Source of the DNA: Lentzea tibetensis
GTDB taxonomy: Bacteria > Actinomycetota > Actinomycetes > Mycobacteriales > Pseudonocardiaceae
DNA: 64,000 nucleotides
NCBI RefSeq assembly: GCF_007845675.1
Contig: NZ_VOBR01000011.1
Coordinates: 1-64,000 of the forward strand
Direction of reading: 5' to 3'
In this document: in pieces, positions 1 to 64,000 of the stretch
Position numbering within the stretch: position 1 is the stretch's first letter
How the letters are laid out: each line of letters opens with the position of its first letter
The notes under the pieces: model-generated
What the model saw: only the letters and a program-made list of their open reading frames with translations
Database searches by the model: none
Told to the model about the DNA's origin: nothing
Made by a program: the position numbers and the translations under genes

Positions 1-2
1 CC

Positions 3-101
3 AACCGGTGCGTCGGCATCCTGCATGGCTGCCTCAAAACCCGCACGCACTACGACGAGGCGACCGCCTGGTCGCATCGTGTCGAGAAGGCTGCTGCTTG
101 A
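3..101 (+). pseudogene. 3' end of an IS110-type transposase (cut by window edge)
   Basis: The frame opening at base 3 reads NRCVGILHGCLKTRTHYDEA and continues through TAWSH to a TGA at 99-101. The LVGILHGCLKT..YDEATAW pattern is, from memory, the conserved C-terminal tail of actinobacterial IS110-family transposases. Only about 32 residues lie in the window, so whether the element is intact upstream cannot be judged. It marks the left end of the window as an insertion-sequence boundary. The family assignment rests on this short tail alone. Confidence 0.6.
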
Positions 102-217
102 CATTCAAGCTCCTGGGATGTCTTTCGTGTGGCAGTCAGCCTGCCCGCGGACCGTCCGGCGTCCTTGAAGATTCTTGCGCCCTGTTTCTGTCAGACCCCC
201 GGCGTAGCGTCCTTCCC

Positions 218-1003
218 GTGCGCTCCTCTGTGGACATCGCTGCCGGGCCCGGCTTCGTCATCTCCTCGGTGACCTGCCGGGACGACCACGCGCGCTGGTC
301 GGAACCGGAGGCCGCGGGGAGCTACCGGGTGGTGCTGGTGCGGCGCGGGCGGTTCCGGCGTCGTTCGCGGTCCGGCGTGGCGGACGTCGACCCGACGACG
401 GCGTACCTCGGCGTGCCGGGCGAGGAAGAGGTGTTCGCCCATCCGGCGGGCGGCGACGTGTGCACCGCGGTGTCGGTGAGCCGGGCGCTGTGGCGGTCGC
501 TCGGCACGGTCGCGGCGCCGGCCCTGTACGTGGACGCGCGGCTCGACCTCGCCCACCGGCGGTTGCTCGCGGCCGCCCGAGCGGAGGACCACGACTTCGC
601 TCTAGCCGAACAGCTGGTGCGACTGCTCGGCTCCGCGCTCGCGGCCCCGGTGCACCCGGTGCCGGGGGAATACGCGCTCGTCGGCAGGGCGCGGTCGGTC
701 ATCCACGACGGCCATCCCGCGGCGGGTGGGCTGGTGCCGCTCGCCGCGCACCTCGGGGTGTCGCCGTACCGGCTGAGCCGGGTGTTCCCGCGCGTGGTCG
801 GGGTGTCGCTCACCCGGTACCGCAACCGGGTCCGGGTGGGGCGGGCGCTCGACCGGATCGAGCAGGGGGAGGAGCGGCTCACCGACCTCGCCGCCGAGCT
901 CGGGTTCGCTGACCAGGCCCACCTGAGTCGGACGGTGCGAGAGCACGTCGGCGAGACGCCGTCTGCGCTGCGCGGCGCGTTGGGGAGGCGACCTGGACGG
1001 TGA
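218..1003 (+). CDS. AraC-family transcriptional regulator
   Basis: This is a predicted DNA-binding regulator of about 261 residues. The C-terminal 100 residues carry the double helix-turn-helix of AraC proteins: a first helix pair around LAAHLGVSPYRLSRVFPRVV and a second around LTDLAAELGFADQAHLSRTV, ending in the usual ETPSALR. The N-terminal part is a cupin-like sensing domain with no recognisable ligand motif. The frame is open from base 8, but the first 70 codons overlap transposase sequence and look non-coding. I therefore favour GTG 218 (or GTG 230) as the start. It stands alone between an IS remnant and a convergent LuxR gene, so its target is unknown. Confidence 0.8.
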   Translation: MRSSVDIAAGPGFVISSVTCRDDHARWSEPEAAGSYRVVLVRRGRFRRRSRSGVADVDPTTAYLGVPGEEEVFAHPAGGDVCTAVSVSRALWRSLGTVAAPALYVDARLDLAHRRLLAAARAEDHDFALAEQLVRLLGSALAAPVHPVPGEYALVGRARSVIHDGHPAAGGLVPLAAHLGVSPYRLSRVFPRVVGVSLTRYRNRVRVGRALDRIEQGEERLTDLAAELGFADQAHLSRTVREHVGETPSALRGALGRRPGR

Positions 1004-1369
1004 AGCGCTCGCTGTGCGGCGGCATGCGAGGACCAGGCGATCCTGGTGCGGACCGCGGGTGGTGTTGGCGCTGATGCCTGGCGGTGCGGCGACGAGTTGT
1101 GCTGGCAGGTGGGCTGAAGGCCGGCCCGATCCTTCATGCGACTGACCGGCGGGTTGTGGGCACGGTGCTCGTGTTCGTGGCCCGGCTCGTTGACCCGATG
1201 CACTGCTACGGCGTGACCGGGCGGCTGTTGGTTCGGAGGGGTGAACGAGTGCGCCGTCCGGCGATTGATTCTGCCGTCGGGGTCAACCGCGGTGATTCGC
1301 TGCTCTGGCACGCGCTCTGGCTTCTTGTGGGGCTGGGCTGTGCGTGGCCGGTGCCGCCGTCGGCCGCGG
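1004..1369. other. Intergenic region between convergent regulator genes
   Basis: There are 366 bases with no convincing gene. Open frames exist on both strands, for example from 1084 on the plus strand, but they lack ribosome binding sites and recognisable domains and run into the antisense of the LuxR gene. The stretch lies next to an IS remnant and may be degenerate mobile-element sequence. No clear terminator hairpin was found. Confidence 0.4.
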
Positions 1370-3631
1370 TCAGTTCAGCTGCAACCGGTCAGCGAGCTGC
1401 TCGCGGCACGTGACGTTCAACTTGCGGTAGGTGCGCGTCAAGTGCTGCTCGACCGTGCTGACGGTGATGTGCAACTGCCGAGAGATCGACCGGTTGGGGT
1501 GACCCGAGGCGGCGAGCACCGCGACCCGGCGTTCCGCGTCGGTCAACGGGGAGGCCGGGAAGCGGGCGCGCACGGCGTCCGCGCGGTCCGGGCGGCCGAG
1601 GAGCCGGTAGGCCTCGGCGGCGGACGCGCGCCACGGCACCAGGCCGGGGTGGTCGACGGCCCACTCGGTCATCAGGTCGCCGCAGCGCAGGAAGTCGCCG
1701 AGCGCGGCGTGCAGGTTGCCGGTCGCCAGGTGGTAGCGGCCGCGCGCGTGGACGTAGTGCAGGCCCCACAGGCTCTGGTACGTCGCGGGGGGCACCGGGT
1801 GGTGCAGCTGGTCGGCGGCCTCGTCGAGGTCGCCTAGTTCGAGAGCCGCCAGCACGAGCACGGCGCGTGGACGGCCGATCGCGATGCCCCAGCCCTGGGG
1901 CGACATGCACGTCAGCGAGTCGTTCGCCCACCGCGCCGCCTCCTCGGGGCGGCCCAGCCGCAGTGAGATCTCCGCCTGCTGAGCGGCGAAACCGCCTTCC
2001 CACGAAGGGGAGTTGCGGCCGGGTGCGCCGTCGAGCAGCCGGTCGATCCACGACCGCGCGCGTCCGAGTTCGCCCGCGTACACGAGTGCGGCGATCGCGA
2101 TGAGCTCCGGCTGCAACGGTTGAGGGGTCGGCAGGCAGCGCTCCAGCAGCCCGTCGAGACGGCCGATAGTGGCGCGGTCCGCCTGCCCCGACAGGACTTC
2201 CTTCAGCGCGAGCAACGACTGCGCGCGCAGGTCGTCCGGTGGCACGTCGGCCGGCGGGCCGAGCACGGTGGTCAGCGACGGGAGGAAGCACCTGGACCAC
2301 AGTCGGAGCACCTCCAGCTCCGGTCGCGGCACGATGCCCGCCAGTCCCACCACGTTGTCGACGTGGCCGAACCAGAGCGACTGGTAGATCAGCACCATCA
2401 GGTCCCACCCGGCGAGCAGGCCGCGTCGCGCGGCGGTCACCAGGTCCGGTACGTGGCGCGCGCCGATCGCCGGGTCGATGTACCACTCGGCGCGCAGCAG
2501 GCCGACCAGGAGCGACGTGCGGCGCCGTTCGTCCGGGCACGCGCGCACCGCGAGCCGCAGGCACTGCTCGGCCAGGTGCAGCTCGTTGTGCTCGAGTGCC
2601 TGCTCGGCCGCCTCCTCCAGCACCGGCAGCACCCAGTCGTCCTCGACGTGGTTGGTCGCGATCAGGTGCTCCGCGACCAGGCGCGCGGGTGCGCCTCGCT
2701 CGTGCAGCAGCCGCACCGCCCGCAGGTTGAGCGACGCACGCACGTCGGTCGCGAGGGTGCCGAGCACGGCGGTCCGCGCGGCGGGGTGTGCGAACCGGCC
2801 GTAGGACACGAGACCCATGTCCGCCAACGCCGACACGGCAAGGGAAACGTCCTCGATCCCCAGCAGCTCGTCCAGCGGCACCTCGGTGTCGCCGAGCAGC
2901 GCCAGCGCCGACGCGACGCGCAGCAGGTCGGGGCCGCCCCGGTGCAGGCACGCGACGACGGCCTTGCGGTACGCGTCACCGGTCACCAGGTCACAGGGCA
3001 CGTGCTGCGCGGAAGCCTGGTAGTCCTCGGCGAGCGCGTGCGCGAGCCGGGGGTTGCCGCCGCTCGCCATGTGGCACGCGGGCGCCAGCCGGTGCGCCAC
3101 CGGCTCGTCGACGAGTGACGACAGCAGCTCGGCGACCCCGTTCACCGACAGCAGCGGCAGCCGGAGGTGCAGCTCGGGCTGGAACTCAGAGTGCGTGGCG
3201 CAGGTGCTGATCACCAGCAGCACCGGTGCCGACCCCAGCACGAAGCGGGAGAGGCACTGCAGCGACGCGGTGTCCGCGTACTGGACGTCGTCGATCACGA
3301 CGCACCGCGGTCCACGGTCGTCGAGCAACGAACAAATCTGTTGGCCATGAATTGCGAGCGCATTTTCACTTGCCCCTGTGAAGGGACTCAGCTCGGGAAA
3401 CAACTGGGCGAGAACTCCGAGCGGGCGGTCCTGCTCGGCACGCGAGCAGACGGCGCTCGACACGAGCGTCCCGCGTTCAGCGGCCTGAGTGGCGAATTCA
3501 TTCAGCAAGCTGGTCTTTCCGCTGCCCGGTGGGCCGGTGACCACGGCAAGGCGGCCTGTGCCGAGCGTCGAACCGGCCAATTCGTCGTGCAGCCGTCTCA
3601 ATTCGATGTCACGCTCGGCGAGTTTCTCCAC
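1370..3631 (-). CDS. LuxR/LAL-type regulator with AAA ATPase domain
   Basis: This is a 753-residue regulator of the LAL type. The N-terminus has a Walker A motif, GPPGSGKTS, near residue 35 and a Walker B-like CVVIDDVQYAD further on. The middle is a long helical TPR-like region rich in Ala and Leu. The C-terminus is a LuxR helix-turn-helix (LTDAERRVAVLAASGHPNRS, then a second half with TVSTVEQHLTRTYRKLNV). At 753 residues it is shorter than the usual 900-1000. The start is a GTG at 3629-3631. A truncated FAD gene lies 54 bp upstream on the same strand, so they may share a transcript. LAL regulators often sit in or near natural-product clusters, but its target here is not shown by the sequence. 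Confidence 0.88.
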   Translation of the reverse strand: MEKLAERDIELRRLHDELAGSTLGTGRLAVVTGPPGSGKTSLLNEFATQAAERGTLVSSAVCSRAEQDRPLGVLAQLFPELSPFTGASENALAIHGQQICSLLDDRGPRCVVIDDVQYADTASLQCLSRFVLGSAPVLLVISTCATHSEFQPELHLRLPLLSVNGVAELLSSLVDEPVAHRLAPACHMASGGNPRLAHALAEDYQASAQHVPCDLVTGDAYRKAVVACLHRGGPDLLRVASALALLGDTEVPLDELLGIEDVSLAVSALADMGLVSYGRFAHPAARTAVLGTLATDVRASLNLRAVRLLHERGAPARLVAEHLIATNHVEDDWVLPVLEEAAEQALEHNELHLAEQCLRLAVRACPDERRRTSLLVGLLRAEWYIDPAIGARHVPDLVTAARRGLLAGWDLMVLIYQSLWFGHVDNVVGLAGIVPRPELEVLRLWSRCFLPSLTTVLGPPADVPPDDLRAQSLLALKEVLSGQADRATIGRLDGLLERCLPTPQPLQPELIAIAALVYAGELGRARSWIDRLLDGAPGRNSPSWEGGFAAQQAEISLRLGRPEEAARWANDSLTCMSPQGWGIAIGRPRAVLVLAALELGDLDEAADQLHHPVPPATYQSLWGLHYVHARGRYHLATGNLHAALGDFLRCGDLMTEWAVDHPGLVPWRASAAEAYRLLGRPDRADAVRARFPASPLTDAERRVAVLAASGHPNRSISRQLHITVSTVEQHLTRTYRKLNVTCREQLADRLQLN

Positions 3632-3685
3632 TCGGACGAAAGTAGCACCAGATCACTGTTCTGCGATTGTCTCAAACTGCTCTCA

Positions 3686-4126
3686 TCAGGTGACCTTGTG
3701 CAGTTCCTGATCCCACCAGCTCAGCGCTTCGCCGAAGTCGCGGAAGATGTCGAACGCGTCGCCGAGCAGTTCGGCCGCGTAGATCGCGAGTGAGTCGTCG
3801 AGACGGCCGAAGCGGGCGGCGGTGTCGACGACGAGGTCGAACCACTCGTCGTCGCCGCTGGAGAACGTGACGGTGACGCCGAACCGGTCGGGCTCCTGCG
3901 CGCGGACCGACGTGCCGCAGCGGATCGCGAGCTTGTCGCGCAGTTCGCCGAGCGGTGGGATGTGCATGCGGCGCGCGGCTTCGAGTCCCGGCCCGGTGGG
4001 GACGACGTGGTGCTCGGGCGGTGCGACGGACGAGTCGATGATCACGACGTCCCAGCCGCTGCGCGCTAATCGGTAGGCGGTGACCAGTCCGGCGACGCTC
4101 GCTCCGACCACGAGTGCTGATGGCAT
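3686..4126 (-). CDS. Shrunken FAD-binding oxidoreductase (probable remnant)
   Basis: Only 146 residues. The first 30 form a clean Rossmann start (ALVVGASVAGLVTAYRLARS followed by GWDVVIID), as in FAD monooxygenases of the PHBH fold. The rest jumps to a C-terminal-like stretch with VVDTAARFGRLDDS and ELLGDAFDIFRDF, without the central FAD and substrate-binding regions. Full-length relatives are near 400 residues, so an internal deletion is the simplest reading; a small stand-alone protein is the alternative. The ATG is back to back with the divergent MarR-type gene, and the stop is 54 bp before the LuxR gene. No catalytic function is claimed. Confidence 0.6.
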   Translation of the reverse strand: MPSALVVGASVAGLVTAYRLARSGWDVVIIDSSVAPPEHHVVPTGPGLEAARRMHIPPLGELRDKLAIRCGTSVRAQEPDRFGVTVTFSSGDDEWFDLVVDTAARFGRLDDSLAIYAAELLGDAFDIFRDFGEALSWWDQELHKVT

Positions 4127-4226
4127 GACCTGTCCTTTTCCGCAGGATTACGTCACGCCGACCAGACTTCCCGGCACACCGAGGACAAGAGTAGCGAAGT
4201 TTCGGAATTTTCTGAAGACTATCCGC
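4127..4226. promoter_or_regulatory. Divergent promoter region, FAD remnant / MarR-type gene
   Basis: A 100-bp interval separates the minus-strand ATG at 4126 and the plus-strand GTG at 4227. It is locally AT-richer (for example GTTTCGGAATTTTCTGAAGA) than its surroundings, as expected for a promoter. No confident -35/-10 pair or palindrome was identified. Confidence 0.4.
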
Positions 4227-4685
4227 GTGACCGACGACAAGAGTCGCCGCGACGCGGCGGAACACCTGGCACTGGCGCTGACGCAGAGCGGGATGCAGCG
4301 CATGGCCGCGCGGGTGCTGGCCGCGTTCCTGTTCACCGACGAACCCAGCCTCACCGCTGGTGACGTGGCGAAACAGCTCGACGCCAGCGCCGGGTCGCTC
4401 TCCGGCGCCATCAAGCTGCTCGACGCACTCGGCATGGTCGAACGCGTACCCGTGCCGAGCAGCAGGAGCGAGCACTTCCGGATGCGCGCCGAGCCGTGGG
4501 CCGACCTCTACAGCAAGCAGAACACCGTCATCGACCTCATACTCCAGTCCACAGACCGGGGGATCGCCGCTGTCGACGACGGGCCCGCGCGGCAGCGGCT
4601 GGAGCACATGCGCGACTTCTACACGTTCATGCTCAGCGAGATCCCGGCCCTGCTCGAGCGCTTCGAGGCCCGCCGGGCGAAATGA
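4227..4685 (+). CDS. MarR/GbsR-type winged-helix regulator
   Basis: This is a 152-residue regulator. A winged helix sits near residues 25-90 (ARVLAAFLFTDEPSLTAGDV, then AKQLDASAGSLSGAIKLLDA and GMVERVPVPSSRSEHFRM). The C-terminal helices probably dimerise (HMRDFYTFMLSEIPALLERF). The pattern matches GbsR/MarR regulators that commonly control efflux or oxidoreductase genes. The frame is open further upstream, but that part overlaps the divergent gene, so GTG 4227 (VTDDKSRRDAAEHLA) is preferred. Autoregulation and control of the neighbouring FAD gene is a reasonable inference from the divergent layout. Confidence 0.8.
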   Translation: MTDDKSRRDAAEHLALALTQSGMQRMAARVLAAFLFTDEPSLTAGDVAKQLDASAGSLSGAIKLLDALGMVERVPVPSSRSEHFRMRAEPWADLYSKQNTVIDLILQSTDRGIAAVDDGPARQRLEHMRDFYTFMLSEIPALLERFEARRAK

Positions 4686-4794
4686 GACATGCGACAAACG
4701 TCGCGCTCCGGTCGCGTCATCCGCCTCTCAAGTTTCGAGGCTCGACGATGTTGACTGGAAGCCGATGAGCCTGACCTCGGTAGGAGGCCTGTCC

Positions 4795-5190
4795 ATGGTC
4801 CGCGACGGGCAGGTGCCGCCCTCACCCATCAGGGTGCTGATCGCGGACGACGACGCCCGTGTGCGCAACGCGCTGCGGACGTTCCTCGCCGCGCACCACG
4901 GTTTCGAAGTGGTGGGCGAAGCGGGATCCACGGCGCGAGCGCTGGAGCTCGCGCGCTCGGCCAACCCCTGCGTCGCCGTCGTCGACGTGCTGATGCCGAA
5001 CGTCCAGGACGGGCTCGAGCTGCTCCGTGAGCTCACCGGAGAGCTGAGCGTCCCCGTCGTCGCCATCAGTCTGCGCAGCACCCTCGGTCCCAGTGCTCTC
5101 GCCGCCGGCGCGTGCGAGTTCCTGACCAAGGACGGCTCCTCGGAGCGGCTGCTCCGCGCGCTGCGCAACGCCTGCAAGTCGGGTTGCTGA
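4795..5190 (+). CDS. Stand-alone response-regulator receiver domain
   Basis: This is a 131-residue CheY-like receiver with no output domain. The acidic pocket is LIADDDARVRNAL, the phospho-acceptor aspartate is in AVVDVLMPN, and the conserved lysine is in EFLTKDGSSERLL. The loop between strands is typical of the NarL/LuxR receiver group, but the DNA-binding half is absent: a TGA follows KSGC directly. A strong AGGAGG at about 4783-4788 favours ATG 4795 over the in-frame ATG 4765. No histidine kinase is encoded nearby, so the partner is unknown. It may act by protein-protein contact or have lost its HTH. Confidence 0.82.
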   Translation: MVRDGQVPPSPIRVLIADDDARVRNALRTFLAAHHGFEVVGEAGSTARALELARSANPCVAVVDVLMPNVQDGLELLRELTGELSVPVVAISLRSTLGPSALAAGACEFLTKDGSSERLLRALRNACKSGC

Positions 5191-5366
5191 CCCCCTTCCA
5201 CCAGCGGGCTACGTCGGATGACGTAGATCCGGGTGGACTTCGGTCCTGATCGTTGGCTCCTCAACTACCTGCACAGGTTCGGTCTGCCGACCGATGAGTC
5301 TCGCTGTGATCCGGAGCACAGTTTGGAGTGTCAAAGCGGACACCTAACACGCCGGAGGCGAGCGAG

Positions 5367-5603
5367 ATGAACGTTTCTCCTCTCAACCCGATGATCGAGA
5401 TGACGGCGCTCTTCTACGGCCGTCCGGGTGCCGGCGCGTCGGATGAGTCCGTAGCCGCCTGGTACCGCGCCAAGGGCCGGATGCACGAGCAGGTGGCAGC
5501 CAAGGGCGGACCGGACGCGGCGCAGGAGTTCGCGTACGCCGCCGCCAGCTACGAGCACGCCCGCCGCATCGAGCTCCGCGTCTCCACGGAGCTGGCGGCA
5601 TGA
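5367..5603 (+). CDS. Small hypothetical protein
   Basis: This is a 78-residue soluble protein (starts MNVSPLNPMIEMTALFYGRP, ends RRIELRVSTELAA). It has no signal peptide, membrane segment or metal motif, and the second half is strongly helical (AAQEFAYAAASYEHARRIEL). The ATG at 5367 has GGAGG at 5353-5357; the frame is open to a GTG at 5328, which has no good Shine-Dalgarno. Its stop overlaps the next start by 4 bp (ATGA), so it is translationally coupled to the Cys-rich protein after it. The function is not recognised. Confidence 0.65.
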   Translation: MNVSPLNPMIEMTALFYGRPGAGASDESVAAWYRAKGRMHEQVAAKGGPDAAQEFAYAAASYEHARRIELRVSTELAA

Positions 5604-5938
5604 GCCCGCTGGAGCGGCACCTCGCCTCCGAGGACCGCGCGGAGGACAACGGCCAGATCTCGCCGGACGAGCGCCTCACGTGCCACGTCCACGGCAGGTG
5701 GATCCACCAGTGCGTCTCCTCTTCGACGCACGTCAACCAGGTCACCCGGCACCGGTGGTGCCGCTCGTGCAACACGGCGCTGACGGTCGTGGTGGACGAG
5801 TTGTCGCTGACCGTGTTGATGAGCTGTCCCCGTTGCGGCGGCGGGAGAAGCGCCGCAACGACCCGCCTGCTGGCCGCGTGCCGGGCCAGCATCTCCTTCG
5901 CCCGCAAGAAGCCCCGCCACCTCAGCGCAGTGGCCTAA
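5600..5938 (+). CDS. Small zinc-ribbon-like protein
   Basis: This is a 112-residue protein with a Cys/His pattern typical of a metal ribbon: CHVHGRWIHQC, then WCRSC and CPRCGGG. The four-cysteine set in CxxC...CxxC (RWCRSCNT and MSCPRCGG) would hold one zinc, and the HxHxRWIHQC segment may add ligands. The C-terminus is basic (ARKKPRH). It starts inside the previous gene (ATGA overlap), and the IclR gene follows 18 bp later, so it is part of a five-gene plus-strand run to 8658. A nucleic-acid or protein-binding role is possible but not shown. Confidence 0.65.
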   Translation: MSPLERHLASEDRAEDNGQISPDERLTCHVHGRWIHQCVSSSTHVNQVTRHRWCRSCNTALTVVVDELSLTVLMSCPRCGGGRSAATTRLLAACRASISFARKKPRHLSAVA

Positions 5939-5956
5939 GAGCAGGAGGGAATCGCG

Positions 5957-6721
5957 ATGACCATCACCCGTCTCGACTCCGTCGCACAGGCCAACCGTGC
6001 CGTCGTGGAAAAGGCATTCGCAGTGCTGGAAGCGTGGGACCACCGCGGCGAGAGCCTCGGCGCGTCCGAACTGGCCCGCCGCACCGGGCTGCCGAAGTCG
6101 ACCAGCCACCGGCTCCTGGGGATCCTGGAGGCCGCCGGTGTCGTCGAGCGGCTGTCCGGCAGCTACCGCCTCGGCGACCGGCTGCGCGGCATCTCCGGCA
6201 TGGTCGCCGCCGGGTTCCCGGACCTGCGCGAGGTCGGCCTGCCGTTCATGCAGGACCTCTACGAGCTGACGCACGAGACCGTCCACCTGGGAGCGCTCGA
6301 CGGCGCGGACGTCCACTGCGTCGAGAAGATCTACGGGCACCGCCGCAGCCCGCTGGCATCACGCGTCGGCGGTGTGCTGCCCGCGCACACGACCGCGCTC
6401 GGCAAGGCGCTGCTCGCGTTCTCCTCGCTGAACGTCCAGCGCTCGGTGCTCACCTACCTGGACGAGCCGCTGGTCCTGTCGGCCGAGCTGCGCCGGACCC
6501 GGCGCGCCGGTGTCGCGTTCGACCTCGGCGAGACGCACCCGGACGTCAACTGCGTCGCCGCACCCGTGCTGAACCGCGAGGGCCGCGCGATCGCGGCGAT
6601 CTCGGTGAGCGGACCGGCCGAGCGGTTCACCCCGGCGATGGTGACCGACCGCGTCCGCCGCGCAGCACACGCCGCGTCCATGGCGCTGGCTTCCGGTCGT
6701 CCCGACTCGGTCTCGGCCTGA
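5957..6721 (+). CDS. IclR-family transcriptional regulator
   Basis: This is a 254-residue regulator. The N-terminal winged helix spans residues 15-80 (AFAVLEAWDHRGESLGASEL, then LPKSTSHRLLGILEAAGVVE). The C-terminal IclR effector domain carries the expected ETVHLGALDGADVHCVEKI, LPAHTTALGKALLAF and AAPVLNREGRAIAAISVSG segments. IclR proteins bind small carboxylates or CoA-derived metabolites and control catabolic operons. Here it lies 9 bp before an ECF sigma-factor gene and upstream of a carboxylase beta subunit, so it may tune acyl-CoA supply; that is an inference. The start ATG 5957 has AGGAGG at 5942-5947. Confidence 0.9.
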   Translation: MTITRLDSVAQANRAVVEKAFAVLEAWDHRGESLGASELARRTGLPKSTSHRLLGILEAAGVVERLSGSYRLGDRLRGISGMVAAGFPDLREVGLPFMQDLYELTHETVHLGALDGADVHCVEKIYGHRRSPLASRVGGVLPAHTTALGKALLAFSSLNVQRSVLTYLDEPLVLSAELRRTRRAGVAFDLGETHPDVNCVAAPVLNREGRAIAAISVSGPAERFTPAMVTDRVRRAAHAASMALASGRPDSVSA

Positions 6722-6730
6722 GGAGCGGTC

Positions 6731-7249
6731 ATGAACCTCCCCACTCAACGATCCTCTTTGGACGGACCGCAGCTCGCCGAGCTGTACGACCGGCACGGCC
6801 GGTTCCTCCTCCGCTACCTGATGACGCTGACGTTCGGCGACGCGCACCTGGCCGAGGACATCATGCAGGAGACGTTCCTCCGCGCGTGGCGCAAGGCGGA
6901 CCTCTCGTCGCAGCTCGACACCTGCCGCCCGTGGCTCGTCACGGTGGCCCGCAACATCGTCGTCGACCGGTTGCGGCACCGGCGTTGCCGCCCGCAGGAG
7001 GCGAGCGACGCGGCGCTGCCGTTCATCCCGTCGCCGCACTGCGAGGCCGAGCGCGTCGTCACGTCGCTGACGGTCAACGAGGCCGTCGCGAAGCTGACCC
7101 CGAACCGCCGCGCGGTGGTCGTGCACATGTACTTCCACGGTCGTAGCCCGGACGAGACCGCTTCCGTGCTCGGCATTCCTGTCGGCACCGTCAAGTCCCG
7201 CGTCAACTCCGCACTGCGCGCGCTCCGCTCGCAGCTGGTCGCCGCCTAG
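6731..7249 (+). CDS. ECF RNA polymerase sigma factor
   Basis: This is a 172-residue sigma-70-family protein with only regions 2 and 4. Region 2 is ELYDRHGRFLLRYLMTL through DAHLAEDIMQETFLRAW. Region 4 is LTPNRRAVVVHMYFHGRSPD with the recognition helix VGTVKSRVNSALRALR. The layout resembles SigL/SigK-type ECF factors. No anti-sigma factor with a zinc-binding HxxxCxxC motif is encoded next to it, so how it is held inactive is unclear. It sits between the IclR gene (9 bp) and the carboxylase gene (17 bp) in one transcriptional direction. Confidence 0.9.
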   Translation: MNLPTQRSSLDGPQLAELYDRHGRFLLRYLMTLTFGDAHLAEDIMQETFLRAWRKADLSSQLDTCRPWLVTVARNIVVDRLRHRRCRPQEASDAALPFIPSPHCEAERVVTSLTVNEAVAKLTPNRRAVVVHMYFHGRSPDETASVLGIPVGTVKSRVNSALRALRSQLVAA

Positions 7250-7266
7250 TCCGAGGAGCCATTTCC

Positions 7267-8658
7267 GTGACCACTGCGGTCGTTTCGCCGCTGGACCTGC
7301 GTGACCCCGAACTGCGACTGCGGTCGTTGTTCGACGTCGGCTCGATGCGCCTGATCACCCCGCGCGACGCGTCGGGTGTGCTGACCGGGCTGGGACTCGT
7401 GCACGGACGTCCCGCCATCGCCTACGCGACCGACGCCACCATCATGGGTGGCGCGATGGGCTCCGAGGGCTGCCGCCGGATCGTCGACGCCATCAACGCC
7501 GCGCTCACCGACCGCATGCCGGTGCTGGGGCTGTGGCACTCCGGTGGCGCGCGGCTCGCGGAGGGCGTCGAGGCGCTGGACGCCGTGGGGCACGTGTTCA
7601 CCGCGATGGTCCGCGCCTCCGGCAAGGTGCCGCAGATCTCCGTGGTGCTGGGGCCCGCGGCCGGTGGCGGTGCGTACGGGCCGGCGTTGACCGACGTCGT
7701 CGTCATGGGACCTGCCGGGCGGGTGTTCGTGACCGGGCCGGACGTCGTGCGGTCGGTGACCGGCGAGCAGGTCGACATGGAGATGCTCGGTGGCCCGGAC
7801 ACGCACAGCCGCTCCGGCGTCGTGCACGTGGCGTCCGAGTCGGACTCGGAAGCCCTGCGGGACGCCAGGTTCCTGACCTCCTTGCTGGGGCATCGCGGGC
7901 ACTTCTCGGCGGTGAACGATTCCGCTGACCTGTCCCGCTTCCTGCCTCCGCAGGCCAATCGCGCCTACGACGTGCGGCCGCTGGTGCGGGAGATCTTCGA
8001 CGGCGCTTCTGTCGAGCTGCAACCCAAGTGGGCGCCCAACATCGTGATCGCGCTGGGCAGGCTCGGCGGGCACGCGGTCGGCGTCATCGCGAACAACCCG
8101 ATCCGCAAGGGTGGCTGCCTCGACTCGCCGTCCGCGGAGAAGGCCGCGCGGTTCGTGCGGATGTGCGACGCATTCGGCGTGCCGCTGGTCGTGGTCGTCG
8201 ACGTGCCCGGCTACCTGCCGGGGCTCACCCAGGAGACCAGCGGTGTCGTGCGGCGCGGCGCGAAGTTGTTGCACGCCTTCGCCGAGTCGGTCGTCCCGCG
8301 CGCGACCCTGGTGACGCGCAAGATCTACGGCGGCGCGTACCTCGCCATGAACTCGCGGGCTCTCGGTGCCTCCGCGGTGTTCGCGTGGCCCGGCGCCGAG
8401 GTCGCGGTGATGGGCGCCTCGGCAGCGGTGAACATCCTGCACCGCAAGAAGCTCGCGGCCGCGCCGGATGACTCGCGTGAGGAGCTGCGCGCGTCGCTGG
8501 TGGCCGAGCAGGTCCGCGTCGCGGGTGGTGTCGCGCGGGCGCTGGAGCTCGGGGTGGTCGACGAGGTGATCGCGCCGTCGTCGACGCGGTCCCGGCTCGC
8601 CGAGGCACTGGCCGCCGCACCGCCCGGCCGCGGCGCACACGGCAACATCCCGCTGTAA
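7267..8658 (+). CDS. Acyl-CoA carboxylase carboxyltransferase (beta) subunit
   Basis: This is a 463-residue biotin-dependent carboxyltransferase of the PccB/AccD family. It would move a carboxyl group from carboxybiotin to acetyl- or propionyl-CoA. The two crotonase-like halves are visible: the first has PVLGLWHSGGARLAEGVEAL and GPAAGGGAYGPALTDVVVM; the second has VVVVDVPGYLPGLTQE and TRKIYGGAYLAMNSRALGAS. It is somewhat shorter than the usual 510-530. No alpha (biotin carboxylase) subunit is present in the window, so a distant one must be used. Lying 6 kb before the PUFA-type synthase, it could raise malonyl-CoA supply; this link is only positional. GTG 7267 has GAGGAG about 9 bp upstream. 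Confidence 0.9.
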   Translation: MTTAVVSPLDLRDPELRLRSLFDVGSMRLITPRDASGVLTGLGLVHGRPAIAYATDATIMGGAMGSEGCRRIVDAINAALTDRMPVLGLWHSGGARLAEGVEALDAVGHVFTAMVRASGKVPQISVVLGPAAGGGAYGPALTDVVVMGPAGRVFVTGPDVVRSVTGEQVDMEMLGGPDTHSRSGVVHVASESDSEALRDARFLTSLLGHRGHFSAVNDSADLSRFLPPQANRAYDVRPLVREIFDGASVELQPKWAPNIVIALGRLGGHAVGVIANNPIRKGGCLDSPSAEKAARFVRMCDAFGVPLVVVVDVPGYLPGLTQETSGVVRRGAKLLHAFAESVVPRATLVTRKIYGGAYLAMNSRALGASAVFAWPGAEVAVMGASAAVNILHRKKLAAAPDDSREELRASLVAEQVRVAGGVARALELGVVDEVIAPSSTRSRLAEALAAAPPGRGAHGNIPL

Positions 8659-8699
8659 TCGACGGTTTGGGCGCATACAATCCTCCGTTGGGAGGGGCG

Positions 8700-11105
8700 A
8701 TGCGGCATCGGTTCATCTGGGTTCTTGTCGTGGTGGCTTCGCTCGTCGCGGCGGTTGGTGCTGCGCTCACCAAACTCCCGGTACCTGCTGTGATCTCGTC
8801 TGTCGTCGTTGCCGTGGGTGCGATCGTCGCCGGTGTATCCACCACGCGGGCCGCCGCGGTGTTGAAGTCCCGCGATGATCGCCAGGACACCCATCGGGCT
8901 GTGTTGAGGTTCGACCACCGCGGCCGCCTGCCGTTGGTGCGTGACCTGGGCGACCCCGTGCAGCTCGGCGTCCACCCGGCCGCACTCGTCGAGTCTCTCG
9001 AACGCGTGCCGACCTTCGTGCGGCGTGACGTGATGGACGAGTTGACCTCGCTGATCACTCGTGACGGCTTCGTGCTTCTCGTCGGGGAGTCCACGGCGGG
9101 GAAGTCACGTGCCGCCTACGAATGTGTGCGCTCGTTGTTCCCCGACCACCGGCTGGTTGAGCCGTGTGTACGCGCCGGTGCCAGTGCCGCGGTCGAGACG
9201 ATGCTCTCCACATCCCGTGCGGTGTTGTGGCTGGACGACATCGAGCGCTTCCTCGGGGAAGACGGGTTCACCGGGGCTGGAATATCGAGTGTGCTGGGTG
9301 CGGGGCACAGCATCGTGGCGACCATGCGATCGGAGGAGTACTCGTACTTCTGCGGTGGCGCGACGACCGCGGCTGACGCGACTCGCAGCTGGGAGACCAT
9401 TCGCCAGGGCTGGGAGGTGCTGAGGCTCGCCACCCGCATCGACCTGCCGCGATCGTGGAGCACAGAAGAGGTTCGGCGTGCCGAGGAGCTGAAGTCGCGC
9501 GACTCACGAGTAGAGGAAGCACTCGAGCACGTTGATCAGTTCGGTGTCGCGGAGTACCTCGCCGCCGGGCCCCAGCTTCTTGCTGCCTGGCGGGACGCGT
9601 GGGCACCCGGCGCTCATCCCCGCGCAGCCGCGCTGGTTCTTGCCAGTGTCGACGCTCGACGGGCGGGGATGCATCGACCTCTGCCGCTGGATGTGTTGGT
9701 GGCTGCCCACGAGTCCTATCTTCAGCGGCGTGGTGGTCTGCGCTTGCGTCCGGAGTCGATCGATGAAGCTGTTGCGTGGGCCACCTCGCCGCTTCGGGCC
9801 ACCAGCAGTCTTCTGCTACCGGACGACAACGGCGGATACCTGGCCTTCGACTACCTGATCGACGCCGTGGAGCGAAAGACGATTCCGGCGGACGCCTTCG
9901 AGGCGTTCATCGCCGGGGCACGTGTCGACGAGCTCGAGGACATCGGGCGGCTGGCTTGGACCTGGGGCAGGCTCGACCAAGCGGAGCTGGCGTTCGAGCG
10001 CGCGTCGGAGTCTCATCCGGGCACGCGTTTCGACCGTGGATACGTGATCCGTGAACGAGACGGTCAGGTCGCGCACCTCGAGTTCCTGCATCGAACAGCC
10101 GACGAGCTCGAGGCGAGGCTGGGGCGCGATCATGAGGAAACGATCGAGGCGAGGTTCGGCGTCGCCTGGGAGTGCGGCGAGGGCATCAACGTCCGCAAGT
10201 CCCTGCGGGCGCTCCAAGCGTTGTACGGAGAAGCTGCTCCTGTCCTGGGTAGGCGACACCGAACCATGTTGCTCATCCAGAGAGGAATCGCTCACTGGCT
10301 CGGTCAAGCGGGTGAGTCGCGTGAGGCCGCACGAATGTATCTGCAGCTGATCGAGGATTGCCTTGACAACCTGGACGTCAACGACTGGCTCACTTACTCC
10401 ATGATGTTTGGATATGTGGACGCTGTGGCCGTGTGCACAACACCTGCACGAGCCGTTGAGCTGCTGGATGAGGTCGAAGGTTGGCTCGTCGAGAGACGAG
10501 CTCCCGCTGACACCCGCCTCACGTTGAGATACACGCGAGCTCGACAACTCGAAGGCGCGAGGGAGTATGACCGGGCCATCGCCGAGTACGAGGACCTCGT
10601 GTCCTATCAGCGACGGACTGCAGGGCGGTTCAGCTCTCACGCGGTGAGCGTTGAGCTCAGCTTGGCTGACTGCATTGGCGAGTCCGGCCAATTCGAACGT
10701 GCGCTGAGGCGCTACAACGATCTGCTTGATGAGTACCAACAGGCAGGTGATCCACAGGACCTGTACGTGTTCATACTCCGACGAGCGATTGCACATTGGA
10801 CTGGGCGGTGTGGCAACGAGCGCGAAGCCGTTCGGCTGCTGATGGAGTTGCGTGAGGAGAGAAACCAGCAGTACGCGCTCGGGATGGACTGCCGGCGACG
10901 GTACTGGGAGGCAACTGCTCTCATGCGGGCAGGTTGTCTGGATGAGGCTCAGGTGAAGTTGCGTGAGCTCGCTGAAGACTGCTTGATCGTCTTCGGGAGT
11001 CGCTACGTCGATGACATCGGGGTCAAGCGTGCCTTGGAGGAGTGTCGGAGACTGCGTGCAGGATCGACTTCAGCTGGAACGGCGTCAGGCCGGGGTGCTT
11101 GCTGA
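8700..11105 (+). CDS. Membrane-anchored P-loop NTPase with TPR repeats
   Basis: This is about 801 residues. The N-terminus has two hydrophobic segments within the first 55 residues (FIWVLVVVASLVAAVGAAL and PAVISSVVVAVGAIVAG), placing the rest in the cytoplasm. A P-loop follows with Walker A GESTAGKS and Walker B AVLWLDDIERFL. The second half is a long helical repeat region with TPR-like units, for example YTRARQLEGAREYDRAIAEY. GGAGGGG just before ATG 8700 fixes the start. Base composition and codon use look less GC-biased than in the flanking genes, with AT-richer stretches near 10390-10430, suggesting transfer. Its last 83 bp overlap the convergent subtilase gene. Similar NTPase-TPR architectures occur in STAND-type signalling and defence proteins, but no effector domain is visible, so function is not assigned. 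Confidence 0.8.
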   Translation: MRHRFIWVLVVVASLVAAVGAALTKLPVPAVISSVVVAVGAIVAGVSTTRAAAVLKSRDDRQDTHRAVLRFDHRGRLPLVRDLGDPVQLGVHPAALVESLERVPTFVRRDVMDELTSLITRDGFVLLVGESTAGKSRAAYECVRSLFPDHRLVEPCVRAGASAAVETMLSTSRAVLWLDDIERFLGEDGFTGAGISSVLGAGHSIVATMRSEEYSYFCGGATTAADATRSWETIRQGWEVLRLATRIDLPRSWSTEEVRRAEELKSRDSRVEEALEHVDQFGVAEYLAAGPQLLAAWRDAWAPGAHPRAAALVLASVDARRAGMHRPLPLDVLVAAHESYLQRRGGLRLRPESIDEAVAWATSPLRATSSLLLPDDNGGYLAFDYLIDAVERKTIPADAFEAFIAGARVDELEDIGRLAWTWGRLDQAELAFERASESHPGTRFDRGYVIRERDGQVAHLEFLHRTADELEARLGRDHEETIEARFGVAWECGEGINVRKSLRALQALYGEAAPVLGRRHRTMLLIQRGIAHWLGQAGESREAARMYLQLIEDCLDNLDVNDWLTYSMMFGYVDAVAVCTTPARAVELLDEVEGWLVERRAPADTRLTLRYTRARQLEGAREYDRAIAEYEDLVSYQRRTAGRFSSHAVSVELSLADCIGESGQFERALRRYNDLLDEYQQAGDPQDLYVFILRRAIAHWTGRCGNEREAVRLLMELREERNQQYALGMDCRRRYWEATALMRAGCLDEAQVKLRELAEDCLIVFGSRYVDDIGVKRALEECRRLRAGSTSAGTASGRGAC

Positions 11106-11805
11106 GGATCCGCGCCACCAGCCCCGAGATGTGCGCGGCGGCGAAGCTGTTGCCGGTGGCCGTCACGGTTCCTCCACCGGGCCAGGGCACGCGCACACCG
11201 ATCCCCGGTGCGCCGAACTCGACCGGCGGCGAAGGGTTGTACCGCACGAGGAACGGGTCGTCACCCGGACAGGCGGCGACCGAGATGACCGACGAGAACT
11301 CGGCCGGATAGCTGACCGCCGGCACGTTGTTGACCGCCGCGACCAGCACGGTGTTGCCGAAGTAGGCCCGGTCGGCCAGCTCGTGCAACGCGGCGGCGTA
11401 CTCGCGCCGTTTGGTGCTCAGGCTGAGGTTGATCACGTGCACGCCCTGGTCGAGCGCCCAGCGCAACCCGGTCAGCAGTGCGTTTCCCGTGCCGCTCAAC
11501 GAGGTGCCGAGCACGCGGACGCTGTAGATCTCCGCGTCCGGCGCGGTGCGGCGGATGATGCCCGCGCACGCGGTGCCGTGCCCGAACGCGTCGTCGTGCG
11601 GGCCCTCGACCAGCTCCCTGCCGTCGACCAGTACCGCGCCCGCCACCGGGCCGACGGCCGGGTGCGTCGCGTCGACGCCGCTGTCGATCACCGCGACCTT
11701 CACGTCCGCGCCGGTTGCGTCGCCCCACGCCCAGTCACGGGTGACCGGGAGCGTGACCTCGCGCGAGGTCTCCTTGTCGAACTGCCACGACCACGCCGGC
11801 CTCAT
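11023..11805 (-). CDS. Compact S8 subtilisin-like serine protease
   Basis: This is a 260-residue subtilase. The triad is Asp41 in VAVIDSGVDATHP, His76 in DDAFGHGTACAG and Ser220 in TATGNSFAAAH; Asn in LVAAVNNVPAV would form the oxyanion hole. The serine motif is GNSFAAAH instead of GTSMAAP. It has no signal peptide, no propeptide and no C-terminal domain, so it is probably cytoplasmic. Its ATG overlaps the stop of the GAF gene (ATGA), making it the last gene of a cyclase-GAF-protease operon. The 3' end overlaps the convergent NTPase gene by 83 bp. Linkage to a nucleotide cyclase and a GAF sensor suggests regulated intracellular proteolysis. Confidence 0.85.
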   Translation of the reverse strand: MRPAWSWQFDKETSREVTLPVTRDWAWGDATGADVKVAVIDSGVDATHPAVGPVAGAVLVDGRELVEGPHDDAFGHGTACAGIIRRTAPDAEIYSVRVLGTSLSGTGNALLTGLRWALDQGVHVINLSLSTKRREYAAALHELADRAYFGNTVLVAAVNNVPAVSYPAEFSSVISVAACPGDDPFLVRYNPSPPVEFGAPGIGVRVPWPGGGTVTATGNSFAAAHISGLVARILSKHPGLTPFQLKSILHAVSDTPPRHA

Positions 11806-12338
11806 CCCACGTAGTCCAGGAACGCGCGCACCAGCAGTCTTTCCCGGTCGCCGAGTCTGCTCAGCCGCTTGGCCAGCTCGGCGGCCTCCGTGTCGCCGGT
11901 CAGCGCGCCGAAGGCGCGGGCGAGCGTGATCGACAGCGCGGCCTGGCGCGCGAGCAGGGACAGGACGTCCAGTTCGACCTCGCCCGCCGGGTCGAGGAGT
12001 TCCAGCACGCCGACGACCTCGTCATCGGTGTCCAGCGGCACGGCGACGATGCCGCGCGGCACGTAACCGAGCGACTCGGCGAGGTCGCGGGCGAAGCGCG
12101 GGTCTTCGCGCACGTCGTCCAGCGCGATCGCCTGACCCGAGCTGACCGCGTAGCCCGCGATGCCGCTGCCGATCGGGAGCCGGACGCCGATCAGGGCGTG
12201 TCCCTGCGGGCCCGTCGCGGAGCGGAACACGAGCTCGCCGCCCTCGACGAGCGCGACCGAACCGGCCCGCGCGCTGGTGACGTGCTGCGCGGTGGCCACC
12301 ACGGAGTCGAGCAGTCGCCGCAGGTCATCCATCGCCAT
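11802..12338 (-). CDS. Single GAF-domain protein
   Basis: This is a 178-residue protein that is essentially one GAF domain, running from the first helix (MAMDDLRRLLDSVVATAQHV) through LPIGSGIAGYAVSSGQ and AVPLDTDDEVVGVLELLDP. A short helical tail is LGDRERLLVRAFLDYVG. GAF domains bind small ligands, cyclic nucleotides or redox cofactors; no heme or iron-sulfur ligand pattern stands out. It overlaps the cyclase gene by 14 bp and the protease gene by 4 bp, implying tight co-expression. A role as ligand or cyclic-nucleotide sensor linking cyclase and protease is an inference. Confidence 0.82.
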   Translation of the reverse strand: MAMDDLRRLLDSVVATAQHVTSARAGSVALVEGGELVFRSATGPQGHALIGVRLPIGSGIAGYAVSSGQAIALDDVREDPRFARDLAESLGYVPRGIVAVPLDTDDEVVGVLELLDPAGEVELDVLSLLARQAALSITLARAFGALTGDTEAAELAKRLSRLGDRERLLVRAFLDYVG

Positions 12339-14313
12339 CTCCCCGGAGTAGGAACGCTTCGACGGGCTCTGCCTTGCCCTTCACCGTGATCGGGGGCAGC
12401 GGCGTCACGGGTGCGTCCGGCAGCTGGGCGCGGGTGCTCGCGCTGATCACCACGCCGCCCGTGGGTGCCGCGCCTTCGAGGCGTGCCGCGAGGTTCACGG
12501 TGTCACCGATCGCGGTGAAGTGCCGCATGGACTCGCTGCCGATGTTGCCGACCAGCGCGGGCCCGGTGTTGATGCCGACCCGGAACAGCGGCCAGCCGGG
12601 CTTCGCGATGCGCGACGAGGCTGCCTGCAGGTCCAACGCCGCTCGTGCGGCGCGTGCCGCGTGGTCCGGTTGCGGCACGGGGGCGTTGAACAGCGCGATC
12701 ACCGCGTCGCCGACGAACTGCGTGATGGTGCCGCCGTGGTGCAGCACGCGCGGGACGATCTCGCCGTAGTAGGTGTTGAGCATGCGCACGACCTCGGCCG
12801 GCGCGGTGCTCTCCGAGTACGTCGTGAACCCGGCCAGGTCTGCGATCAGCACGGTGACCTCGGCCGTCGCGCCGCCGAGCGCGGTCTGCGCGGGGTCGGC
12901 GATCAGCGCCTGCGCGACGTCGGGGGAGAGGTAGCTGCGGAACAGGCCGTCGAGGTGCTGGTAGAGCCGCGCGTTCTCCAACGCGGTGGAGACCTGGCTC
13001 GCGAGCGACCGCAGCACCGGGTCTCCGCGTTTCGCGCCCCAGATCTCCAGCACGCCCACGGCCCGGTTCCGCACCGTCAGCGGCAGCACGACCCGGTCGG
13101 CGTTCGCGGCCGGTTCGCTCGTGCCGATCACCTCCGCGGTCAGCTCGTCGTCGTGGTCGAGCTTCCCCGCGCGGACGAGCTGCAGGCGGACCTGGCCGAA
13201 CGCGTCCTGCGCGAGCGTCGTGACCGCGTCGAGCAGCCTGCCCTCCGGCATGCTGACGCGGGACAGCAGACCGACCTCGACGAGCGCTTCGAGCTTCTGC
13301 GCCTGGTCGCGTTCCCTGGCGACGGCCGCCGCGCCCTGCTCGAGCACCTCGGCCTGGCGTTCGGTCAGGCCGAAGTCGGCGGCGAGCCTGGCCGTGACGC
13401 GGCCCAGCTTCGCCTCGTCCGGTGAGTCCATCATGGACTCGACGAGCGCTTCGATCGCGGCGGCGTGCTCGCGGCGCACCTCGTCGAGCGTCTGCTCCAG
13501 CGCCACGCTGTTGAACAGCCCTGAGCTCGTGCCTTCGCGCTGGTAGTGGCCGTGCGCGCTGTAGGCGACGAACCCGAACGCCAGCAGCATCAGCAGGTGC
13601 CACTCCCACCACGACGCGGCCCAGTTGCGGGCGTACACCATCGCTACCAGTGCTTCGGCGAGCAACACGTACGCCGTGATGACGCTGAGCAGGATCGCGG
13701 CCGGCCTGCGGCGGTGGACGCGGTAGTAGCCCGCCGCGGCGACCACGTAGAGGAGCGCGCCGACGGCGGCGACGGGCACGAGCGGGCCGTGCGCCTCACC
13801 TTCCGTGCCGTACACGCGGGCGAAGCTCAGCGCGCCGCCCGCCAGCAGGATCAGCACGAGACCGATGCGCGCGGGCAGCTGCCAGCGCACGACGTGCCGC
13901 GCACCGCCCGCGCCGAACTCGACGGCCGACAGCACGGCCACGACGCTCGCCAGGAACAACCCGATCGGAGCAGCCATCGAGAAGCCCGGATTCGGGTGGT
14001 GCACCAGCACGGTCGGCGTCGCGAGCGCGTGCAGAGCCAGGAACCCGGACGCCGTCATGAAGGCCAGCGACACGAGGAACAGGCGTGCGTCCTGACGTGC
14101 GCGCGCCTGCTCGTTGACCCGCGCGGCGAGCGCCAGGCTGACCGCCGCCACGCCCGCGACCAGCCAGAAGTGCGCCGGGTGGTCCTCCCAGTGGACGTCG
14201 AACACCGGCTGCGCGCCGAGCAGCCAGAGCCCCAGCAGTGGCAGCGCCATGTGCAGCAGCCACACCACGGCGGGGACGGTCGTGCGCGCTCGGGTGCTCA
14301 GGTTCGCCTCCAT
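12325..14313 (-). CDS. Membrane class III adenylate/guanylate cyclase with GAF domain
   Basis: This is about 662 residues. The N-terminal 270 residues contain roughly eight hydrophobic segments, for example TVPAVVWLLHMALPLLGLWL and RIGLVLILLAGGALSFARV. A linker helix with GLTERQAEVLEQGAAAVARE leads to a GAF domain ending in GVLEIWGAKRGDPVL. The C-terminus is a class III cyclase domain with metal-binding aspartates in VLIADLAGFTTYSE and QFVGDAVIALFN, and the helix GDTVNLAARLEGA. The frame continues upstream into the PKS promoter, but ATG 14313 (MEANLSTRART) gives a sensible membrane start. It is divergent from pfaD, so the 118-bp gap carries both promoters. Confidence 0.88.
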   Translation of the reverse strand: MEANLSTRARTTVPAVVWLLHMALPLLGLWLLGAQPVFDVHWEDHPAHFWLVAGVAAVSLALAARVNEQARARQDARLFLVSLAFMTASGFLALHALATPTVLVHHPNPGFSMAAPIGLFLASVVAVLSAVEFGAGGARHVVRWQLPARIGLVLILLAGGALSFARVYGTEGEAHGPLVPVAAVGALLYVVAAAGYYRVHRRRPAAILLSVITAYVLLAEALVAMVYARNWAASWWEWHLLMLLAFGFVAYSAHGHYQREGTSSGLFNSVALEQTLDEVRREHAAAIEALVESMMDSPDEAKLGRVTARLAADFGLTERQAEVLEQGAAAVARERDQAQKLEALVEVGLLSRVSMPEGRLLDAVTTLAQDAFGQVRLQLVRAGKLDHDDELTAEVIGTSEPAANADRVVLPLTVRNRAVGVLEIWGAKRGDPVLRSLASQVSTALENARLYQHLDGLFRSYLSPDVAQALIADPAQTALGGATAEVTVLIADLAGFTTYSESTAPAEVVRMLNTYYGEIVPRVLHHGGTITQFVGDAVIALFNAPVPQPDHAARAARAALDLQAASSRIAKPGWPLFRVGINTGPALVGNIGSESMRHFTAIGDTVNLAARLEGAAPTGGVVISASTRAQLPDAPVTPLPPITVKGKAEPVEAFLLRGDGDG

Positions 14314-14384
14314 GGAGATCAGCGAAGTGAGACGACAGTAGAAGAAATCTCGATTCGCGGCCGACCCTGCACACGGATCGAGAC

Positions 14385-14403
14385 GTAACAGGGGGTGCGT
14401 TAC
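14385..14403. promoter_or_regulatory. Inverted repeat upstream of pfaD
   Basis: GTAAC at 14385-14389 and GTTAC at 14399-14403 form a 5-bp inverted repeat with a 9-base GC-rich spacer. It lies 28 bp before the pfaD start and 72 bp from the divergent cyclase start. The position suits an operator at the lipid-cluster promoter, but the arms are short and no regulator is assigned. Confidence 0.35.
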
Positions 14404-14431
14404 ATCATTTCCATCATTCAAAGGGGACACC

Positions 14432-16075
14432 GTGTCGGCGGACCACGGCTCGACCACTGCGCAGGTGATTGATTTTCGGCGGTCGCACGCGCCCGTCGCC
14501 ACCTGGGTTCCAGGCGCGCGGCAGCCCGCGTTCGACCCGCAGGGCATCGCGGAGATCGCGGCGGAGATCCGCGAGCCGGTGCACGTGCTGGCCGGCCACG
14601 GGCACAGCAACGGCGTCGGCATCGCGCTCGGCGGCGACGCGCTGGCCTCCGACTCGGGCTACCGGCTGCTCGGCACGCTGCCCCCGCTGTACCCGGAGTG
14701 GCTGGGCGACCGGTCGTTCTGCGAGGCGCACGGCGTGCGGTTCCCCTACATCGCGGGCGAGATGGCGAACGGCATCGCCACCACGACCATGGTCATCGAG
14801 ATGGCGCGGGCCGAGATGCTCGGGTTCTTCGGCGCCGGTGGGCTCGCGCCCGCTCGGGTCGAGGAAGCGGTGGAGGAGCTGGTCCGCGAGCTGGGGTCGC
14901 TGCCGAACTGGGGCGTCAACCTGATCCACTCGCCGAACGAGCCGTCGGTCGAGGAGCGGGTCGCCGAGCTGCTGATCACGCGCGGCGTGCCGATCGTGTC
15001 CGCGTCGGCGTTCATGGCGCTCACCCCGGCCGTCGTCCGCTGCGCGGTGGCCGGGCTGCGGCTCGTCGACGGCGTCGTGACGCGCCGGACCCGCGTGTTC
15101 GCCAAGGTGTCGCGGCCCGAGGTGGCCGCGCAGTTCATGTCGCCCGCGCCGGACGAGATCCTGCGCGTCCTGCTGGACCGCGGGCAGATCACCGCCGAGG
15201 AGGCCGCGCTCGCCGCGCGCGTGCCGGTCGCCGAGGACATCACCGTCGAGTCCGACAGCGGCGGGCACACCGACAACCGGCCACTGGTGTCGCTCCTGCC
15301 CGCGATACTCGGGCTGCGCGACAGCGTGGTCGCGTCGCACGGCTGCCCGATCCGCGTCGGCGCGGCGGGCGGGCTGGGCACACCGGCGAGTGTCGCCGGT
15401 GCGTTCGCCCTCGGAGCGGCGTACGTGGTCACCGGTTCGGTGAACCAGGCGTGCGTCGAGGCCGGCATCTCTCCAGAAGCGCGGGAGATGCTGGCTTCCG
15501 CCGACATCGCCGACGTGATCATGGCGCCCGCCGCCGACATGTTCGAGCAGGGCGTGAAGCTGCAGGTGCTGCGGCGCGGCACGATGTTCGCCGCGCGCGC
15601 CGGGCAGCTCTACGAGGCCTACCGGACGTACCCGTCGCTGGAGTCGTTGCCCGACCCGGTGCGGCAGCGGCTGGAGCGCGACGTCCTGCGCGCGCCGATC
15701 TCCGAGATCTGGGAGGGGACGGCGGCGTTCTGGCGGCAGCGCGACCCCGCGGAGCTGGACCGCGCCATGGCGGATCCCAAGCACCGCATGGCGCTGCTGT
15801 TCCGCTGGTACCTCGGCAAGGCCTCGCGCTGGGCCATCGACGGTGACGCGTCGCGGCGCGTCGACTTCCAGATCTGGTGCGGTCCCGCGATGGGTGCGTT
15901 CAACCGGTGGACCGCCGACAGCTTCCTCGCATCGCCGTCCGCGCGGACGGTCGTGCAGGTCGCGCTGAACCTGCTCGAAGGGGCCGCGGTGATCACTCGT
16001 GCCCACCAGCTGCGCACGTACGGCGTGCCGGTGCCCGCTCAGTCCTTCGCCTTCGCCCCTCGAAACCTGATCTGA
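14432..16075 (+). CDS. pfaD: PfaD-like PUFA-synthase enoyl reductase
   Basis: This is a 547-residue flavin enoyl reductase of the PfaD/2-nitropropane dioxygenase fold, a trans-acting ER of PUFA synthases. Visible markers are RFPYIAGEMANGIATTTMVI near the N-terminus, GFFGAGGLAP, NWGVNLIHSPNEPSVEERVA, DSGGHTDNRPLVSLLPAI and the flavin-phosphate segment RVGAAGGLGTPASVAGAFAL. The length matches PfaD proteins (about 540). The start is a GTG with AAGGGGA upstream. The stop at 16075 lies inside the GAGGAG ribosome site of the next gene, 13 bp before its ATG, so these are one operon. The order ER, then KS-AT-ACPs-KR-DH, then KS-CLF-AT-DH resembles myxobacterial PUFA loci. Confidence 0.93.
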   Translation: MSADHGSTTAQVIDFRRSHAPVATWVPGARQPAFDPQGIAEIAAEIREPVHVLAGHGHSNGVGIALGGDALASDSGYRLLGTLPPLYPEWLGDRSFCEAHGVRFPYIAGEMANGIATTTMVIEMARAEMLGFFGAGGLAPARVEEAVEELVRELGSLPNWGVNLIHSPNEPSVEERVAELLITRGVPIVSASAFMALTPAVVRCAVAGLRLVDGVVTRRTRVFAKVSRPEVAAQFMSPAPDEILRVLLDRGQITAEEAALAARVPVAEDITVESDSGGHTDNRPLVSLLPAILGLRDSVVASHGCPIRVGAAGGLGTPASVAGAFALGAAYVVTGSVNQACVEAGISPEAREMLASADIADVIMAPAADMFEQGVKLQVLRRGTMFAARAGQLYEAYRTYPSLESLPDPVRQRLERDVLRAPISEIWEGTAAFWRQRDPAELDRAMADPKHRMALLFRWYLGKASRWAIDGDASRRVDFQIWCGPAMGAFNRWTADSFLASPSARTVVQVALNLLEGAAVITRAHQLRTYGVPVPAQSFAFAPRNLI

Positions 16076-16088
16076 GGAGTTGTCGCAG

Positions 16089-19000
16089 ATGTCCAAGCGC
16101 ATCCCTGTTGCCGTCGTCGGTGTCAGCGCGCTGCTCCCCGGTTCGTCGGACGTGGACGGCTTCTGGCGTTCGGTGCTGCGCGGCGAGGACCAGATCACCG
16201 ACGTCCCGTCGTCGCACTGGCTGATCTCCGACTACTACGACGCGGACCCGTCCGCGCCCGACAAGACCTACGGCAAGCGCGGCGCGTTCCTGTCGCCGGT
16301 CGACTTCGACCCGCTGGCGTTCGGCATGCCGCCGAACCAGATCCCCGCCACCGACACCACGCAGCTGCTGTCGCTGATCGTCGCCGAGCAGGTGCTGCGC
16401 GACGCCACCGGCGGATCACTGTCCTCATTGGACCGCGACAAGGTCTCGGTGATCCTCGGGACGGCTCCGCTGGAGCTGCTGGCGACCATGGCCTCCCGGT
16501 TGCAGCGCCCGGTGTGGCTGAAGGCGTTGCGGGAGCACGGCGTCGCTGATGCCGAGGCCGTGTGCGACAGCATCGCCTCGCACTACGTGCCGTGGCAGGA
16601 GGCGTCCTTCCCCGGACTGCTGTCCAACGTCGTCGCCGGCCGGATCGCCAACAAGTTCGACCTCCACGGCACCAACTGCACCACCGACGCCGCGTGCGCC
16701 TCGTCGCTGGCCGCGCTGCAGGCCGGTGTCAACGAGCTGATGCTCGGCACGTCCGACATGGTGATCACCGGCGGTGTCGACACGCTCAACGACATCACGA
16801 TGTACATGTGCTTCTCGAAGACCCCGGCCCTGTCGCCGTCCGGTGACTGCAAGCCGTTCTCCTCCGACGCGGACGGCACCATCCTCGGTGAGGGCCTGGT
16901 CATGTTCGCGCTGAAGCGCCTCGCGGACGCCGAGCGCGACGGCGACCACGTCTACGCCGTGCTGAAGGGCGTCGGCACCTCGTCCGACGGCCGCAGCACC
17001 GCGATCTACGCCCCGCTGCCCGAGGGCCAGGCGCGTGCGCTGCGCCGCGCGTACTCCTCGGCGGGCTACGGCCCGGAGACCGTGGAACTGGTGGAGGCGC
17101 ACGGAACCGGCACGACGGCGGGCGACCTGGCGGAGTTCACCGCGCTGCGCACGGTGTTCTCGGAGAGCGGCCGCGCGGACTCCCAGTGGTGCGCGCTCGG
17201 TTCGGTGAAGTCGCAGATCGGCCACACCAAGTCCGCGGCCGGTGCCGCCGGGATGCTCAAGGCCGTGCTCTCCCTGCACCACAAGGTCCTCCCGCCGACG
17301 ATCAAGGTCGACGCCCCGTCCCCGAAGCTCGACCTCGCGTCGTCTCCGCTGTACCTGAACACCGAGGCGCGCCCGTGGATCCGCTCGTCGGCGCACCCGC
17401 GCCGCGCGTCCGTGTCGTCGTTCGGCTTCGGCGGCTCCAACTTCCACCTGACCCTGGAGGAGTACGTGCCCGGACACGGCGGCCGCACCCCGTGGCGCAC
17501 GCACAGCGCGCCGGCGGAGCTCGTGCTCCTCTCCGCCGCCACCCCGGCCGAGCTGGTGACGCGCGCCGGTCAGGTCGACCTCGCCGCGCCACTGGCCGAC
17601 ATCGCCCGCTCGTCGCAGACCTCCTTCGTGCCCACCGACGAGGCCCGGCTGGCGGTCGTCGCCAAGTCCGCCGCCGAGCTGGCGACCAAGCTCTCGCTCG
17701 CCGTCTCCGCCATCGCGTCCGGCACCACCGTTCCCGGCGTCACCTACGCCTGCGGTGACCCGGACCCCGGCCAGGTGGGTTTCCTGTTCTCCGGTCAGGG
17801 CAGCCAGTACGTCGGCATGGGTGGCGACCTGGCGATGGAGTTCCCGGCCGCGCGCGCCGTGTGGGACTCGGTCGCCGACGTCCTGCCCGTGCACCAGTAC
17901 GTGTTCCCGGTTCCGGTGTTCTCCGCGGACGAGCGTTCGGCCCAGCAGACCGCTCTGACGGCGACCGAGTGGGCGCAGCCCGCGCTGGCCGCGGCCAGCC
18001 TGGCGCAGCTCGCTCTGCTCGACTCGCTCAAGGTGTCGCCGGACGCCGTGGCGGGCCACAGCTTCGGCGAGCTGGTCGCGTTGCACACCGCGGGTTCCTT
18101 CGACAGCGCCACCCTGGTTCGCCTGGCCCGGCAGCGCGGCGAGGCGATGCAGGCGGCCGGGCGCGCCGGCTCGATGATGGCCGTGTCCGCGTCGCACGCC
18201 GACGTGCTCGCCGTCGTGTCCGATGTGGATGGTGTGTGGATCGCCAACCACAACGCGCCCTCGCAGGTGGTCGTGTCGGGGACGCCTGCAGGGATCGCGG
18301 CCGTCGAGTCGCACTTCACCGCCATGGACGTGACCTGCCGGCGGCTGGACACCTCGACCGCGTTCCACTCGCCCCTGGTCGCGTCCGCGACCACGGCGTT
18401 GGCTTCGTTCCTCGGTTCCGTTGCGGTTTCTCCGCCGCGCATCTCGGTCTACGGCAACACCGACGCTTCCGTGTACCCCGCTGACCCGGCTGCCATCCGG
18501 TCGCGCATCGCCGGGCACCTCGCCGCTCCCGTCCGGTTCGTCGACGAGATCGAGGCCATGTACGCGGCCGGTGTCCGGACGTTCGTCGAGGTCGGGGCGG
18601 GTTCCACGCTGACCGGGCTGGTCGGCAAGATCCTCGGGTCCCGGCCGTTCGTCGCGGTGTCGCTGGACCGCAAGGGGCAGCACGGGGTCACCGCGCTGTT
18701 CTCCGCTCTGGGGCAGCTGGCCGTCAACGGCGTGGCCGCCGACTTCGACGCGCTGTGGGCGCACGTCGCCCCGCCCGCCGAGCCCGTCGAGAGCAAGCCG
18801 CGCATGGTGAAGAAGCTGTCCGGCGCCAACTACGGCAAGCCCTACCCGCCCGCCGCTCCCGTCGCTGTTTCGGAGGTTGTCGTGCCTTCGGTTCGGATGC
18901 CCGACTCGCCCGTTGTCGCGCCTGCTCCGGTTGTGGCTGCTCCGGCCGCGGCCGGTCCGGACCTGGAGAAGCTGGTCCTGGACGTGGTGGCGGACAAGAC

Positions 19001-22000
19001 CGGCTACCCGGTCGAGATGCTGGCCGCCGACATGGACCTCGAGGCCGACCTGGGCATTGACTCGATCAAGCGGGTCGAGATCCTCGCGACCGTGCGCCGG
19101 ACGGTTCCCGGTCTCCCCGACCTCGAGCCGACGGACCTGGGCAAGCTGCGCACGCTCGGCGAGATCATCTCCCGCCTGGGAGGCGGGGTGCCCGTGGTGC
19201 CCACACCTGCCGCGCCTCTGGCCGTCGTCGCTGAACCCGTTGCCGCGGTGGCGGATCTGGAGAAGCTGGTCCTGGACGTCGTGGCGGACAAGACCGGTTA
19301 CCCGGCGGAGATGCTCGCTGCGGACATGGATCTCGAGGCGGACCTGGGCATCGACTCGATCAAGCGGGTCGAGATCCTCGCGACCGTGCGGCGGACCGTG
19401 CCGGGGCTGCCGACGCTGGAGCCGACCGAGCTGGGCAAGCTGCGGACCCTGGGTGAGATCATCTCGCGCCTCCACGGCGCGCCGCCTGCGGTGTCGACTT
19501 CCGGCGACTACCCGGAACGCGTGACGGCCGCCGCTCCGGTCGCTGCCGCGCCAGTGGTGGTGGCTGAGATAGCGGAGTCGTTGGCGGGCCTGGAGAAGCT
19601 GGTTCTGGACGTGGTGGCCGACAAGACCGGTTACCCGGCGGAGATGCTGGCCGCGGACATGGATCTCGAGGCCGATCTGGGCATTGACTCGATCAAGCGG
19701 GTCGAGATCCTCTCGGCGGTTCGGCGTGCTGTGCCGGGCTTGCCGGAGGTCGACCCTGTGGAACTGGGCAAGTTGCGGACGCTGGGTGAGATCACTGACC
19801 GGCTGGGTGGCCCGAGCAAGCCCGCCGCTCCGGTTGTTCCTGCTCAGGTGACGCCTCCGGTTGCGGCTCCGGTTGTTGCCGCGCCTGTCGCGCCGGTGGT
19901 GGCCGCGGAGTCGTTGGCAGAACTGGAGAAGCTGGTTCTGGACGTGGTGGCGGACAAGACGGGCTACCCGGCGGAGATGCTGGCCTCCGACATGGATCTG
20001 GAAGCCGACCTCGGCATCGACTCGATCAAGCGGGTGGAGATTCTGTCGGCGGTGCGGCGTGCGGTGCCTGGTCTGCCGGAGGTTGATCCGGTGGAGTTGG
20101 GCAAGTTGCGGACGCTGGGTGAGATCACCGAGCGGCTGGGCGGCCCGAGCCAGCCCGCGGCGCAGTCCGCAGTCGCTGCCCCGGTTGTTGCCGCGCCTGT
20201 CGCGCCGGTGGTGACCTCCGAGGTGGCGGAGTCGCTGGCGGACCTGGAGAAGCTGGTTCTGGACGTGGTGGCGGACAAGACGGGCTACCCGGCGGAGATG
20301 CTGGCCTCCGACATGGATCTGGAAGCCGACCTCGGCATCGACTCGATCAAGCGGGTCGAGATCCTCTCCGCGGTGCGGCGTGCGGTGCCCGGCCTCCCCG
20401 AGGTGGACCCGGTCGAGCTCGGCAAGCTCCGCACCCTGGGCGAGATCACCGAACGCCTCGGCAGCACCACCGCGCAGCCCAGCATCACCGAGCAAGTCAA
20501 CACCGAGCACATCAGCACCGAGCAGGCACCGAGCACCCTGGTCCGCCTGGCCGTGCGCACCAAGGAGTCGGACCCGTGCGGCCTGACCCTCACGGGCCTG
20601 CGCGACGGCAGGATCGTGGTCACCGATGACGGCAGGGGAGTGGCGGCGCACGTCGTGGCCAGGCTCAAGGCCGCGGGCATCGACGCGGAGAAGGTGGACC
20701 AGGTCGCGGCGGGTACGCACGGCGTGATCCACCTCGGCGGGCTGAAGGACGTCCGCACCCCGCAGGAAGCACGAGAGGTGCAGCGGGACGTCTTCGAGGT
20801 GGCGCGGACGGTGGCCGGACACGTCAAGGTGTTCGTGACCGTGCAGGACACCGGCGGCGACTTCGGCATCAGCGGCGAGAACCCCGAGAGGGCCTGGGTG
20901 GGCGGCATCGCCGGCCTCACCCGCACCGCGGCGGCCGAGTGGCCGGAGGCCAGCGTCAAGGCGATCGACTGCGAACGCGGCAGGCGGACGTCGGCCGCGA
21001 TCGCCGAGGCGATCACGAGGGAGCTGCTCACCGGTGGGTCGACGCCGGACATCGGGCTGAGCAAGGAAGGCAAGCGGACCAGGATCGAAGCGGTCGCGGC
21101 GGAACTGGCCAAGACCAGGCACATCACCCAGAACGACGTCATCGTGGCGACCGGCGGCGCGCGAGGTGTCACGGCCGAGGCGCTCATCGAGCTGGCCAGG
21201 CAGTGCCGGCCGAAGCTGGTCCTGCTCGGACGGACGGAACGACAGGAACGACAGGAAGACAGGAACACCGACGAGCTGAAGAAGCAGCTCATCCAGCAGG
21301 GCCGCACGCCGCGGCAGATCAACGCCGAGCTGGCGAACGTCAAGGCGGCCCGCGAGGTCGAGGAGACCATCAGGCGCATCCGCGAAGCCGGGTCCGAGGT
21401 CGTCTACGAAGCGGTCGACACCCGTGACGAGGCCGCGCTGGCCAAGGCGCTCGCCAAGGCGCGGCAGCTGGGTCCGATCACGGGCATCGTCCACGGCGCC
21501 GGGGTGATCGCGGACAAGGCGATCGCGGAGAAGACCGACGAGCAGTTCGACAGGGTGTTCGACACCAAGGTCGGCGGGCTGAGGGCGTTGCTCGACGCCA
21601 CGAGGAACGACCCGATCAGGACGCTGTGCCTTTTCTCGTCGATCTCGGCGTTCGCCGGTAACCCAGGGCAGTGCGACTACGCCATGGCCAACGAGGTGCT
21701 CAACCACGTGGCTCACGCGCACAAGCGGCCGGGGTGCGTCGTCAAGTCGATCGCGTGGGGACCGTGGGAGGGCGGCATGGTCAACCCGGCGCTCGCGCAG
21801 CACTTCCACAGCCAGGGCGTGCCGCTCATCCCGATCAGCGAGGGCGCGCGGCAGTTCGTCGACGAGGTGAACAGCGACGGGGACGTGCACGTGGTCATCG
21901 CCGCGGGCGAGGACGACGAGGACAAGCCGCACCACGGCGAGATCCAGCTCAGCGCCAGGACGCACCCGTACCTCGAGGACCACGACATCGCCGGCGCGCC

Positions 22001-22631
22001 GGTCGTGCCGATCGCGATGGCGCTCGAGTGGTTCACCGCGGTGTCGACGGTGGTCGAGGACGTCAAGGTGCTGCGGAAGATCCGGCTGGACAACTTCCAC
22101 GCCGACGGCGACCGGGTGAAGGTCAGTCGCGCTGACGGCCGCCTGGAGATCACCGGGCACTACCGCGCGAGGATCGGCACCCGCCAGGAACCGCGCACGT
22201 GGCAGGAGCCCGGCGATCTCCAGCCGGTCGGATCGGACGTCTACGACGGCCACACCCTCTTCCACGGACCGAAGTTCCAGGTCATCGAGGAGGTCCACGG
22301 GGTGTCGGACGGCGGCGCGGTCGCGACCGTCACCGGAGCCCGGCAGGCCGGGTGGTGCGGCAAGGTCTGGAACACCGACCCCGCGGCCGTCGACGGCGGG
22401 TTGCAGCTGGCGGTGCTGTGGGCGCGGCACGTGCTCGGCAAGGCGAGCCTGCCGATGAGCGTCGCCGAGTGCCGGACGTACCAGCGCGGTCTGCACCGCG
22501 GGCGGACGCGGTGCGTGCTGACGAAGGTCGGCGTGTGGCAGGACGCGGTCGAGTGCGACATCGCGTTCATCGGCGAGGACGGCACGGTCATCTCCGAGCT
22601 GTTCGGCGTCTCGCTCGTGGCCCGGTCGTAG
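16089..22631 (+). CDS. pfaA: PfaA-like polyunsaturated fatty acid synthase (KS-AT-5xACP-KR-DH)
   Basis: This is a 2180-residue iterative PKS. The KS (1-450) has its active cysteine at residue 203 in TDAACASSLAAL, with histidines in VEAHGTGT and KSQIGHTKSAAG. The malonyl-AT (560-860) has Ser658 in AGHSFGELVALH. Five carrier domains share LEADLGIDSIKRVEIL, with attachment serines at about 992, 1090, 1201, 1312 and 1419, separated by Pro/Ala/Val linkers. The KR (1680-1930) starts at ATGGARGV and has the Ser and Tyr of its catalytic set (FSSISAFAG, DYAMANE). A PKS-type dehydratase ends the protein (His in HPYLEDH, Asp in AVDGGLQLAV). GAGGAG lies 9 bp before ATG 16089. It would extend acyl chains while anchoring growing intermediates on several carriers. 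No phosphopantetheinyl transferase gene is in the window. Confidence 0.94.
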   Translation: MSKRIPVAVVGVSALLPGSSDVDGFWRSVLRGEDQITDVPSSHWLISDYYDADPSAPDKTYGKRGAFLSPVDFDPLAFGMPPNQIPATDTTQLLSLIVAEQVLRDATGGSLSSLDRDKVSVILGTAPLELLATMASRLQRPVWLKALREHGVADAEAVCDSIASHYVPWQEASFPGLLSNVVAGRIANKFDLHGTNCTTDAACASSLAALQAGVNELMLGTSDMVITGGVDTLNDITMYMCFSKTPALSPSGDCKPFSSDADGTILGEGLVMFALKRLADAERDGDHVYAVLKGVGTSSDGRSTAIYAPLPEGQARALRRAYSSAGYGPETVELVEAHGTGTTAGDLAEFTALRTVFSESGRADSQWCALGSVKSQIGHTKSAAGAAGMLKAVLSLHHKVLPPTIKVDAPSPKLDLASSPLYLNTEARPWIRSSAHPRRASVSSFGFGGSNFHLTLEEYVPGHGGRTPWRTHSAPAELVLLSAATPAELVTRAGQVDLAAPLADIARSSQTSFVPTDEARLAVVAKSAAELATKLSLAVSAIASGTTVPGVTYACGDPDPGQVGFLFSGQGSQYVGMGGDLAMEFPAARAVWDSVADVLPVHQYVFPVPVFSADERSAQQTALTATEWAQPALAAASLAQLALLDSLKVSPDAVAGHSFGELVALHTAGSFDSATLVRLARQRGEAMQAAGRAGSMMAVSASHADVLAVVSDVDGVWIANHNAPSQVVVSGTPAGIAAVESHFTAMDVTCRRLDTSTAFHSPLVASATTALASFLGSVAVSPPRISVYGNTDASVYPADPAAIRSRIAGHLAAPVRFVDEIEAMYAAGVRTFVEVGAGSTLTGLVGKILGSRPFVAVSLDRKGQHGVTALFSALGQLAVNGVAADFDALWAHVAPPAEPVESKPRMVKKLSGANYGKPYPPAAPVAVSEVVVPSVRMPDSPVVAPAPVVAAPAAAGPDLEKLVLDVVADKTGYPVEMLAADMDLEADLGIDSIKRVEILATVRRTVPGLPDLEPTDLGKLRTLGEIISRLGGGVPVVPTPAAPLAVVAEPVAAVADLEKLVLDVVADKTGYPAEMLAADMDLEADLGIDSIKRVEILATVRRTVPGLPTLEPTELGKLRTLGEIISRLHGAPPAVSTSGDYPERVTAAAPVAAAPVVVAEIAESLAGLEKLVLDVVADKTGYPAEMLAADMDLEADLGIDSIKRVEILSAVRRAVPGLPEVDPVELGKLRTLGEITDRLGGPSKPAAPVVPAQVTPPVAAPVVAAPVAPVVAAESLAELEKLVLDVVADKTGYPAEMLASDMDLEADLGIDSIKRVEILSAVRRAVPGLPEVDPVELGKLRTLGEITERLGGPSQPAAQSAVAAPVVAAPVAPVVTSEVAESLADLEKLVLDVVADKTGYPAEMLASDMDLEADLGIDSIKRVEILSAVRRAVPGLPEVDPVELGKLRTLGEITERLGSTTAQPSITEQVNTEHISTEQAPSTLVRLAVRTKESDPCGLTLTGLRDGRIVVTDDGRGVAAHVVARLKAAGIDAEKVDQVAAGTHGVIHLGGLKDVRTPQEAREVQRDVFEVARTVAGHVKVFVTVQDTGGDFGISGENPERAWVGGIAGLTRTAAAEWPEASVKAIDCERGRRTSAAIAEAITRELLTGGSTPDIGLSKEGKRTRIEAVAAELAKTRHITQNDVIVATGGARGVTAEALIELARQCRPKLVLLGRTERQERQEDRNTDELKKQLIQQGRTPRQINAELANVKAAREVEETIRRIREAGSEVVYEAVDTRDEAALAKALAKARQLGPITGIVHGAGVIADKAIAEKTDEQFDRVFDTKVGGLRALLDATRNDPIRTLCLFSSISAFAGNPGQCDYAMANEVLNHVAHAHKRPGCVVKSIAWGPWEGGMVNPALAQHFHSQGVPLIPISEGARQFVDEVNSDGDVHVVIAAGEDDEDKPHHGEIQLSARTHPYLEDHDIAGAPVVPIAMALEWFTAVSTVVEDVKVLRKIRLDNFHADGDRVKVSRADGRLEITGHYRARIGTRQEPRTWQEPGDLQPVGSDVYDGHTLFHGPKFQVIEEVHGVSDGGAVATVTGARQAGWCGKVWNTDPAAVDGGLQLAVLWARHVLGKASLPMSVAECRTYQRGLHRGRTRCVLTKVGVWQDAVECDIAFIGEDGTVISELFGVSLVARS
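18955..20460 (+). repeat. Five tandem carrier-domain repeats in pfaA
   Basis: Five copies of an ACP unit with serine codons at 19062, 19356, 19689, 20022 and 20343 give spacings of 294, 333, 333 and 321 bp. The units fall into two groups: copies 1-2 read EILATVRRTVPGLP and copies 3-5 read EILSAVRRAVPGLPEVDP. Copies 4 and 5 share an exact 113-bp identity (19923-20035 and 20244-20356), and their preceding linkers also share a long identical stretch. This indicates recent duplication or gene conversion. Confidence 0.95.
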
Positions 22632-22644
22632 GAAAGGCGACGAG

Positions 22645-25600
22645 ATGCGCTTCGAACCCATCGCGATCGTCGGGCGGGGAGCTGTCCTGCCCGACGCTCG
22701 TGACGCGGACACCTTCTGCGCCAACGTGATCGCCGGCCGGATGAGCATCAGCACGGCCCCCGAGGGACGCTGGAAGGTGCCGCACGGGGTGCCGGAGGGC
22801 ACGTGGGGTGATGTCGGCGGCTACGTGCGGCACTTCGCCGCCGAACAAGGGCTCGACCCGCAGTTCCAGTGGGTCCGCCACGGTGTCGAGGCCGCGCTCG
22901 AGGGACTCGACCGCGGCCGGGCAGGCCTGGTGCTCGGCAACCTGTCGTTCCCCACGGTGGGCATGGCCGACTACGCGGAACGGGTGTGGCGCGGCAACGA
23001 GCGCACCGACCCGCGCAACCGGTTCATGTCCGGGCTGCCCGCGCACCTCACCGGGCTCGACGCGTTCGCGCTGGACGCCGCTTGCGCGTCCAGCCTGTAC
23101 GCGATCAAGCTCGCCTGCGACCGGCTGCACGACCGCACGGCCGACGTCATGGTCGCGGGTGCGGTGAACTGCGCGGACGACCTGTTCATCCACGTCGGCT
23201 TCTCCGCGCTGTCGGCGCTGAGCAAGTCCGGCCGCAGCCGCCCGTTCCACCGCGAGGCGGACGGGCTCGTCCCGGCCGAGGGTGCGGCGTTCGTGTCGCT
23301 GATGCGGCTCGCGGACGTGCGGGACGAAGAGGTGTTCGGCGTGATCCGCGGCGTCGGGCTGTCCAACGACGGACGCGGCTCCGGCATGCTCGTCCCCTCC
23401 GCCGAGGGGCAGATCCGGGCGATGCGCCAGGCGTACCAGATGGCCGGTGTCGCACCGGAAACCGTCGAGCTGCTGGAGTGCCACGCCACCGGCACGCCCG
23501 TCGGCGACGTCGTCGAGGTCACCAGCGCCGCCCAGATCTTCAAGAACCACAAGGGCTTGGCGATCGGTTCGGCGAAGTCGAACGTCGGCCACCTGATCAC
23601 CGCGGCCGGTGTCGCCGGGCTGATCAAGGTGCTGGGCGCCATGAGGAACGGCGTCCGCCCGGCCACGCTCAACGCCGACGACACCATCGACGCGCTCGAC
23701 GGCACCCCGCTGCGGGTGCTCACCGAAGCCGAGGAGTGGATCAAGCCTAAGCGGGCCGCGGTGAGCGCGTTCGGGTTCGGCGGCAACAACGCGCACCTGA
23801 TCGTCGACGCACCGGGCCAGCACCACGGCGCGGTGGAACCGTTGCCGCTCAAGGAACCCGTGGCCATCGTCGCGATCGGCGCCAAGGTCGGCACCGGCGA
23901 CAGCACGCACGACCTGACCCGCGCCCTGTTCACCGGCGAGAAGACCGGCAAGCGCGAGTCCGTCGACGTCGCGCTGCAGGGCCTGCGCATGCCGCCGCTC
24001 GACCTCGCGCAGACGCACGCCCAGCAGCTGCTCGTGCTGGAAACCGCGCGCGAGGTAGCGAGGAACCTGCCGCGCGACCGCACGATGGTGCTCATCGGCA
24101 TGGGCTGCGACGCCGAGGTCGCCCGGTACGGTGCGCGCTGGCGCGCGGCACCCGAGGAGCGCGACGGCGTCGTGCCGAACCTGACCAGCGCGGCCGTCGT
24201 CGGCACCATGCCCAACATCACCGCGAACCGCATCAACGCCGTCCTCGACCTGGCCGGCCCCAGCTTCAGCGTCTCGGCGGAGGAGGCCTCGGGCGTGGTC
24301 GCGCTCGAGCTGGCCGCCCGCGCGATCCGCCACGGCGAGGCGGACGCCGCGGTGGTCGGCGCGGTCGACCTGTCCCACGAACCCGTGCACGAGCAGGCGC
24401 TCGCGGACCTCGGCATCACGCGCGAGTCCGGCGACGCGGCCGTCGTGCTGGTGCTCAAGAAGTTCAGCGACGCCCAGGACGACGAGATCATCGCGCTGCT
24501 CGACGACGCCACCTCCGAGGCCGACCTGATCGTGGGGGACAGGGGCTTCGACCCGAGCATCGTCTGCGGCACCCCGCACGCCGCCAAGGGACTTCTCGCC
24601 GTCGCCACCGCGGCGCTCGCGCTGCGCCACCGCGCCACCCCGCGCACCGGCGCGCCCGCCGACCCCGCGTTCGACGTCGACACGGCGAAGGTCGTCGTGA
24701 AACCGCTGGAGGCAGGCGAGAAGACCGTCCGCCTGCGCCAGCACCGGACGAAGCCGTGGATCGCCGAACGGCCGCCGCGTCTCCGCGTGTACTCCGGCGC
24801 CGACAGGACCGCGGTCATCGACGCACTCGACGCGGGCAGGGAGTCCGGCGAGGGACCGGCCCGGCTCGTGCTGCTCGACGACGACAAGGCCCCCGCGAAG
24901 GCCTGGCTCGAAGGCCGGGCGCTCAAGCCGGAGGGCGCGGCCTTCCGCGCCACCCCGCTCGCGGGCGAGATCGGCTTCGTCTTCACCGGCGGTCTCGCCG
25001 CGTACCCCGGTATGGGCCGCGAGCTGCTGCTGGCGTTCCCGCACCTGCTCGAGCAGATCGAGGCCCGGTCCGGCTCGGTGCGCGACGTGGTGGGCTGGGC
25101 GTTCGAGGGAGCGGACAGCGAGCCGCGCGAGGTGCTCGACCAGATCTGGGGCACCGCACTGCTCAGCCAGGTCCACGCCATGATCACCCGCGACCTGCTC
25201 GGCATCACGCCGAACGCCGCGCTCGGCTACTCGGCGGGCGAGTCGAACGCGCTGGTCGCGCTCGGCGTCTGGACGGACATGCGCAAGCTGCGCGCCGAGA
25301 TGACCTCGTCCGGCATGTTCAGCCGCCAGGTCGCAGGCGAGTTCATGGCCATCAAGCGGGCGTGGGCGCGTCAGGGCGTCGAGGGCACGCGCTGGAAGAA
25401 CTACCTGGTCGGCGTCAGCGCGGACCACGCGCGGAAACGACTGCACGGCGAGCAGGCCGTCCACCTGATCGCGGTCAACTCACCGGACTCGTGCATCATC
25501 GGCGGCGAGGTCACCGCGTGCGAACGCGTGCTGTCCACATTGGACGCCGCGTACACGCTGCCCGTCCCGTACGAGCTGGCCGTGCACACGCCGGAACTCG

Positions 25601-28600
25601 GCGAGGTGCGCAACGAGTGGTGGCGGCTGCACTGCCGCCCCACCACGCCACCGCCGGGCGTCCGGTTCTACAGCTGCGCCACGGACGACTCCTACCTGCC
25701 CACCGCGGAACGCGTCGCGGACGCGCTCACCGCGCAGGCCGTAGGCACGATGGACTTCGCCGGTGCGATCGAGCAGGCCTGGCGCGACGGCGTCCGGATC
25801 TTCGTCGAGCACGGCCCCAAGTCGCTGTGCAGCGACTGGATCCGCCGCACGCTCGGCGACCGCGAGCATCTGGCGGTCGCGCTCGACGCGCAGGACGGGC
25901 GCAGCGTGCGCCAGCTCAGCAGGGTCGCGGCCGAGCTCGTCGCGGCCGGCGTCGACGTCAACACCACCGCACTGCACGACCAGCTCGACTCGGCGGTGCC
26001 CGGCACCGCTGCACAACGGAGCGTGCTCACGCTCCCCGCACATCCACCGGAGGTCAGGTTGTCCAAGACGACCATGGTTCGTCCACCCGTCCTGCCTCCG
26101 GTCACGACCCCGGTGCCGCGACCGTCCCTCCCCGATGCGGTCGCGGCACCGGGCCTTCCCCGAGACGACTCGAAGCCCGGCCCGAAGTTCACCCGCGAGC
26201 AGCTCGAGCACCTCGCCGGCGGCAAGATCTCCGAGCTGTTCGGCTTCATGTTCGAGGCGCAGGACGGTTACGCACGCCAGTGCCGCATGCCGCAGCCGCC
26301 GATGCTGCTGGCCGACCGGGTCACCGGCATCGACGCCGAACCGGGCAGCATGGGCACCGGCACGATCTGGACCGAGACCGACGTGCTGCCGGACGCCTGG
26401 TACCTCGACAGCACCGGGCGCATGCCGCCGGGCATCCTGATCGAGTCCGGCCAGGCCGACCTGCTGCTGATCAGCTGGCTCGGCGCGGACCTGCTCAACA
26501 AGGGCGAGCGCGTCTACCGGTTGCTCGGCTGCGAGCTGACCTTCCACGGCAGCCCGCCCGAGCCCGGCGAGACGCTGCGCTACCAGATCGAGATCGACGG
26601 GCACGCCGAGCTCAACGGCATCCGGTTGTTCTTCTTCCACTACGACTGCTACGTCGGCGACGAGCTGCGCCTGTCCGTCCGAAAAGGACAGGCCGGGTTC
26701 TTCACCGACCAGGAGCTCGCGGCCACCACCGGCGTCATCTGGGATCCCGAGCTCGAACGGCCGGAAGGCCCGTGCGAGGCACCGGTCGTGGTCACCGGGC
26801 AGCGGAGCTTCGACGCCGAGCAGGTCCGCGCGTTCGCCGATGGCCGTCCGTACGACTGCTTCGGGCCGCAGTGGGACCTGACGCGGGCGCACATCCGCAC
26901 GCCGCGCATCGACGACGGCCGGATGCTGTTCCTCGACGAGGTCACCGACTTCGACGTCAAGGGCGGGCCGTGGCAGCGCGGCTACCTCAAGGCGGAGACG
27001 AAGGTCGAGCCCGACGAGTGGTTCTTCGACGGCCACTTCAAGAACGACCCGTGCATGCCGGGCACCCTGATGTTCCAGGGCTGCCTGCAGGCGATGTCGT
27101 TCTACCTGGCGGGCTGCGGCTTCACGATCGGCAACGACGCGTGGCGCTTCGAGCCGGTGCCCGGCGAGGGCTACGACATGCGCTGCCGCGGCCAGGTCAC
27201 GCCCGACAGCCGCAACCTGAGCTACGAGGTGTTCGTCTCCGAGCTCGTCGCGGGCCCGATCCCGACGCTGCACGCGGACGTGCTGTGCACTGTGGACGGT
27301 GTGAAGGCGTTCCACGCCAAGCGCGTCGGCCTGCGGCTGGTGCCTGCCTGGCCGCTCGACCAGTGGCGCACCCGCGAGCTCGCGAACCACGTCGAGACCG
27401 GCGCGGTCGCCGAGGCCGGTGGCGTCCGGTTCGACTACGCGGCGCTGCTCGCGTGCGCCTGGGGCAAGCCGTCCGACGCGTTCGGCGAGCTGTACGCGCG
27501 GTTCGACAGCCACCGCAAGGTCGCCCGGCTGCCGGGAGCGCCCTACCACTTCATGAGCAGGATCGCGTCGGTCGACGGCGCGATCGGCGGCATGGAGGCG
27601 GGCAGCTCGTGCGTCGTCGAGTACGACGTGCCCGCGGATGCCTGGTACTTCGAGCAGAACGGCCAGGCCACGATGCCGCTGGCCGTGCTGATGGAGGTCG
27701 TGCTCCAGCCGTGCGGCTGGCTCGCGTCCTACGTCGGGTGCGCGGTGGAGATCGACAAGGACCTGCTGTTCCGCAACCTCGACGGCAAGGGCACCATCCA
27801 CGGCGAGATCACGCCGGACACGAAGGTCGTCCGCACCACCACGAAGCTCCGCGACATCTCGGTCAACGGTCCGATGATCATCGTCTCGTTCGACGTGCGC
27901 TGCTACGGCGACGACGCGCTGGTCTACGAGCTGGACACGGTGTTCGGGTTCTTCCCGCCGGAGTCGTTCGTCGACCAGCCAGGACTCGGCTGCACGGACG
28001 CCGAACGCGCCGCGCTCGCCCCGAGCGGCCAGGTCGTCGACCTCACCGCGCGTCCAGCGAAGTACTGCGACGGCGAGCTGCGGCTGGCCGGTCCGATGCT
28101 GCTGATGCTCGACCGGGTCACCGGCTACGACCCCACCGGTGGTGCGGCCGGGCTGGGCAGGCTCACCGCGGAGAAGGACGTCGACGCGGGGGAGTGGTTC
28201 TTCAAGGCGCACTTCTTCCAGGATCCCGTGCAGCCCGGCTCGCTCGGCATCGAGGCGCTCTACCAGCTGCTCCAGTTCTACCTGCTGGAACGCGGTGCGG
28301 GCGAAGGGCTGGCGCAGCCGCGGTTCGAGATGATGATGGACAGCGCACCGATGGTGTGGAAGTACCGCGGCCAGGTCGTGCCGTCGCACACCACGATCTC
28401 GTCCGAGCTGGAGATCACCTCGTACGACGCGGAGAACCGGTGCGCGAAGGCCAAGGCGTGGCTGTGGGTGGACGGCAGGCGCATCTACAGCACCGCCGAG
28501 ATCGGAGTGCGGGTGGTCGGTGCGTCCCAGGAGGAGAACTGGCTGCACGACCACCGTCCGACGTGGACGGTGCCGGTCGTGCCGATGATGTCGGTGGTCG

Positions 28601-29595
28601 ACCAGCTGGCCGGTGGTGAGACGGCGTTGCGCGACGTGACGCTGCGGCGCTGGATCCCGGCCGCCGAGCCGCCGCGGATGAAGGTCGAACGTGACGGCTC
28701 GCTGGTGACGTTGCTCGTCTGGCGGGACGCGCAGAACCCGGTCCTGTCCCGGTTCGAACCGGTGGCGACCGCGAAGGTCGTGCCGCGCGGCGCCCGGCCC
28801 GCTCCGTTCGCCGAGCTGCCGAACGCCGAGCCGGTCACGGACTTCTACACCTCGGGCGCGCTGTTCCACGGGCCCGCGTTCCACTACCTGAAGTCGTTGC
28901 GGCGCAGTGCCGGTGGCGCTTCCGGTGTGCTCGACGCGGGTGCCGGCTCGGTGCCGCGCGGCAACCTGCACCAGGGACTGCTGGACGCGGCGACGCACGC
29001 GATCCCGCACGACAGCATGTGGCGCTGGTACCAGGAGATCCCGCGCGACCAGGTCGCGTACCCGCACCGGATCACCAGCTTCGAGCAGTACGAGCCGCTG
29101 CCGTCGTCGGGTGAGGTTCAGGTCGAGGCGCGGTTCGCGGGGTTCGAGAACGGCGATCGGCGGTTCCCGGTCGTGCAGCTGCAGCTCCTGAGCGACGGGC
29201 AGGTGCTCGTCGCGATGCGGCTGGTGGAGGTGCTGATGCCGACCGGTGTGTTCGGCGCGGCGTCGTCCGCCCAGCGCCGGGCGTTCCTGCGCGACCGCGT
29301 CTACGCCGACGGTCTGGGGCTCTCCACCACCGAGGTGGGCACGACCCGGCTGTCCCTCGCGGACGTCGAGCAGTGCGACTGGCTCGTCGGCACCGTCGCC
29401 AGCGCGTACGGACTGCCGGCGGGAGCCAGGGGACGTGACCACCTGGCCCGCATCGCGGTGCAGGACCACGTCGCCAGGTTGCTGCGCGTCCACCCGTCTG
29501 CCGTCCGGGTGGAAGGGCACACCGCACAGGTCGCGGGCGAGACCTACGACGTGCTCGTCACCGAGCACGAGTCGGTGGTCTTCGTCCGCGGCTGA
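22645..29595 (+). CDS. pfaC: PfaC-like PUFA synthase subunit (KS-CLF-AT-DH-DH-DH)
   Basis: This is a 2316-residue protein. The KS has active Cys147 (LDAACASSLYAIK) and the motif LECHATGTPVGD. The chain-length-factor domain (400-680) reads SVSAEEASGVVAL where a KS would have cysteine. A PfaB-like AT has Ser863 in GYSAGESNALVA. Two FabA-type double-hotdog dehydratases follow: His1464 in WFFDGHFKNDPCMPG with partner segment PPGILIESGQADLL, and His1856 in WFFKAHFFQDPVQPG with partner LMEVVLQPCGWL. A third, PKS-like dehydratase has LHDHRPTW, LFHGPAFHYL and LLDAATH. The last 110 residues are unassigned. Myxobacterial Pfa3 has KS-CLF-AT-DH-DH followed by an acyltransferase; here a dehydratase replaces it. 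It starts 13 bp after pfaA and acts with PfaA and PfaD. Confidence 0.92.
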   Translation: MRFEPIAIVGRGAVLPDARDADTFCANVIAGRMSISTAPEGRWKVPHGVPEGTWGDVGGYVRHFAAEQGLDPQFQWVRHGVEAALEGLDRGRAGLVLGNLSFPTVGMADYAERVWRGNERTDPRNRFMSGLPAHLTGLDAFALDAACASSLYAIKLACDRLHDRTADVMVAGAVNCADDLFIHVGFSALSALSKSGRSRPFHREADGLVPAEGAAFVSLMRLADVRDEEVFGVIRGVGLSNDGRGSGMLVPSAEGQIRAMRQAYQMAGVAPETVELLECHATGTPVGDVVEVTSAAQIFKNHKGLAIGSAKSNVGHLITAAGVAGLIKVLGAMRNGVRPATLNADDTIDALDGTPLRVLTEAEEWIKPKRAAVSAFGFGGNNAHLIVDAPGQHHGAVEPLPLKEPVAIVAIGAKVGTGDSTHDLTRALFTGEKTGKRESVDVALQGLRMPPLDLAQTHAQQLLVLETAREVARNLPRDRTMVLIGMGCDAEVARYGARWRAAPEERDGVVPNLTSAAVVGTMPNITANRINAVLDLAGPSFSVSAEEASGVVALELAARAIRHGEADAAVVGAVDLSHEPVHEQALADLGITRESGDAAVVLVLKKFSDAQDDEIIALLDDATSEADLIVGDRGFDPSIVCGTPHAAKGLLAVATAALALRHRATPRTGAPADPAFDVDTAKVVVKPLEAGEKTVRLRQHRTKPWIAERPPRLRVYSGADRTAVIDALDAGRESGEGPARLVLLDDDKAPAKAWLEGRALKPEGAAFRATPLAGEIGFVFTGGLAAYPGMGRELLLAFPHLLEQIEARSGSVRDVVGWAFEGADSEPREVLDQIWGTALLSQVHAMITRDLLGITPNAALGYSAGESNALVALGVWTDMRKLRAEMTSSGMFSRQVAGEFMAIKRAWARQGVEGTRWKNYLVGVSADHARKRLHGEQAVHLIAVNSPDSCIIGGEVTACERVLSTLDAAYTLPVPYELAVHTPELGEVRNEWWRLHCRPTTPPPGVRFYSCATDDSYLPTAERVADALTAQAVGTMDFAGAIEQAWRDGVRIFVEHGPKSLCSDWIRRTLGDREHLAVALDAQDGRSVRQLSRVAAELVAAGVDVNTTALHDQLDSAVPGTAAQRSVLTLPAHPPEVRLSKTTMVRPPVLPPVTTPVPRPSLPDAVAAPGLPRDDSKPGPKFTREQLEHLAGGKISELFGFMFEAQDGYARQCRMPQPPMLLADRVTGIDAEPGSMGTGTIWTETDVLPDAWYLDSTGRMPPGILIESGQADLLLISWLGADLLNKGERVYRLLGCELTFHGSPPEPGETLRYQIEIDGHAELNGIRLFFFHYDCYVGDELRLSVRKGQAGFFTDQELAATTGVIWDPELERPEGPCEAPVVVTGQRSFDAEQVRAFADGRPYDCFGPQWDLTRAHIRTPRIDDGRMLFLDEVTDFDVKGGPWQRGYLKAETKVEPDEWFFDGHFKNDPCMPGTLMFQGCLQAMSFYLAGCGFTIGNDAWRFEPVPGEGYDMRCRGQVTPDSRNLSYEVFVSELVAGPIPTLHADVLCTVDGVKAFHAKRVGLRLVPAWPLDQWRTRELANHVETGAVAEAGGVRFDYAALLACAWGKPSDAFGELYARFDSHRKVARLPGAPYHFMSRIASVDGAIGGMEAGSSCVVEYDVPADAWYFEQNGQATMPLAVLMEVVLQPCGWLASYVGCAVEIDKDLLFRNLDGKGTIHGEITPDTKVVRTTTKLRDISVNGPMIIVSFDVRCYGDDALVYELDTVFGFFPPESFVDQPGLGCTDAERAALAPSGQVVDLTARPAKYCDGELRLAGPMLLMLDRVTGYDPTGGAAGLGRLTAEKDVDAGEWFFKAHFFQDPVQPGSLGIEALYQLLQFYLLERGAGEGLAQPRFEMMMDSAPMVWKYRGQVVPSHTTISSELEITSYDAENRCAKAKAWLWVDGRRIYSTAEIGVRVVGASQEENWLHDHRPTWTVPVVPMMSVVDQLAGGETALRDVTLRRWIPAAEPPRMKVERDGSLVTLLVWRDAQNPVLSRFEPVATAKVVPRGARPAPFAELPNAEPVTDFYTSGALFHGPAFHYLKSLRRSAGGASGVLDAGAGSVPRGNLHQGLLDAATHAIPHDSMWRWYQEIPRDQVAYPHRITSFEQYEPLPSSGEVQVEARFAGFENGDRRFPVVQLQLLSDGQVLVAMRLVEVLMPTGVFGAASSAQRRAFLRDRVYADGLGLSTTEVGTTRLSLADVEQCDWLVGTVASAYGLPAGARGRDHLARIAVQDHVARLLRVHPSAVRVEGHTAQVAGETYDVLVTEHESVVFVRG

Positions 29596-29598
29596 AAT

Positions 29599-29649
29599 GC
29601 CGTGAAGGGAGCTTCCAAGCGTCCAGCGCTTGGAAGCTCCCTTCACGGC
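29599..29649. terminator. Perfect 23-bp hairpin between convergent genes
   Basis: The arms 29599-29621 and 29627-29649 are perfectly complementary over 23 bp with a 5-base loop. The hairpin starts 4 bases after the pfaC-like stop and ends 5 bases before the stop of the convergent epoxidase gene. It is the strongest stem in the window. The placement fits a bidirectional terminator; there is no obvious U-run, as is usual in actinomycetes. Confidence 0.9.
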
Positions 29650-29654
29650 GTTCG

Positions 29655-30950
29655 CTAGCGGAAGAGGCCGCGGATCACGGTGGCGACGAGTGCGGGGTGG
29701 AACAGGGTCGCCGGGTGGTCGACCATCTGGGAGGTCCGGATGAACCGGCGGTAGACGTGCGGGTTGCCGGGGATGACGGCGAACAGCTTCTCGCCGTACC
29801 ACCGCTGCGCGCGGACGTACCAGGGCAGATGTCCCTGGTGCCAGCCGAGGTCGGTGGTCGTCGCGGTCAGCCACGGCACGCCGACCACGCGGGCGAGCTT
29901 GCGCTGGAACCGCCGCTCGATGTTCTGCTTGGGCAGCAGCTTGCCGAGGATCTCGGCGCCGAGCGCGGCGAGCGTCAGGCCGTGGCCGTAGACCGGGTTC
30001 ATGGCGCACACCGTGTCGCCCAGTGCGATCAGGCCGCGCGGCCAGTCGCGCACCTTGTCGAACCGGTTCCACTTGCTGCCCAGGTTCGCGAACCGGTAGA
30101 TCGACGAGGCGGGCTCGGCGTTCTTGACGATGTCCGCGACGTCGCGGCACTCCAGCGTGCCCGCGTACTCGAGGAAGCCGTGTTCGTCGGTCGGCGCGAT
30201 GTCGCCGCCCGCGCCGAAGAGCGTCACGAACCAACGCTTGCCGTCCACGGTGGACACCGCGCCGCCGCGCTTCGTGTGCGGGGCGTGGGTGATCTCGTAG
30301 GCGGTGAGCCAGTCGAACTTCAGGTCCTCGTCGACGTGGTAGAGCCGCGAGGTGTAGGCGAGGTGGCCGTCGACGACCTGCTGAGGCGGGCAGTGCACGC
30401 CGAGCGGTTTGAGCCAGTCGACGAGCTTGCTCGTGCGGCCGGACGCCACCACGACGAGGTCCGCGTGCTCGGTGAAGTCGGCGCCGGCGTCGCGGTGCCG
30501 CCCGTGGATGCCGACGACGCGGCCGTTCTCGTGCACCAGCCCGTCGACGCGCACCCCGCCCACGACGGACACCGACGGGATCTCGAGCACCCGGCGCCGG
30601 ACGGTGCGTTCCAGCGTCACGCGGGTGACGGACTGGACCTCGATCCCGATCGCGTCGCGCGGCGCCCAGCCCGCGGGCGCACGGCTCTTGAACTCGCTGC
30701 CGACGTCGGCGACGACCGCGCCGAGCTCGGACAGTTCTGCTCTCAGACCGGGGAACAGGTCCTCGAGCACCTGGGCGCCGCGGGCGAGCAACGCGTGCGG
30801 GTGATGTGCCTGAGGCACGCCGCTGCGGTGCGCGGTGTCAGCGTCGATGTGATCGCGCTCGACGAGCGTGACGCGGCCGCAGTGTTCGGACAGGACACGT
30901 GCGGCGAGCAGTCCGGCGAACCCTGCGCCGACGACGATTGCGTGCTTCAT
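29655..30950 (-). CDS. MonCI-like flavin-dependent monooxygenase (probable epoxidase)
   Basis: This is a 431-residue flavoprotein monooxygenase. The N-terminal FAD motif is IVVGAGFAGLLAARVLSE; then VTLVERD and the stretch RSGVPQAHHPHALLARGAQV, which resembles polyether epoxidases such as MonCI and squalene-epoxidase-like proteins. The second FAD motif is GLIALGDTVCAMNPVYGHGL. These enzymes use reduced FAD and oxygen to epoxidise C=C bonds in polyene chains. ATG 30950 gives a clean Rossmann start; the open frame runs much further upstream but antisense to the FAAL gene. It is divergent from the FAAL operon and convergent to pfaC, inside the lipid locus. Substrate and epoxidase activity are inferred from family resemblance and context. 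Confidence 0.82.
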   Translation of the reverse strand: MKHAIVVGAGFAGLLAARVLSEHCGRVTLVERDHIDADTAHRSGVPQAHHPHALLARGAQVLEDLFPGLRAELSELGAVVADVGSEFKSRAPAGWAPRDAIGIEVQSVTRVTLERTVRRRVLEIPSVSVVGGVRVDGLVHENGRVVGIHGRHRDAGADFTEHADLVVVASGRTSKLVDWLKPLGVHCPPQQVVDGHLAYTSRLYHVDEDLKFDWLTAYEITHAPHTKRGGAVSTVDGKRWFVTLFGAGGDIAPTDEHGFLEYAGTLECRDVADIVKNAEPASSIYRFANLGSKWNRFDKVRDWPRGLIALGDTVCAMNPVYGHGLTLAALGAEILGKLLPKQNIERRFQRKLARVVGVPWLTATTTDLGWHQGHLPWYVRAQRWYGEKLFAVIPGNPHVYRRFIRTSQMVDHPATLFHPALVATVIRGLFR

Positions 30951-31082
30951 GAAGCGATCGTGCCAACCACGTTGAGCTGCTGAACTCAATCGTCCCGTTT
31001 GGCGGCACGACGGGTGAACGGCGTGTCCCGGCCTCCGTAACTTTCGACGCGCAGCAAGACTCTGACCTGGGAGGCCACTGCC
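30951..31082. promoter_or_regulatory. Divergent promoter region, epoxidase / FAAL operon
   Basis: This 132-bp gap sits between the epoxidase ATG (30950) and the FAAL GTG (31083). It contains an inverted repeat, TTGAG at 30972-30976 and CTCAA at 30985-30989. A GGGAGG ribosome site lies at about 31069-31074 in front of the FAAL start. Core promoter hexamers are not clear. Confidence 0.4.
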
Positions 31083-32783
31083 GTGACCGACTCGATCCTC
31101 TCGTCGTTCCAACGACTTCGCGCCGAAGACCCCGACCGGCGGATGTTCACGTTCGTCGACGACAAGGGCAACGACGAGGCCACGCTCACCGCGCGTCAGC
31201 TCGGCGCGGCCGCGGACCGGGTGGCGGAGTCGTTGCGCGACCGGGGTTTCACTCCGGGTGACCGCGCGATCCTCGTGTACCCGCCGTCGCTGGACTTCGT
31301 CGAGGCCTTCCTCGGCTGCCTCGCGGCCGGCGTCATCCCGGTGCCGGTGTACCCGCCGAACCCGTTCAAGCTCAAGAAGGACCTCGCGACGTTCAACGCC
31401 ATCGCGGACAACTGCGGCGCGCGCGGCATCCTGACCAACGGCACGTACGACCGTTCCCGCACCGCCGGCTCCGTGACCAGCTTCTTCAGCTCGGACACAC
31501 CCCGCTGGCCGAGCCTGCCCTGGTACCGCACGGACAAGCTGCGTGCGTCCGGCAAGGAAGTCGTTTGGTGCCAACCAGATTCCGCGACGCCCGCCTTCCT
31601 GCAGTACACCTCCGGCTCGACGTCCGCGCCGAAGGGCGTGATCATCAGCCACGGCAACCTCGCCTGCGAGGTGACCGCCAACGCGGCCGACCTCGGGCTC
31701 GGACCGCAGGCGCGCGGCGTGTTCTGGGTGCCGCAGTACCACGATCTCGGCCTCATCAGCGTCATCCTGTCGACCATCGCGGGCAACGGCCGGACCACCC
31801 TCATGTCGCCGCTGACGTTCCTGCAACGGCCGAGCGTGTGGTTCGACGTCCTGTCCCGCACCCGCGCCACGCACACCGCCGCGCCGAACTTCGCGTTCGA
31901 GCTCGCGGTGCGCAAGACGACGCCGCAGCAGCGGGCGGGCTGGGACCTCTCCGCGCTGCGGGCCGTCATGTCCGCCGCCGAGCCGATCCGTCCTTCCACG
32001 ATGGACAACTTCTTCGCCGCGTTCGAGGAGACCGGGATCGACCGGGACGTGTTCTTCCCCGCGTACGGGCTCGCCGAGCACACGGTCAGCGTGTCGATGG
32101 GTGGACGTTCCACTTTGCACATCGACAAAACAGCGCTCGAGTCGGGCAAGGTGCTGCCGGCCGCCGACGGCGTCCCGTACGTCGGGTGCGGCCGGATCAC
32201 CAAGCCGGACGCGGTGGTGCGCATCGTCGACCCCGTGTCGCTGCGCGAGTGCGGGCCCGACGAGATCGGTGAGATCTGGGTCGACTCGCCCACCAAGGGA
32301 CTCGGCTACTGGGGCATGCCGGAGGAGACCGAGGCCGCGTTCCACGCCCGGATCGCCGGCTCGCCGGACGACGTCGAGTACCTGCGCACCGGCGACCTCG
32401 GGTTCTTCCACGACGGCGAGCTGTTCATCACCGGGCGCAACAAGGACCTGATCATCGTGCGCGGCCGCAACCTGTACCCGGCGGACATCGAGGACAGCGT
32501 CCGCGACTGCCACCCGCTCATCCGGCCCGGCGGGCTGGCGGCGTTCGCCGTCGAGGTCGACGCGAGCGAGGAACTGGTGCTGTTCGTGGAGACCAAGGAC
32601 AAGGTCGGCCTCGACGAGCGCGACGCGATCGTCGAGTCGGTGCGGCGCCGGGTCTACGAGGAGCACCAGCTCGGCTGCCACGCGGTCGTGGTCGGCAAGC
32701 AGGGCATCGTGCGCAAGACGACGAGCGGCAAAGTCCGCCGCTCGGCGTGCAAGCAGGCATTTCTGGCTGGGGAGGCGGCATGA
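31083..32783 (+). CDS. Fatty acyl-AMP ligase (FAAL)
   Basis: This is a 566-residue adenylate-forming enzyme. The P-loop is LQYTSGSTSAPKGV; further core motifs are YGLAEHTVSVS, YLRTGDLGFFHDGELFITGR and the lysine-bearing C-terminus GIVRKTTSGKVRR. The PVPVYPPNP motif, the HDLGL segment (VPQYHDLGLISVIL) and the length match FAALs rather than acyl-CoA ligases. FAALs turn a free fatty acid into acyl-AMP and pass it to a carrier protein. The stop overlaps the ATG of the five-domain gene (ATGA), and that protein contains its own carrier domain, so the likely acceptor is encoded in cis. GTG 31083 has GGGAGG 8-9 bp upstream. Confidence 0.93.
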   Translation: MTDSILSSFQRLRAEDPDRRMFTFVDDKGNDEATLTARQLGAAADRVAESLRDRGFTPGDRAILVYPPSLDFVEAFLGCLAAGVIPVPVYPPNPFKLKKDLATFNAIADNCGARGILTNGTYDRSRTAGSVTSFFSSDTPRWPSLPWYRTDKLRASGKEVVWCQPDSATPAFLQYTSGSTSAPKGVIISHGNLACEVTANAADLGLGPQARGVFWVPQYHDLGLISVILSTIAGNGRTTLMSPLTFLQRPSVWFDVLSRTRATHTAAPNFAFELAVRKTTPQQRAGWDLSALRAVMSAAEPIRPSTMDNFFAAFEETGIDRDVFFPAYGLAEHTVSVSMGGRSTLHIDKTALESGKVLPAADGVPYVGCGRITKPDAVVRIVDPVSLRECGPDEIGEIWVDSPTKGLGYWGMPEETEAAFHARIAGSPDDVEYLRTGDLGFFHDGELFITGRNKDLIIVRGRNLYPADIEDSVRDCHPLIRPGGLAAFAVEVDASEELVLFVETKDKVGLDERDAIVESVRRRVYEEHQLGCHAVVVGKQGIVRKTTSGKVRRSACKQAFLAGEAA

Positions 32784-35700
32784 GGTTCGCGACGGGACCG
32801 GACGATCCGAGGCTCGACGAGGTCGATCCGTCGTTCCAGTCGGTGATCGAGGCGCTGGGACCGCTGGTCGCCGCGTCGAAGATGACCAGGCGCCGGGTGT
32901 TCCACCGCAACGCGACCGGCGCGCGCGGCGTGCTGCGCGTCGTCGACGCTCCCGACCTGCCGCCGCACTCGTTCTTCCGGCCGGGCAGGCGGTTCGACGT
33001 CACCGCCCGGTACAGCAACAGCATCGAGAACGACGACATCGCGCCCGCCATCCGCGGCGTGACGCTCCGGCTCGACGGCGGCGAGCTCGACCTGTCGCTG
33101 AACACCGGTGACCGGTTCTTCGCGCGGTCGGCCGAGGTGTTCCTGCGCTACTTCCGCGGTGAGGGCGCCGCGCTGGTCGAGGAGATCCCCGGTTTCCGCG
33201 AGACGGCGTGGAACCTGTACCGGCACGCGACTTCCTACGCCTCGTACCACTACTACTCGCAGGTGCCGTCGGGGTTCGTCAGCCTCGACGGTTCGCGGTG
33301 GCTGATCCGCTACCGGCTGGTGCCGGTCGGCGTGCCGGACGCCGGGTTCGTGGATCCGGGCGACCGGTTCCTGCCGCCCGAGCCGCCCGGCGAGCTCACC
33401 CGGTTCGACGCGGACGACCCGCGCCCGCGGACGTTCCTGCACGAGGAACTGCGGGAACGGTTGTCCGCGGGCGCGGTGTCCGCGGTGCTCCAGGTGCAGC
33501 TGCACCCGGTGAGCTCGTCGGACGACGAGAACGAGGCCCCGCTGGACTGCACGCGGGCGTGGAACCTGCCGTGGCGGGACCTGGCCACGCTGGAGCTCGA
33601 CTCGATGCTCGACAACGACGCGATCGAGGGCCTGCGGTTCAACCACGCCAACACGCCCGCCGACCTGGGTGTCGTGCTCGCCACGTCACCGTCGGAGCCC
33701 GCTTCGCTGAACCACCTGCGGGCGCTGGTCTACCGGCTGACCGCGGCGGCGCGCATCGGCGACACCTCGGTGCCCGAGTGCCGTTCCGTGGTGGTCATCG
33801 GCGCCGGCCCGGCCGGGCTGAGCTTCGCGCGGGAACTGGAGCGCGCCGGGCATCGGGCGATCGTGCTGGAGAAGCTGCCCGAGGTCGGCGGCAAGTGCGA
33901 GTCGATCGACATCGACGACCGCGCGTACGACCTGGGCGGCCACGTCTGCACGACGCAGTACGAGAACGTCGCGCGGCTGGCCGTCGAGCTGGGCGTACCG
34001 ACCGAGGACACGACGCCGCACCGGGTGCACGACATCGAGTCCGGCTCGTCCGTGCCGCAGAGCACCGAGTTCTTCCAGCGCGCGACCTTCAGCCGCTACC
34101 AGGAGCTGCGCGACGCGGAGTTCCCGCTGATCGCCTCCGCCGGACTCGCGCACTCGGCACGGGCGCTGGCCGAGCCGGTGACGTCGTGGCTCTCCTCGCA
34201 CGGCCTGACGTCCATGGCCGCTTCGCTGGGCACCGGGTACACCGCGGCCGGCTACGGGTACCTGGCGGGTGACCTGCCCGCGCTGTACTTCGTGAAGTAC
34301 GCCGAGATGACCGGCCTGCTGTCCGCGCGTCCCGAACTGCTGGGACATCCGGGCAGCTTCACGATCGTCGGCGGCTTCAAGGGCCTGTGGGAGAAGGTCG
34401 CCGCGAGTCTGTCCGACGTCCGGTGCGGGGTGAACATCACCTGCATCGCACGGGATCCCGATCGTCCGCGCAACGGCGTGCTGGTGCGCACCGAGCAGGG
34501 TGACGTGGTCGCCGACGACCTCGTGCTGACCGTGCCGATCTCCGAGCTGGTGGACGTGCTCGACGCGACGCCCGACGAGCTGGACGTCGCGGGCCGGGTG
34601 CGGTCGATGGACTACTACACGACCGTCGTCTCCGCCTCTGGCCTGCCGTCGTCGGCGTTCTTCCTGGTGGACAACGTTCCCGGGCACGCGGTGTCGTTCC
34701 ACCACCGGTACCCCGAGAGCGACGTCTACGCCGTGTACTCGTACGGCTCGCCGGAGCTGGACGGTGACGACATCATCGCCGGGTTCCGCGCCGACGTGGA
34801 GCGCATGGGCGGCACGATGGGGGAGGTGCACACGCAGCGGCGGTGGAAGTTCCTGCCGTACTTCGGCAGCGCCGACATCCGCGACGGCGTGTACGACCGG
34901 ATCGAGCACCTGCAGGGCCGCAACCACACGTTCCACGCGGGCAGCCTGCCGGCCTACGAGCTGGTCGAGTGCAACGTCGCGTACAGCAGGCAGCTGGTGC
35001 GGCAGCACTTCGGCGGTGCGGACGAGGACGACGTGTTCGGCCACGCGGCCGTGATCACCACGGAGGAACGCCCGGAGCCCACGGTGGACGCGCTGCGCAC
35101 GTGGCTGGTGTCGCACATCGCCGACGAGCTGCGCCTTCCCGCGACCTCGGTCTCCGCTTCGTCGCGTTTGGACAGTTTCGCGCTGGAGTCCATGTCGGTA
35201 GCCGCTCTGCAGTCGGGTCTCTCGGACTGGCTCGGCTACCGGATCCCGCACACGTTGTTCCTGGAGCAGCCGACGATCGACGCGGTGGCCCGGCACCTGG
35301 CCGTGGAGGAGGACGCGCCGCCGGTCGCGCCCACCAGGTCGTTGCTGCTGGGCCTGACGTCGGCGCGTCCGTTCTTCTGCGTCGGCGGCGCTCTCGGTGC
35401 CGCGTACTACCTGCTGAAGCTGGCGCGTGACGTCGGTTCGTCGCGGCCGTTCTACGGGCTGCGCGCGCCGGGCTACGACGGGTTGGAGGAGCCGCTCGAC
35501 ACCGTGGAGGAGCTGGCCGCCCGGTACGTCGAGGAGATCCGCCTGGTCCAGCCGTACGGCCCGTACCTGCTGGGCGGCCACTCGTTCGGCGGCGTCGTCG
35601 CGTACGAGATGGGCAGGCAGCTGCGCGCGGCGGGCGAGGAGGTCACCCGTGTTGTGCTGCTCGATGCTTATGTTCCGGTTGCTGGGCAGGATCTGCCGCC

Positions 35701-37420
35701 GGTCGACGACGCGGCGGCGATCGAGGAACTGCTGACGATGAACCGCCTGGCGTTCTCCTCGGGCGGCCCGGCAGGCGTGGAGATCGACCCGTCGCTCGCG
35801 ATCTCGGAGCAGAAGGAACGTCTAGGCCGCTTCCTGGGCGCCAACGGCTCACTCCCGGTCGACGACCACATCAGCAACATGCTGCGCGTGTACCAGGCCA
35901 ACCTGGAGGCCAACGTCAAGTACCAGCCGCTCCCGTCCGACCTGAACGTCACCCTGATGAAGGCCACCGACGGCTTCCCGCCGGTCATGAAGCCGCACCG
36001 CAACACCGCTCTGGCGCTCGACGACCCCGCGAACGGCTGGGAGCACGTCAGTTTGGGCACGCTGTCCGTTGTGGACATTCCCGGCGACCACTTCACCATG
36101 TTCGTCGAGCCGCACGACGAGATCATCGCCGGCGCTGTCCACACGTGCCTGGCGGAGGAGGAGCGCCGCTCGGCGAACACCGTGGGCGCCAAGGCGATCG
36201 CGTTCAACCCGGACGACCCGGCGTTCCTCAACGACCCGTACCCGTTCTACCGCGCCCTGCGCGACAGCGACCCGATCCACTACGAGGACACCCTCGGCGG
36301 CTGGATGCTGACCCGCTACGAGGACGTGTCCCAGCTCCTGCGCGACCCGCGGGTGATCCGCCCGCCGGTGACCGACTACCTGTTCGCCTCGGTGCCGCAG
36401 TCGCAGCGCGACGAGATGGCCGCGTTCGAACGCCAGCTCGCCGGCTCACTGCCGTTCACGAACGCGCCGTACCACACCCGCCTGCGCAGCCTGCTGGGCA
36501 AGGCTTTCACCCCGCGCCGCGTCCGCGCGATGCGCGCCAGGATCGCCGAGATCACCGACTCACTGCTCGACGTGCTGGACGTGTGCGACGGCGGCGACCT
36601 GATGAAGCTGGTCGCGTACCCGCTGCCGTCGACCGTGATCATGGAGTTCATCGGCGTGCCGGAGGAAGACCACGCGCGGATGACCTACCTGGCCACCGAG
36701 ATGATGGCCCTGCTCGGCGCCCAGTACTCGAAGGACGCACCCCTGATCGCCCGCAAGGCGCACGCGGCGATGAACGAGTTCGTGTCCTACATGACGTCGC
36801 TCATTTCTTTGCGTCGTAGTTCGCCTCGCGAGGACCTGTTGTCGACGTTGATCGGCGGGGAGCTCACCGAGGAAGAGCTGATCCTCAACTGCATGGCGCT
36901 GCTCAACGCGGGTCTCGAGACGACCGCCAACCTGCTCGGTAACGGCACTCTGGCGCTGCTGCGCAACCCCGCGCAGTACTCGTTGCTGCGGAACGACCCT
37001 CAGCTCGCCGAGTCGGCGGCCGAGGAGTTGCTGCGCTACGACGGTCCCACCCCGATCCTCACGCCGCAGCTGGCCGACGCCGACATCTCGATCGGCGGCC
37101 AACTGATCAAGAAGGGTCAGCTGATCTACCCCATGGTGGGTGCCGCGAACCGTGATCCCGTGCGGTTCCCGGAGCCCGACCAGCTCGACGTCACGCGCCC
37201 GCCCAACGGACAGTTGAGCTTCGGTGTCGGCATCCACTTCTGCGTCGGTGCGGCGCTGGCTCGGATGGAGGCGCAGGAGTACTTCACCCGGCTCACGGCT
37301 CGGTTCCCGCACCTCCGGTTGGATCCGTCCATGCCGGCTCCGGTGTTCCGCGACGACCCGTTGTTGCGGGGTTTGGCACACCTGCACGTCCGCACCTCCG
37401 TATGTCCCAAGGACAATTGA
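32780..37420 (+). CDS. Five-domain lipid-tailoring fusion: catalase-like, PAI-like flavin, ACP, TE, P450
   Basis: This is a 1546-residue fusion. Residues 1-335 are catalase-like: distal His42 in VFHRNATGARG, Asn108 in LDLSLNTGDRFF and a proximal RxxxY (Arg314-Tyr318, LRALVY), like small catalase-related hydroperoxide enzymes. Residues 336-760 form an FAD domain (VVVIGAGPAGLSFARELE, VGGKCES, GYGYLAGDLPALYFVKYAEM, HLQGRNHTFHAGSL) resembling Propionibacterium polyenoic fatty acid isomerase. A carrier (767-840) has Ser804 in DSFALESMSVAAL. A thioesterase has Ser935 in LLGGHSFGGVVAYE. A P450 (1137-1546) has the I-helix AGLETT, a C-terminal LRYDG and heme ligand Cys1488 in FGVGIHFCVGA. ATG 32780 overlaps the FAAL stop. 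Inferred role: polyunsaturated acyl chains loaded by FAAL are isomerised, oxidised and released on one chain. Confidence 0.9.
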   Translation: MRFATGPDDPRLDEVDPSFQSVIEALGPLVAASKMTRRRVFHRNATGARGVLRVVDAPDLPPHSFFRPGRRFDVTARYSNSIENDDIAPAIRGVTLRLDGGELDLSLNTGDRFFARSAEVFLRYFRGEGAALVEEIPGFRETAWNLYRHATSYASYHYYSQVPSGFVSLDGSRWLIRYRLVPVGVPDAGFVDPGDRFLPPEPPGELTRFDADDPRPRTFLHEELRERLSAGAVSAVLQVQLHPVSSSDDENEAPLDCTRAWNLPWRDLATLELDSMLDNDAIEGLRFNHANTPADLGVVLATSPSEPASLNHLRALVYRLTAAARIGDTSVPECRSVVVIGAGPAGLSFARELERAGHRAIVLEKLPEVGGKCESIDIDDRAYDLGGHVCTTQYENVARLAVELGVPTEDTTPHRVHDIESGSSVPQSTEFFQRATFSRYQELRDAEFPLIASAGLAHSARALAEPVTSWLSSHGLTSMAASLGTGYTAAGYGYLAGDLPALYFVKYAEMTGLLSARPELLGHPGSFTIVGGFKGLWEKVAASLSDVRCGVNITCIARDPDRPRNGVLVRTEQGDVVADDLVLTVPISELVDVLDATPDELDVAGRVRSMDYYTTVVSASGLPSSAFFLVDNVPGHAVSFHHRYPESDVYAVYSYGSPELDGDDIIAGFRADVERMGGTMGEVHTQRRWKFLPYFGSADIRDGVYDRIEHLQGRNHTFHAGSLPAYELVECNVAYSRQLVRQHFGGADEDDVFGHAAVITTEERPEPTVDALRTWLVSHIADELRLPATSVSASSRLDSFALESMSVAALQSGLSDWLGYRIPHTLFLEQPTIDAVARHLAVEEDAPPVAPTRSLLLGLTSARPFFCVGGALGAAYYLLKLARDVGSSRPFYGLRAPGYDGLEEPLDTVEELAARYVEEIRLVQPYGPYLLGGHSFGGVVAYEMGRQLRAAGEEVTRVVLLDAYVPVAGQDLPPVDDAAAIEELLTMNRLAFSSGGPAGVEIDPSLAISEQKERLGRFLGANGSLPVDDHISNMLRVYQANLEANVKYQPLPSDLNVTLMKATDGFPPVMKPHRNTALALDDPANGWEHVSLGTLSVVDIPGDHFTMFVEPHDEIIAGAVHTCLAEEERRSANTVGAKAIAFNPDDPAFLNDPYPFYRALRDSDPIHYEDTLGGWMLTRYEDVSQLLRDPRVIRPPVTDYLFASVPQSQRDEMAAFERQLAGSLPFTNAPYHTRLRSLLGKAFTPRRVRAMRARIAEITDSLLDVLDVCDGGDLMKLVAYPLPSTVIMEFIGVPEEDHARMTYLATEMMALLGAQYSKDAPLIARKAHAAMNEFVSYMTSLISLRRSSPREDLLSTLIGGELTEEELILNCMALLNAGLETTANLLGNGTLALLRNPAQYSLLRNDPQLAESAAEELLRYDGPTPILTPQLADADISIGGQLIKKGQLIYPMVGAANRDPVRFPEPDQLDVTRPPNGQLSFGVGIHFCVGAALARMEAQEYFTRLTARFPHLRLDPSMPAPVFRDDPLLRGLAHLHVRTSVCPKDN

Positions 37421-37452
37421 TCTGCGGACCTGCTACTTTCGGGCGGACTTCC

Positions 37453-37484
37453 GGCGCGCAACGTCCACAGTGACGTTGCGCGCC
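37453..37484 (+). terminator. Hairpin terminator after the five-domain gene
   Basis: A perfect 13-bp stem (37453-37465 with 37472-37484) has a 6-base loop and lies 32 bases after the stop at 37420. It ends the FAAL-fusion operon and lies 14 bases before the XRE regulator start, so that gene may be transcribed separately or by leak-through. Confidence 0.8.
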
Positions 37485-37498
37485 AATACCTTGTTCCC

Positions 37499-38368
37499 AT
37501 GACGCCACGGCGCTCCACGGCCCGCAGCCGTGACATCGGACTGGAACTGCTCGCCATTCGCGAGAAAGCTGGGTACGACGGCATCGGGCTCGCCAACCGG
37601 CTCGGGTGGGATCAGAGCAAGGTGTCCCGGATCGAGGGTGGCAAGCAGGCTGTCGATGAGGTCGACTTGATCAGCTGGCTCACGAGTTGCGACGTGAAGT
37701 ACCCGCAGCTGCGGCAACTGGTCAACGACAACCGGGAGGCCACAAGGGACACCTGGGTGGTGCCCCACTCGCCGACCTCGGGCCGGGCTCTCGTCGCTGA
37801 GGAACGAGCCGCCAAGACCATCACCCACTACGCGTGCGTCCTGATTCCCGGCCTGCTGCAGACTCGCGCGTATGCCCAGGCCACGATCGGTCATTGGCAC
37901 CAGGACGAGAAGACGATCCTGTTGACGGTCGAGCAGCGGATGACTCGCCAAGAGGTACTGCCCGGGGAACGCGCGCCCAAGGTCGTCTTCTACATCGAGG
38001 AGGGTGTCCTGCTGCGAACCGCCAGCGATGCCGAGATCGGGGAGGAGCAGCTGCTGCATCTGATGTTCATGGCGGACTGGAAGAAGGTCAGCATCCGCAT
38101 CCTGCCGACATCCGCGGGAGTGCACTCGGCGGGGCAGGGCTCGTTCACCTTCATCGAACGGCGCGACGGGATATTGGTGGCGCGGATCGACACCCGAGCA
38201 ACCGCGCTGGTCATGGAGAACGAGGTGCACATCGCCGCCTACCAGGAGACGATCAAGGAACTGGACGGTCTCGCTATGTCCGAGGGACAATCGCGGAAGT
38301 ACATCGCCAGCCTCGTTGCTGGTCCGCGAGAGGAGTCCGACGACGATGGCCGAGGCGGAGTGGCGTAA
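37499..38368 (+). CDS. XRE-family regulator with DUF5753-type domain
   Basis: This is a 289-residue regulator. An N-terminal helix-turn-helix (GLANRLGWDQSKVSRIEGGK) is followed by the ligand-binding-like domain common to Scr1-type actinobacterial regulators, with LIPGLLQTRAYAQATIG, RMTRQEVL and FTFIERRDG. These proteins usually pair with a small DUF397 protein and govern development or secondary metabolism. Here the DUF397 gene overlaps its 3' end. It follows the lipid operon and a strong hairpin, so regulation of the lipid locus is possible but not shown. The start is ATG 37499. Confidence 0.9.
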   Translation: MTPRRSTARSRDIGLELLAIREKAGYDGIGLANRLGWDQSKVSRIEGGKQAVDEVDLISWLTSCDVKYPQLRQLVNDNREATRDTWVVPHSPTSGRALVAEERAAKTITHYACVLIPGLLQTRAYAQATIGHWHQDEKTILLTVEQRMTRQEVLPGERAPKVVFYIEEGVLLRTASDAEIGEEQLLHLMFMADWKKVSIRILPTSAGVHSAGQGSFTFIERRDGILVARIDTRATALVMENEVHIAAYQETIKELDGLAMSEGQSRKYIASLVAGPREESDDDGRGGVA

Positions 38369-38522
38369 GAGCAGCTACAGCGGGGGGCAGGAAAGCGACT
38401 GCCTCGAGGTCGCTCCGGGGCGCGTGCGCGACTCCAAGAATCCGGGGCCGGTGCTCGACTTCAGCCGCACCGCGTTCGCCGGGTTCGTGGCGGCCGTGAA
38501 GGACAGCCGCTTCACCCGTTAG
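38346..38522 (+). CDS. DUF397 small protein
   Basis: This is a 58-residue DUF397 protein with the family signature WRKSSYSGGQESDCLEVAPG, then VRDSKNPGPVL and FVAAVKDSRF. It starts inside the 3' end of the XRE gene (23-bp overlap). Such proteins are thought to act as partners or antagonists of the adjacent XRE regulator (Scr2/Scr1-like). Its stop overlaps the stop of the convergent lipoprotein gene by 2 bases. Confidence 0.88.
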   Translation: MAEAEWRKSSYSGGQESDCLEVAPGRVRDSKNPGPVLDFSRTAFAGFVAAVKDSRFTR

Positions 38523-40075
38523 ACGAACGACACGTACCTGAACTGGAAGGACGACAGCGGCAGGTTCCGATCAGGCACGAACCCGGTCACCTTGCTGGAG
38601 TAGGCGTCCACCTGGTTCTTGAAGCTCCAGATGATGTACCCCCCACGGTCGTACTCGATCTTCTGCGCCTCCCGAAGCACCGCACACCGCTTCTCCCGGT
38701 TGACCTCCTCGCGAGCCTTCCCGATGAGCGCCTTGAACGAGTCGTCGTTCCACCCGCACTCGTTGAAAGGCGCGTCGGGCAACGACCCCTGCGTGACCTG
38801 AGGCAGATAACTGCGGGTGAACCAGTAGTCCTGCGCGAACGGCCAGTGCAGGTAGTCCTTGCCGTAGAAGACACCGCTGTCCACCTCGCGGACAGCGACC
38901 TCGACCCCGGCACCACGAGCCTGCGCCGCGAACAACCGCGCGGCGGCGACAGCTCCGGCCCCGATGCCGTCGGAAGTCACCAGCTCGACCTTCAACGCCG
39001 TGTGCCCGGCGCGGTTGAGCAGCGACTTCGCCAACGCCAGGTCCTGCTTCCGCTGCGGCAGCTCCTTGGAGTAGCACTGGTCGAAGGGCGCGTACATGTC
39101 GTTGCCGACGCGCCCCTGCCCGCCGAGCGCCTGCGACACCATCTGGTCCCGGTCGACGATCAGCCGGAACGCCTGGCGCACCAGCACGTTGTCGAACGGG
39201 GGTGTGTCGACCCGCATGGTGAACGGCATCCAGATACCGGTCTCCGAGATCAGGACGTTCGCGCCGGACGCCTTCACCGCCGCCACCTGGTTCTGCGGCA
39301 GGTTGTCGATGGCGTGCACGGACCCGTCGAGCAGCGCGTCGAGTCTGGCGCGCTCGCTGGGGTAGTCGACGATCACCAGCTCGTCGACGTACGGCTCGTG
39401 CTGGTGCCAGTAGCCCGCGAACCGGGGGAACGTGCTCTGCTGGCCGGGGATGAAGGTGCCGAACCTGAACGGCCCGGTGCCGACGGGAGCCTTGAGGTCG
39501 AAGTCGACGGGCACGATGCCGAGGTAGTACTGGGCTAGCTCGTCCTGGAACGACGCGTGCGGCTGGGTCAGCTTGATCCGCACGGTCAGCGGATCGATCT
39601 TCTGCAGAGCACCCAGGTCGAGGATGCGCAACGCGGGCGCGCCCATGCCGGGCAGGTCGATGATGCGGCGCAACGAGAAGATGACGTCGTCGGCGTCGAG
39701 CGGCTTGCCGTTGTGGAACACCACGCCGGGCCGCAACCGCAGCGTCCACTCGTCCAACGTGGGAGACGCTGCTTCCAACGACTGTGCCAGCACCGGCTCG
39801 ATCTGGTAGGCAGCGTCCCGCCGGAACAGGGGTTCGTAGAGGTTCGACATGCGCGCCTGGTCGGGGTAGGTCACCGACTTGTGCGGGTCGAGCGTGTCGT
39901 CCGTGCTGCCGCCGGTCACACCGATCCGCAGCACGCCACCGCGTTTGCGCGGGCCCAGTGCGGCCGAGCTGACCTGGCGGTCGTTGGCGTCACCGCACGA
40001 CCCGAGTCCGGTGCCGAGCGCTGAGCCGACGATCAGGCCGGCGGTGGTCCGCAGGAGGTCTCGACGCGACACCAT
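38519..40075 (-). CDS. Orphan family-5 solute-binding lipoprotein
   Basis: This is about a 518-residue extracellular substrate-binding protein of the peptide/oligopeptide type. The N-terminus VSRRDLLRTTAGLIVGSALG has a twin-arginine motif, followed by a lipobox-like GLGSC. Family markers are HKSVTYPDQARMSNLYEPLF, LRPGVVFHNGKPLDADDVIF and FNECGWNDDSFKALIGKARE. ATG 40075 (MVSRRDLL) gives the proper Tat signal, six codons inside the open frame. No permease or ATPase is encoded next to it. It lies 11 bp downstream of a GGDEF/EAL membrane sensor on the same strand, suggesting it may feed that sensor or serve transport components elsewhere. Confidence 0.88.
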   Translation of the reverse strand: MVSRRDLLRTTAGLIVGSALGTGLGSCGDANDRQVSSAALGPRKRGGVLRIGVTGGSTDDTLDPHKSVTYPDQARMSNLYEPLFRRDAAYQIEPVLAQSLEAASPTLDEWTLRLRPGVVFHNGKPLDADDVIFSLRRIIDLPGMGAPALRILDLGALQKIDPLTVRIKLTQPHASFQDELAQYYLGIVPVDFDLKAPVGTGPFRFGTFIPGQQSTFPRFAGYWHQHEPYVDELVIVDYPSERARLDALLDGSVHAIDNLPQNQVAAVKASGANVLISETGIWMPFTMRVDTPPFDNVLVRQAFRLIVDRDQMVSQALGGQGRVGNDMYAPFDQCYSKELPQRKQDLALAKSLLNRAGHTALKVELVTSDGIGAGAVAAARLFAAQARGAGVEVAVREVDSGVFYGKDYLHWPFAQDYWFTRSYLPQVTQGSLPDAPFNECGWNDDSFKALIGKAREEVNREKRCAVLREAQKIEYDRGGYIIWSFKNQVDAYSSKVTGFVPDRNLPLSSFQFRYVSFV

Positions 40076-40086
40076 CGGCGGTCCCT

Positions 40087-42987
40087 TCACCGGGCGGTCG
40101 GCTGCAGGCGGGCGGGCGGCTCTGCCTGCGGCCGTCCGAGAAGGTATCCCTGCGCCTGGTCGCAGCCAAGGTCCCGTAGCAGAGCGAACTGAGCGGGTTC
40201 CTCGACTCCCTCGGCGATCGTGGTGAGTCCGAGCGCCTGGCCGAGCCGGATGACCGCGGTGACGATCTCGCGGTCCGACGGATCGTTGACCAGGCCCGCG
40301 ACGAACGAGCGGTCGACCTTCACGAAGCTCACCGGCAGCCGTTTCAGGTAGCTCAGCGACGAGTAGCCGGTGCCGAAGTCGTCGATGCCGAGCCGCACGC
40401 CCATGTCGCGGATCTCTTCGAGCTGCCGCAACGTGGCCGCGTCGGCCTCCATGATCGCGGTCTCGGTGAGCTCCAGCGCCAGCGCTGACGGTTCCAGCCC
40501 GGACTCGGCCAGCGCCGCGGTCACGACGTCCACGAGGTCACGCCGGGTCGCCTGCCGCGCCGACAGGTTCACCGCGGTCCGCATGCCGGGCTCCACCTCG
40601 CCGCTCGCCCGCCACGCCGCGAGCTGGCGGCAGGCCTGGCCGAGCACGGACGTCCCGATCGGCACGATCAGTCCGCTGTCCTCGGCGACCTGGATGAACT
40701 CGCCCGGCGCGAGCATGCCGCGCTTCGGGTCGTTCAGACGCACCAGCGACTCCACGGCCACCGGCGCACCGGTGATCACGTCCACGACCGGCTGGTAGTG
40801 CAGCACGAACCGGTCGTCGCGCAGGCCCTGCCGCAGCGCGGCCGTGATCGCGATGCGGTCGATGGACCGCTCGCGCAGCGCCTCGTCGAAGATCTCGCAG
40901 CGGTTCTTGCCGCGCGCCTTCGCGCCGTACATGGCGGCGTCCGCGTCGCGCAGCAGGTCCTCCGGTGTCGGTGCGTCGCCGTTGGCCAGCGCGATGCCCA
41001 CGGACGCGGTCACGACGACCTCGAACGAGTCGACGACAACGGGCGACGCGAGCGTGCGCGCCAGCCGTTCGGAGATCTCGATGACGTTCTGCTCCTGGCG
41101 CAGGTCCTGGCAGAGCACGACGAACTCGTCGCCGCCGAGCCGGGCGACCGTGTCGAACGGCCGCACGTGGTGCTGCAACCTGCGGCCCACCTCGCGCAGC
41201 ACCTCGTCGCCGACGTCGTGGCCGAGGCTGTCGTTGACGTCCTTGAACCCGTCGAGGTCGATGAACAGCACCGCGGTCAGCTGGTGCTGCCGCTCGGACC
41301 GGGCCAGCACCTGGCGCAGCCGGTCCAGCAGCAGGATGCGGTTCGGCAGGCCGGTCAGCGGGTCGTGCAGCGCCTGGCGCACCAGCTGCGCCTCGGCCTG
41401 CCGCCGCTCGGTGATGTCCTCGGCCTGGGTGACGAAGTACAGCGGCTCGCCGTCCTCGGCGGCCACCATGCACGCCGTCATCACGGTCCACACCGTGCGC
41501 CCGTCGGAGTGCAGGTAGCGCTTCTCCATGCGGAACGGCCCGACGTGGTGGTCGGCGATCATGGCCGTCGCCGCCGACATCGACGCCTCGACGTCGTCGG
41601 GGTGGGTGAAGTCGGCGAACGAGCTGCCGATCAGCTCGGCCTCGGTGCGTCCCAGCATGTCGCACAGCGCCCGGTTGACCTGGGTGAGCTTCGTGTCGAG
41701 GTCGACGAGCGACATGCCGATGGACGCGTTGTCGAACGCCTGCTGGAAGCGTTCCTTCGCCTCGCGCAGCTCGGTCTCGGACGCGCGCTGCTCCTCGACC
41801 ATGACCTGCAGGCGTTCGGCCATGCTGTTGAACGCGCCCGCCATCGCGCCGATCTCGTCCTTGCTGCGCACCTGGACGCGGCCGGTCAGGTCGCCCTTGG
41901 CGAGCTCCGCCGCGCCGCGCGCCACCGTGCCGACGTCGCCGGTGATCCGCCGCGACTGCCACACGGTGAGCAGCACGGTCACCGCGAGCGTCGCGAGCAC
42001 CGCCGCCAGCGCGAGCGCCCGGTCGCGCGCGTGCCCGTCGAGCCTGGCCTTCAGGAGCTGCCGCTCCTGCTCGAAGAGCCGGTCGGTCAGCTTCGCGAGC
42101 GAGTCGACCGCCCTGGTGACGCCCTGCTGGTACTCGGCGCGGTCCAGCTCGACCGTGCCCGCGTCGACGAAGCCGCGCGTCGTGGCCGTCCCGAGGTCGG
42201 TCACCGCGAGGTAGGTGTCGTGCAGCAATGGGCCGAGCGCCTGCTGCAGGCCGTCGTCACCCTCGCGGAACGTCGTGAACAGGTCCTCCTGGAGGCCGTC
42301 GACGTGCTGGGTGAGCGTCGCGACGGTCGCCGCGACGGCCGTGCGGTCCTGGAGCGTGATCCGGGCGTCGACCAGCAGCCCGTCGACGGTGTCGCCGAGC
42401 CTGCTGATCCGGTCGGCGAGCTCGGGCCCGTGCGTGACCAGCGCGTCGGCGAGGTTGTAGGTGCGCAGCTCGGGGTCGAGCACGAGGTTCGACGTCACGC
42501 CGACGTAGTTGATCAGCGTGCGGACGTTGCCGATCATCATCGTGTGCGCGGCGTCGCTGGCCGCCTCGTCCGGCTGACCCGTCCGCCAGGTCTTCCACCT
42601 GTCGGCCTGCGCGGCGGGCGTGGCGTTGATGTTGAGGTCGGCATTGGTGGTCCGCAGCTGCGAGCCGAGCCGGGCGTCGGCCTCGAGCAGCGCGGCGAAG
42701 TCCGCGTCGACCTTCTCGCTGCGGGCCTTCAGGTCCGCCTCCGGCCGTTCGCCCGCGAGGAACTGCCTGCTCAGCGTGCGGTGGGCGGAGAGGTCGACGA
42801 GCAACGTGGTGAGCGGCCGCAGGTAGTCCATGCCCCGCAGCTCGTTCTCGCTGAACTCGATGCGGCGCCCGTTCTCGACCATGAGCAGGTACGTCGCGGT
42901 CGCCAACGGGAGGGTGAACGCCAGCCCGATCATCGCGAGCTTGTGCCACACGCGAGACCGCCGGCGGCTGCATGGTCTATTCGGCAC
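40087..42987 (-). CDS. Membrane sensor with HAMP, PAS, GGDEF and EAL domains
   Basis: This is a 966-residue c-di-GMP enzyme. An N-terminal membrane helix (LAMIGLAFTLPLATATYLLM) precedes an extracytoplasmic helical sensor of about 270 residues. A second helix (LALAAVLATLAVTVLLTVW) leads to HAMP (GDLTGRVQVRSKDEIGAMAG), then PAS, then GGDEF (RLGGDEFVVL, intact) and EAL. The EAL domain has ESLVR in place of EALxR, NLSARQ, ELTETAIME, DDFGTGYSSLSYL and a DRSFV segment, so both domains look active. The GTG start at 42987 has no strong ribosome site. It is first in a two-gene operon with the binding lipoprotein. It probably sets c-di-GMP levels in response to an outside signal. Confidence 0.92.
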   Translation of the reverse strand: MPNRPCSRRRSRVWHKLAMIGLAFTLPLATATYLLMVENGRRIEFSENELRGMDYLRPLTTLLVDLSAHRTLSRQFLAGERPEADLKARSEKVDADFAALLEADARLGSQLRTTNADLNINATPAAQADRWKTWRTGQPDEAASDAAHTMMIGNVRTLINYVGVTSNLVLDPELRTYNLADALVTHGPELADRISRLGDTVDGLLVDARITLQDRTAVAATVATLTQHVDGLQEDLFTTFREGDDGLQQALGPLLHDTYLAVTDLGTATTRGFVDAGTVELDRAEYQQGVTRAVDSLAKLTDRLFEQERQLLKARLDGHARDRALALAAVLATLAVTVLLTVWQSRRITGDVGTVARGAAELAKGDLTGRVQVRSKDEIGAMAGAFNSMAERLQVMVEEQRASETELREAKERFQQAFDNASIGMSLVDLDTKLTQVNRALCDMLGRTEAELIGSSFADFTHPDDVEASMSAATAMIADHHVGPFRMEKRYLHSDGRTVWTVMTACMVAAEDGEPLYFVTQAEDITERRQAEAQLVRQALHDPLTGLPNRILLLDRLRQVLARSERQHQLTAVLFIDLDGFKDVNDSLGHDVGDEVLREVGRRLQHHVRPFDTVARLGGDEFVVLCQDLRQEQNVIEISERLARTLASPVVVDSFEVVVTASVGIALANGDAPTPEDLLRDADAAMYGAKARGKNRCEIFDEALRERSIDRIAITAALRQGLRDDRFVLHYQPVVDVITGAPVAVESLVRLNDPKRGMLAPGEFIQVAEDSGLIVPIGTSVLGQACRQLAAWRASGEVEPGMRTAVNLSARQATRRDLVDVVTAALAESGLEPSALALELTETAIMEADAATLRQLEEIRDMGVRLGIDDFGTGYSSLSYLKRLPVSFVKVDRSFVAGLVNDPSDREIVTAVIRLGQALGLTTIAEGVEEPAQFALLRDLGCDQAQGYLLGRPQAEPPARLQPTAR

Positions 42988-43140
42988 AGTCGCGACTGCC
43001 TATTCGGCTCCGTGGAGTGATCCGGCTCACCCTACCGGGCTACGGTAGTTGCATCGACCGTCGGTGGGTATGTCGTTGCGGTGTGTTGGCCATTGTCGAG
43101 TCCACGGGCGAGTTGCGCCATCAAACGTCTCAATTGGTCG

Positions 43141-43170
43141 GTGCGGACCACCCGATGGGGCGGTCCGCAC
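43141..43170. terminator. Hairpin below the P-domain remnant
   Basis: GTGCGGACC (43141-43149) and GGTCCGCAC (43162-43170) pair perfectly, and inner CCC/GGG lengthens the stem. On the minus strand it sits 5 bases beyond the stop of the P-domain pseudogene, as a leftover terminator should. The 150 bp to its left (42988-43140) hold only the presumed promoter of the sensor gene. Confidence 0.65.
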
Positions 43171-43175
43171 TTTCA

Positions 43176-43401
43176 TCAGACGGTGATGGACCAGGTGTCG
43201 CGCACACCCGTGTCACCAGGGCTGTTGTCGCCCATCCGCAGCGTCCACCTGCCGCCCGCCCGTTCGCCCGCGGCCGGATGAACGGTGAAGGATTTCGCCC
43301 CCGGAGAGACGAGTGCACGGGAGCCGCCGTAACGCTGCAATTGGTATCAGCGGCCTGCGGGTAAGACGAGAGAAATATTCAGGTCTTGAATGCGGGTGTG
43401 C
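43176..43401 (-). pseudogene. Remnant of a secreted protein's P/homo B domain
   Basis: Reading the minus strand from 43401 gives HTRIQDLNISLVLPAGR, a TGA at 43347-43349, then YQLQRYGGSRALVSPGAKSF, and near the end GGRWTLRMGDNSPGDTG and RDTWSITV with a stop at 43176. This matches the proprotein-convertase P domain (HTYRGDLxxxLVAPDG, GxWTLRVxDxxxxDTGxxxxWSL) found at the C-terminus of actinobacterial secreted proteases. The frame is interrupted by the in-frame TGA, and an upstream TAA near 43430 precedes recognisable sequence, so the catalytic part is missing. About 75 residues of relic remain. Confidence 0.75.
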
Positions 43402-43553
43402 GTCGCGCCGTCGGCCGGGGGAACAGGGTTTGGCAACCCTTATGGCCCTCTGCATGTTGGTCCGAATGCCGGGTTGTCTAGACCTTTCATCCACGCCACG
43501 ATCGGATGTGGGCCGCCCCCCGCCGCATTGGCACGTCCTGAGGGAGTCGGGGA

Positions 43554-44591
43554 ATGAGTGGCTGGAAAGCACTGCTGGCGGTAGGCGCCCTGATCGCCTC
43601 CGTCGTGACACCGGCACCGGCCGCCAACGCGGCTGACGTGTGCGCGGTGAAGTCCCGTCCGTCGGGCAAGGTCCTGCACGGGTACTGGGAGAACTGGGAC
43701 GGCGCATCGAACGGCGTGCACCCGCCGTTCGGCTGGACGCCGATCACCGACCCGCGCATCCGCCAGCACGGCTACAACGTGATCAACGCGGCGTTCCCGG
43801 TGATCCGCTCGGACGGCACGGTCCTGTGGGAAGACGGCATGGACGCGACCGTGAAGGTCCCGACACCCGCCGAGATGTGCGCGGCCAAGGCGGCGGGTCT
43901 GACGATCCTGATGTCGATCGGCGGCGCGACCGCGGGCATCGACCTGAACTCGCGGGCCGTGGCGGACAAGTTCATCGCCACCGTCGTGCCGCTGTTGAAG
44001 AAGTACAACTTCGACGGCATCGACATCGACATCGAGACCGGCCTGACCAACAGCGGCAACATCAAGACGCTGTCGACGTCGCAGGCGAACCTCATCCACA
44101 TCATCGATGGCGTGCTCTCGCGGATGCCGTCGAACTTCGGCCTGACCATGGCGCCGGAGACCGCGTACGTGACCGGCGGCAGCATCACCTACGGCTCGAT
44201 CTGGGGCGCGTATCTGCCCATCGTCAAGAAGTACGCGGACAACGGCCGGCTGTGGTGGCTGAACATGCAGTACTACAACGGTTCCATGTACGGCTGCTCC
44301 GGTGACTCCTACCAGGCGGGCACCGTGCAGGGCTTCGTCGCGCAGACCAACTGCCTCAACAAGGGACTCGTCGTGCAGGGCGTCACGATCAAGGTGCCGC
44401 TCGACAAGCAGGTGCCCGGCCTGCCCGCGCAGCCCGGTGCCGGTGGCGGCTACATGTCCACCGGCCTGGTCGGCCAGGCGTGGAACAACTACGGAGGCGG
44501 TCTCAAGGGCCTCATGACGTGGTCGATCAACTGGGACGGCTCGCGCAACTGGACGTTCGGCGACAACGTGAAGTCGCTACAGCGCCGCTAG
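43554..44591 (+). CDS. Secreted GH18 chitinase
   Basis: This is a 345-residue glycoside hydrolase 18. The signal peptide MSGWKALLAVGALIASVVTP ends near AANA-AD. The catalytic motif is FDGIDIDIETG, where the last acid is the proton donor; upstream is LTILMSIGGATAG. Further on are LTMAPETAYVTGG, LWWLNMQYYNGSMYG and the final strand GLMTWSINWDGS. The length is that of a single catalytic domain; there is no chitin-binding module. The product would cleave chitin outside the cell. A purine-rich GAGGGAG lies about 8 bp before ATG 43554. Its 3' end overlaps the convergent enolase-family gene by 15 bp. Confidence 0.93.
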   Translation: MSGWKALLAVGALIASVVTPAPAANAADVCAVKSRPSGKVLHGYWENWDGASNGVHPPFGWTPITDPRIRQHGYNVINAAFPVIRSDGTVLWEDGMDATVKVPTPAEMCAAKAAGLTILMSIGGATAGIDLNSRAVADKFIATVVPLLKKYNFDGIDIDIETGLTNSGNIKTLSTSQANLIHIIDGVLSRMPSNFGLTMAPETAYVTGGSITYGSIWGAYLPIVKKYADNGRLWWLNMQYYNGSMYGCSGDSYQAGTVQGFVAQTNCLNKGLVVQGVTIKVPLDKQVPGLPAQPGAGGGYMSTGLVGQAWNNYGGGLKGLMTWSINWDGSRNWTFGDNVKSLQRR

Positions 44592-45707
44592 TTCTCTGAC
44601 GGTTGCTTCGTCCACCTCGACGCCGAGACCGGGCCCGGTCGGCACCAGCGCTCGTCCGGCGTCGAGGTGGACTGTCGTTGTGGCGTATGGAGATTCGATG
44701 AACTGCCGCCCGTTGAGGTCGACGGGCGTGCCGATGCCGAACGCGGCGAACAGGTGGAGACTCGCGGCCAGCCCGATGTCGGAGTCGGTGAGGCCGGACC
44801 CCATGAGCCGCACGCCGCAGTCCTCAGCCAGTTGGCACAACCGCCGCGACAGCATGAGCCCCCCGCTGCGCTGGACCTTCGCGATCGCCACGTCCACCGC
44901 GTCGAGCTTCACGAACGTCGCCAGGTCCGTCGGGTGCCGCAGACTCTCGTCCAGCGCGACCGGCAGCGGCGACGCCGCGCGCAGCCGCTTCTGCCCCGCG
45001 ACGTCGTTGGCGGGCAGCGGCTGCTCGAACGCCGTGACGCCCAGGTCCTGCAACAGGTGCGCCATCCGGATCGCCGTGTCGCACGTGTACGCCTGGTTCG
45101 CGTCCACCCACAGCGGTGCCTCGGGCGCGGCGGTGCGCACGGCCGTCACCACGGCGAGGTCGGTGCGTTCGTCGTTGAGCCCGATCTTCACCTTGAACGC
45201 TTCGTAGCCGTGGGCTCGTCCTTCGTCGACGCAGTCCGTGACCTCGTCGGGTGTCTGCCCGGACACGATCCACGCCAGCTGGATGTCCTCGGTGCGCCGC
45301 TGCCCCCACAGCACGCCGATCGGGACGTTGAGTGCGCGCCCGAGCAGGTCGTGCAACGCCACGTCCACCGCCGACTTGGCCAGCGGGGCGCCGATCGAGA
45401 ACCCGCGGTTGATGGTGCGGTCGAAGATCCGGCTGATCCCGTCGAGATCCCACACCGGCCGCCCGATGATCGCGGGCGCCAGGTAGTTCTCGATCGTCGA
45501 CACGATCGACTCGGTCGTCTCGTACGTCCACGCGGGAATCGGCGTCGCCTCACCCCAGCCGTGCACGCCGTCCGCGCTCACCTTGACCAGCACGCGGATG
45601 CTCGGCGTTCCCTTCACCGCGACCGATCCGCCCGACACGCCGAAGCTGCGCACCGTCGGCAGCGCGACGGCGAACGTCTCGACGCGGTCGACTGTCAGAC
45701 CGATCAT
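44577..45707 (-). CDS. Enolase-superfamily enzyme (muconate-cycloisomerase / dipeptide-epimerase group)
   Basis: This is a 376-residue MR/MLE protein. The capping domain has GVHGWGEATPIPAWTYE. In the barrel, the KxK motif is YEAFKVKIG, the metal ligands are WVDANQAY, TAFEQPLP and VALDES, and the second catalytic lysine is in VAIAKVQRSGG. The two opposed lysines fit the muconate lactonising/dipeptide epimerase subgroup, which performs 1,1-proton transfer or cycloisomerisation. The substrate cannot be told from sequence. It lies downstream of the LacI gene on the same strand, after a 375-bp gap. Confidence 0.88.
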   Translation of the reverse strand: MIGLTVDRVETFAVALPTVRSFGVSGGSVAVKGTPSIRVLVKVSADGVHGWGEATPIPAWTYETTESIVSTIENYLAPAIIGRPVWDLDGISRIFDRTINRGFSIGAPLAKSAVDVALHDLLGRALNVPIGVLWGQRRTEDIQLAWIVSGQTPDEVTDCVDEGRAHGYEAFKVKIGLNDERTDLAVVTAVRTAAPEAPLWVDANQAYTCDTAIRMAHLLQDLGVTAFEQPLPANDVAGQKRLRAASPLPVALDESLRHPTDLATFVKLDAVDVAIAKVQRSGGLMLSRRLCQLAEDCGVRLMGSGLTDSDIGLAASLHLFAAFGIGTPVDLNGRQFIESPYATTTVHLDAGRALVPTGPGLGVEVDEATVRELAAL

Positions 45708-46082
45708 TCGATCTTCCTCTCCGGGGCCGTTACCAGGTGTTTCTCGTCAACGGGCCGTTGACTCGGCCTTCTGGGTTGTGGGCGGAACGTTTGGGGTCGG
45801 AGAATCGTTGCGCAAGGAGGAAGCGCGGGGGCAGCGGGCAAGCTCCCGCCGCGGGAGTCACGGTGGTGGCCCGGCGCTGGCCGGTGGCTCGGCCCACGGG
45901 CATCCCTACAGGACGGCGTGGCCCGCAATCGGCTCGCAGCCCGGCCCGTGGCAGTCGCTCCAGGCTCGCCCGCGGCACGGTCTCGCGGCGGTGGTCGGTT
46001 ACTGGCCAGCGGCACAGCCTCACGGAACTCGCCCGGAGCGCGCCAGCCCAGCCGCGGTCTGGTGCCGTCCCGCGGCACAGCC
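45708..46082. other. 375-bp intergenic region with palindrome and degenerate repeats
   Basis: No convincing gene. Near the enolase-family start lies a palindrome at 45746-45762 (GTCAACGG, one base, CCGTTGAC), 39 bp upstream of the coding region, a possible operator. Further right are three imperfect copies of CGCGGCACAGCCTCACGG at 45971-45988, 46008-46025 and 46071-46088. The last copy runs into the LacI stop codon. Open frames through this stretch look spurious. Confidence 0.5.
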
Positions 46083-47114
46083 TCACGGCGGCGGCCCGGT
46101 GCTCGCCCGCAGCACGACCTGCCCCTGCACGCGCTCGACGCGAACACGAGCGGGACGCTCGGGCAGCAGCGCCATCTCCATCGCCCGCTCGCCGAGGTCT
46201 TCGAGCGGCAGCGCCACGGTGGTGAGCGGGGGAGTGAGGTCGCGGATCATCGGGATGTCGTCGAACCCGGCCAGCGACACGTCGTCCGGCACGCGCAGCC
46301 CGGCCTCGCGGAACGCGGCCAGCGCGCCGATCGCCATCACGTCCGTCGAGGCGAACACGCAGGTGGCGCGCAAGCCTCTGCGCAGCAGTTCCTGAGTGGC
46401 CTCGTAGCCGCCGTCACGCGTGAACGCGCCCTCGACGATCTGCGTCGACAGCAGGTGGATGCCCCACGAAGCGAGCGCCGACCGGAAGCCGGCGAGCCGG
46501 TCTACGACGGTCGTCAGCGACAGGGGGCCGGACAGCACGGCGAACGAGCGGTGGCCCAGTGCGAGCAACGACCGCGCGAGTTCGGCCGCGCCACCCCGGT
46601 TCTCCGGCAGCACCGCGTCCGCGCGCACACCGCGATGCCTGCTGATGACCGCGACCCGGCCGCCAGTCGCGCGGTACAGGTCGAGCTCCCTGCGCAGGGA
46701 CTCCTGCCACTCGCGGTTCTCGAAACCGGAGCCGACCAGCAGCATCGCGCGCACCCGCTGGCCGCGCATCATCGACGCGTACGAGATCTCGCGCAGCGGG
46801 TCGCGGAACGTGCTGCCCAGGATGACCTGGAGGTCGTGCCGGGAGGCCGCGCGCATGACGCCGCGCGCGATGCCCGCGAAGTACGGGTCGCCGATGTCGT
46901 GGCAGATGACGCCGACACCCGCGTTCGACGACTTCGCCAGTGCTCTCGCGTGCGCGTTCGGCGAGTAGGCCAGGCGCTCCGCCGCCGCGCGGACGCGTTG
47001 TCGCAGGTCGGCGCGGACCTGGGTCGCGCCGTTGAGCGCGCGGGACGCCGTTGCGAGCGAGACGCCGGCCGCGCGGGCCACGTCGCCCAGCGTCACCTGC
47101 CCCTGTTCGGCCAT
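46083..47114 (-). CDS. LacI-family transcriptional regulator
   Basis: This is a 343-residue repressor. The DNA-binding head is VTLGDVARAAGVSLATASRA with the hinge RLAYSPNAHARALA. The periplasmic-binding-like core includes GVGVICHDIGDPYFAGIARG, LLVGSGFE, and CVFASTDVMAIGALAAFREA with GFDDIPMIRDLTPPLTTV. The ligand is not deducible. It is divergent from an ABC transporter operon, and two tandem GAAAGCGCTTTC palindromes lie 42-67 bp upstream of its start, the classic LacI/GalR operator type. It therefore probably controls both the transporter and itself. Confidence 0.93.
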   Translation of the reverse strand: MAEQGQVTLGDVARAAGVSLATASRALNGATQVRADLRQRVRAAAERLAYSPNAHARALAKSSNAGVGVICHDIGDPYFAGIARGVMRAASRHDLQVILGSTFRDPLREISYASMMRGQRVRAMLLVGSGFENREWQESLRRELDLYRATGGRVAVISRHRGVRADAVLPENRGGAAELARSLLALGHRSFAVLSGPLSLTTVVDRLAGFRSALASWGIHLLSTQIVEGAFTRDGGYEATQELLRRGLRATCVFASTDVMAIGALAAFREAGLRVPDDVSLAGFDDIPMIRDLTPPLTTVALPLEDLGERAMEMALLPERPARVRVERVQGQVVLRASTGPPP

Positions 47115-47155
47115 ATGACTCCCTTGACCGGTTTGTGAGCCGGTTCTACGTTAGC

Positions 47156-47181
47156 GGAAAGCGCTTTCCGAAAGCGCTTTC
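47156..47181. promoter_or_regulatory. Two adjacent LacI-type operators
   Basis: GGAAAGCGCTTTCC at 47156-47169 is a perfect 14-bp palindrome, followed directly by GAAAGCGCTTTC at 47170-47181. The centres are 13 bp apart. Both have the central CG step and AAAGCGCTTT core of actinobacterial LacI operators. They lie between the divergent LacI and permease genes. Confidence 0.88.
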
Positions 47182-47233
47182 CGTCACCAGTGACGACAGG
47201 GATGACGACAGAGGGATGACGACAGGGAGTGCG

Positions 47234-48013
47234 ATGGACTGGCTGGAACGGACCTGGCGTCCCGCCCTGCTGCTGGTTGCGTTCCTCGCGCTGTGGCAGG
47301 TGGTGACGGCGACCGGGTTGATCGCGCCGTACCTCGTGCCGTCGCCGGGCGACACGCTCGACGTGCTGGTCGGCAAGTGGCCGTACATCTGGCAGCACAC
47401 GTGGGTCACCACCTACGAGACCGTGCTCGGGTTCGTGATCGCGGCGGTCGTCGGCGTGCTCGCCGCGGTCGCGATGGTCTACTCCGGCACGGTCGAGAAG
47501 ACGCTCTACCCGATCCTGCTGTTCGCGCAGGTCATCCCCAAGATCGCGATCGCGCCGCTGTTCGTGGTGTGGCTGGGTTTCGGGTTGGGGCCGAAGGTGC
47601 TCGTGGCGGTGCTCATCGCGTTCTTCCCGGTGGTGATCTCGATGGTCACCGGGCTGAAGTCGGTCGACACCGAGATGCTGGAACTGGCGTCGACCATGGG
47701 CGGCGGGCCGCTCAAGACGTTCGTCAAGATCCGGTTCCCCGCCTCGCTGCCGCACCTGTTCTCGGGGCTCAAGGTCGCGGTGACCCTGGCCGTGACCGGC
47801 GCGGTCGTCGGCGAGTTCGTCGGCGCGAACGAAGGCCTCGGCTTCGTGATCCTCCAGGCCAACGGCAATCTCGACACACCGATGCTGTTCGCCGGCCTGA
47901 TCGTCATGTCGGTCGTCGGCGTCGTCCTGTTCGTCCTGCTCGAGCTCGCGGAGCGGTTCGTGTTGCCGTGGCACGTCAGCCGCCGCGGCTCGGCCGTGAC
48001 CACCACCATCTAG
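47234..48013 (+). CDS. NitT/TauT-type ABC transporter permease
   Basis: This is a 259-residue permease with about six membrane segments, from ALLLVAFLALWQVVTATGLI to LIVMSVVGVVLFVLLELA. The inner-membrane coupling motif is ELASTMGGGPLKTFVKIRFP, the EAA loop of SsuC/TauC/ThiX-like permeases. ATG 47234 has AGGGAG six bases upstream; ATG 47216 is an in-frame alternative. It is first in a three-gene operon with the binding lipoprotein and ATPase, behind the LacI operators. It would move a small organic compound into the cell. Confidence 0.92.
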   Translation: MDWLERTWRPALLLVAFLALWQVVTATGLIAPYLVPSPGDTLDVLVGKWPYIWQHTWVTTYETVLGFVIAAVVGVLAAVAMVYSGTVEKTLYPILLFAQVIPKIAIAPLFVVWLGFGLGPKVLVAVLIAFFPVVISMVTGLKSVDTEMLELASTMGGGPLKTFVKIRFPASLPHLFSGLKVAVTLAVTGAVVGEFVGANEGLGFVILQANGNLDTPMLFAGLIVMSVVGVVLFVLLELAERFVLPWHVSRRGSAVTTTI

Positions 48014-48031
48014 CGAAGGGCCTTCGATTCG

Positions 48032-49036
48032 ATGAAGAAAATGGCCATCGTCGCCGGTGTGCTGCTACTCGCCACGGCGTGCGGAGGGGGTGACGGCGCC
48101 GCGCCGCCAGCCAACCAGCAGGCCAAGGACGCCACCCTGACGCTGAACTGGTACCCGTACGGCGAGCACGCGCCGTTCTACTACGGTCTCAAGCAGGGGA
48201 TCTTCACCAAGCACGGGATCAACCTGAAGATCCAGGCCGGGCAGGGTTCCGGCAAGACCGTGCAGGCCACCGGCGCCGGCCAGACCGACTTCGGCTGGGC
48301 GGACACGTCCGCGCTGGCCGCCGCGGTCGAGCAGGGCGTCCCGGTCAAGAGCGTCGGCGTGTTCCTGCAGACGACGCCCGCGTCCGTGCAGTTCTTCACC
48401 GAGAAGAACATCAAGAAGCCCGAGGACCTCAAGGGGCTCAAGGTCGCCACGACCGCCGGTGACGCGCTCACCAAGACGTTCCCCGCGTTCCTGAAGCAGA
48501 ACGGCATGCAGGACAGCGACGTCCAGATCCAGAACACCGACGCGGCGGGCAAGATGGCCGCGGTGATCTCCGGTCGCGCGGACGTGCTGCTCGGGTTCGC
48601 GTCCGACCAGGGCCCGACCATGCAGGAGAAGGCCGGGAAACCGGTGTCGTACCTCAAGTTCTCCGAGTTCGGGCTGAACTACTTCAGCAACGGCCTGCTC
48701 ACGTCGAAGACGATGCTGCAGAAGGACCCGGAGCTGGTGAAGAAGATGGTCGCCGCGACCGCGGAGGCGTGGGCGGCCGCCGAGAAGGACCCGCAGGCCG
48801 CGGCCGACTCGATGAAGGGCGCGTCCGAGCAGCTGCCGTCACCGACGGTCGTGCTGGAGCAGTTCAAGACCACGCTGACCCTGCTGCACACCGACGCCTC
48901 GAAGGGGCAGGGGCCGGGCGTGAACTCCGCGGACGACTGGAAGAAGACGATTGACACGTTCGTGCGCACCGGGATCATCCCCAAGGGGCAGGATCCGGGC
49001 GCGTACTGGGAAGAGAGCGTGGCACCGAAGGGATGA
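48032..49036 (+). CDS. NMT1/THI5-type ABC substrate-binding lipoprotein
   Basis: This is a 334-residue lipoprotein. The signal MKKMAIVAGVLLLATAC has a lipobox (LATAC) and a GGGDG tether. The mature protein begins with TLTLNWYPYGEHAPFYYGLK, the hallmark of NMT1/SsuA-like binding proteins for pyrimidine precursors, sulfonates or similar. Later motifs are TDFGWADTSALAAAVEQGVP and DVLLGFASDQGP. The stop overlaps the ATPase start by 4 bp. The ligand is unknown; a pyrimidine-like compound is one possibility given the NWYPY opening. Confidence 0.9.
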   Translation: MKKMAIVAGVLLLATACGGGDGAAPPANQQAKDATLTLNWYPYGEHAPFYYGLKQGIFTKHGINLKIQAGQGSGKTVQATGAGQTDFGWADTSALAAAVEQGVPVKSVGVFLQTTPASVQFFTEKNIKKPEDLKGLKVATTAGDALTKTFPAFLKQNGMQDSDVQIQNTDAAGKMAAVISGRADVLLGFASDQGPTMQEKAGKPVSYLKFSEFGLNYFSNGLLTSKTMLQKDPELVKKMVAATAEAWAAAEKDPQAAADSMKGASEQLPSPTVVLEQFKTTLTLLHTDASKGQGPGVNSADDWKKTIDTFVRTGIIPKGQDPGAYWEESVAPKG

Positions 49037-49821
49037 CCGTGACACTCGGGACGGCCGCGGTCGAAATCGACTCCGTCGCCGTGCACTTCAGGTCGAAGAA
49101 GATCGACGTGACCGCCATCCGCGAGGTCTCGCTGGACGTCGCGCCGGGTGAGTTCGTCTCGATCGTCGGTCCGTCCGGGTGCGGCAAGTCCACGCTGCTC
49201 AAGCTCGTGTCCGGGTTGCTGAAGCCGTCGAGCGGAACCGTTCGGCTGCTCGGCGACCCGGTCACCGGGCCACGCCACGACATCGGCTACGTGTTCCAGC
49301 GGGCCGCGTTGCTGGAGTGGCGGTCGGCGCGCAAGAACATCCTGCTGCAGGCCGAGATGCGCGGCATGTCGTCGGTCGACGCGGGCAAGCGGGCCGACGA
49401 GCTGATCGAGATGACCGGGCTCACCGGGTTCGAGGACGCACTGCCGCACGAGCTTTCCGGTGGCATGCAGCAGCGCGTGGCGTTGTGCCGCGCGCTGCTG
49501 CACGAGCCGCGGGTGCTGCTGATGGACGAGCCGTTCGGTGCTCTGGACGCGTTGACCCGCGAGCAGATGAACGTGGAGCTGCACCGGATCTGGCGGGAGA
49601 CCGGGACGACCGTGCTGCTGGTGACGCACTCGATCGCCGAGTCCGTCTACCTGGCGAACCGGGTGGTCGTCATGACCGCCCGGCCGGGTGCGGTGCAGGA
49701 GGTCATCGAGGTGTCGCTGCCGGAGGTGCGGAGGTACTCGGAGACCATGGCACGCCCGGAGTTCAGCTCCACGGCGGCGCACATCCGCTCACTGCTCGGA
49801 GCAGGAGGATCCGACGACTAG
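49033..49821 (+). CDS. ABC transporter ATP-binding protein
   Basis: This is a 262-residue ATPase of the NitT/TauT group. Walker A is IVGPSGCGKSTLLKL, the Q-loop VFQRAALLEWRSARKNI, the signature LSGGMQQRVALCRALL, Walker B VLLMDEPFGALD and the switch histidine LLVTHSIAESVYLA. It would energise the upstream permease. The stop overlaps that of the convergent MarR gene by 3 bp. Confidence 0.94.
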   Translation: MTVTLGTAAVEIDSVAVHFRSKKIDVTAIREVSLDVAPGEFVSIVGPSGCGKSTLLKLVSGLLKPSSGTVRLLGDPVTGPRHDIGYVFQRAALLEWRSARKNILLQAEMRGMSSVDAGKRADELIEMTGLTGFEDALPHELSGGMQQRVALCRALLHEPRVLLMDEPFGALDALTREQMNVELHRIWRETGTTVLLVTHSIAESVYLANRVVVMTARPGAVQEVIEVSLPEVRRYSETMARPEFSSTAAHIRSLLGAGGSDD

Positions 49822-50282
49822 TGCGGGCGCAGGCGGCGCGCCAGGAGTTCCTGCAGCGCGTTGGTGTGGTCGGAGAGGTGGTTGAGGCAGTCGAGCAGGT
49901 CGTCCGCCTTGGGGCCCAGCGTGTCCAGCAGTTCGGCGGTCACCTCCGCACGGGCCCGGCGGCCCTCCGCCACGGCTTCCCGGCCGCGCGCGGTGATCTC
50001 GACGAGCCGGACGCGGCTGTCGTTGGGGTCGATGTGGCGTTCCGCGTAGCCGACGCGTTCCATCTCCGCCACGACCTTGGACGCGCCTTGCGCCGTCATG
50101 CCCAGCAGGTCGGCCAGGTCGGTCACCCGGACCGGACCGGCGAGCAGGTGCTGGAACACGTAACCGTGGACCGTGCGGACCTCGCTGTGCCCGGCGTCGG
50201 CCATGCGCTGGCGGACCGCGGCGTCGCAGGCGGCGGACAGCGCGGTGAACAGCAGCGTGAGATCCCGGTCGGTTGACAGCAC
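49818..50282 (-). CDS. MarR-family transcriptional regulator
   Basis: This is a 154-residue regulator. The winged helix is LAGPVRVTDLADLLGMTAQG, then ASKVVAEMERVGYAERHIDP and the wing NDSRVRLVEIT. The flanking helices form the dimer interface. The start appears to be a GTG at 50280-50282 (VLSTDRDLT). It is divergent from the beta-lactamase-fold hydrolase, with an inverted repeat in the 60-bp gap, so repression of that gene and itself is likely. Confidence 0.88.
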   Translation of the reverse strand: MLSTDRDLTLLFTALSAACDAAVRQRMADAGHSEVRTVHGYVFQHLLAGPVRVTDLADLLGMTAQGASKVVAEMERVGYAERHIDPNDSRVRLVEITARGREAVAEGRRARAEVTAELLDTLGPKADDLLDCLNHLSDHTNALQELLARRLRPH

Positions 50283-50300
50283 CGCCGGATGGTGACATCT

Positions 50301-50328
50301 TCAACCATGGTTTAGCAACTTCGGTTGA
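50301..50328. promoter_or_regulatory. Inverted repeat, probable MarR operator
   Basis: TCAACC (50301-50306) and GGTTGA (50323-50328) form the outer inverted repeat, and AACCATGGTT (50303-50312) is a 10-bp palindrome inside it. The site lies between the MarR gene and the hydrolase start, where a repressor would block both. Confidence 0.55.
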
Positions 50329-50342
50329 GGATGTGGTTCCCG

Positions 50343-51356
50343 ATGATCTGCGATCCCGCTTTCCGTTCCGTGGTCGAGGCCTTCCGCGAGGGCGTCGGCG
50401 ACGGCGGCGCGGCGTTGTCGATCACCGCGGGCGGCCGGACCGTCGTGGACGTGTGGCACGGCGACTGGGAGCGGGACACCGTCGTGAACGTCTTCTCGGT
50501 GACCAAGGGCTGGCTGGCGGCGCTCGCACATCGGCTGGTGGACAACGGTTCGCTCGACCTCGACGCGCCGGTGTCCCGTTACTGGCCGGAGTTCCGGGCC
50601 CCGGTGACCGTCGCCCAGCTGCTGTCGCACCAGGCCGGGCTGCCCGCGCTGCGCGCCGGCCTGCCCGCCGAGAGCCTGTACTCGTGGGACGCGATGACGT
50701 CCGCGCTGGCGGCCGAAACCCCTTGGTGGGAACCGGGAACCGGGCACGGCTACCACGTGGTGACGTTCGGCTGGCTGGTCGGCGAGGTGCTGCGCCGGGT
50801 GACCGGCGAGGACGTGCGCACGCTCGTCGAGACCGAGCTGGGCGTGCCGGATCTGTTCGTCGGGCTGCCCGAGCACGCGGACTCCCGAGCCGCCGAGCTG
50901 GTGAACGGCGGCGTCGCCGGTGACATGCCGATCCCGCTCCCGATCGCGGTGAAGGCGCTCGCGAACCCGCCGTCCCTGCTCGTGCCCGGCGTCGCGAACA
51001 CCCTCGCCTGGCGCAGGGCGCAGATCCCGGCCGCCAACGGGCACGCGTCGGCCCGTGCGCTGGCCTCGTTGTACGGCGGACTGACGGGCCTCGACGTGCC
51101 GGTGCGCAGCGACGGGCATGATCAGGTCATGAACGGCAACACCCGGTTCGGGCTGGGGTTCATGTTGCCCAACGAGGTGCGGCCGTTCTCGCCCAACCCG
51201 CGTGCGTTCGGGCATCCCGGCGCGGGCGGGTCGCTGGCGTTCGCCGACCCCGACACGGGCATCGGGTTCGGGTACACGACGAACCGGCTCGTGATCAGCA
51301 CGTCCGGTGCGGACGCCCGCTGGACGACGATGGTGGACGAGCTTTACCAGATCTGA
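50343..51356 (+). CDS. Beta-lactamase-fold serine hydrolase
   Basis: This is a 337-residue esterase or class C-like hydrolase. The nucleophile motif SxxK is FSVTKGWLAAL, and a tyrosine motif (GYHVVTFGWLVGEVLRRV) takes the place of YxN. C-terminal is FGHPGAGGSLAFADPDTGIG, where HPGAGG replaces KTG, as in EstB/LpqH-like carboxylesterases. There is no signal peptide, so it is cytoplasmic and unlikely to be a classical beta-lactamase. ATG 50343 is chosen because GAGG lies 12 bp upstream; ATG 50331 is an alternative with no spacing for a ribosome site. Confidence 0.88.
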   Translation: MICDPAFRSVVEAFREGVGDGGAALSITAGGRTVVDVWHGDWERDTVVNVFSVTKGWLAALAHRLVDNGSLDLDAPVSRYWPEFRAPVTVAQLLSHQAGLPALRAGLPAESLYSWDAMTSALAAETPWWEPGTGHGYHVVTFGWLVGEVLRRVTGEDVRTLVETELGVPDLFVGLPEHADSRAAELVNGGVAGDMPIPLPIAVKALANPPSLLVPGVANTLAWRRAQIPAANGHASARALASLYGGLTGLDVPVRSDGHDQVMNGNTRFGLGFMLPNEVRPFSPNPRAFGHPGAGGSLAFADPDTGIGFGYTTNRLVISTSGADARWTTMVDELYQI

Positions 51357-51718
51357 CCGCGTTCCGCCTAATGGTTCCGTGTGGTGAGAATGTGGTGTCA
51401 TTCTGATAATGGGAGGTAGTCATTACTTTGTCGCCCCCTCCCTGTTACGCGATTCCGCATTAATGTGACCACAGTCACGCCGACTTGCTGAATTCTCTGG
51501 AAGATCGCTAACCTCGGCCCCGACCGCTCGGAGGGGTCGCTGAGTTCTGCTCGCGACCGCGGTCTTCAATCATTGGTGAGCTATACGTTCGTGGCCGAGG
51601 GGTGTTTGACCACTACGTTCTGGTCTTCTGGCCTGATGAGCTGACCTGAGATTCGCGTATGGCTGGGCGCTGCGCGCTGTGATTCCGCGCGCCCGCCGAG
51701 GGGTGGAAAGGCTGACAA
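51357..51718. promoter_or_regulatory. Upstream region of the NRPS operon
   Basis: There are 362 bases with no gene, AT-richer than the surroundings (for example GTCATTCTGATAATGGGAGG). It contains a Crp-like site at 51464-51479 and ends in a GGGGTGGAAAGG ribosome-site region about 10 bp before ATG 51719. It should hold the NRPS promoter. Confidence 0.6.
51464..51479. promoter_or_regulatory. Crp-like palindrome
   Basis: TGTGACCACAGTCACG matches the TGTGA-N6-TCACA pattern bound by CRP/GlxR-type regulators in actinobacteria, with one mismatch in the last base. It is 240 bp upstream of the NRPS start. An adenylate cyclase gene is present in the same window. Confidence 0.5.
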
Positions 51719-54700
51719 ATGAACACGGCGGAAATGTCGGGAGAGCATCATCCGCTCGTTGAGGAACTGTTCCTGGAACAAGTGGAACGGTACCCGGAAG
51801 CAATTGCGCTGGTAGAGGGGGAAGTGCGGCTCACCTATCGCGAGCTGCACCGGAGAGCGGGCCGAATCGCGGCCGGCCTGGTCGCACGCGGTGTCGGGAG
51901 AGAATCGATCGTCGCGATGGCGTTCGAACGGTCGGCCGACGCGATCGTGGCCACGCTGGCGATCGTCATGGCCGGTGGCGCGTACCTGCCGCTCAACCCG
52001 AGCTTCCCCGGCGAGCGGCTCGCGCACATGATCGCGGACAGCGGCACCGAGCTCGCGATCTGCGGCCAGGGGATCGCACTCGCCGGCGTCCCGAACACGA
52101 CGCTGGCCGAGCTGGACACCGACGCGCAGGCGCCGGTGCCCGCGGAGTGGGACGGCTCGCCGCTCGCGTACGTCATGTACACCTCCGGCAGCACCGGCAG
52201 GCCCAAGGGCGTGCTGGTCGAGCAGGCGGGCATCGTCCGGCTGGTCAAGGACTCGGACTTCTTCCGGTTCGACGCCGGCGAGCGGCTGCTGCTCACCGGA
52301 GCGCTCGAGTTCGACGCGGCCACGTTCGAGATCTGGGGCTGCCTGCTCAACGGTGCGACGCTGCACGTGGCGGGCAAGGAGACGCTGCTGGTGCCGGACG
52401 CGTTGAAGAACGCGTTGCGGGACAACGGGATCACCGTGATGTGGCTGACCGCGCCGCTGTTCGGGCAGCTCGCCGAGCACGACGCGGGGACGTTCGCCGG
52501 ACTGCGCACGCTGCTGGTCGGCGGTGACGTCGTGCACCGCAGGCACGTCGCGCAGCTGCACGCGCGGTTCCCCGAGCTGCGGGTGATCAACGGCTACGGG
52601 CCGACCGAGAACACCACGTTCACCACGACCTACGAGATCCCGCCCGGCGGCGAGGGCGACATCCCGATCGGCAGGCCCCTCAACCAGACCACCGTCAAGG
52701 TGCTGGACGAGCGGCGGCACCCGGCGGACCAGGGCGAGCTGTACACCGGCGGCGCCGGGCTGGCCAGGGGATACCTGAACAACCCCGAGCTGACCGCCGA
52801 GAAGTTCGTCGTGATCGACGGCGAGCGCTACTACCGCACCGGCGACCGGGTCACCGTCGACGCCGACGGGCTGATCTGGTTCCACGGCCGCGTCGACGAC
52901 CAGGTCAAGATCCGCGGGCACCGGGTCGAGGTCAAGGAGACCGAGTCCGTCCTGCTCCGGTGTGCCGGTGTGGTGGAGGGCTGCGTCATCGTCAGCGCGG
53001 ACGACACGGGCAAGTTCCTCAGCGCGTACGTCGTGCTGGCGCCGGACACCGGCCTGCTCGACGTCACCGCCGAGCTGGCCACCAAGCTGCCCGAGTACAT
53101 GCGGCCCGAGCACGTCGTCGTCATGGAACGCCTGCCGCTCAACCCGAACGGCAAGGTGGACAAGGCGAAGCTGCCCCGGCCGCGGACCGAGCAGCACGAC
53201 CACTCGGACCTCCCGGAAGGCCAGCGGCAGCTCGCCACTCTGTGGGCCGAGGTGCTGCGGGCCGGCCGGATCCGGCCGAGCGACGACTTCTTCGAGCTGG
53301 GCGGCAACTCGCTCGCCGTCGGCGCGCTGCTCGGCAGGCTCGCCGCGCGGCACGGCGTGCACCTGCCGTTCAAAGAGGTCTTCGCGAACCGGACGCTCGC
53401 CGCGATGGCCGACGCCGTGTCGAAGGCCGCGACCAGGGAGCTCGCACCGATCCACGCCGTCCCCGACGGCGTGCCCTCGGAGCTGCACCCGCAGCAGCGC
53501 GGCCTGCACACGCACTGGCAAGTCGACGAGAAGTCGTTGGCGTACAACGTTCCCGTCCGGCTCGACATCACCGGCCCGGTCACCCCGCGCGGTGTGCGCG
53601 AGGCACTCGCCGAGTTGGTCGACCGGCACGACGCGCTGCGCACCAGGTTCGTCGGAACGCGGCAGGTCGCCGACTCCGGCGTCACCGTGCAGCTCGTCGA
53701 GTCGCAGTACATGCGCGACGAGGACGTGGTGCGCGCGTTCGTCCGGCCGTTCGACCTCACCAAGGCGCCGCTCGTGCGCGCGCTGCTGGTGCGGGTGGAC
53801 CACGCCCGGCACCGGCTCTACCTGGACGTCCACCACGTCGTGTTCGACGGGGTGTCGCTGGGGATTCTCGTGTCGCAGCTGACGGATCTGCTGGCCGGCG
53901 TCCGGATCGGCACGCCGCGCTGGCGCTACGCGGATGCGTCGCAGTGGTGCGCGGACCGGATCGCGGACGGCACGTTCGCCGCAGACGGGCGGTACTGGCT
54001 GGAGACGCTGGCCGACCCGCCGCGACTCGACCTGCCGACCGACCACCCGAGACCCGAGGTCCGCAGAACGGCCGGCGCGACCGTTCGCCGCAAGTGCTCG
54101 AACGAGCAGGTCCGCCGGATCGCGCAGCGGGCGGGCACCACGGACTTCGTGGCGTTGCTCAGCGCGTACTCGGCCGTCCTGATGCGGTTGTCAGGACAAC
54201 GCGACATCGTTGTCGGCAGCCCGACGAGCGGCCGCGTGCACCCCGACTTCGACGGCGTGGTCGGCATGTTCGTCAACACCGCCGCGCTGCGGATCGGCAT
54301 CGACGAGCAGGCGAGCCTCACCGACCTCGTGCACGCGACGAAGCAGCGGCACGCCGAAGCCCTCGAGCACCAGGCGTTCCCGTTCGACGACGTCGTCGCC
54401 GGGCTGGGGCTGCCGCGCGACCCGAGCCGGTTGCCGCTGCTGGACGCGTTCTTCGCGTTGCAGAACATCGACTTCTACACCTTCGAACGCGACGAGCTGC
54501 GCGTCGAGGTCGAGCTGCTGCACCCGCACTCGTGCCGGTTCGACCTGAACCTCCAGGCCTACCAGCGTCCCGAGGGGATCGTGCTCGAGCTCGAGCACAA
54601 CACCTCGCTGTTCACCACGGCGTCCGCCGAGTACCTGCTCAGCCGGGTCACCGACCTGCTCGACGAGCTGGACAGCGCACCGGACCACGCCGTGTTCGAC

Positions 54701-54754
54701 CAGCCGGCGTCCATCGGCGCCACATCGACAGCCCACGCCGACTTCACCTTCTAG
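51719..54754 (+). CDS. NRPS subunit 1: A(Val)-PCP-C
   Basis: This is a 1011-residue synthetase. The A domain (1-480) has the P-loop VMYTSGSTGRPKGV, YGPTENT and YRTGDRV. Specificity residues read by eye against PheA give D-A-F-W-L-G-G-T-F-K, the valine code. The PCP (497-570) has Ser531 in FFELGGNSLAVGA. The C domain (575-1000) has HHVVFDG at 705-711. There is no N-terminal C domain, so the module initiates with valine on its carrier, and the terminal C domain should join Val to the residue on subunit 2. ATG 51719 follows GGAAAGG. The next gene begins 9 bp after the stop. Confidence 0.93.
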   Translation: MNTAEMSGEHHPLVEELFLEQVERYPEAIALVEGEVRLTYRELHRRAGRIAAGLVARGVGRESIVAMAFERSADAIVATLAIVMAGGAYLPLNPSFPGERLAHMIADSGTELAICGQGIALAGVPNTTLAELDTDAQAPVPAEWDGSPLAYVMYTSGSTGRPKGVLVEQAGIVRLVKDSDFFRFDAGERLLLTGALEFDAATFEIWGCLLNGATLHVAGKETLLVPDALKNALRDNGITVMWLTAPLFGQLAEHDAGTFAGLRTLLVGGDVVHRRHVAQLHARFPELRVINGYGPTENTTFTTTYEIPPGGEGDIPIGRPLNQTTVKVLDERRHPADQGELYTGGAGLARGYLNNPELTAEKFVVIDGERYYRTGDRVTVDADGLIWFHGRVDDQVKIRGHRVEVKETESVLLRCAGVVEGCVIVSADDTGKFLSAYVVLAPDTGLLDVTAELATKLPEYMRPEHVVVMERLPLNPNGKVDKAKLPRPRTEQHDHSDLPEGQRQLATLWAEVLRAGRIRPSDDFFELGGNSLAVGALLGRLAARHGVHLPFKEVFANRTLAAMADAVSKAATRELAPIHAVPDGVPSELHPQQRGLHTHWQVDEKSLAYNVPVRLDITGPVTPRGVREALAELVDRHDALRTRFVGTRQVADSGVTVQLVESQYMRDEDVVRAFVRPFDLTKAPLVRALLVRVDHARHRLYLDVHHVVFDGVSLGILVSQLTDLLAGVRIGTPRWRYADASQWCADRIADGTFAADGRYWLETLADPPRLDLPTDHPRPEVRRTAGATVRRKCSNEQVRRIAQRAGTTDFVALLSAYSAVLMRLSGQRDIVVGSPTSGRVHPDFDGVVGMFVNTAALRIGIDEQASLTDLVHATKQRHAEALEHQAFPFDDVVAGLGLPRDPSRLPLLDAFFALQNIDFYTFERDELRVEVELLHPHSCRFDLNLQAYQRPEGIVLELEHNTSLFTTASAEYLLSRVTDLLDELDSAPDHAVFDQPASIGATSTAHADFTF

Positions 54755-54763
54755 AAGGACTTC

Positions 54764-61854
<7,091 letters not shown>

Positions 61855-61855
<1 letters not shown>

Positions 61856-63051
61856 TGCGCGCAACCTTCTCGACGATCCTGCTGAGCTCGCTGGGATCGA
61901 CCGTCCTGTGGCTGCTGCTGGTGCCGTACTTCGGTGCGGCCACCCAGTCCGAGGGGCTCGTCGGCCTGCTCGGCATGGAACGCCAGGTGCTCGGCGTGCT
62001 GGGCGCCCTCGTGGTCGGCGTGTGGGCCGACCACGGCCGGGTCGGCCACAAGTTCGCGCTGCTGCAGGGACTCCAGCTCGTGCTGGCCGTCGTGTTCCTG
62101 CTCGTGCCGGACGCGGGCCCCGAGTTCGTCCTGGTGTGGACGGCGCTGCGGTTCGCGCTGGTGGGCGCCAGCTCGGTGCTCGCGTACCGGCTGCTCGCGG
62201 ACGTGTCCGGGTCCAGCTCGCAGGGCGCGGTGCTGCAGATGGTCACCTCACCGCAGGGTGCCATGGTGTTCGCCGCGGTGATCTGCGTGGCGATCCCGGC
62301 CTGGACGTCGCACACCCTCGTCGCCGCGCTGCTGTTCGACGTCGTGAGCAGCGTTGCGGTGATCTGGATGCTGCTGCGCAGGCGGTCCGCCGACACCGGC
62401 TCGCTCGCGTTCGAGTGGCAGCGGGTGCCGGTGCGGATGGGCGCGGCCGTGCGCGGGTTCTGGATGCGCGAGCTGTGGCCGTGGAACCTGCTGCAGATCG
62501 GGTTCCTGGCCACGCTGTCCGGGATGATGGTCTACGCGGCCGTGATCGCCCAGGGGCAGCAGCTCGTGCCGACCGGGATCGCCTTCCCCGCCGCGTGGTT
62601 CTTCTACGGCCTGACGTTCTGGGTGACGGCTCCGCTGCTCAAGCGCGCCCGGTCGTGGGCGCTGGTGTTCGCCGGTGTGCTGGTGGCGTGCGGTGTGGTG
62701 GGTGCTCTCGTCTCCGCGTTCACCGTCCACATGGGACTGTACGTGGTGCTGACGTTCGTCAACGCCTACTGGATCCACTACACCAACGCGCAGGTGCTCG
62801 AACGGGCGCCGGTCGAGCAGCTGGGTCAGATCAGGGCGAGCATGATCTTCTACCTCGGCCTGGTGTTCGGGGTGGGGGAGCAGGTCGTCGGCGTGCTGCT
62901 GGAGCACGGCGGCCTGGCGTTGTTCGGCGTCGCGCACGCCGTCGGCGGTGCCCTGCTGATCTGGGCGGTGCTGTCGATCAAGCCTGCACGATCGTGTTCT
63001 GAGCAGCTACCAGTCGCCACCGACCGTCTTCCTTCGCCATCACGTACATAG
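61855..63051 (+). CDS. MFS-type exporter
   Basis: This is a 398-residue membrane protein with about ten to twelve hydrophobic segments, for example VLGVLGALVVGVWADHGRVG (the MFS loop GxxADxxGR) and LVLAVVFLLVPDAG. It belongs to the major facilitator superfamily and probably exports the peptide made by the two synthetases. ATG 61855 overlaps the NRPS stop by one base. The last 73 bp overlap the antisense remnant gene. Confidence 0.85.
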
Positions 63052-63187
63052 GGCTCCCCTCCGGCTCACCCTCGACGGGCTTCCCGTCGAGGGTGACCGA
63101 ACGCTGGCGCAACTTGACCGCGGCGACGTCCGGGCGGATGAAGAGCACCTGGGCGACGACCCGCTTGATGGCTTCGATGTCGTTCAT
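62978..63187 (-). pseudogene. Shortened NTF2-like (SgcJ/EcaC-type) gene
   Basis: This 69-residue frame begins MNDIEAIKRVVAQV, like the first helix of NTF2-like SgcJ/EcaC proteins. It then jumps to LFIRPDVAAVKLRQRSVTLD and ends MYVMAKEDGRWRLVAAQNT, the last strands of that family. Full-length members are around 130 residues, so the middle third to half is missing. Its 3' part overlaps the exporter gene, and a strong hairpin lies inside it. It is probably a deletion remnant, though still open and behind a MerR-type promoter. Confidence 0.6.
63067..63095 (+). terminator. 13-bp hairpin after the NRPS-exporter operon
   Basis: CACCCTCGACGGG and CCCGTCGAGGGTG pair perfectly over 13 bp with a 3-base loop, beginning 16 bases after the exporter stop. 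It probably ends the NRPS transcript. It lies within the antisense NTF2-like remnant, where it encodes part of VTLDGKPVEG. Confidence 0.75.
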
Positions 63188-63201
63188 GCGACCAGCCTCG
63201 T

Positions 63202-63221
63202 ACCTCCAGTGCTCTGGAGGT
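63202..63221 (-). promoter_or_regulatory. MerR-type operator palindrome
   Basis: ACCTCCAG, four bases, CTGGAGGT: a perfect 8+8 inverted repeat. On the minus strand it follows TTGACC and precedes TACGAG, the arrangement of promoters controlled by MerR-family activators. It sits 15 bp before the start of the NTF2-like remnant. No MerR gene is in the window. Confidence 0.6.
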
Positions 63222-63298
63222 CAAGTCAGGGGTTGCGCTGATCAGTACGCTGAATGTGAAGCTCCTTCGCGTTTGTTCGCAAACGAAGGGACGGCGCA

Positions 63299-64000
63299 AT
63301 GACGCGTCTGATCGTGGCACTGGCCCTGCTGCTTCCTCACGTGACCGCCGCTGCCGCCGCCGCACCGGACGGGCAGTGGTTCGACGGAGCGGAGGTGCGG
63401 GTCTCGGACGGGGTGTTCCGGGACGCGCACGGCCGTGAGGTCGTGCTCAGAGGCTTCAACGTGTCGGGCACGTCGAAGCTGGCGGAGCACAAGGGGCTTC
63501 CCTTCGCGAGCCTGGAGGAGGCCCGGTCGTCCGCGGTCGCGATGCGGAAGCTGACCGGCGCGAACGCGGTGCGGTTCCTGGTGACGTGGGCGTGGATCGA
63601 GCCGCAACCCCGGCAGATCGACCACGCGTACCTGGACCGGGTCGCCGAGCAGGTCGGCGCGTTCACCGACCAGGGCATCCGCGTGTACGTGGACTTCCAC
63701 CAGGACCTGTACTCGCGGTACCTGTTCAACCCCGGCAGCTGGTACACCGGCGACGGCGCGCCCGAGTGGGTGGTGCGCGCCGGTGGCTATCCCAAGGAGT
63801 ACTGCGGGATCTGCGTGCACTGGGGCCAGAACATGAAGAAGAACAAGGCGGTTCTCGACGCCACGTACGACTTCTGGCACAACCGCGAGGTCACCACGGC
63901 AGCCGGCCCGATCCGGATCCGCGACGAGTTCGTGCACGCCGCGGGCGAGGCGCTGGGGCACCTGAAGTCCGCGATGTCCGCCGAGGCGTTCCGGCTCGTG
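63299..64000 (+). CDS. Secreted GH5 endoglycoceramidase-like hydrolase (5' part)
   Basis: The first 234 codons of a gene that runs off the window. Signal peptide MTRLIVALALLLPHVTAAAA is followed by mature sequence from about APDGQ. The fold markers of glycoside hydrolase 5 are present: EVVLRGFNVSGTSK, GANAVRFLVTWAWIEPQP and the strand VYVDFHQDLYSRYLF, close to endoglycoceramidases (DMHQDVYS). The catalytic acids lie beyond the edge or cannot be confirmed. The leader contains a hairpin (GTTTGTTCGCAAAC) about 25 bp before ATG 63299. It would act outside the cell on glycolipids or beta-glycans. Confidence 0.82.
   Translation, partial: MTRLIVALALLLPHVTAAAAAAPDGQWFDGAEVRVSDGVFRDAHGREVVLRGFNVSGTSKLAEHKGLPFASLEEARSSAVAMRKLTGANAVRFLVTWAWIEPQPRQIDHAYLDRVAEQVGAFTDQGIRVYVDFHQDLYSRYLFNPGSWYTGDGAPEWVVRAGGYPKEYCGICVHWGQNMKKNKAVLDATYDFWHNREVTTAAGPIRIRDEFVHAAGEALGHLKSAMSAEAFRLV

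Follow-up and report, generated by a model that had tools for sequence, protein, structure and literature searches.

A catalase-related heme domain fused to a fatty acid isomerase-like flavin domain in a five-domain megaenzyme beside a predicted PUFA synthase cluster of Lentzea tibetensis

Introduction

Catalase-related enzymes of oxylipin formation are best known as partners of lipoxygenases. The AOS-8R-lipoxygenase of the coral Plexaura homomalla (PDB 1u5u, 3dy5), which acts on polyunsaturated fatty acids, carries a catalase-related heme domain at the N-terminus of the fusion, and the Lentzea tibetensis protein described here resembles it in this domain and in its heme ligands; however, the coral fusion partner is a lipoxygenase, whereas the Lentzea partner is a flavin isomerase-like domain followed by a carrier. 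The flavin domain in turn is matched over its full length by the P. acnes polyunsaturated fatty acid isomerase (PAI, PDB 2b9w), which is described as an isomerase with an ionic mechanism (PMC13076199), but PAI was solved as a stand-alone chain of 424 residues, whereas the Lentzea domain is joined to a heme domain and to a carrier.

The setting of the gene recalls two further systems. Secondary lipid synthases of the Pfa type, including types H, L, M and Q in actinobacteria, share homologues of pfaA, pfaC and pfaD with the present locus, and their products were given as uncharacterised in 2011 (Shulse and Allen 2011, PMC3098273). Section 7 of that paper mentions no tailoring gene of the heme, flavin or FAAL kind, and its main text does not contain the terms P450, amine oxidase or fatty-acid-AMP ligase. 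Chitinimines and dioxanopeptins, the products of PUFA synthase-PKS-NRPS hybrids, are similar in that a PUFA synthase feeds a decorated specialised lipid (PMC13291983, PMC12964715), but their tail is joined to a peptide, and P450, catalase and amine oxidase go unmentioned in both papers. The terms searched for were also absent from PMC12254105 and from the part of the review PMC11719350 that was covered. Among the matches listed for the open-access literature (titles and abstract starts, with most subscription journals outside the scope), none described a fusion of a catalase-related domain with a fatty-acid isomerase or a carrier, or such a gene next to a PUFA synthase. The megaenzyme combines known domains in a new way and within a conserved setting, which makes a specific pathway testable.

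Results

The window, which is the whole stretch of 64,000 nucleotides analysed here, contains a frame at 32780..37420 (+) in which 1546 codons are open without an internal stop; the ORF spans 32747..37420 (+) and encodes 1557 aa if a GTG start is used, while the ATG at 32780 gives 1546 aa. This ATG overlaps the stop codon of the upstream ligase gene by four bases (ATGA). From the N- to the C-terminus, the protein consists of heme, flavin, carrier (ACP), thioesterase and P450 domains. The first-pass annotation had proposed five domains in one frame of 1546 residues, and the Pfam and PDB matches within the uninterrupted frame uphold this; stop codons between the domains are found neither here nor in the frames of nine relatives. 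All five domains also lie in a single open frame in Lentzea sp. NBRC 105346 and Amycolatopsis xylanica, indicating that their joining is more than chance. Identity over residues 1-1125 is 83% and 72%, respectively, and dN/dS per domain (Nei-Gojobori count) ranges from 0.11 to 0.29 against Lentzea sp. NBRC 105346 and from 0.19 to 0.51 against A. xylanica. In both comparisons the ratio peaks in the heme domain (0.29 and 0.51), and dN is lower than dS in all five domains. A frame artefact was rejected, as the open frame is kept in relatives and dN stays below dS. An AF2 model of a four-domain stretch, built with 10 sequences, reached a pLDDT of 49.6.

The heme domain (32780..33760, +; residues 1-327) is catalase-related and allene oxide synthase (AOS)-like. 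In the phmmer search it matched the coral AOS (1u5u) with an E-value of 3.6e-31, versus 0.099 for the best true catalase (4qol) and 0.12 for a mycobacterial catalase-related protein. A Pfam search at E 1e-3 gave no Catalase match, so that the domain is visible only against the coral enzyme. An N-terminal catalase proper was therefore rejected (PDB E 0.1; no Pfam Catalase match at 1e-3), and the catalase-like N-terminus of the first-pass annotation stands in the sense that its closest relative in both sequence and fold is the catalase-related coral AOS. The AF2 model of this domain had a pLDDT of 79.8, and Foldseek placed 1u5u first (E 5.4e-21, TM 0.73, rmsd 6.4), with the best catalase at 4.6e-14. 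Chanoclavine synthase (9jdc) took rank 4 in the same search and provides a precedent for biosynthetic chemistry on a catalase fold.

The heme-pocket residues of coral AOS are given as R64, H67, R102, N137, Y353 and R360 (PMC5617202). In the phmmer alignment, R39, H42, R77, N108 and Y318 of the Lentzea protein correspond to the first five of these, and R325 was matched by spacing to R360, which lies beyond the HMMER alignment. Across an alignment of 10 rows, made up of nine fusion proteins and one stand-alone Lentzea heme domain, R39, H42, R77, N108, R314, Y318 and R325 are identical throughout, and the same heme-pocket columns are invariant in a separate alignment of the tenth fusion (G285). 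The distal Thr66 of coral AOS is replaced by Phe41 in all 10 rows, which means that the chemistry of the coral AOS cannot be taken for granted. The Lys107 of the coral enzyme, which is thought to anchor the substrate carboxylate (PMC5617202), is likewise absent, its position being taken by I, V, E, G or F in every row. This loss would be in keeping with a substrate bound as a carrier thioester instead of a free acid. Lys60, the other candidate carboxylate anchor, has residue 35 as its aligned counterpart, and seven of the 10 rows carry Lys or Arg at the neighbouring residue 34; this anchor may thus be kept in effect, which counts against the loss of an acid-binding site. All of the residues singled out beforehand are present (H42, N108, R314xxxY318, S804, S935 in GHSFGG and C1488 in FGVGIHFC), but the wider claim that all key residues are in place does not extend to the coral Thr66 position.

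The FAD domain (33779..35044, +; residues ~334-755) resembles PAI, which phmmer matched in the PDB with E 1.7e-32 over 411 residues, versus 3e-14 for the next flavin enzyme. Pfam assigns Amino_oxidase to the same region (1.6e-21), and an amine oxidase proper was rejected because PAI is the closest of the flavin enzymes matched in the PDB; the earlier reading as an isomerase-like domain is borne out by the same gap. Arg88 of PAI contacts the acid carboxylate. Arg415 stands at this place, which is R in 5 of 9 rows, including all three five-domain proteins, and Q or Y in the other 4, so retention of this arginine does not favour a thioester substrate.

The acyl carrier domain (35090..35314, +; Pfam PP-binding 3.6e-08, residues 775-840) carries Ser804, which is present in 9/9 rows having this domain, and the thioesterase (35360..36139, +; Pfam Thioesterase 1.9e-28, residues 864-1121) carries Ser935 and His1104, with Ser and His found in 7/7 rows having it. 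The cytochrome P450 (36200..37417, +; Pfam p450 2.4e-23, residues 1216-1511; PDB 8yhn 9.5e-75) has Cys1488 in FGVGIHFC and the I-helix acid-Thr pair in AGLETT.

The gene overlapping the megaenzyme (31083..32783, +) is fatty-acyl-AMP-ligase (FAAL)-like, with a Pfam AMP-binding match of 7.4e-60; none of the NCBIfam FAAL models was over its cut-off, and the best four scored 340-383 bits against cut-offs of at least 775. Further upstream, pfaD, the PUFA synthase enoyl reductase (14432..16075, +; TIGR02814 631 bits, cut-off 449), is followed by pfaA with KS-AT-ACP(x5)-KR-DH organisation (16089..22631, +; TIGR02813 omega_3_PfaA 1810 bits, cut-off 1010) and by a pfaC-like gene (22645..29595, +), for which Pfam indicates KS, AT and two FabA-type dehydratases, the FabA domains falling in two stretches, besides a presumed chain-length-factor domain. 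The AT of this gene scored 65 bits with pfaB_fam, under the cut-off of 144. Since pfaD and pfaA exceed their curated cut-offs and PfaC-type dehydratases are present, the three genes classify as a predicted PUFA (Pfa) synthase cluster. On the opposite strand (29655..30950, -) lies a flavin monooxygenase that resembles the polyether epoxidases Lsd18/LasC and MonCI (PDB 8wvb, E 5.6e-54). Among the ten fusion loci described below, it is found at the cluster in the two Lentzea only, and its relatives sit elsewhere in several fusion genomes, so that it is an accessory at most; with such an epoxidase-like gene inside the PUFA cluster, an epoxidised product becomes more likely in Lentzea.

Downstream, an HTH_31/DUF5753 regulator was identified by Pfam (37499..38368, +), which scored 105.8 bits with the Sco1979 family, under the cut-off of 350. 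NRPS genes (51719-61855, +; A-T-C, then two A, two C and two T domains) begin about 13 kb 3' of the megaenzyme, beyond ABC transport genes and a beta-lactamase-family gene. They were rejected as members of the cluster, as the ~13 kb in between hold transport, signalling and other genes, and Lentzea sp. NBRC 105346 has other genes after its megaenzyme.

Heme-flavin fusions were found at 10 loci from six actinobacterial genera, each in one open frame; the loci were pooled from a family sample and a named genome collection, with duplicates removed. Besides the window, they comprise Lentzea sp. NBRC 105346, Amycolatopsis xylanica, A. antarctica, Saccharopolyspora elongata, S. spinosa, G285 (a genome of the same group, g25, as both Saccharopolyspora), Pseudonocardia sp. 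ICBG1293, Streptomonospora mangrovi and Actinorugispora endophytica. The family sample of 298 genomes had a match in 22 and a fusion in 6, and a pattern-based scan of the named collection gave at least 11 loci, 8 with the fusion. In a phylum sample of 396 genomes the heme domain occurred in the window's genome only; therefore, the distribution outside the family rests on one non-exhaustive pattern scan. A search of viral contigs gave no relative.

A FAAL-like gene lies directly upstream at all ten fusion loci, and PUFA synthase genes adjoin eight. The thioesterase is fused in 8/10 and the P450 in 3/10, and the gene of the Streptomonospora protein, which has no fused thioesterase, is followed by a separate acyl-CoA-thioesterase-type gene. 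The first-pass annotation had suggested looking for the same five-domain order in other genomes, and it was found at three of the ten loci, the window included, which indicates that heme-flavin-ACP is the conserved unit. In a flavin-domain tree (27 rows, quick method, deeper forks weak), the three five-domain proteins formed one clade (SH-aLRT 100), and all ten fusions were contained in a 13-member group (support 94) that also holds three flavin domains without a heme domain. The best single PfaA match scored 907 bits in A. xylanica and 849 bits in Pseudonocardia. The Pseudonocardia score is itself below the cut-off of 1010, although pfaD, pfaA and pfaC are adjacent at that locus. In the Streptomonospora and Actinorugispora genomes, whose fusions are the two without a thioesterase, the PfaA model scored no higher than 331 and 224 bits, respectively; a PUFA synthase is therefore not necessarily the source of the substrate.

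The 298 genomes held 27 places, namely 6 fusions, 19 flavin domains without a full heme domain (one of them a short fragment) and 2 heme-only loci. A pfaD hit within 20 kb was found for 6/6 fusions, 1/19 flavin-only and 0/2 heme-only loci (hypergeometric 4e-5 for 6/6 vs 1/19, with relatedness ignored), with at most five candidates scored per genome and with a pfaD family that also takes in other polyketide reductases and has a hit in 82 of the 298 genomes. These counts indicate that the fusion, not either domain alone, goes with the PUFA synthase.

Lipoxygenases were searched with the profile PF00305, with one known-positive genome included as a control. The profile was matched in one of the ten fusion genomes, that of A. 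xylanica, on a contig other than that of the fusion, and in none of the other nine, including the window's genome; it was matched in 2 of 249 genomes of the order and in none of 14 named controls. With so few lipoxygenases in fusion genomes, hydroperoxides from a lipoxygenase are probably not what the heme domain acts on, in contrast to the coral enzymes. The P450 is missing from seven of the ten fusion proteins and thus cannot be the general peroxide supplier, and the flavin domain is the sole other redox domain common to all ten. The window's genome also has two An_peroxidase-family places over the cut-off (three matches), which are a possible other source of hydroperoxide; the one frame inspected looks secreted.

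Discussion

We propose that the protein is a megaenzyme that is loaded in trans and tailors what a secondary PUFA synthase produces, giving an oxygenated, partly conjugated polyene acid, and we consider this reading probable on the basis of domain content and gene neighbourhood. Judging from their families, PfaA, PfaC and PfaD would build a cis-polyunsaturated acyl chain. A FAAL adenylates an acid and then passes it to a carrier, and the overlap of the two genes suggests that the FAAL-like ligase would hand the adenylated acid to Ser804 of the built-in carrier. By homology with the P. acnes isomerase, the FAD domain may then shift a skipped double bond into conjugation via a flavin-stabilised cation, and the catalase-fold heme domain may use peroxide for a rearrangement or an epoxidation that involves no lipoxygenase. 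The P450 of Lentzea and A. xylanica would add further oxygen, and the thioesterase would free the oxygenated, partly conjugated polyene acid, a putative bacterial oxylipin from an assembly line. The first-pass annotation had already pictured double bonds being moved and oxygen being added on a tethered chain, an inference with which the FAAL-like gene and the PUFA synthase in the cluster agree, as expected for a carrier-tethered PUFA. More generally, the PUFA-synthase neighbourhood suggests an assembly line for oxygenated polyunsaturated lipids. The conserved heme-flavin unit links the catalase-related oxylipin enzymes with secondary PUFA synthases in genomes that mostly gave no lipoxygenase match, and it gives a testable route to bacterial oxylipin-like metabolites that could show the purpose of some PUFA synthases. 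In addition, it would allow PUFAs to be oxidised with regiocontrol while tethered to a carrier.

The absence of another redox domain common to all fusions leads to the tentative possibility, to which we give a rather low probability, that flavin and heme work as a couple, in which the FAD would oxidise the bis-allylic chain, O2 would re-oxidise the flavin to give H2O2 or a lipid hydroperoxide, and the heme domain would serve as a peroxygenase or form an epoxide or allene oxide. Heme and flavin are the only redox pair at 10/10 fusion loci, with the P450 at 3/10, and the scarcity of the lipoxygenase profile in these genomes points the same way; however, the ionic mechanism of the P. acnes isomerase speaks against it, no residue among those examined marks an oxidase, and the An_peroxidase-family genes are a possible rival source of hydroperoxide. 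In its fullest form, this would amount to a lipoxygenase-free oxylipin route, with a fused flavin isomerase/oxidase and a coral-type heme acting as a couple on a carrier-thioester PUFA fed by the PUFA synthase, and with a peroxide or cation made by the flavin turned into an epoxide or allene oxide by the heme, which we regard as unlikely. If the hydroperoxide were instead supplied from outside the protein, the heme domain could be a true allene oxide synthase or a hydroperoxide lyase; the coral AOS is its closest solved relative and the heme ligands are kept, but the only lipoxygenase in a fusion genome lies on another contig, Thr66 is replaced by Phe and Lys107 is absent, making this reading doubtful as well.

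Readings in which the heme domain has no part in product formation appear far less probable. The AOS of the coral C. imbricata, an enzyme of the same kind, is reported to break down H2O2 (PMC5617202), and this activity, together with the catalase fold, would allow a protective catalase in cis that removes H2O2 arising from P450 uncoupling or from the flavin. This is very unlikely, since the sequence is far from working catalases, the domain is kept at the seven loci without a fused P450, and flavin-P450 paralogues exist without it. The whole could also be an ordinary set of lipid-tailoring domains with a vestigial heme domain, as a S. elongata paralogue without nearly all of this domain and the highest dN/dS of the five domains might suggest; but even there dN remains lower than dS, and the heme-pocket residues are kept in 10/10 rows, which leaves this reading highly improbable. 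The tailoring of a tethered PUFA-synthase product is the reading that we prefer.

Several paralogues show the same domains in other arrangements. The window's genome has a second megaenzyme (G000:C2:90255-93905), with a FAAL-like gene and the order flavin-ACP-thioesterase-P450, which is 56% identical to the first over residues 334-1539 but differs in having no heme domain and no pfa match within its 20 kb; an aminotransferase and an aldehyde dehydrogenase are encoded nearby. In a Lentzea relative (L048), a flavin-ACP-thioesterase-P450 version adjoins its own pfaD-pfaA. Two Lentzea genomes have a stand-alone heme-domain gene (L010 8896-10667, L065 9225-10987), located directly 3' of a lone dehydratase stretch that resembles the C-terminal DH of pfaA. 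The Saccharopolyspora elongata paralogue (L063 9884-12346; also L054) starts with about 30 residues of the N-terminal end of the heme domain, directly followed by the flavin domain, a pattern that resembles an in-frame loss of the heme domain. At four loci of family relatives (L023, L024, L026 and L031, in genomes of genus g16), a stand-alone isomerase-like flavin gene adjoins a response-regulator-like gene (MLRVLAVDDEAP...), and a similar regulator is found near the flavin-P450 paralogue of the window's genome (L009 17422-18324).
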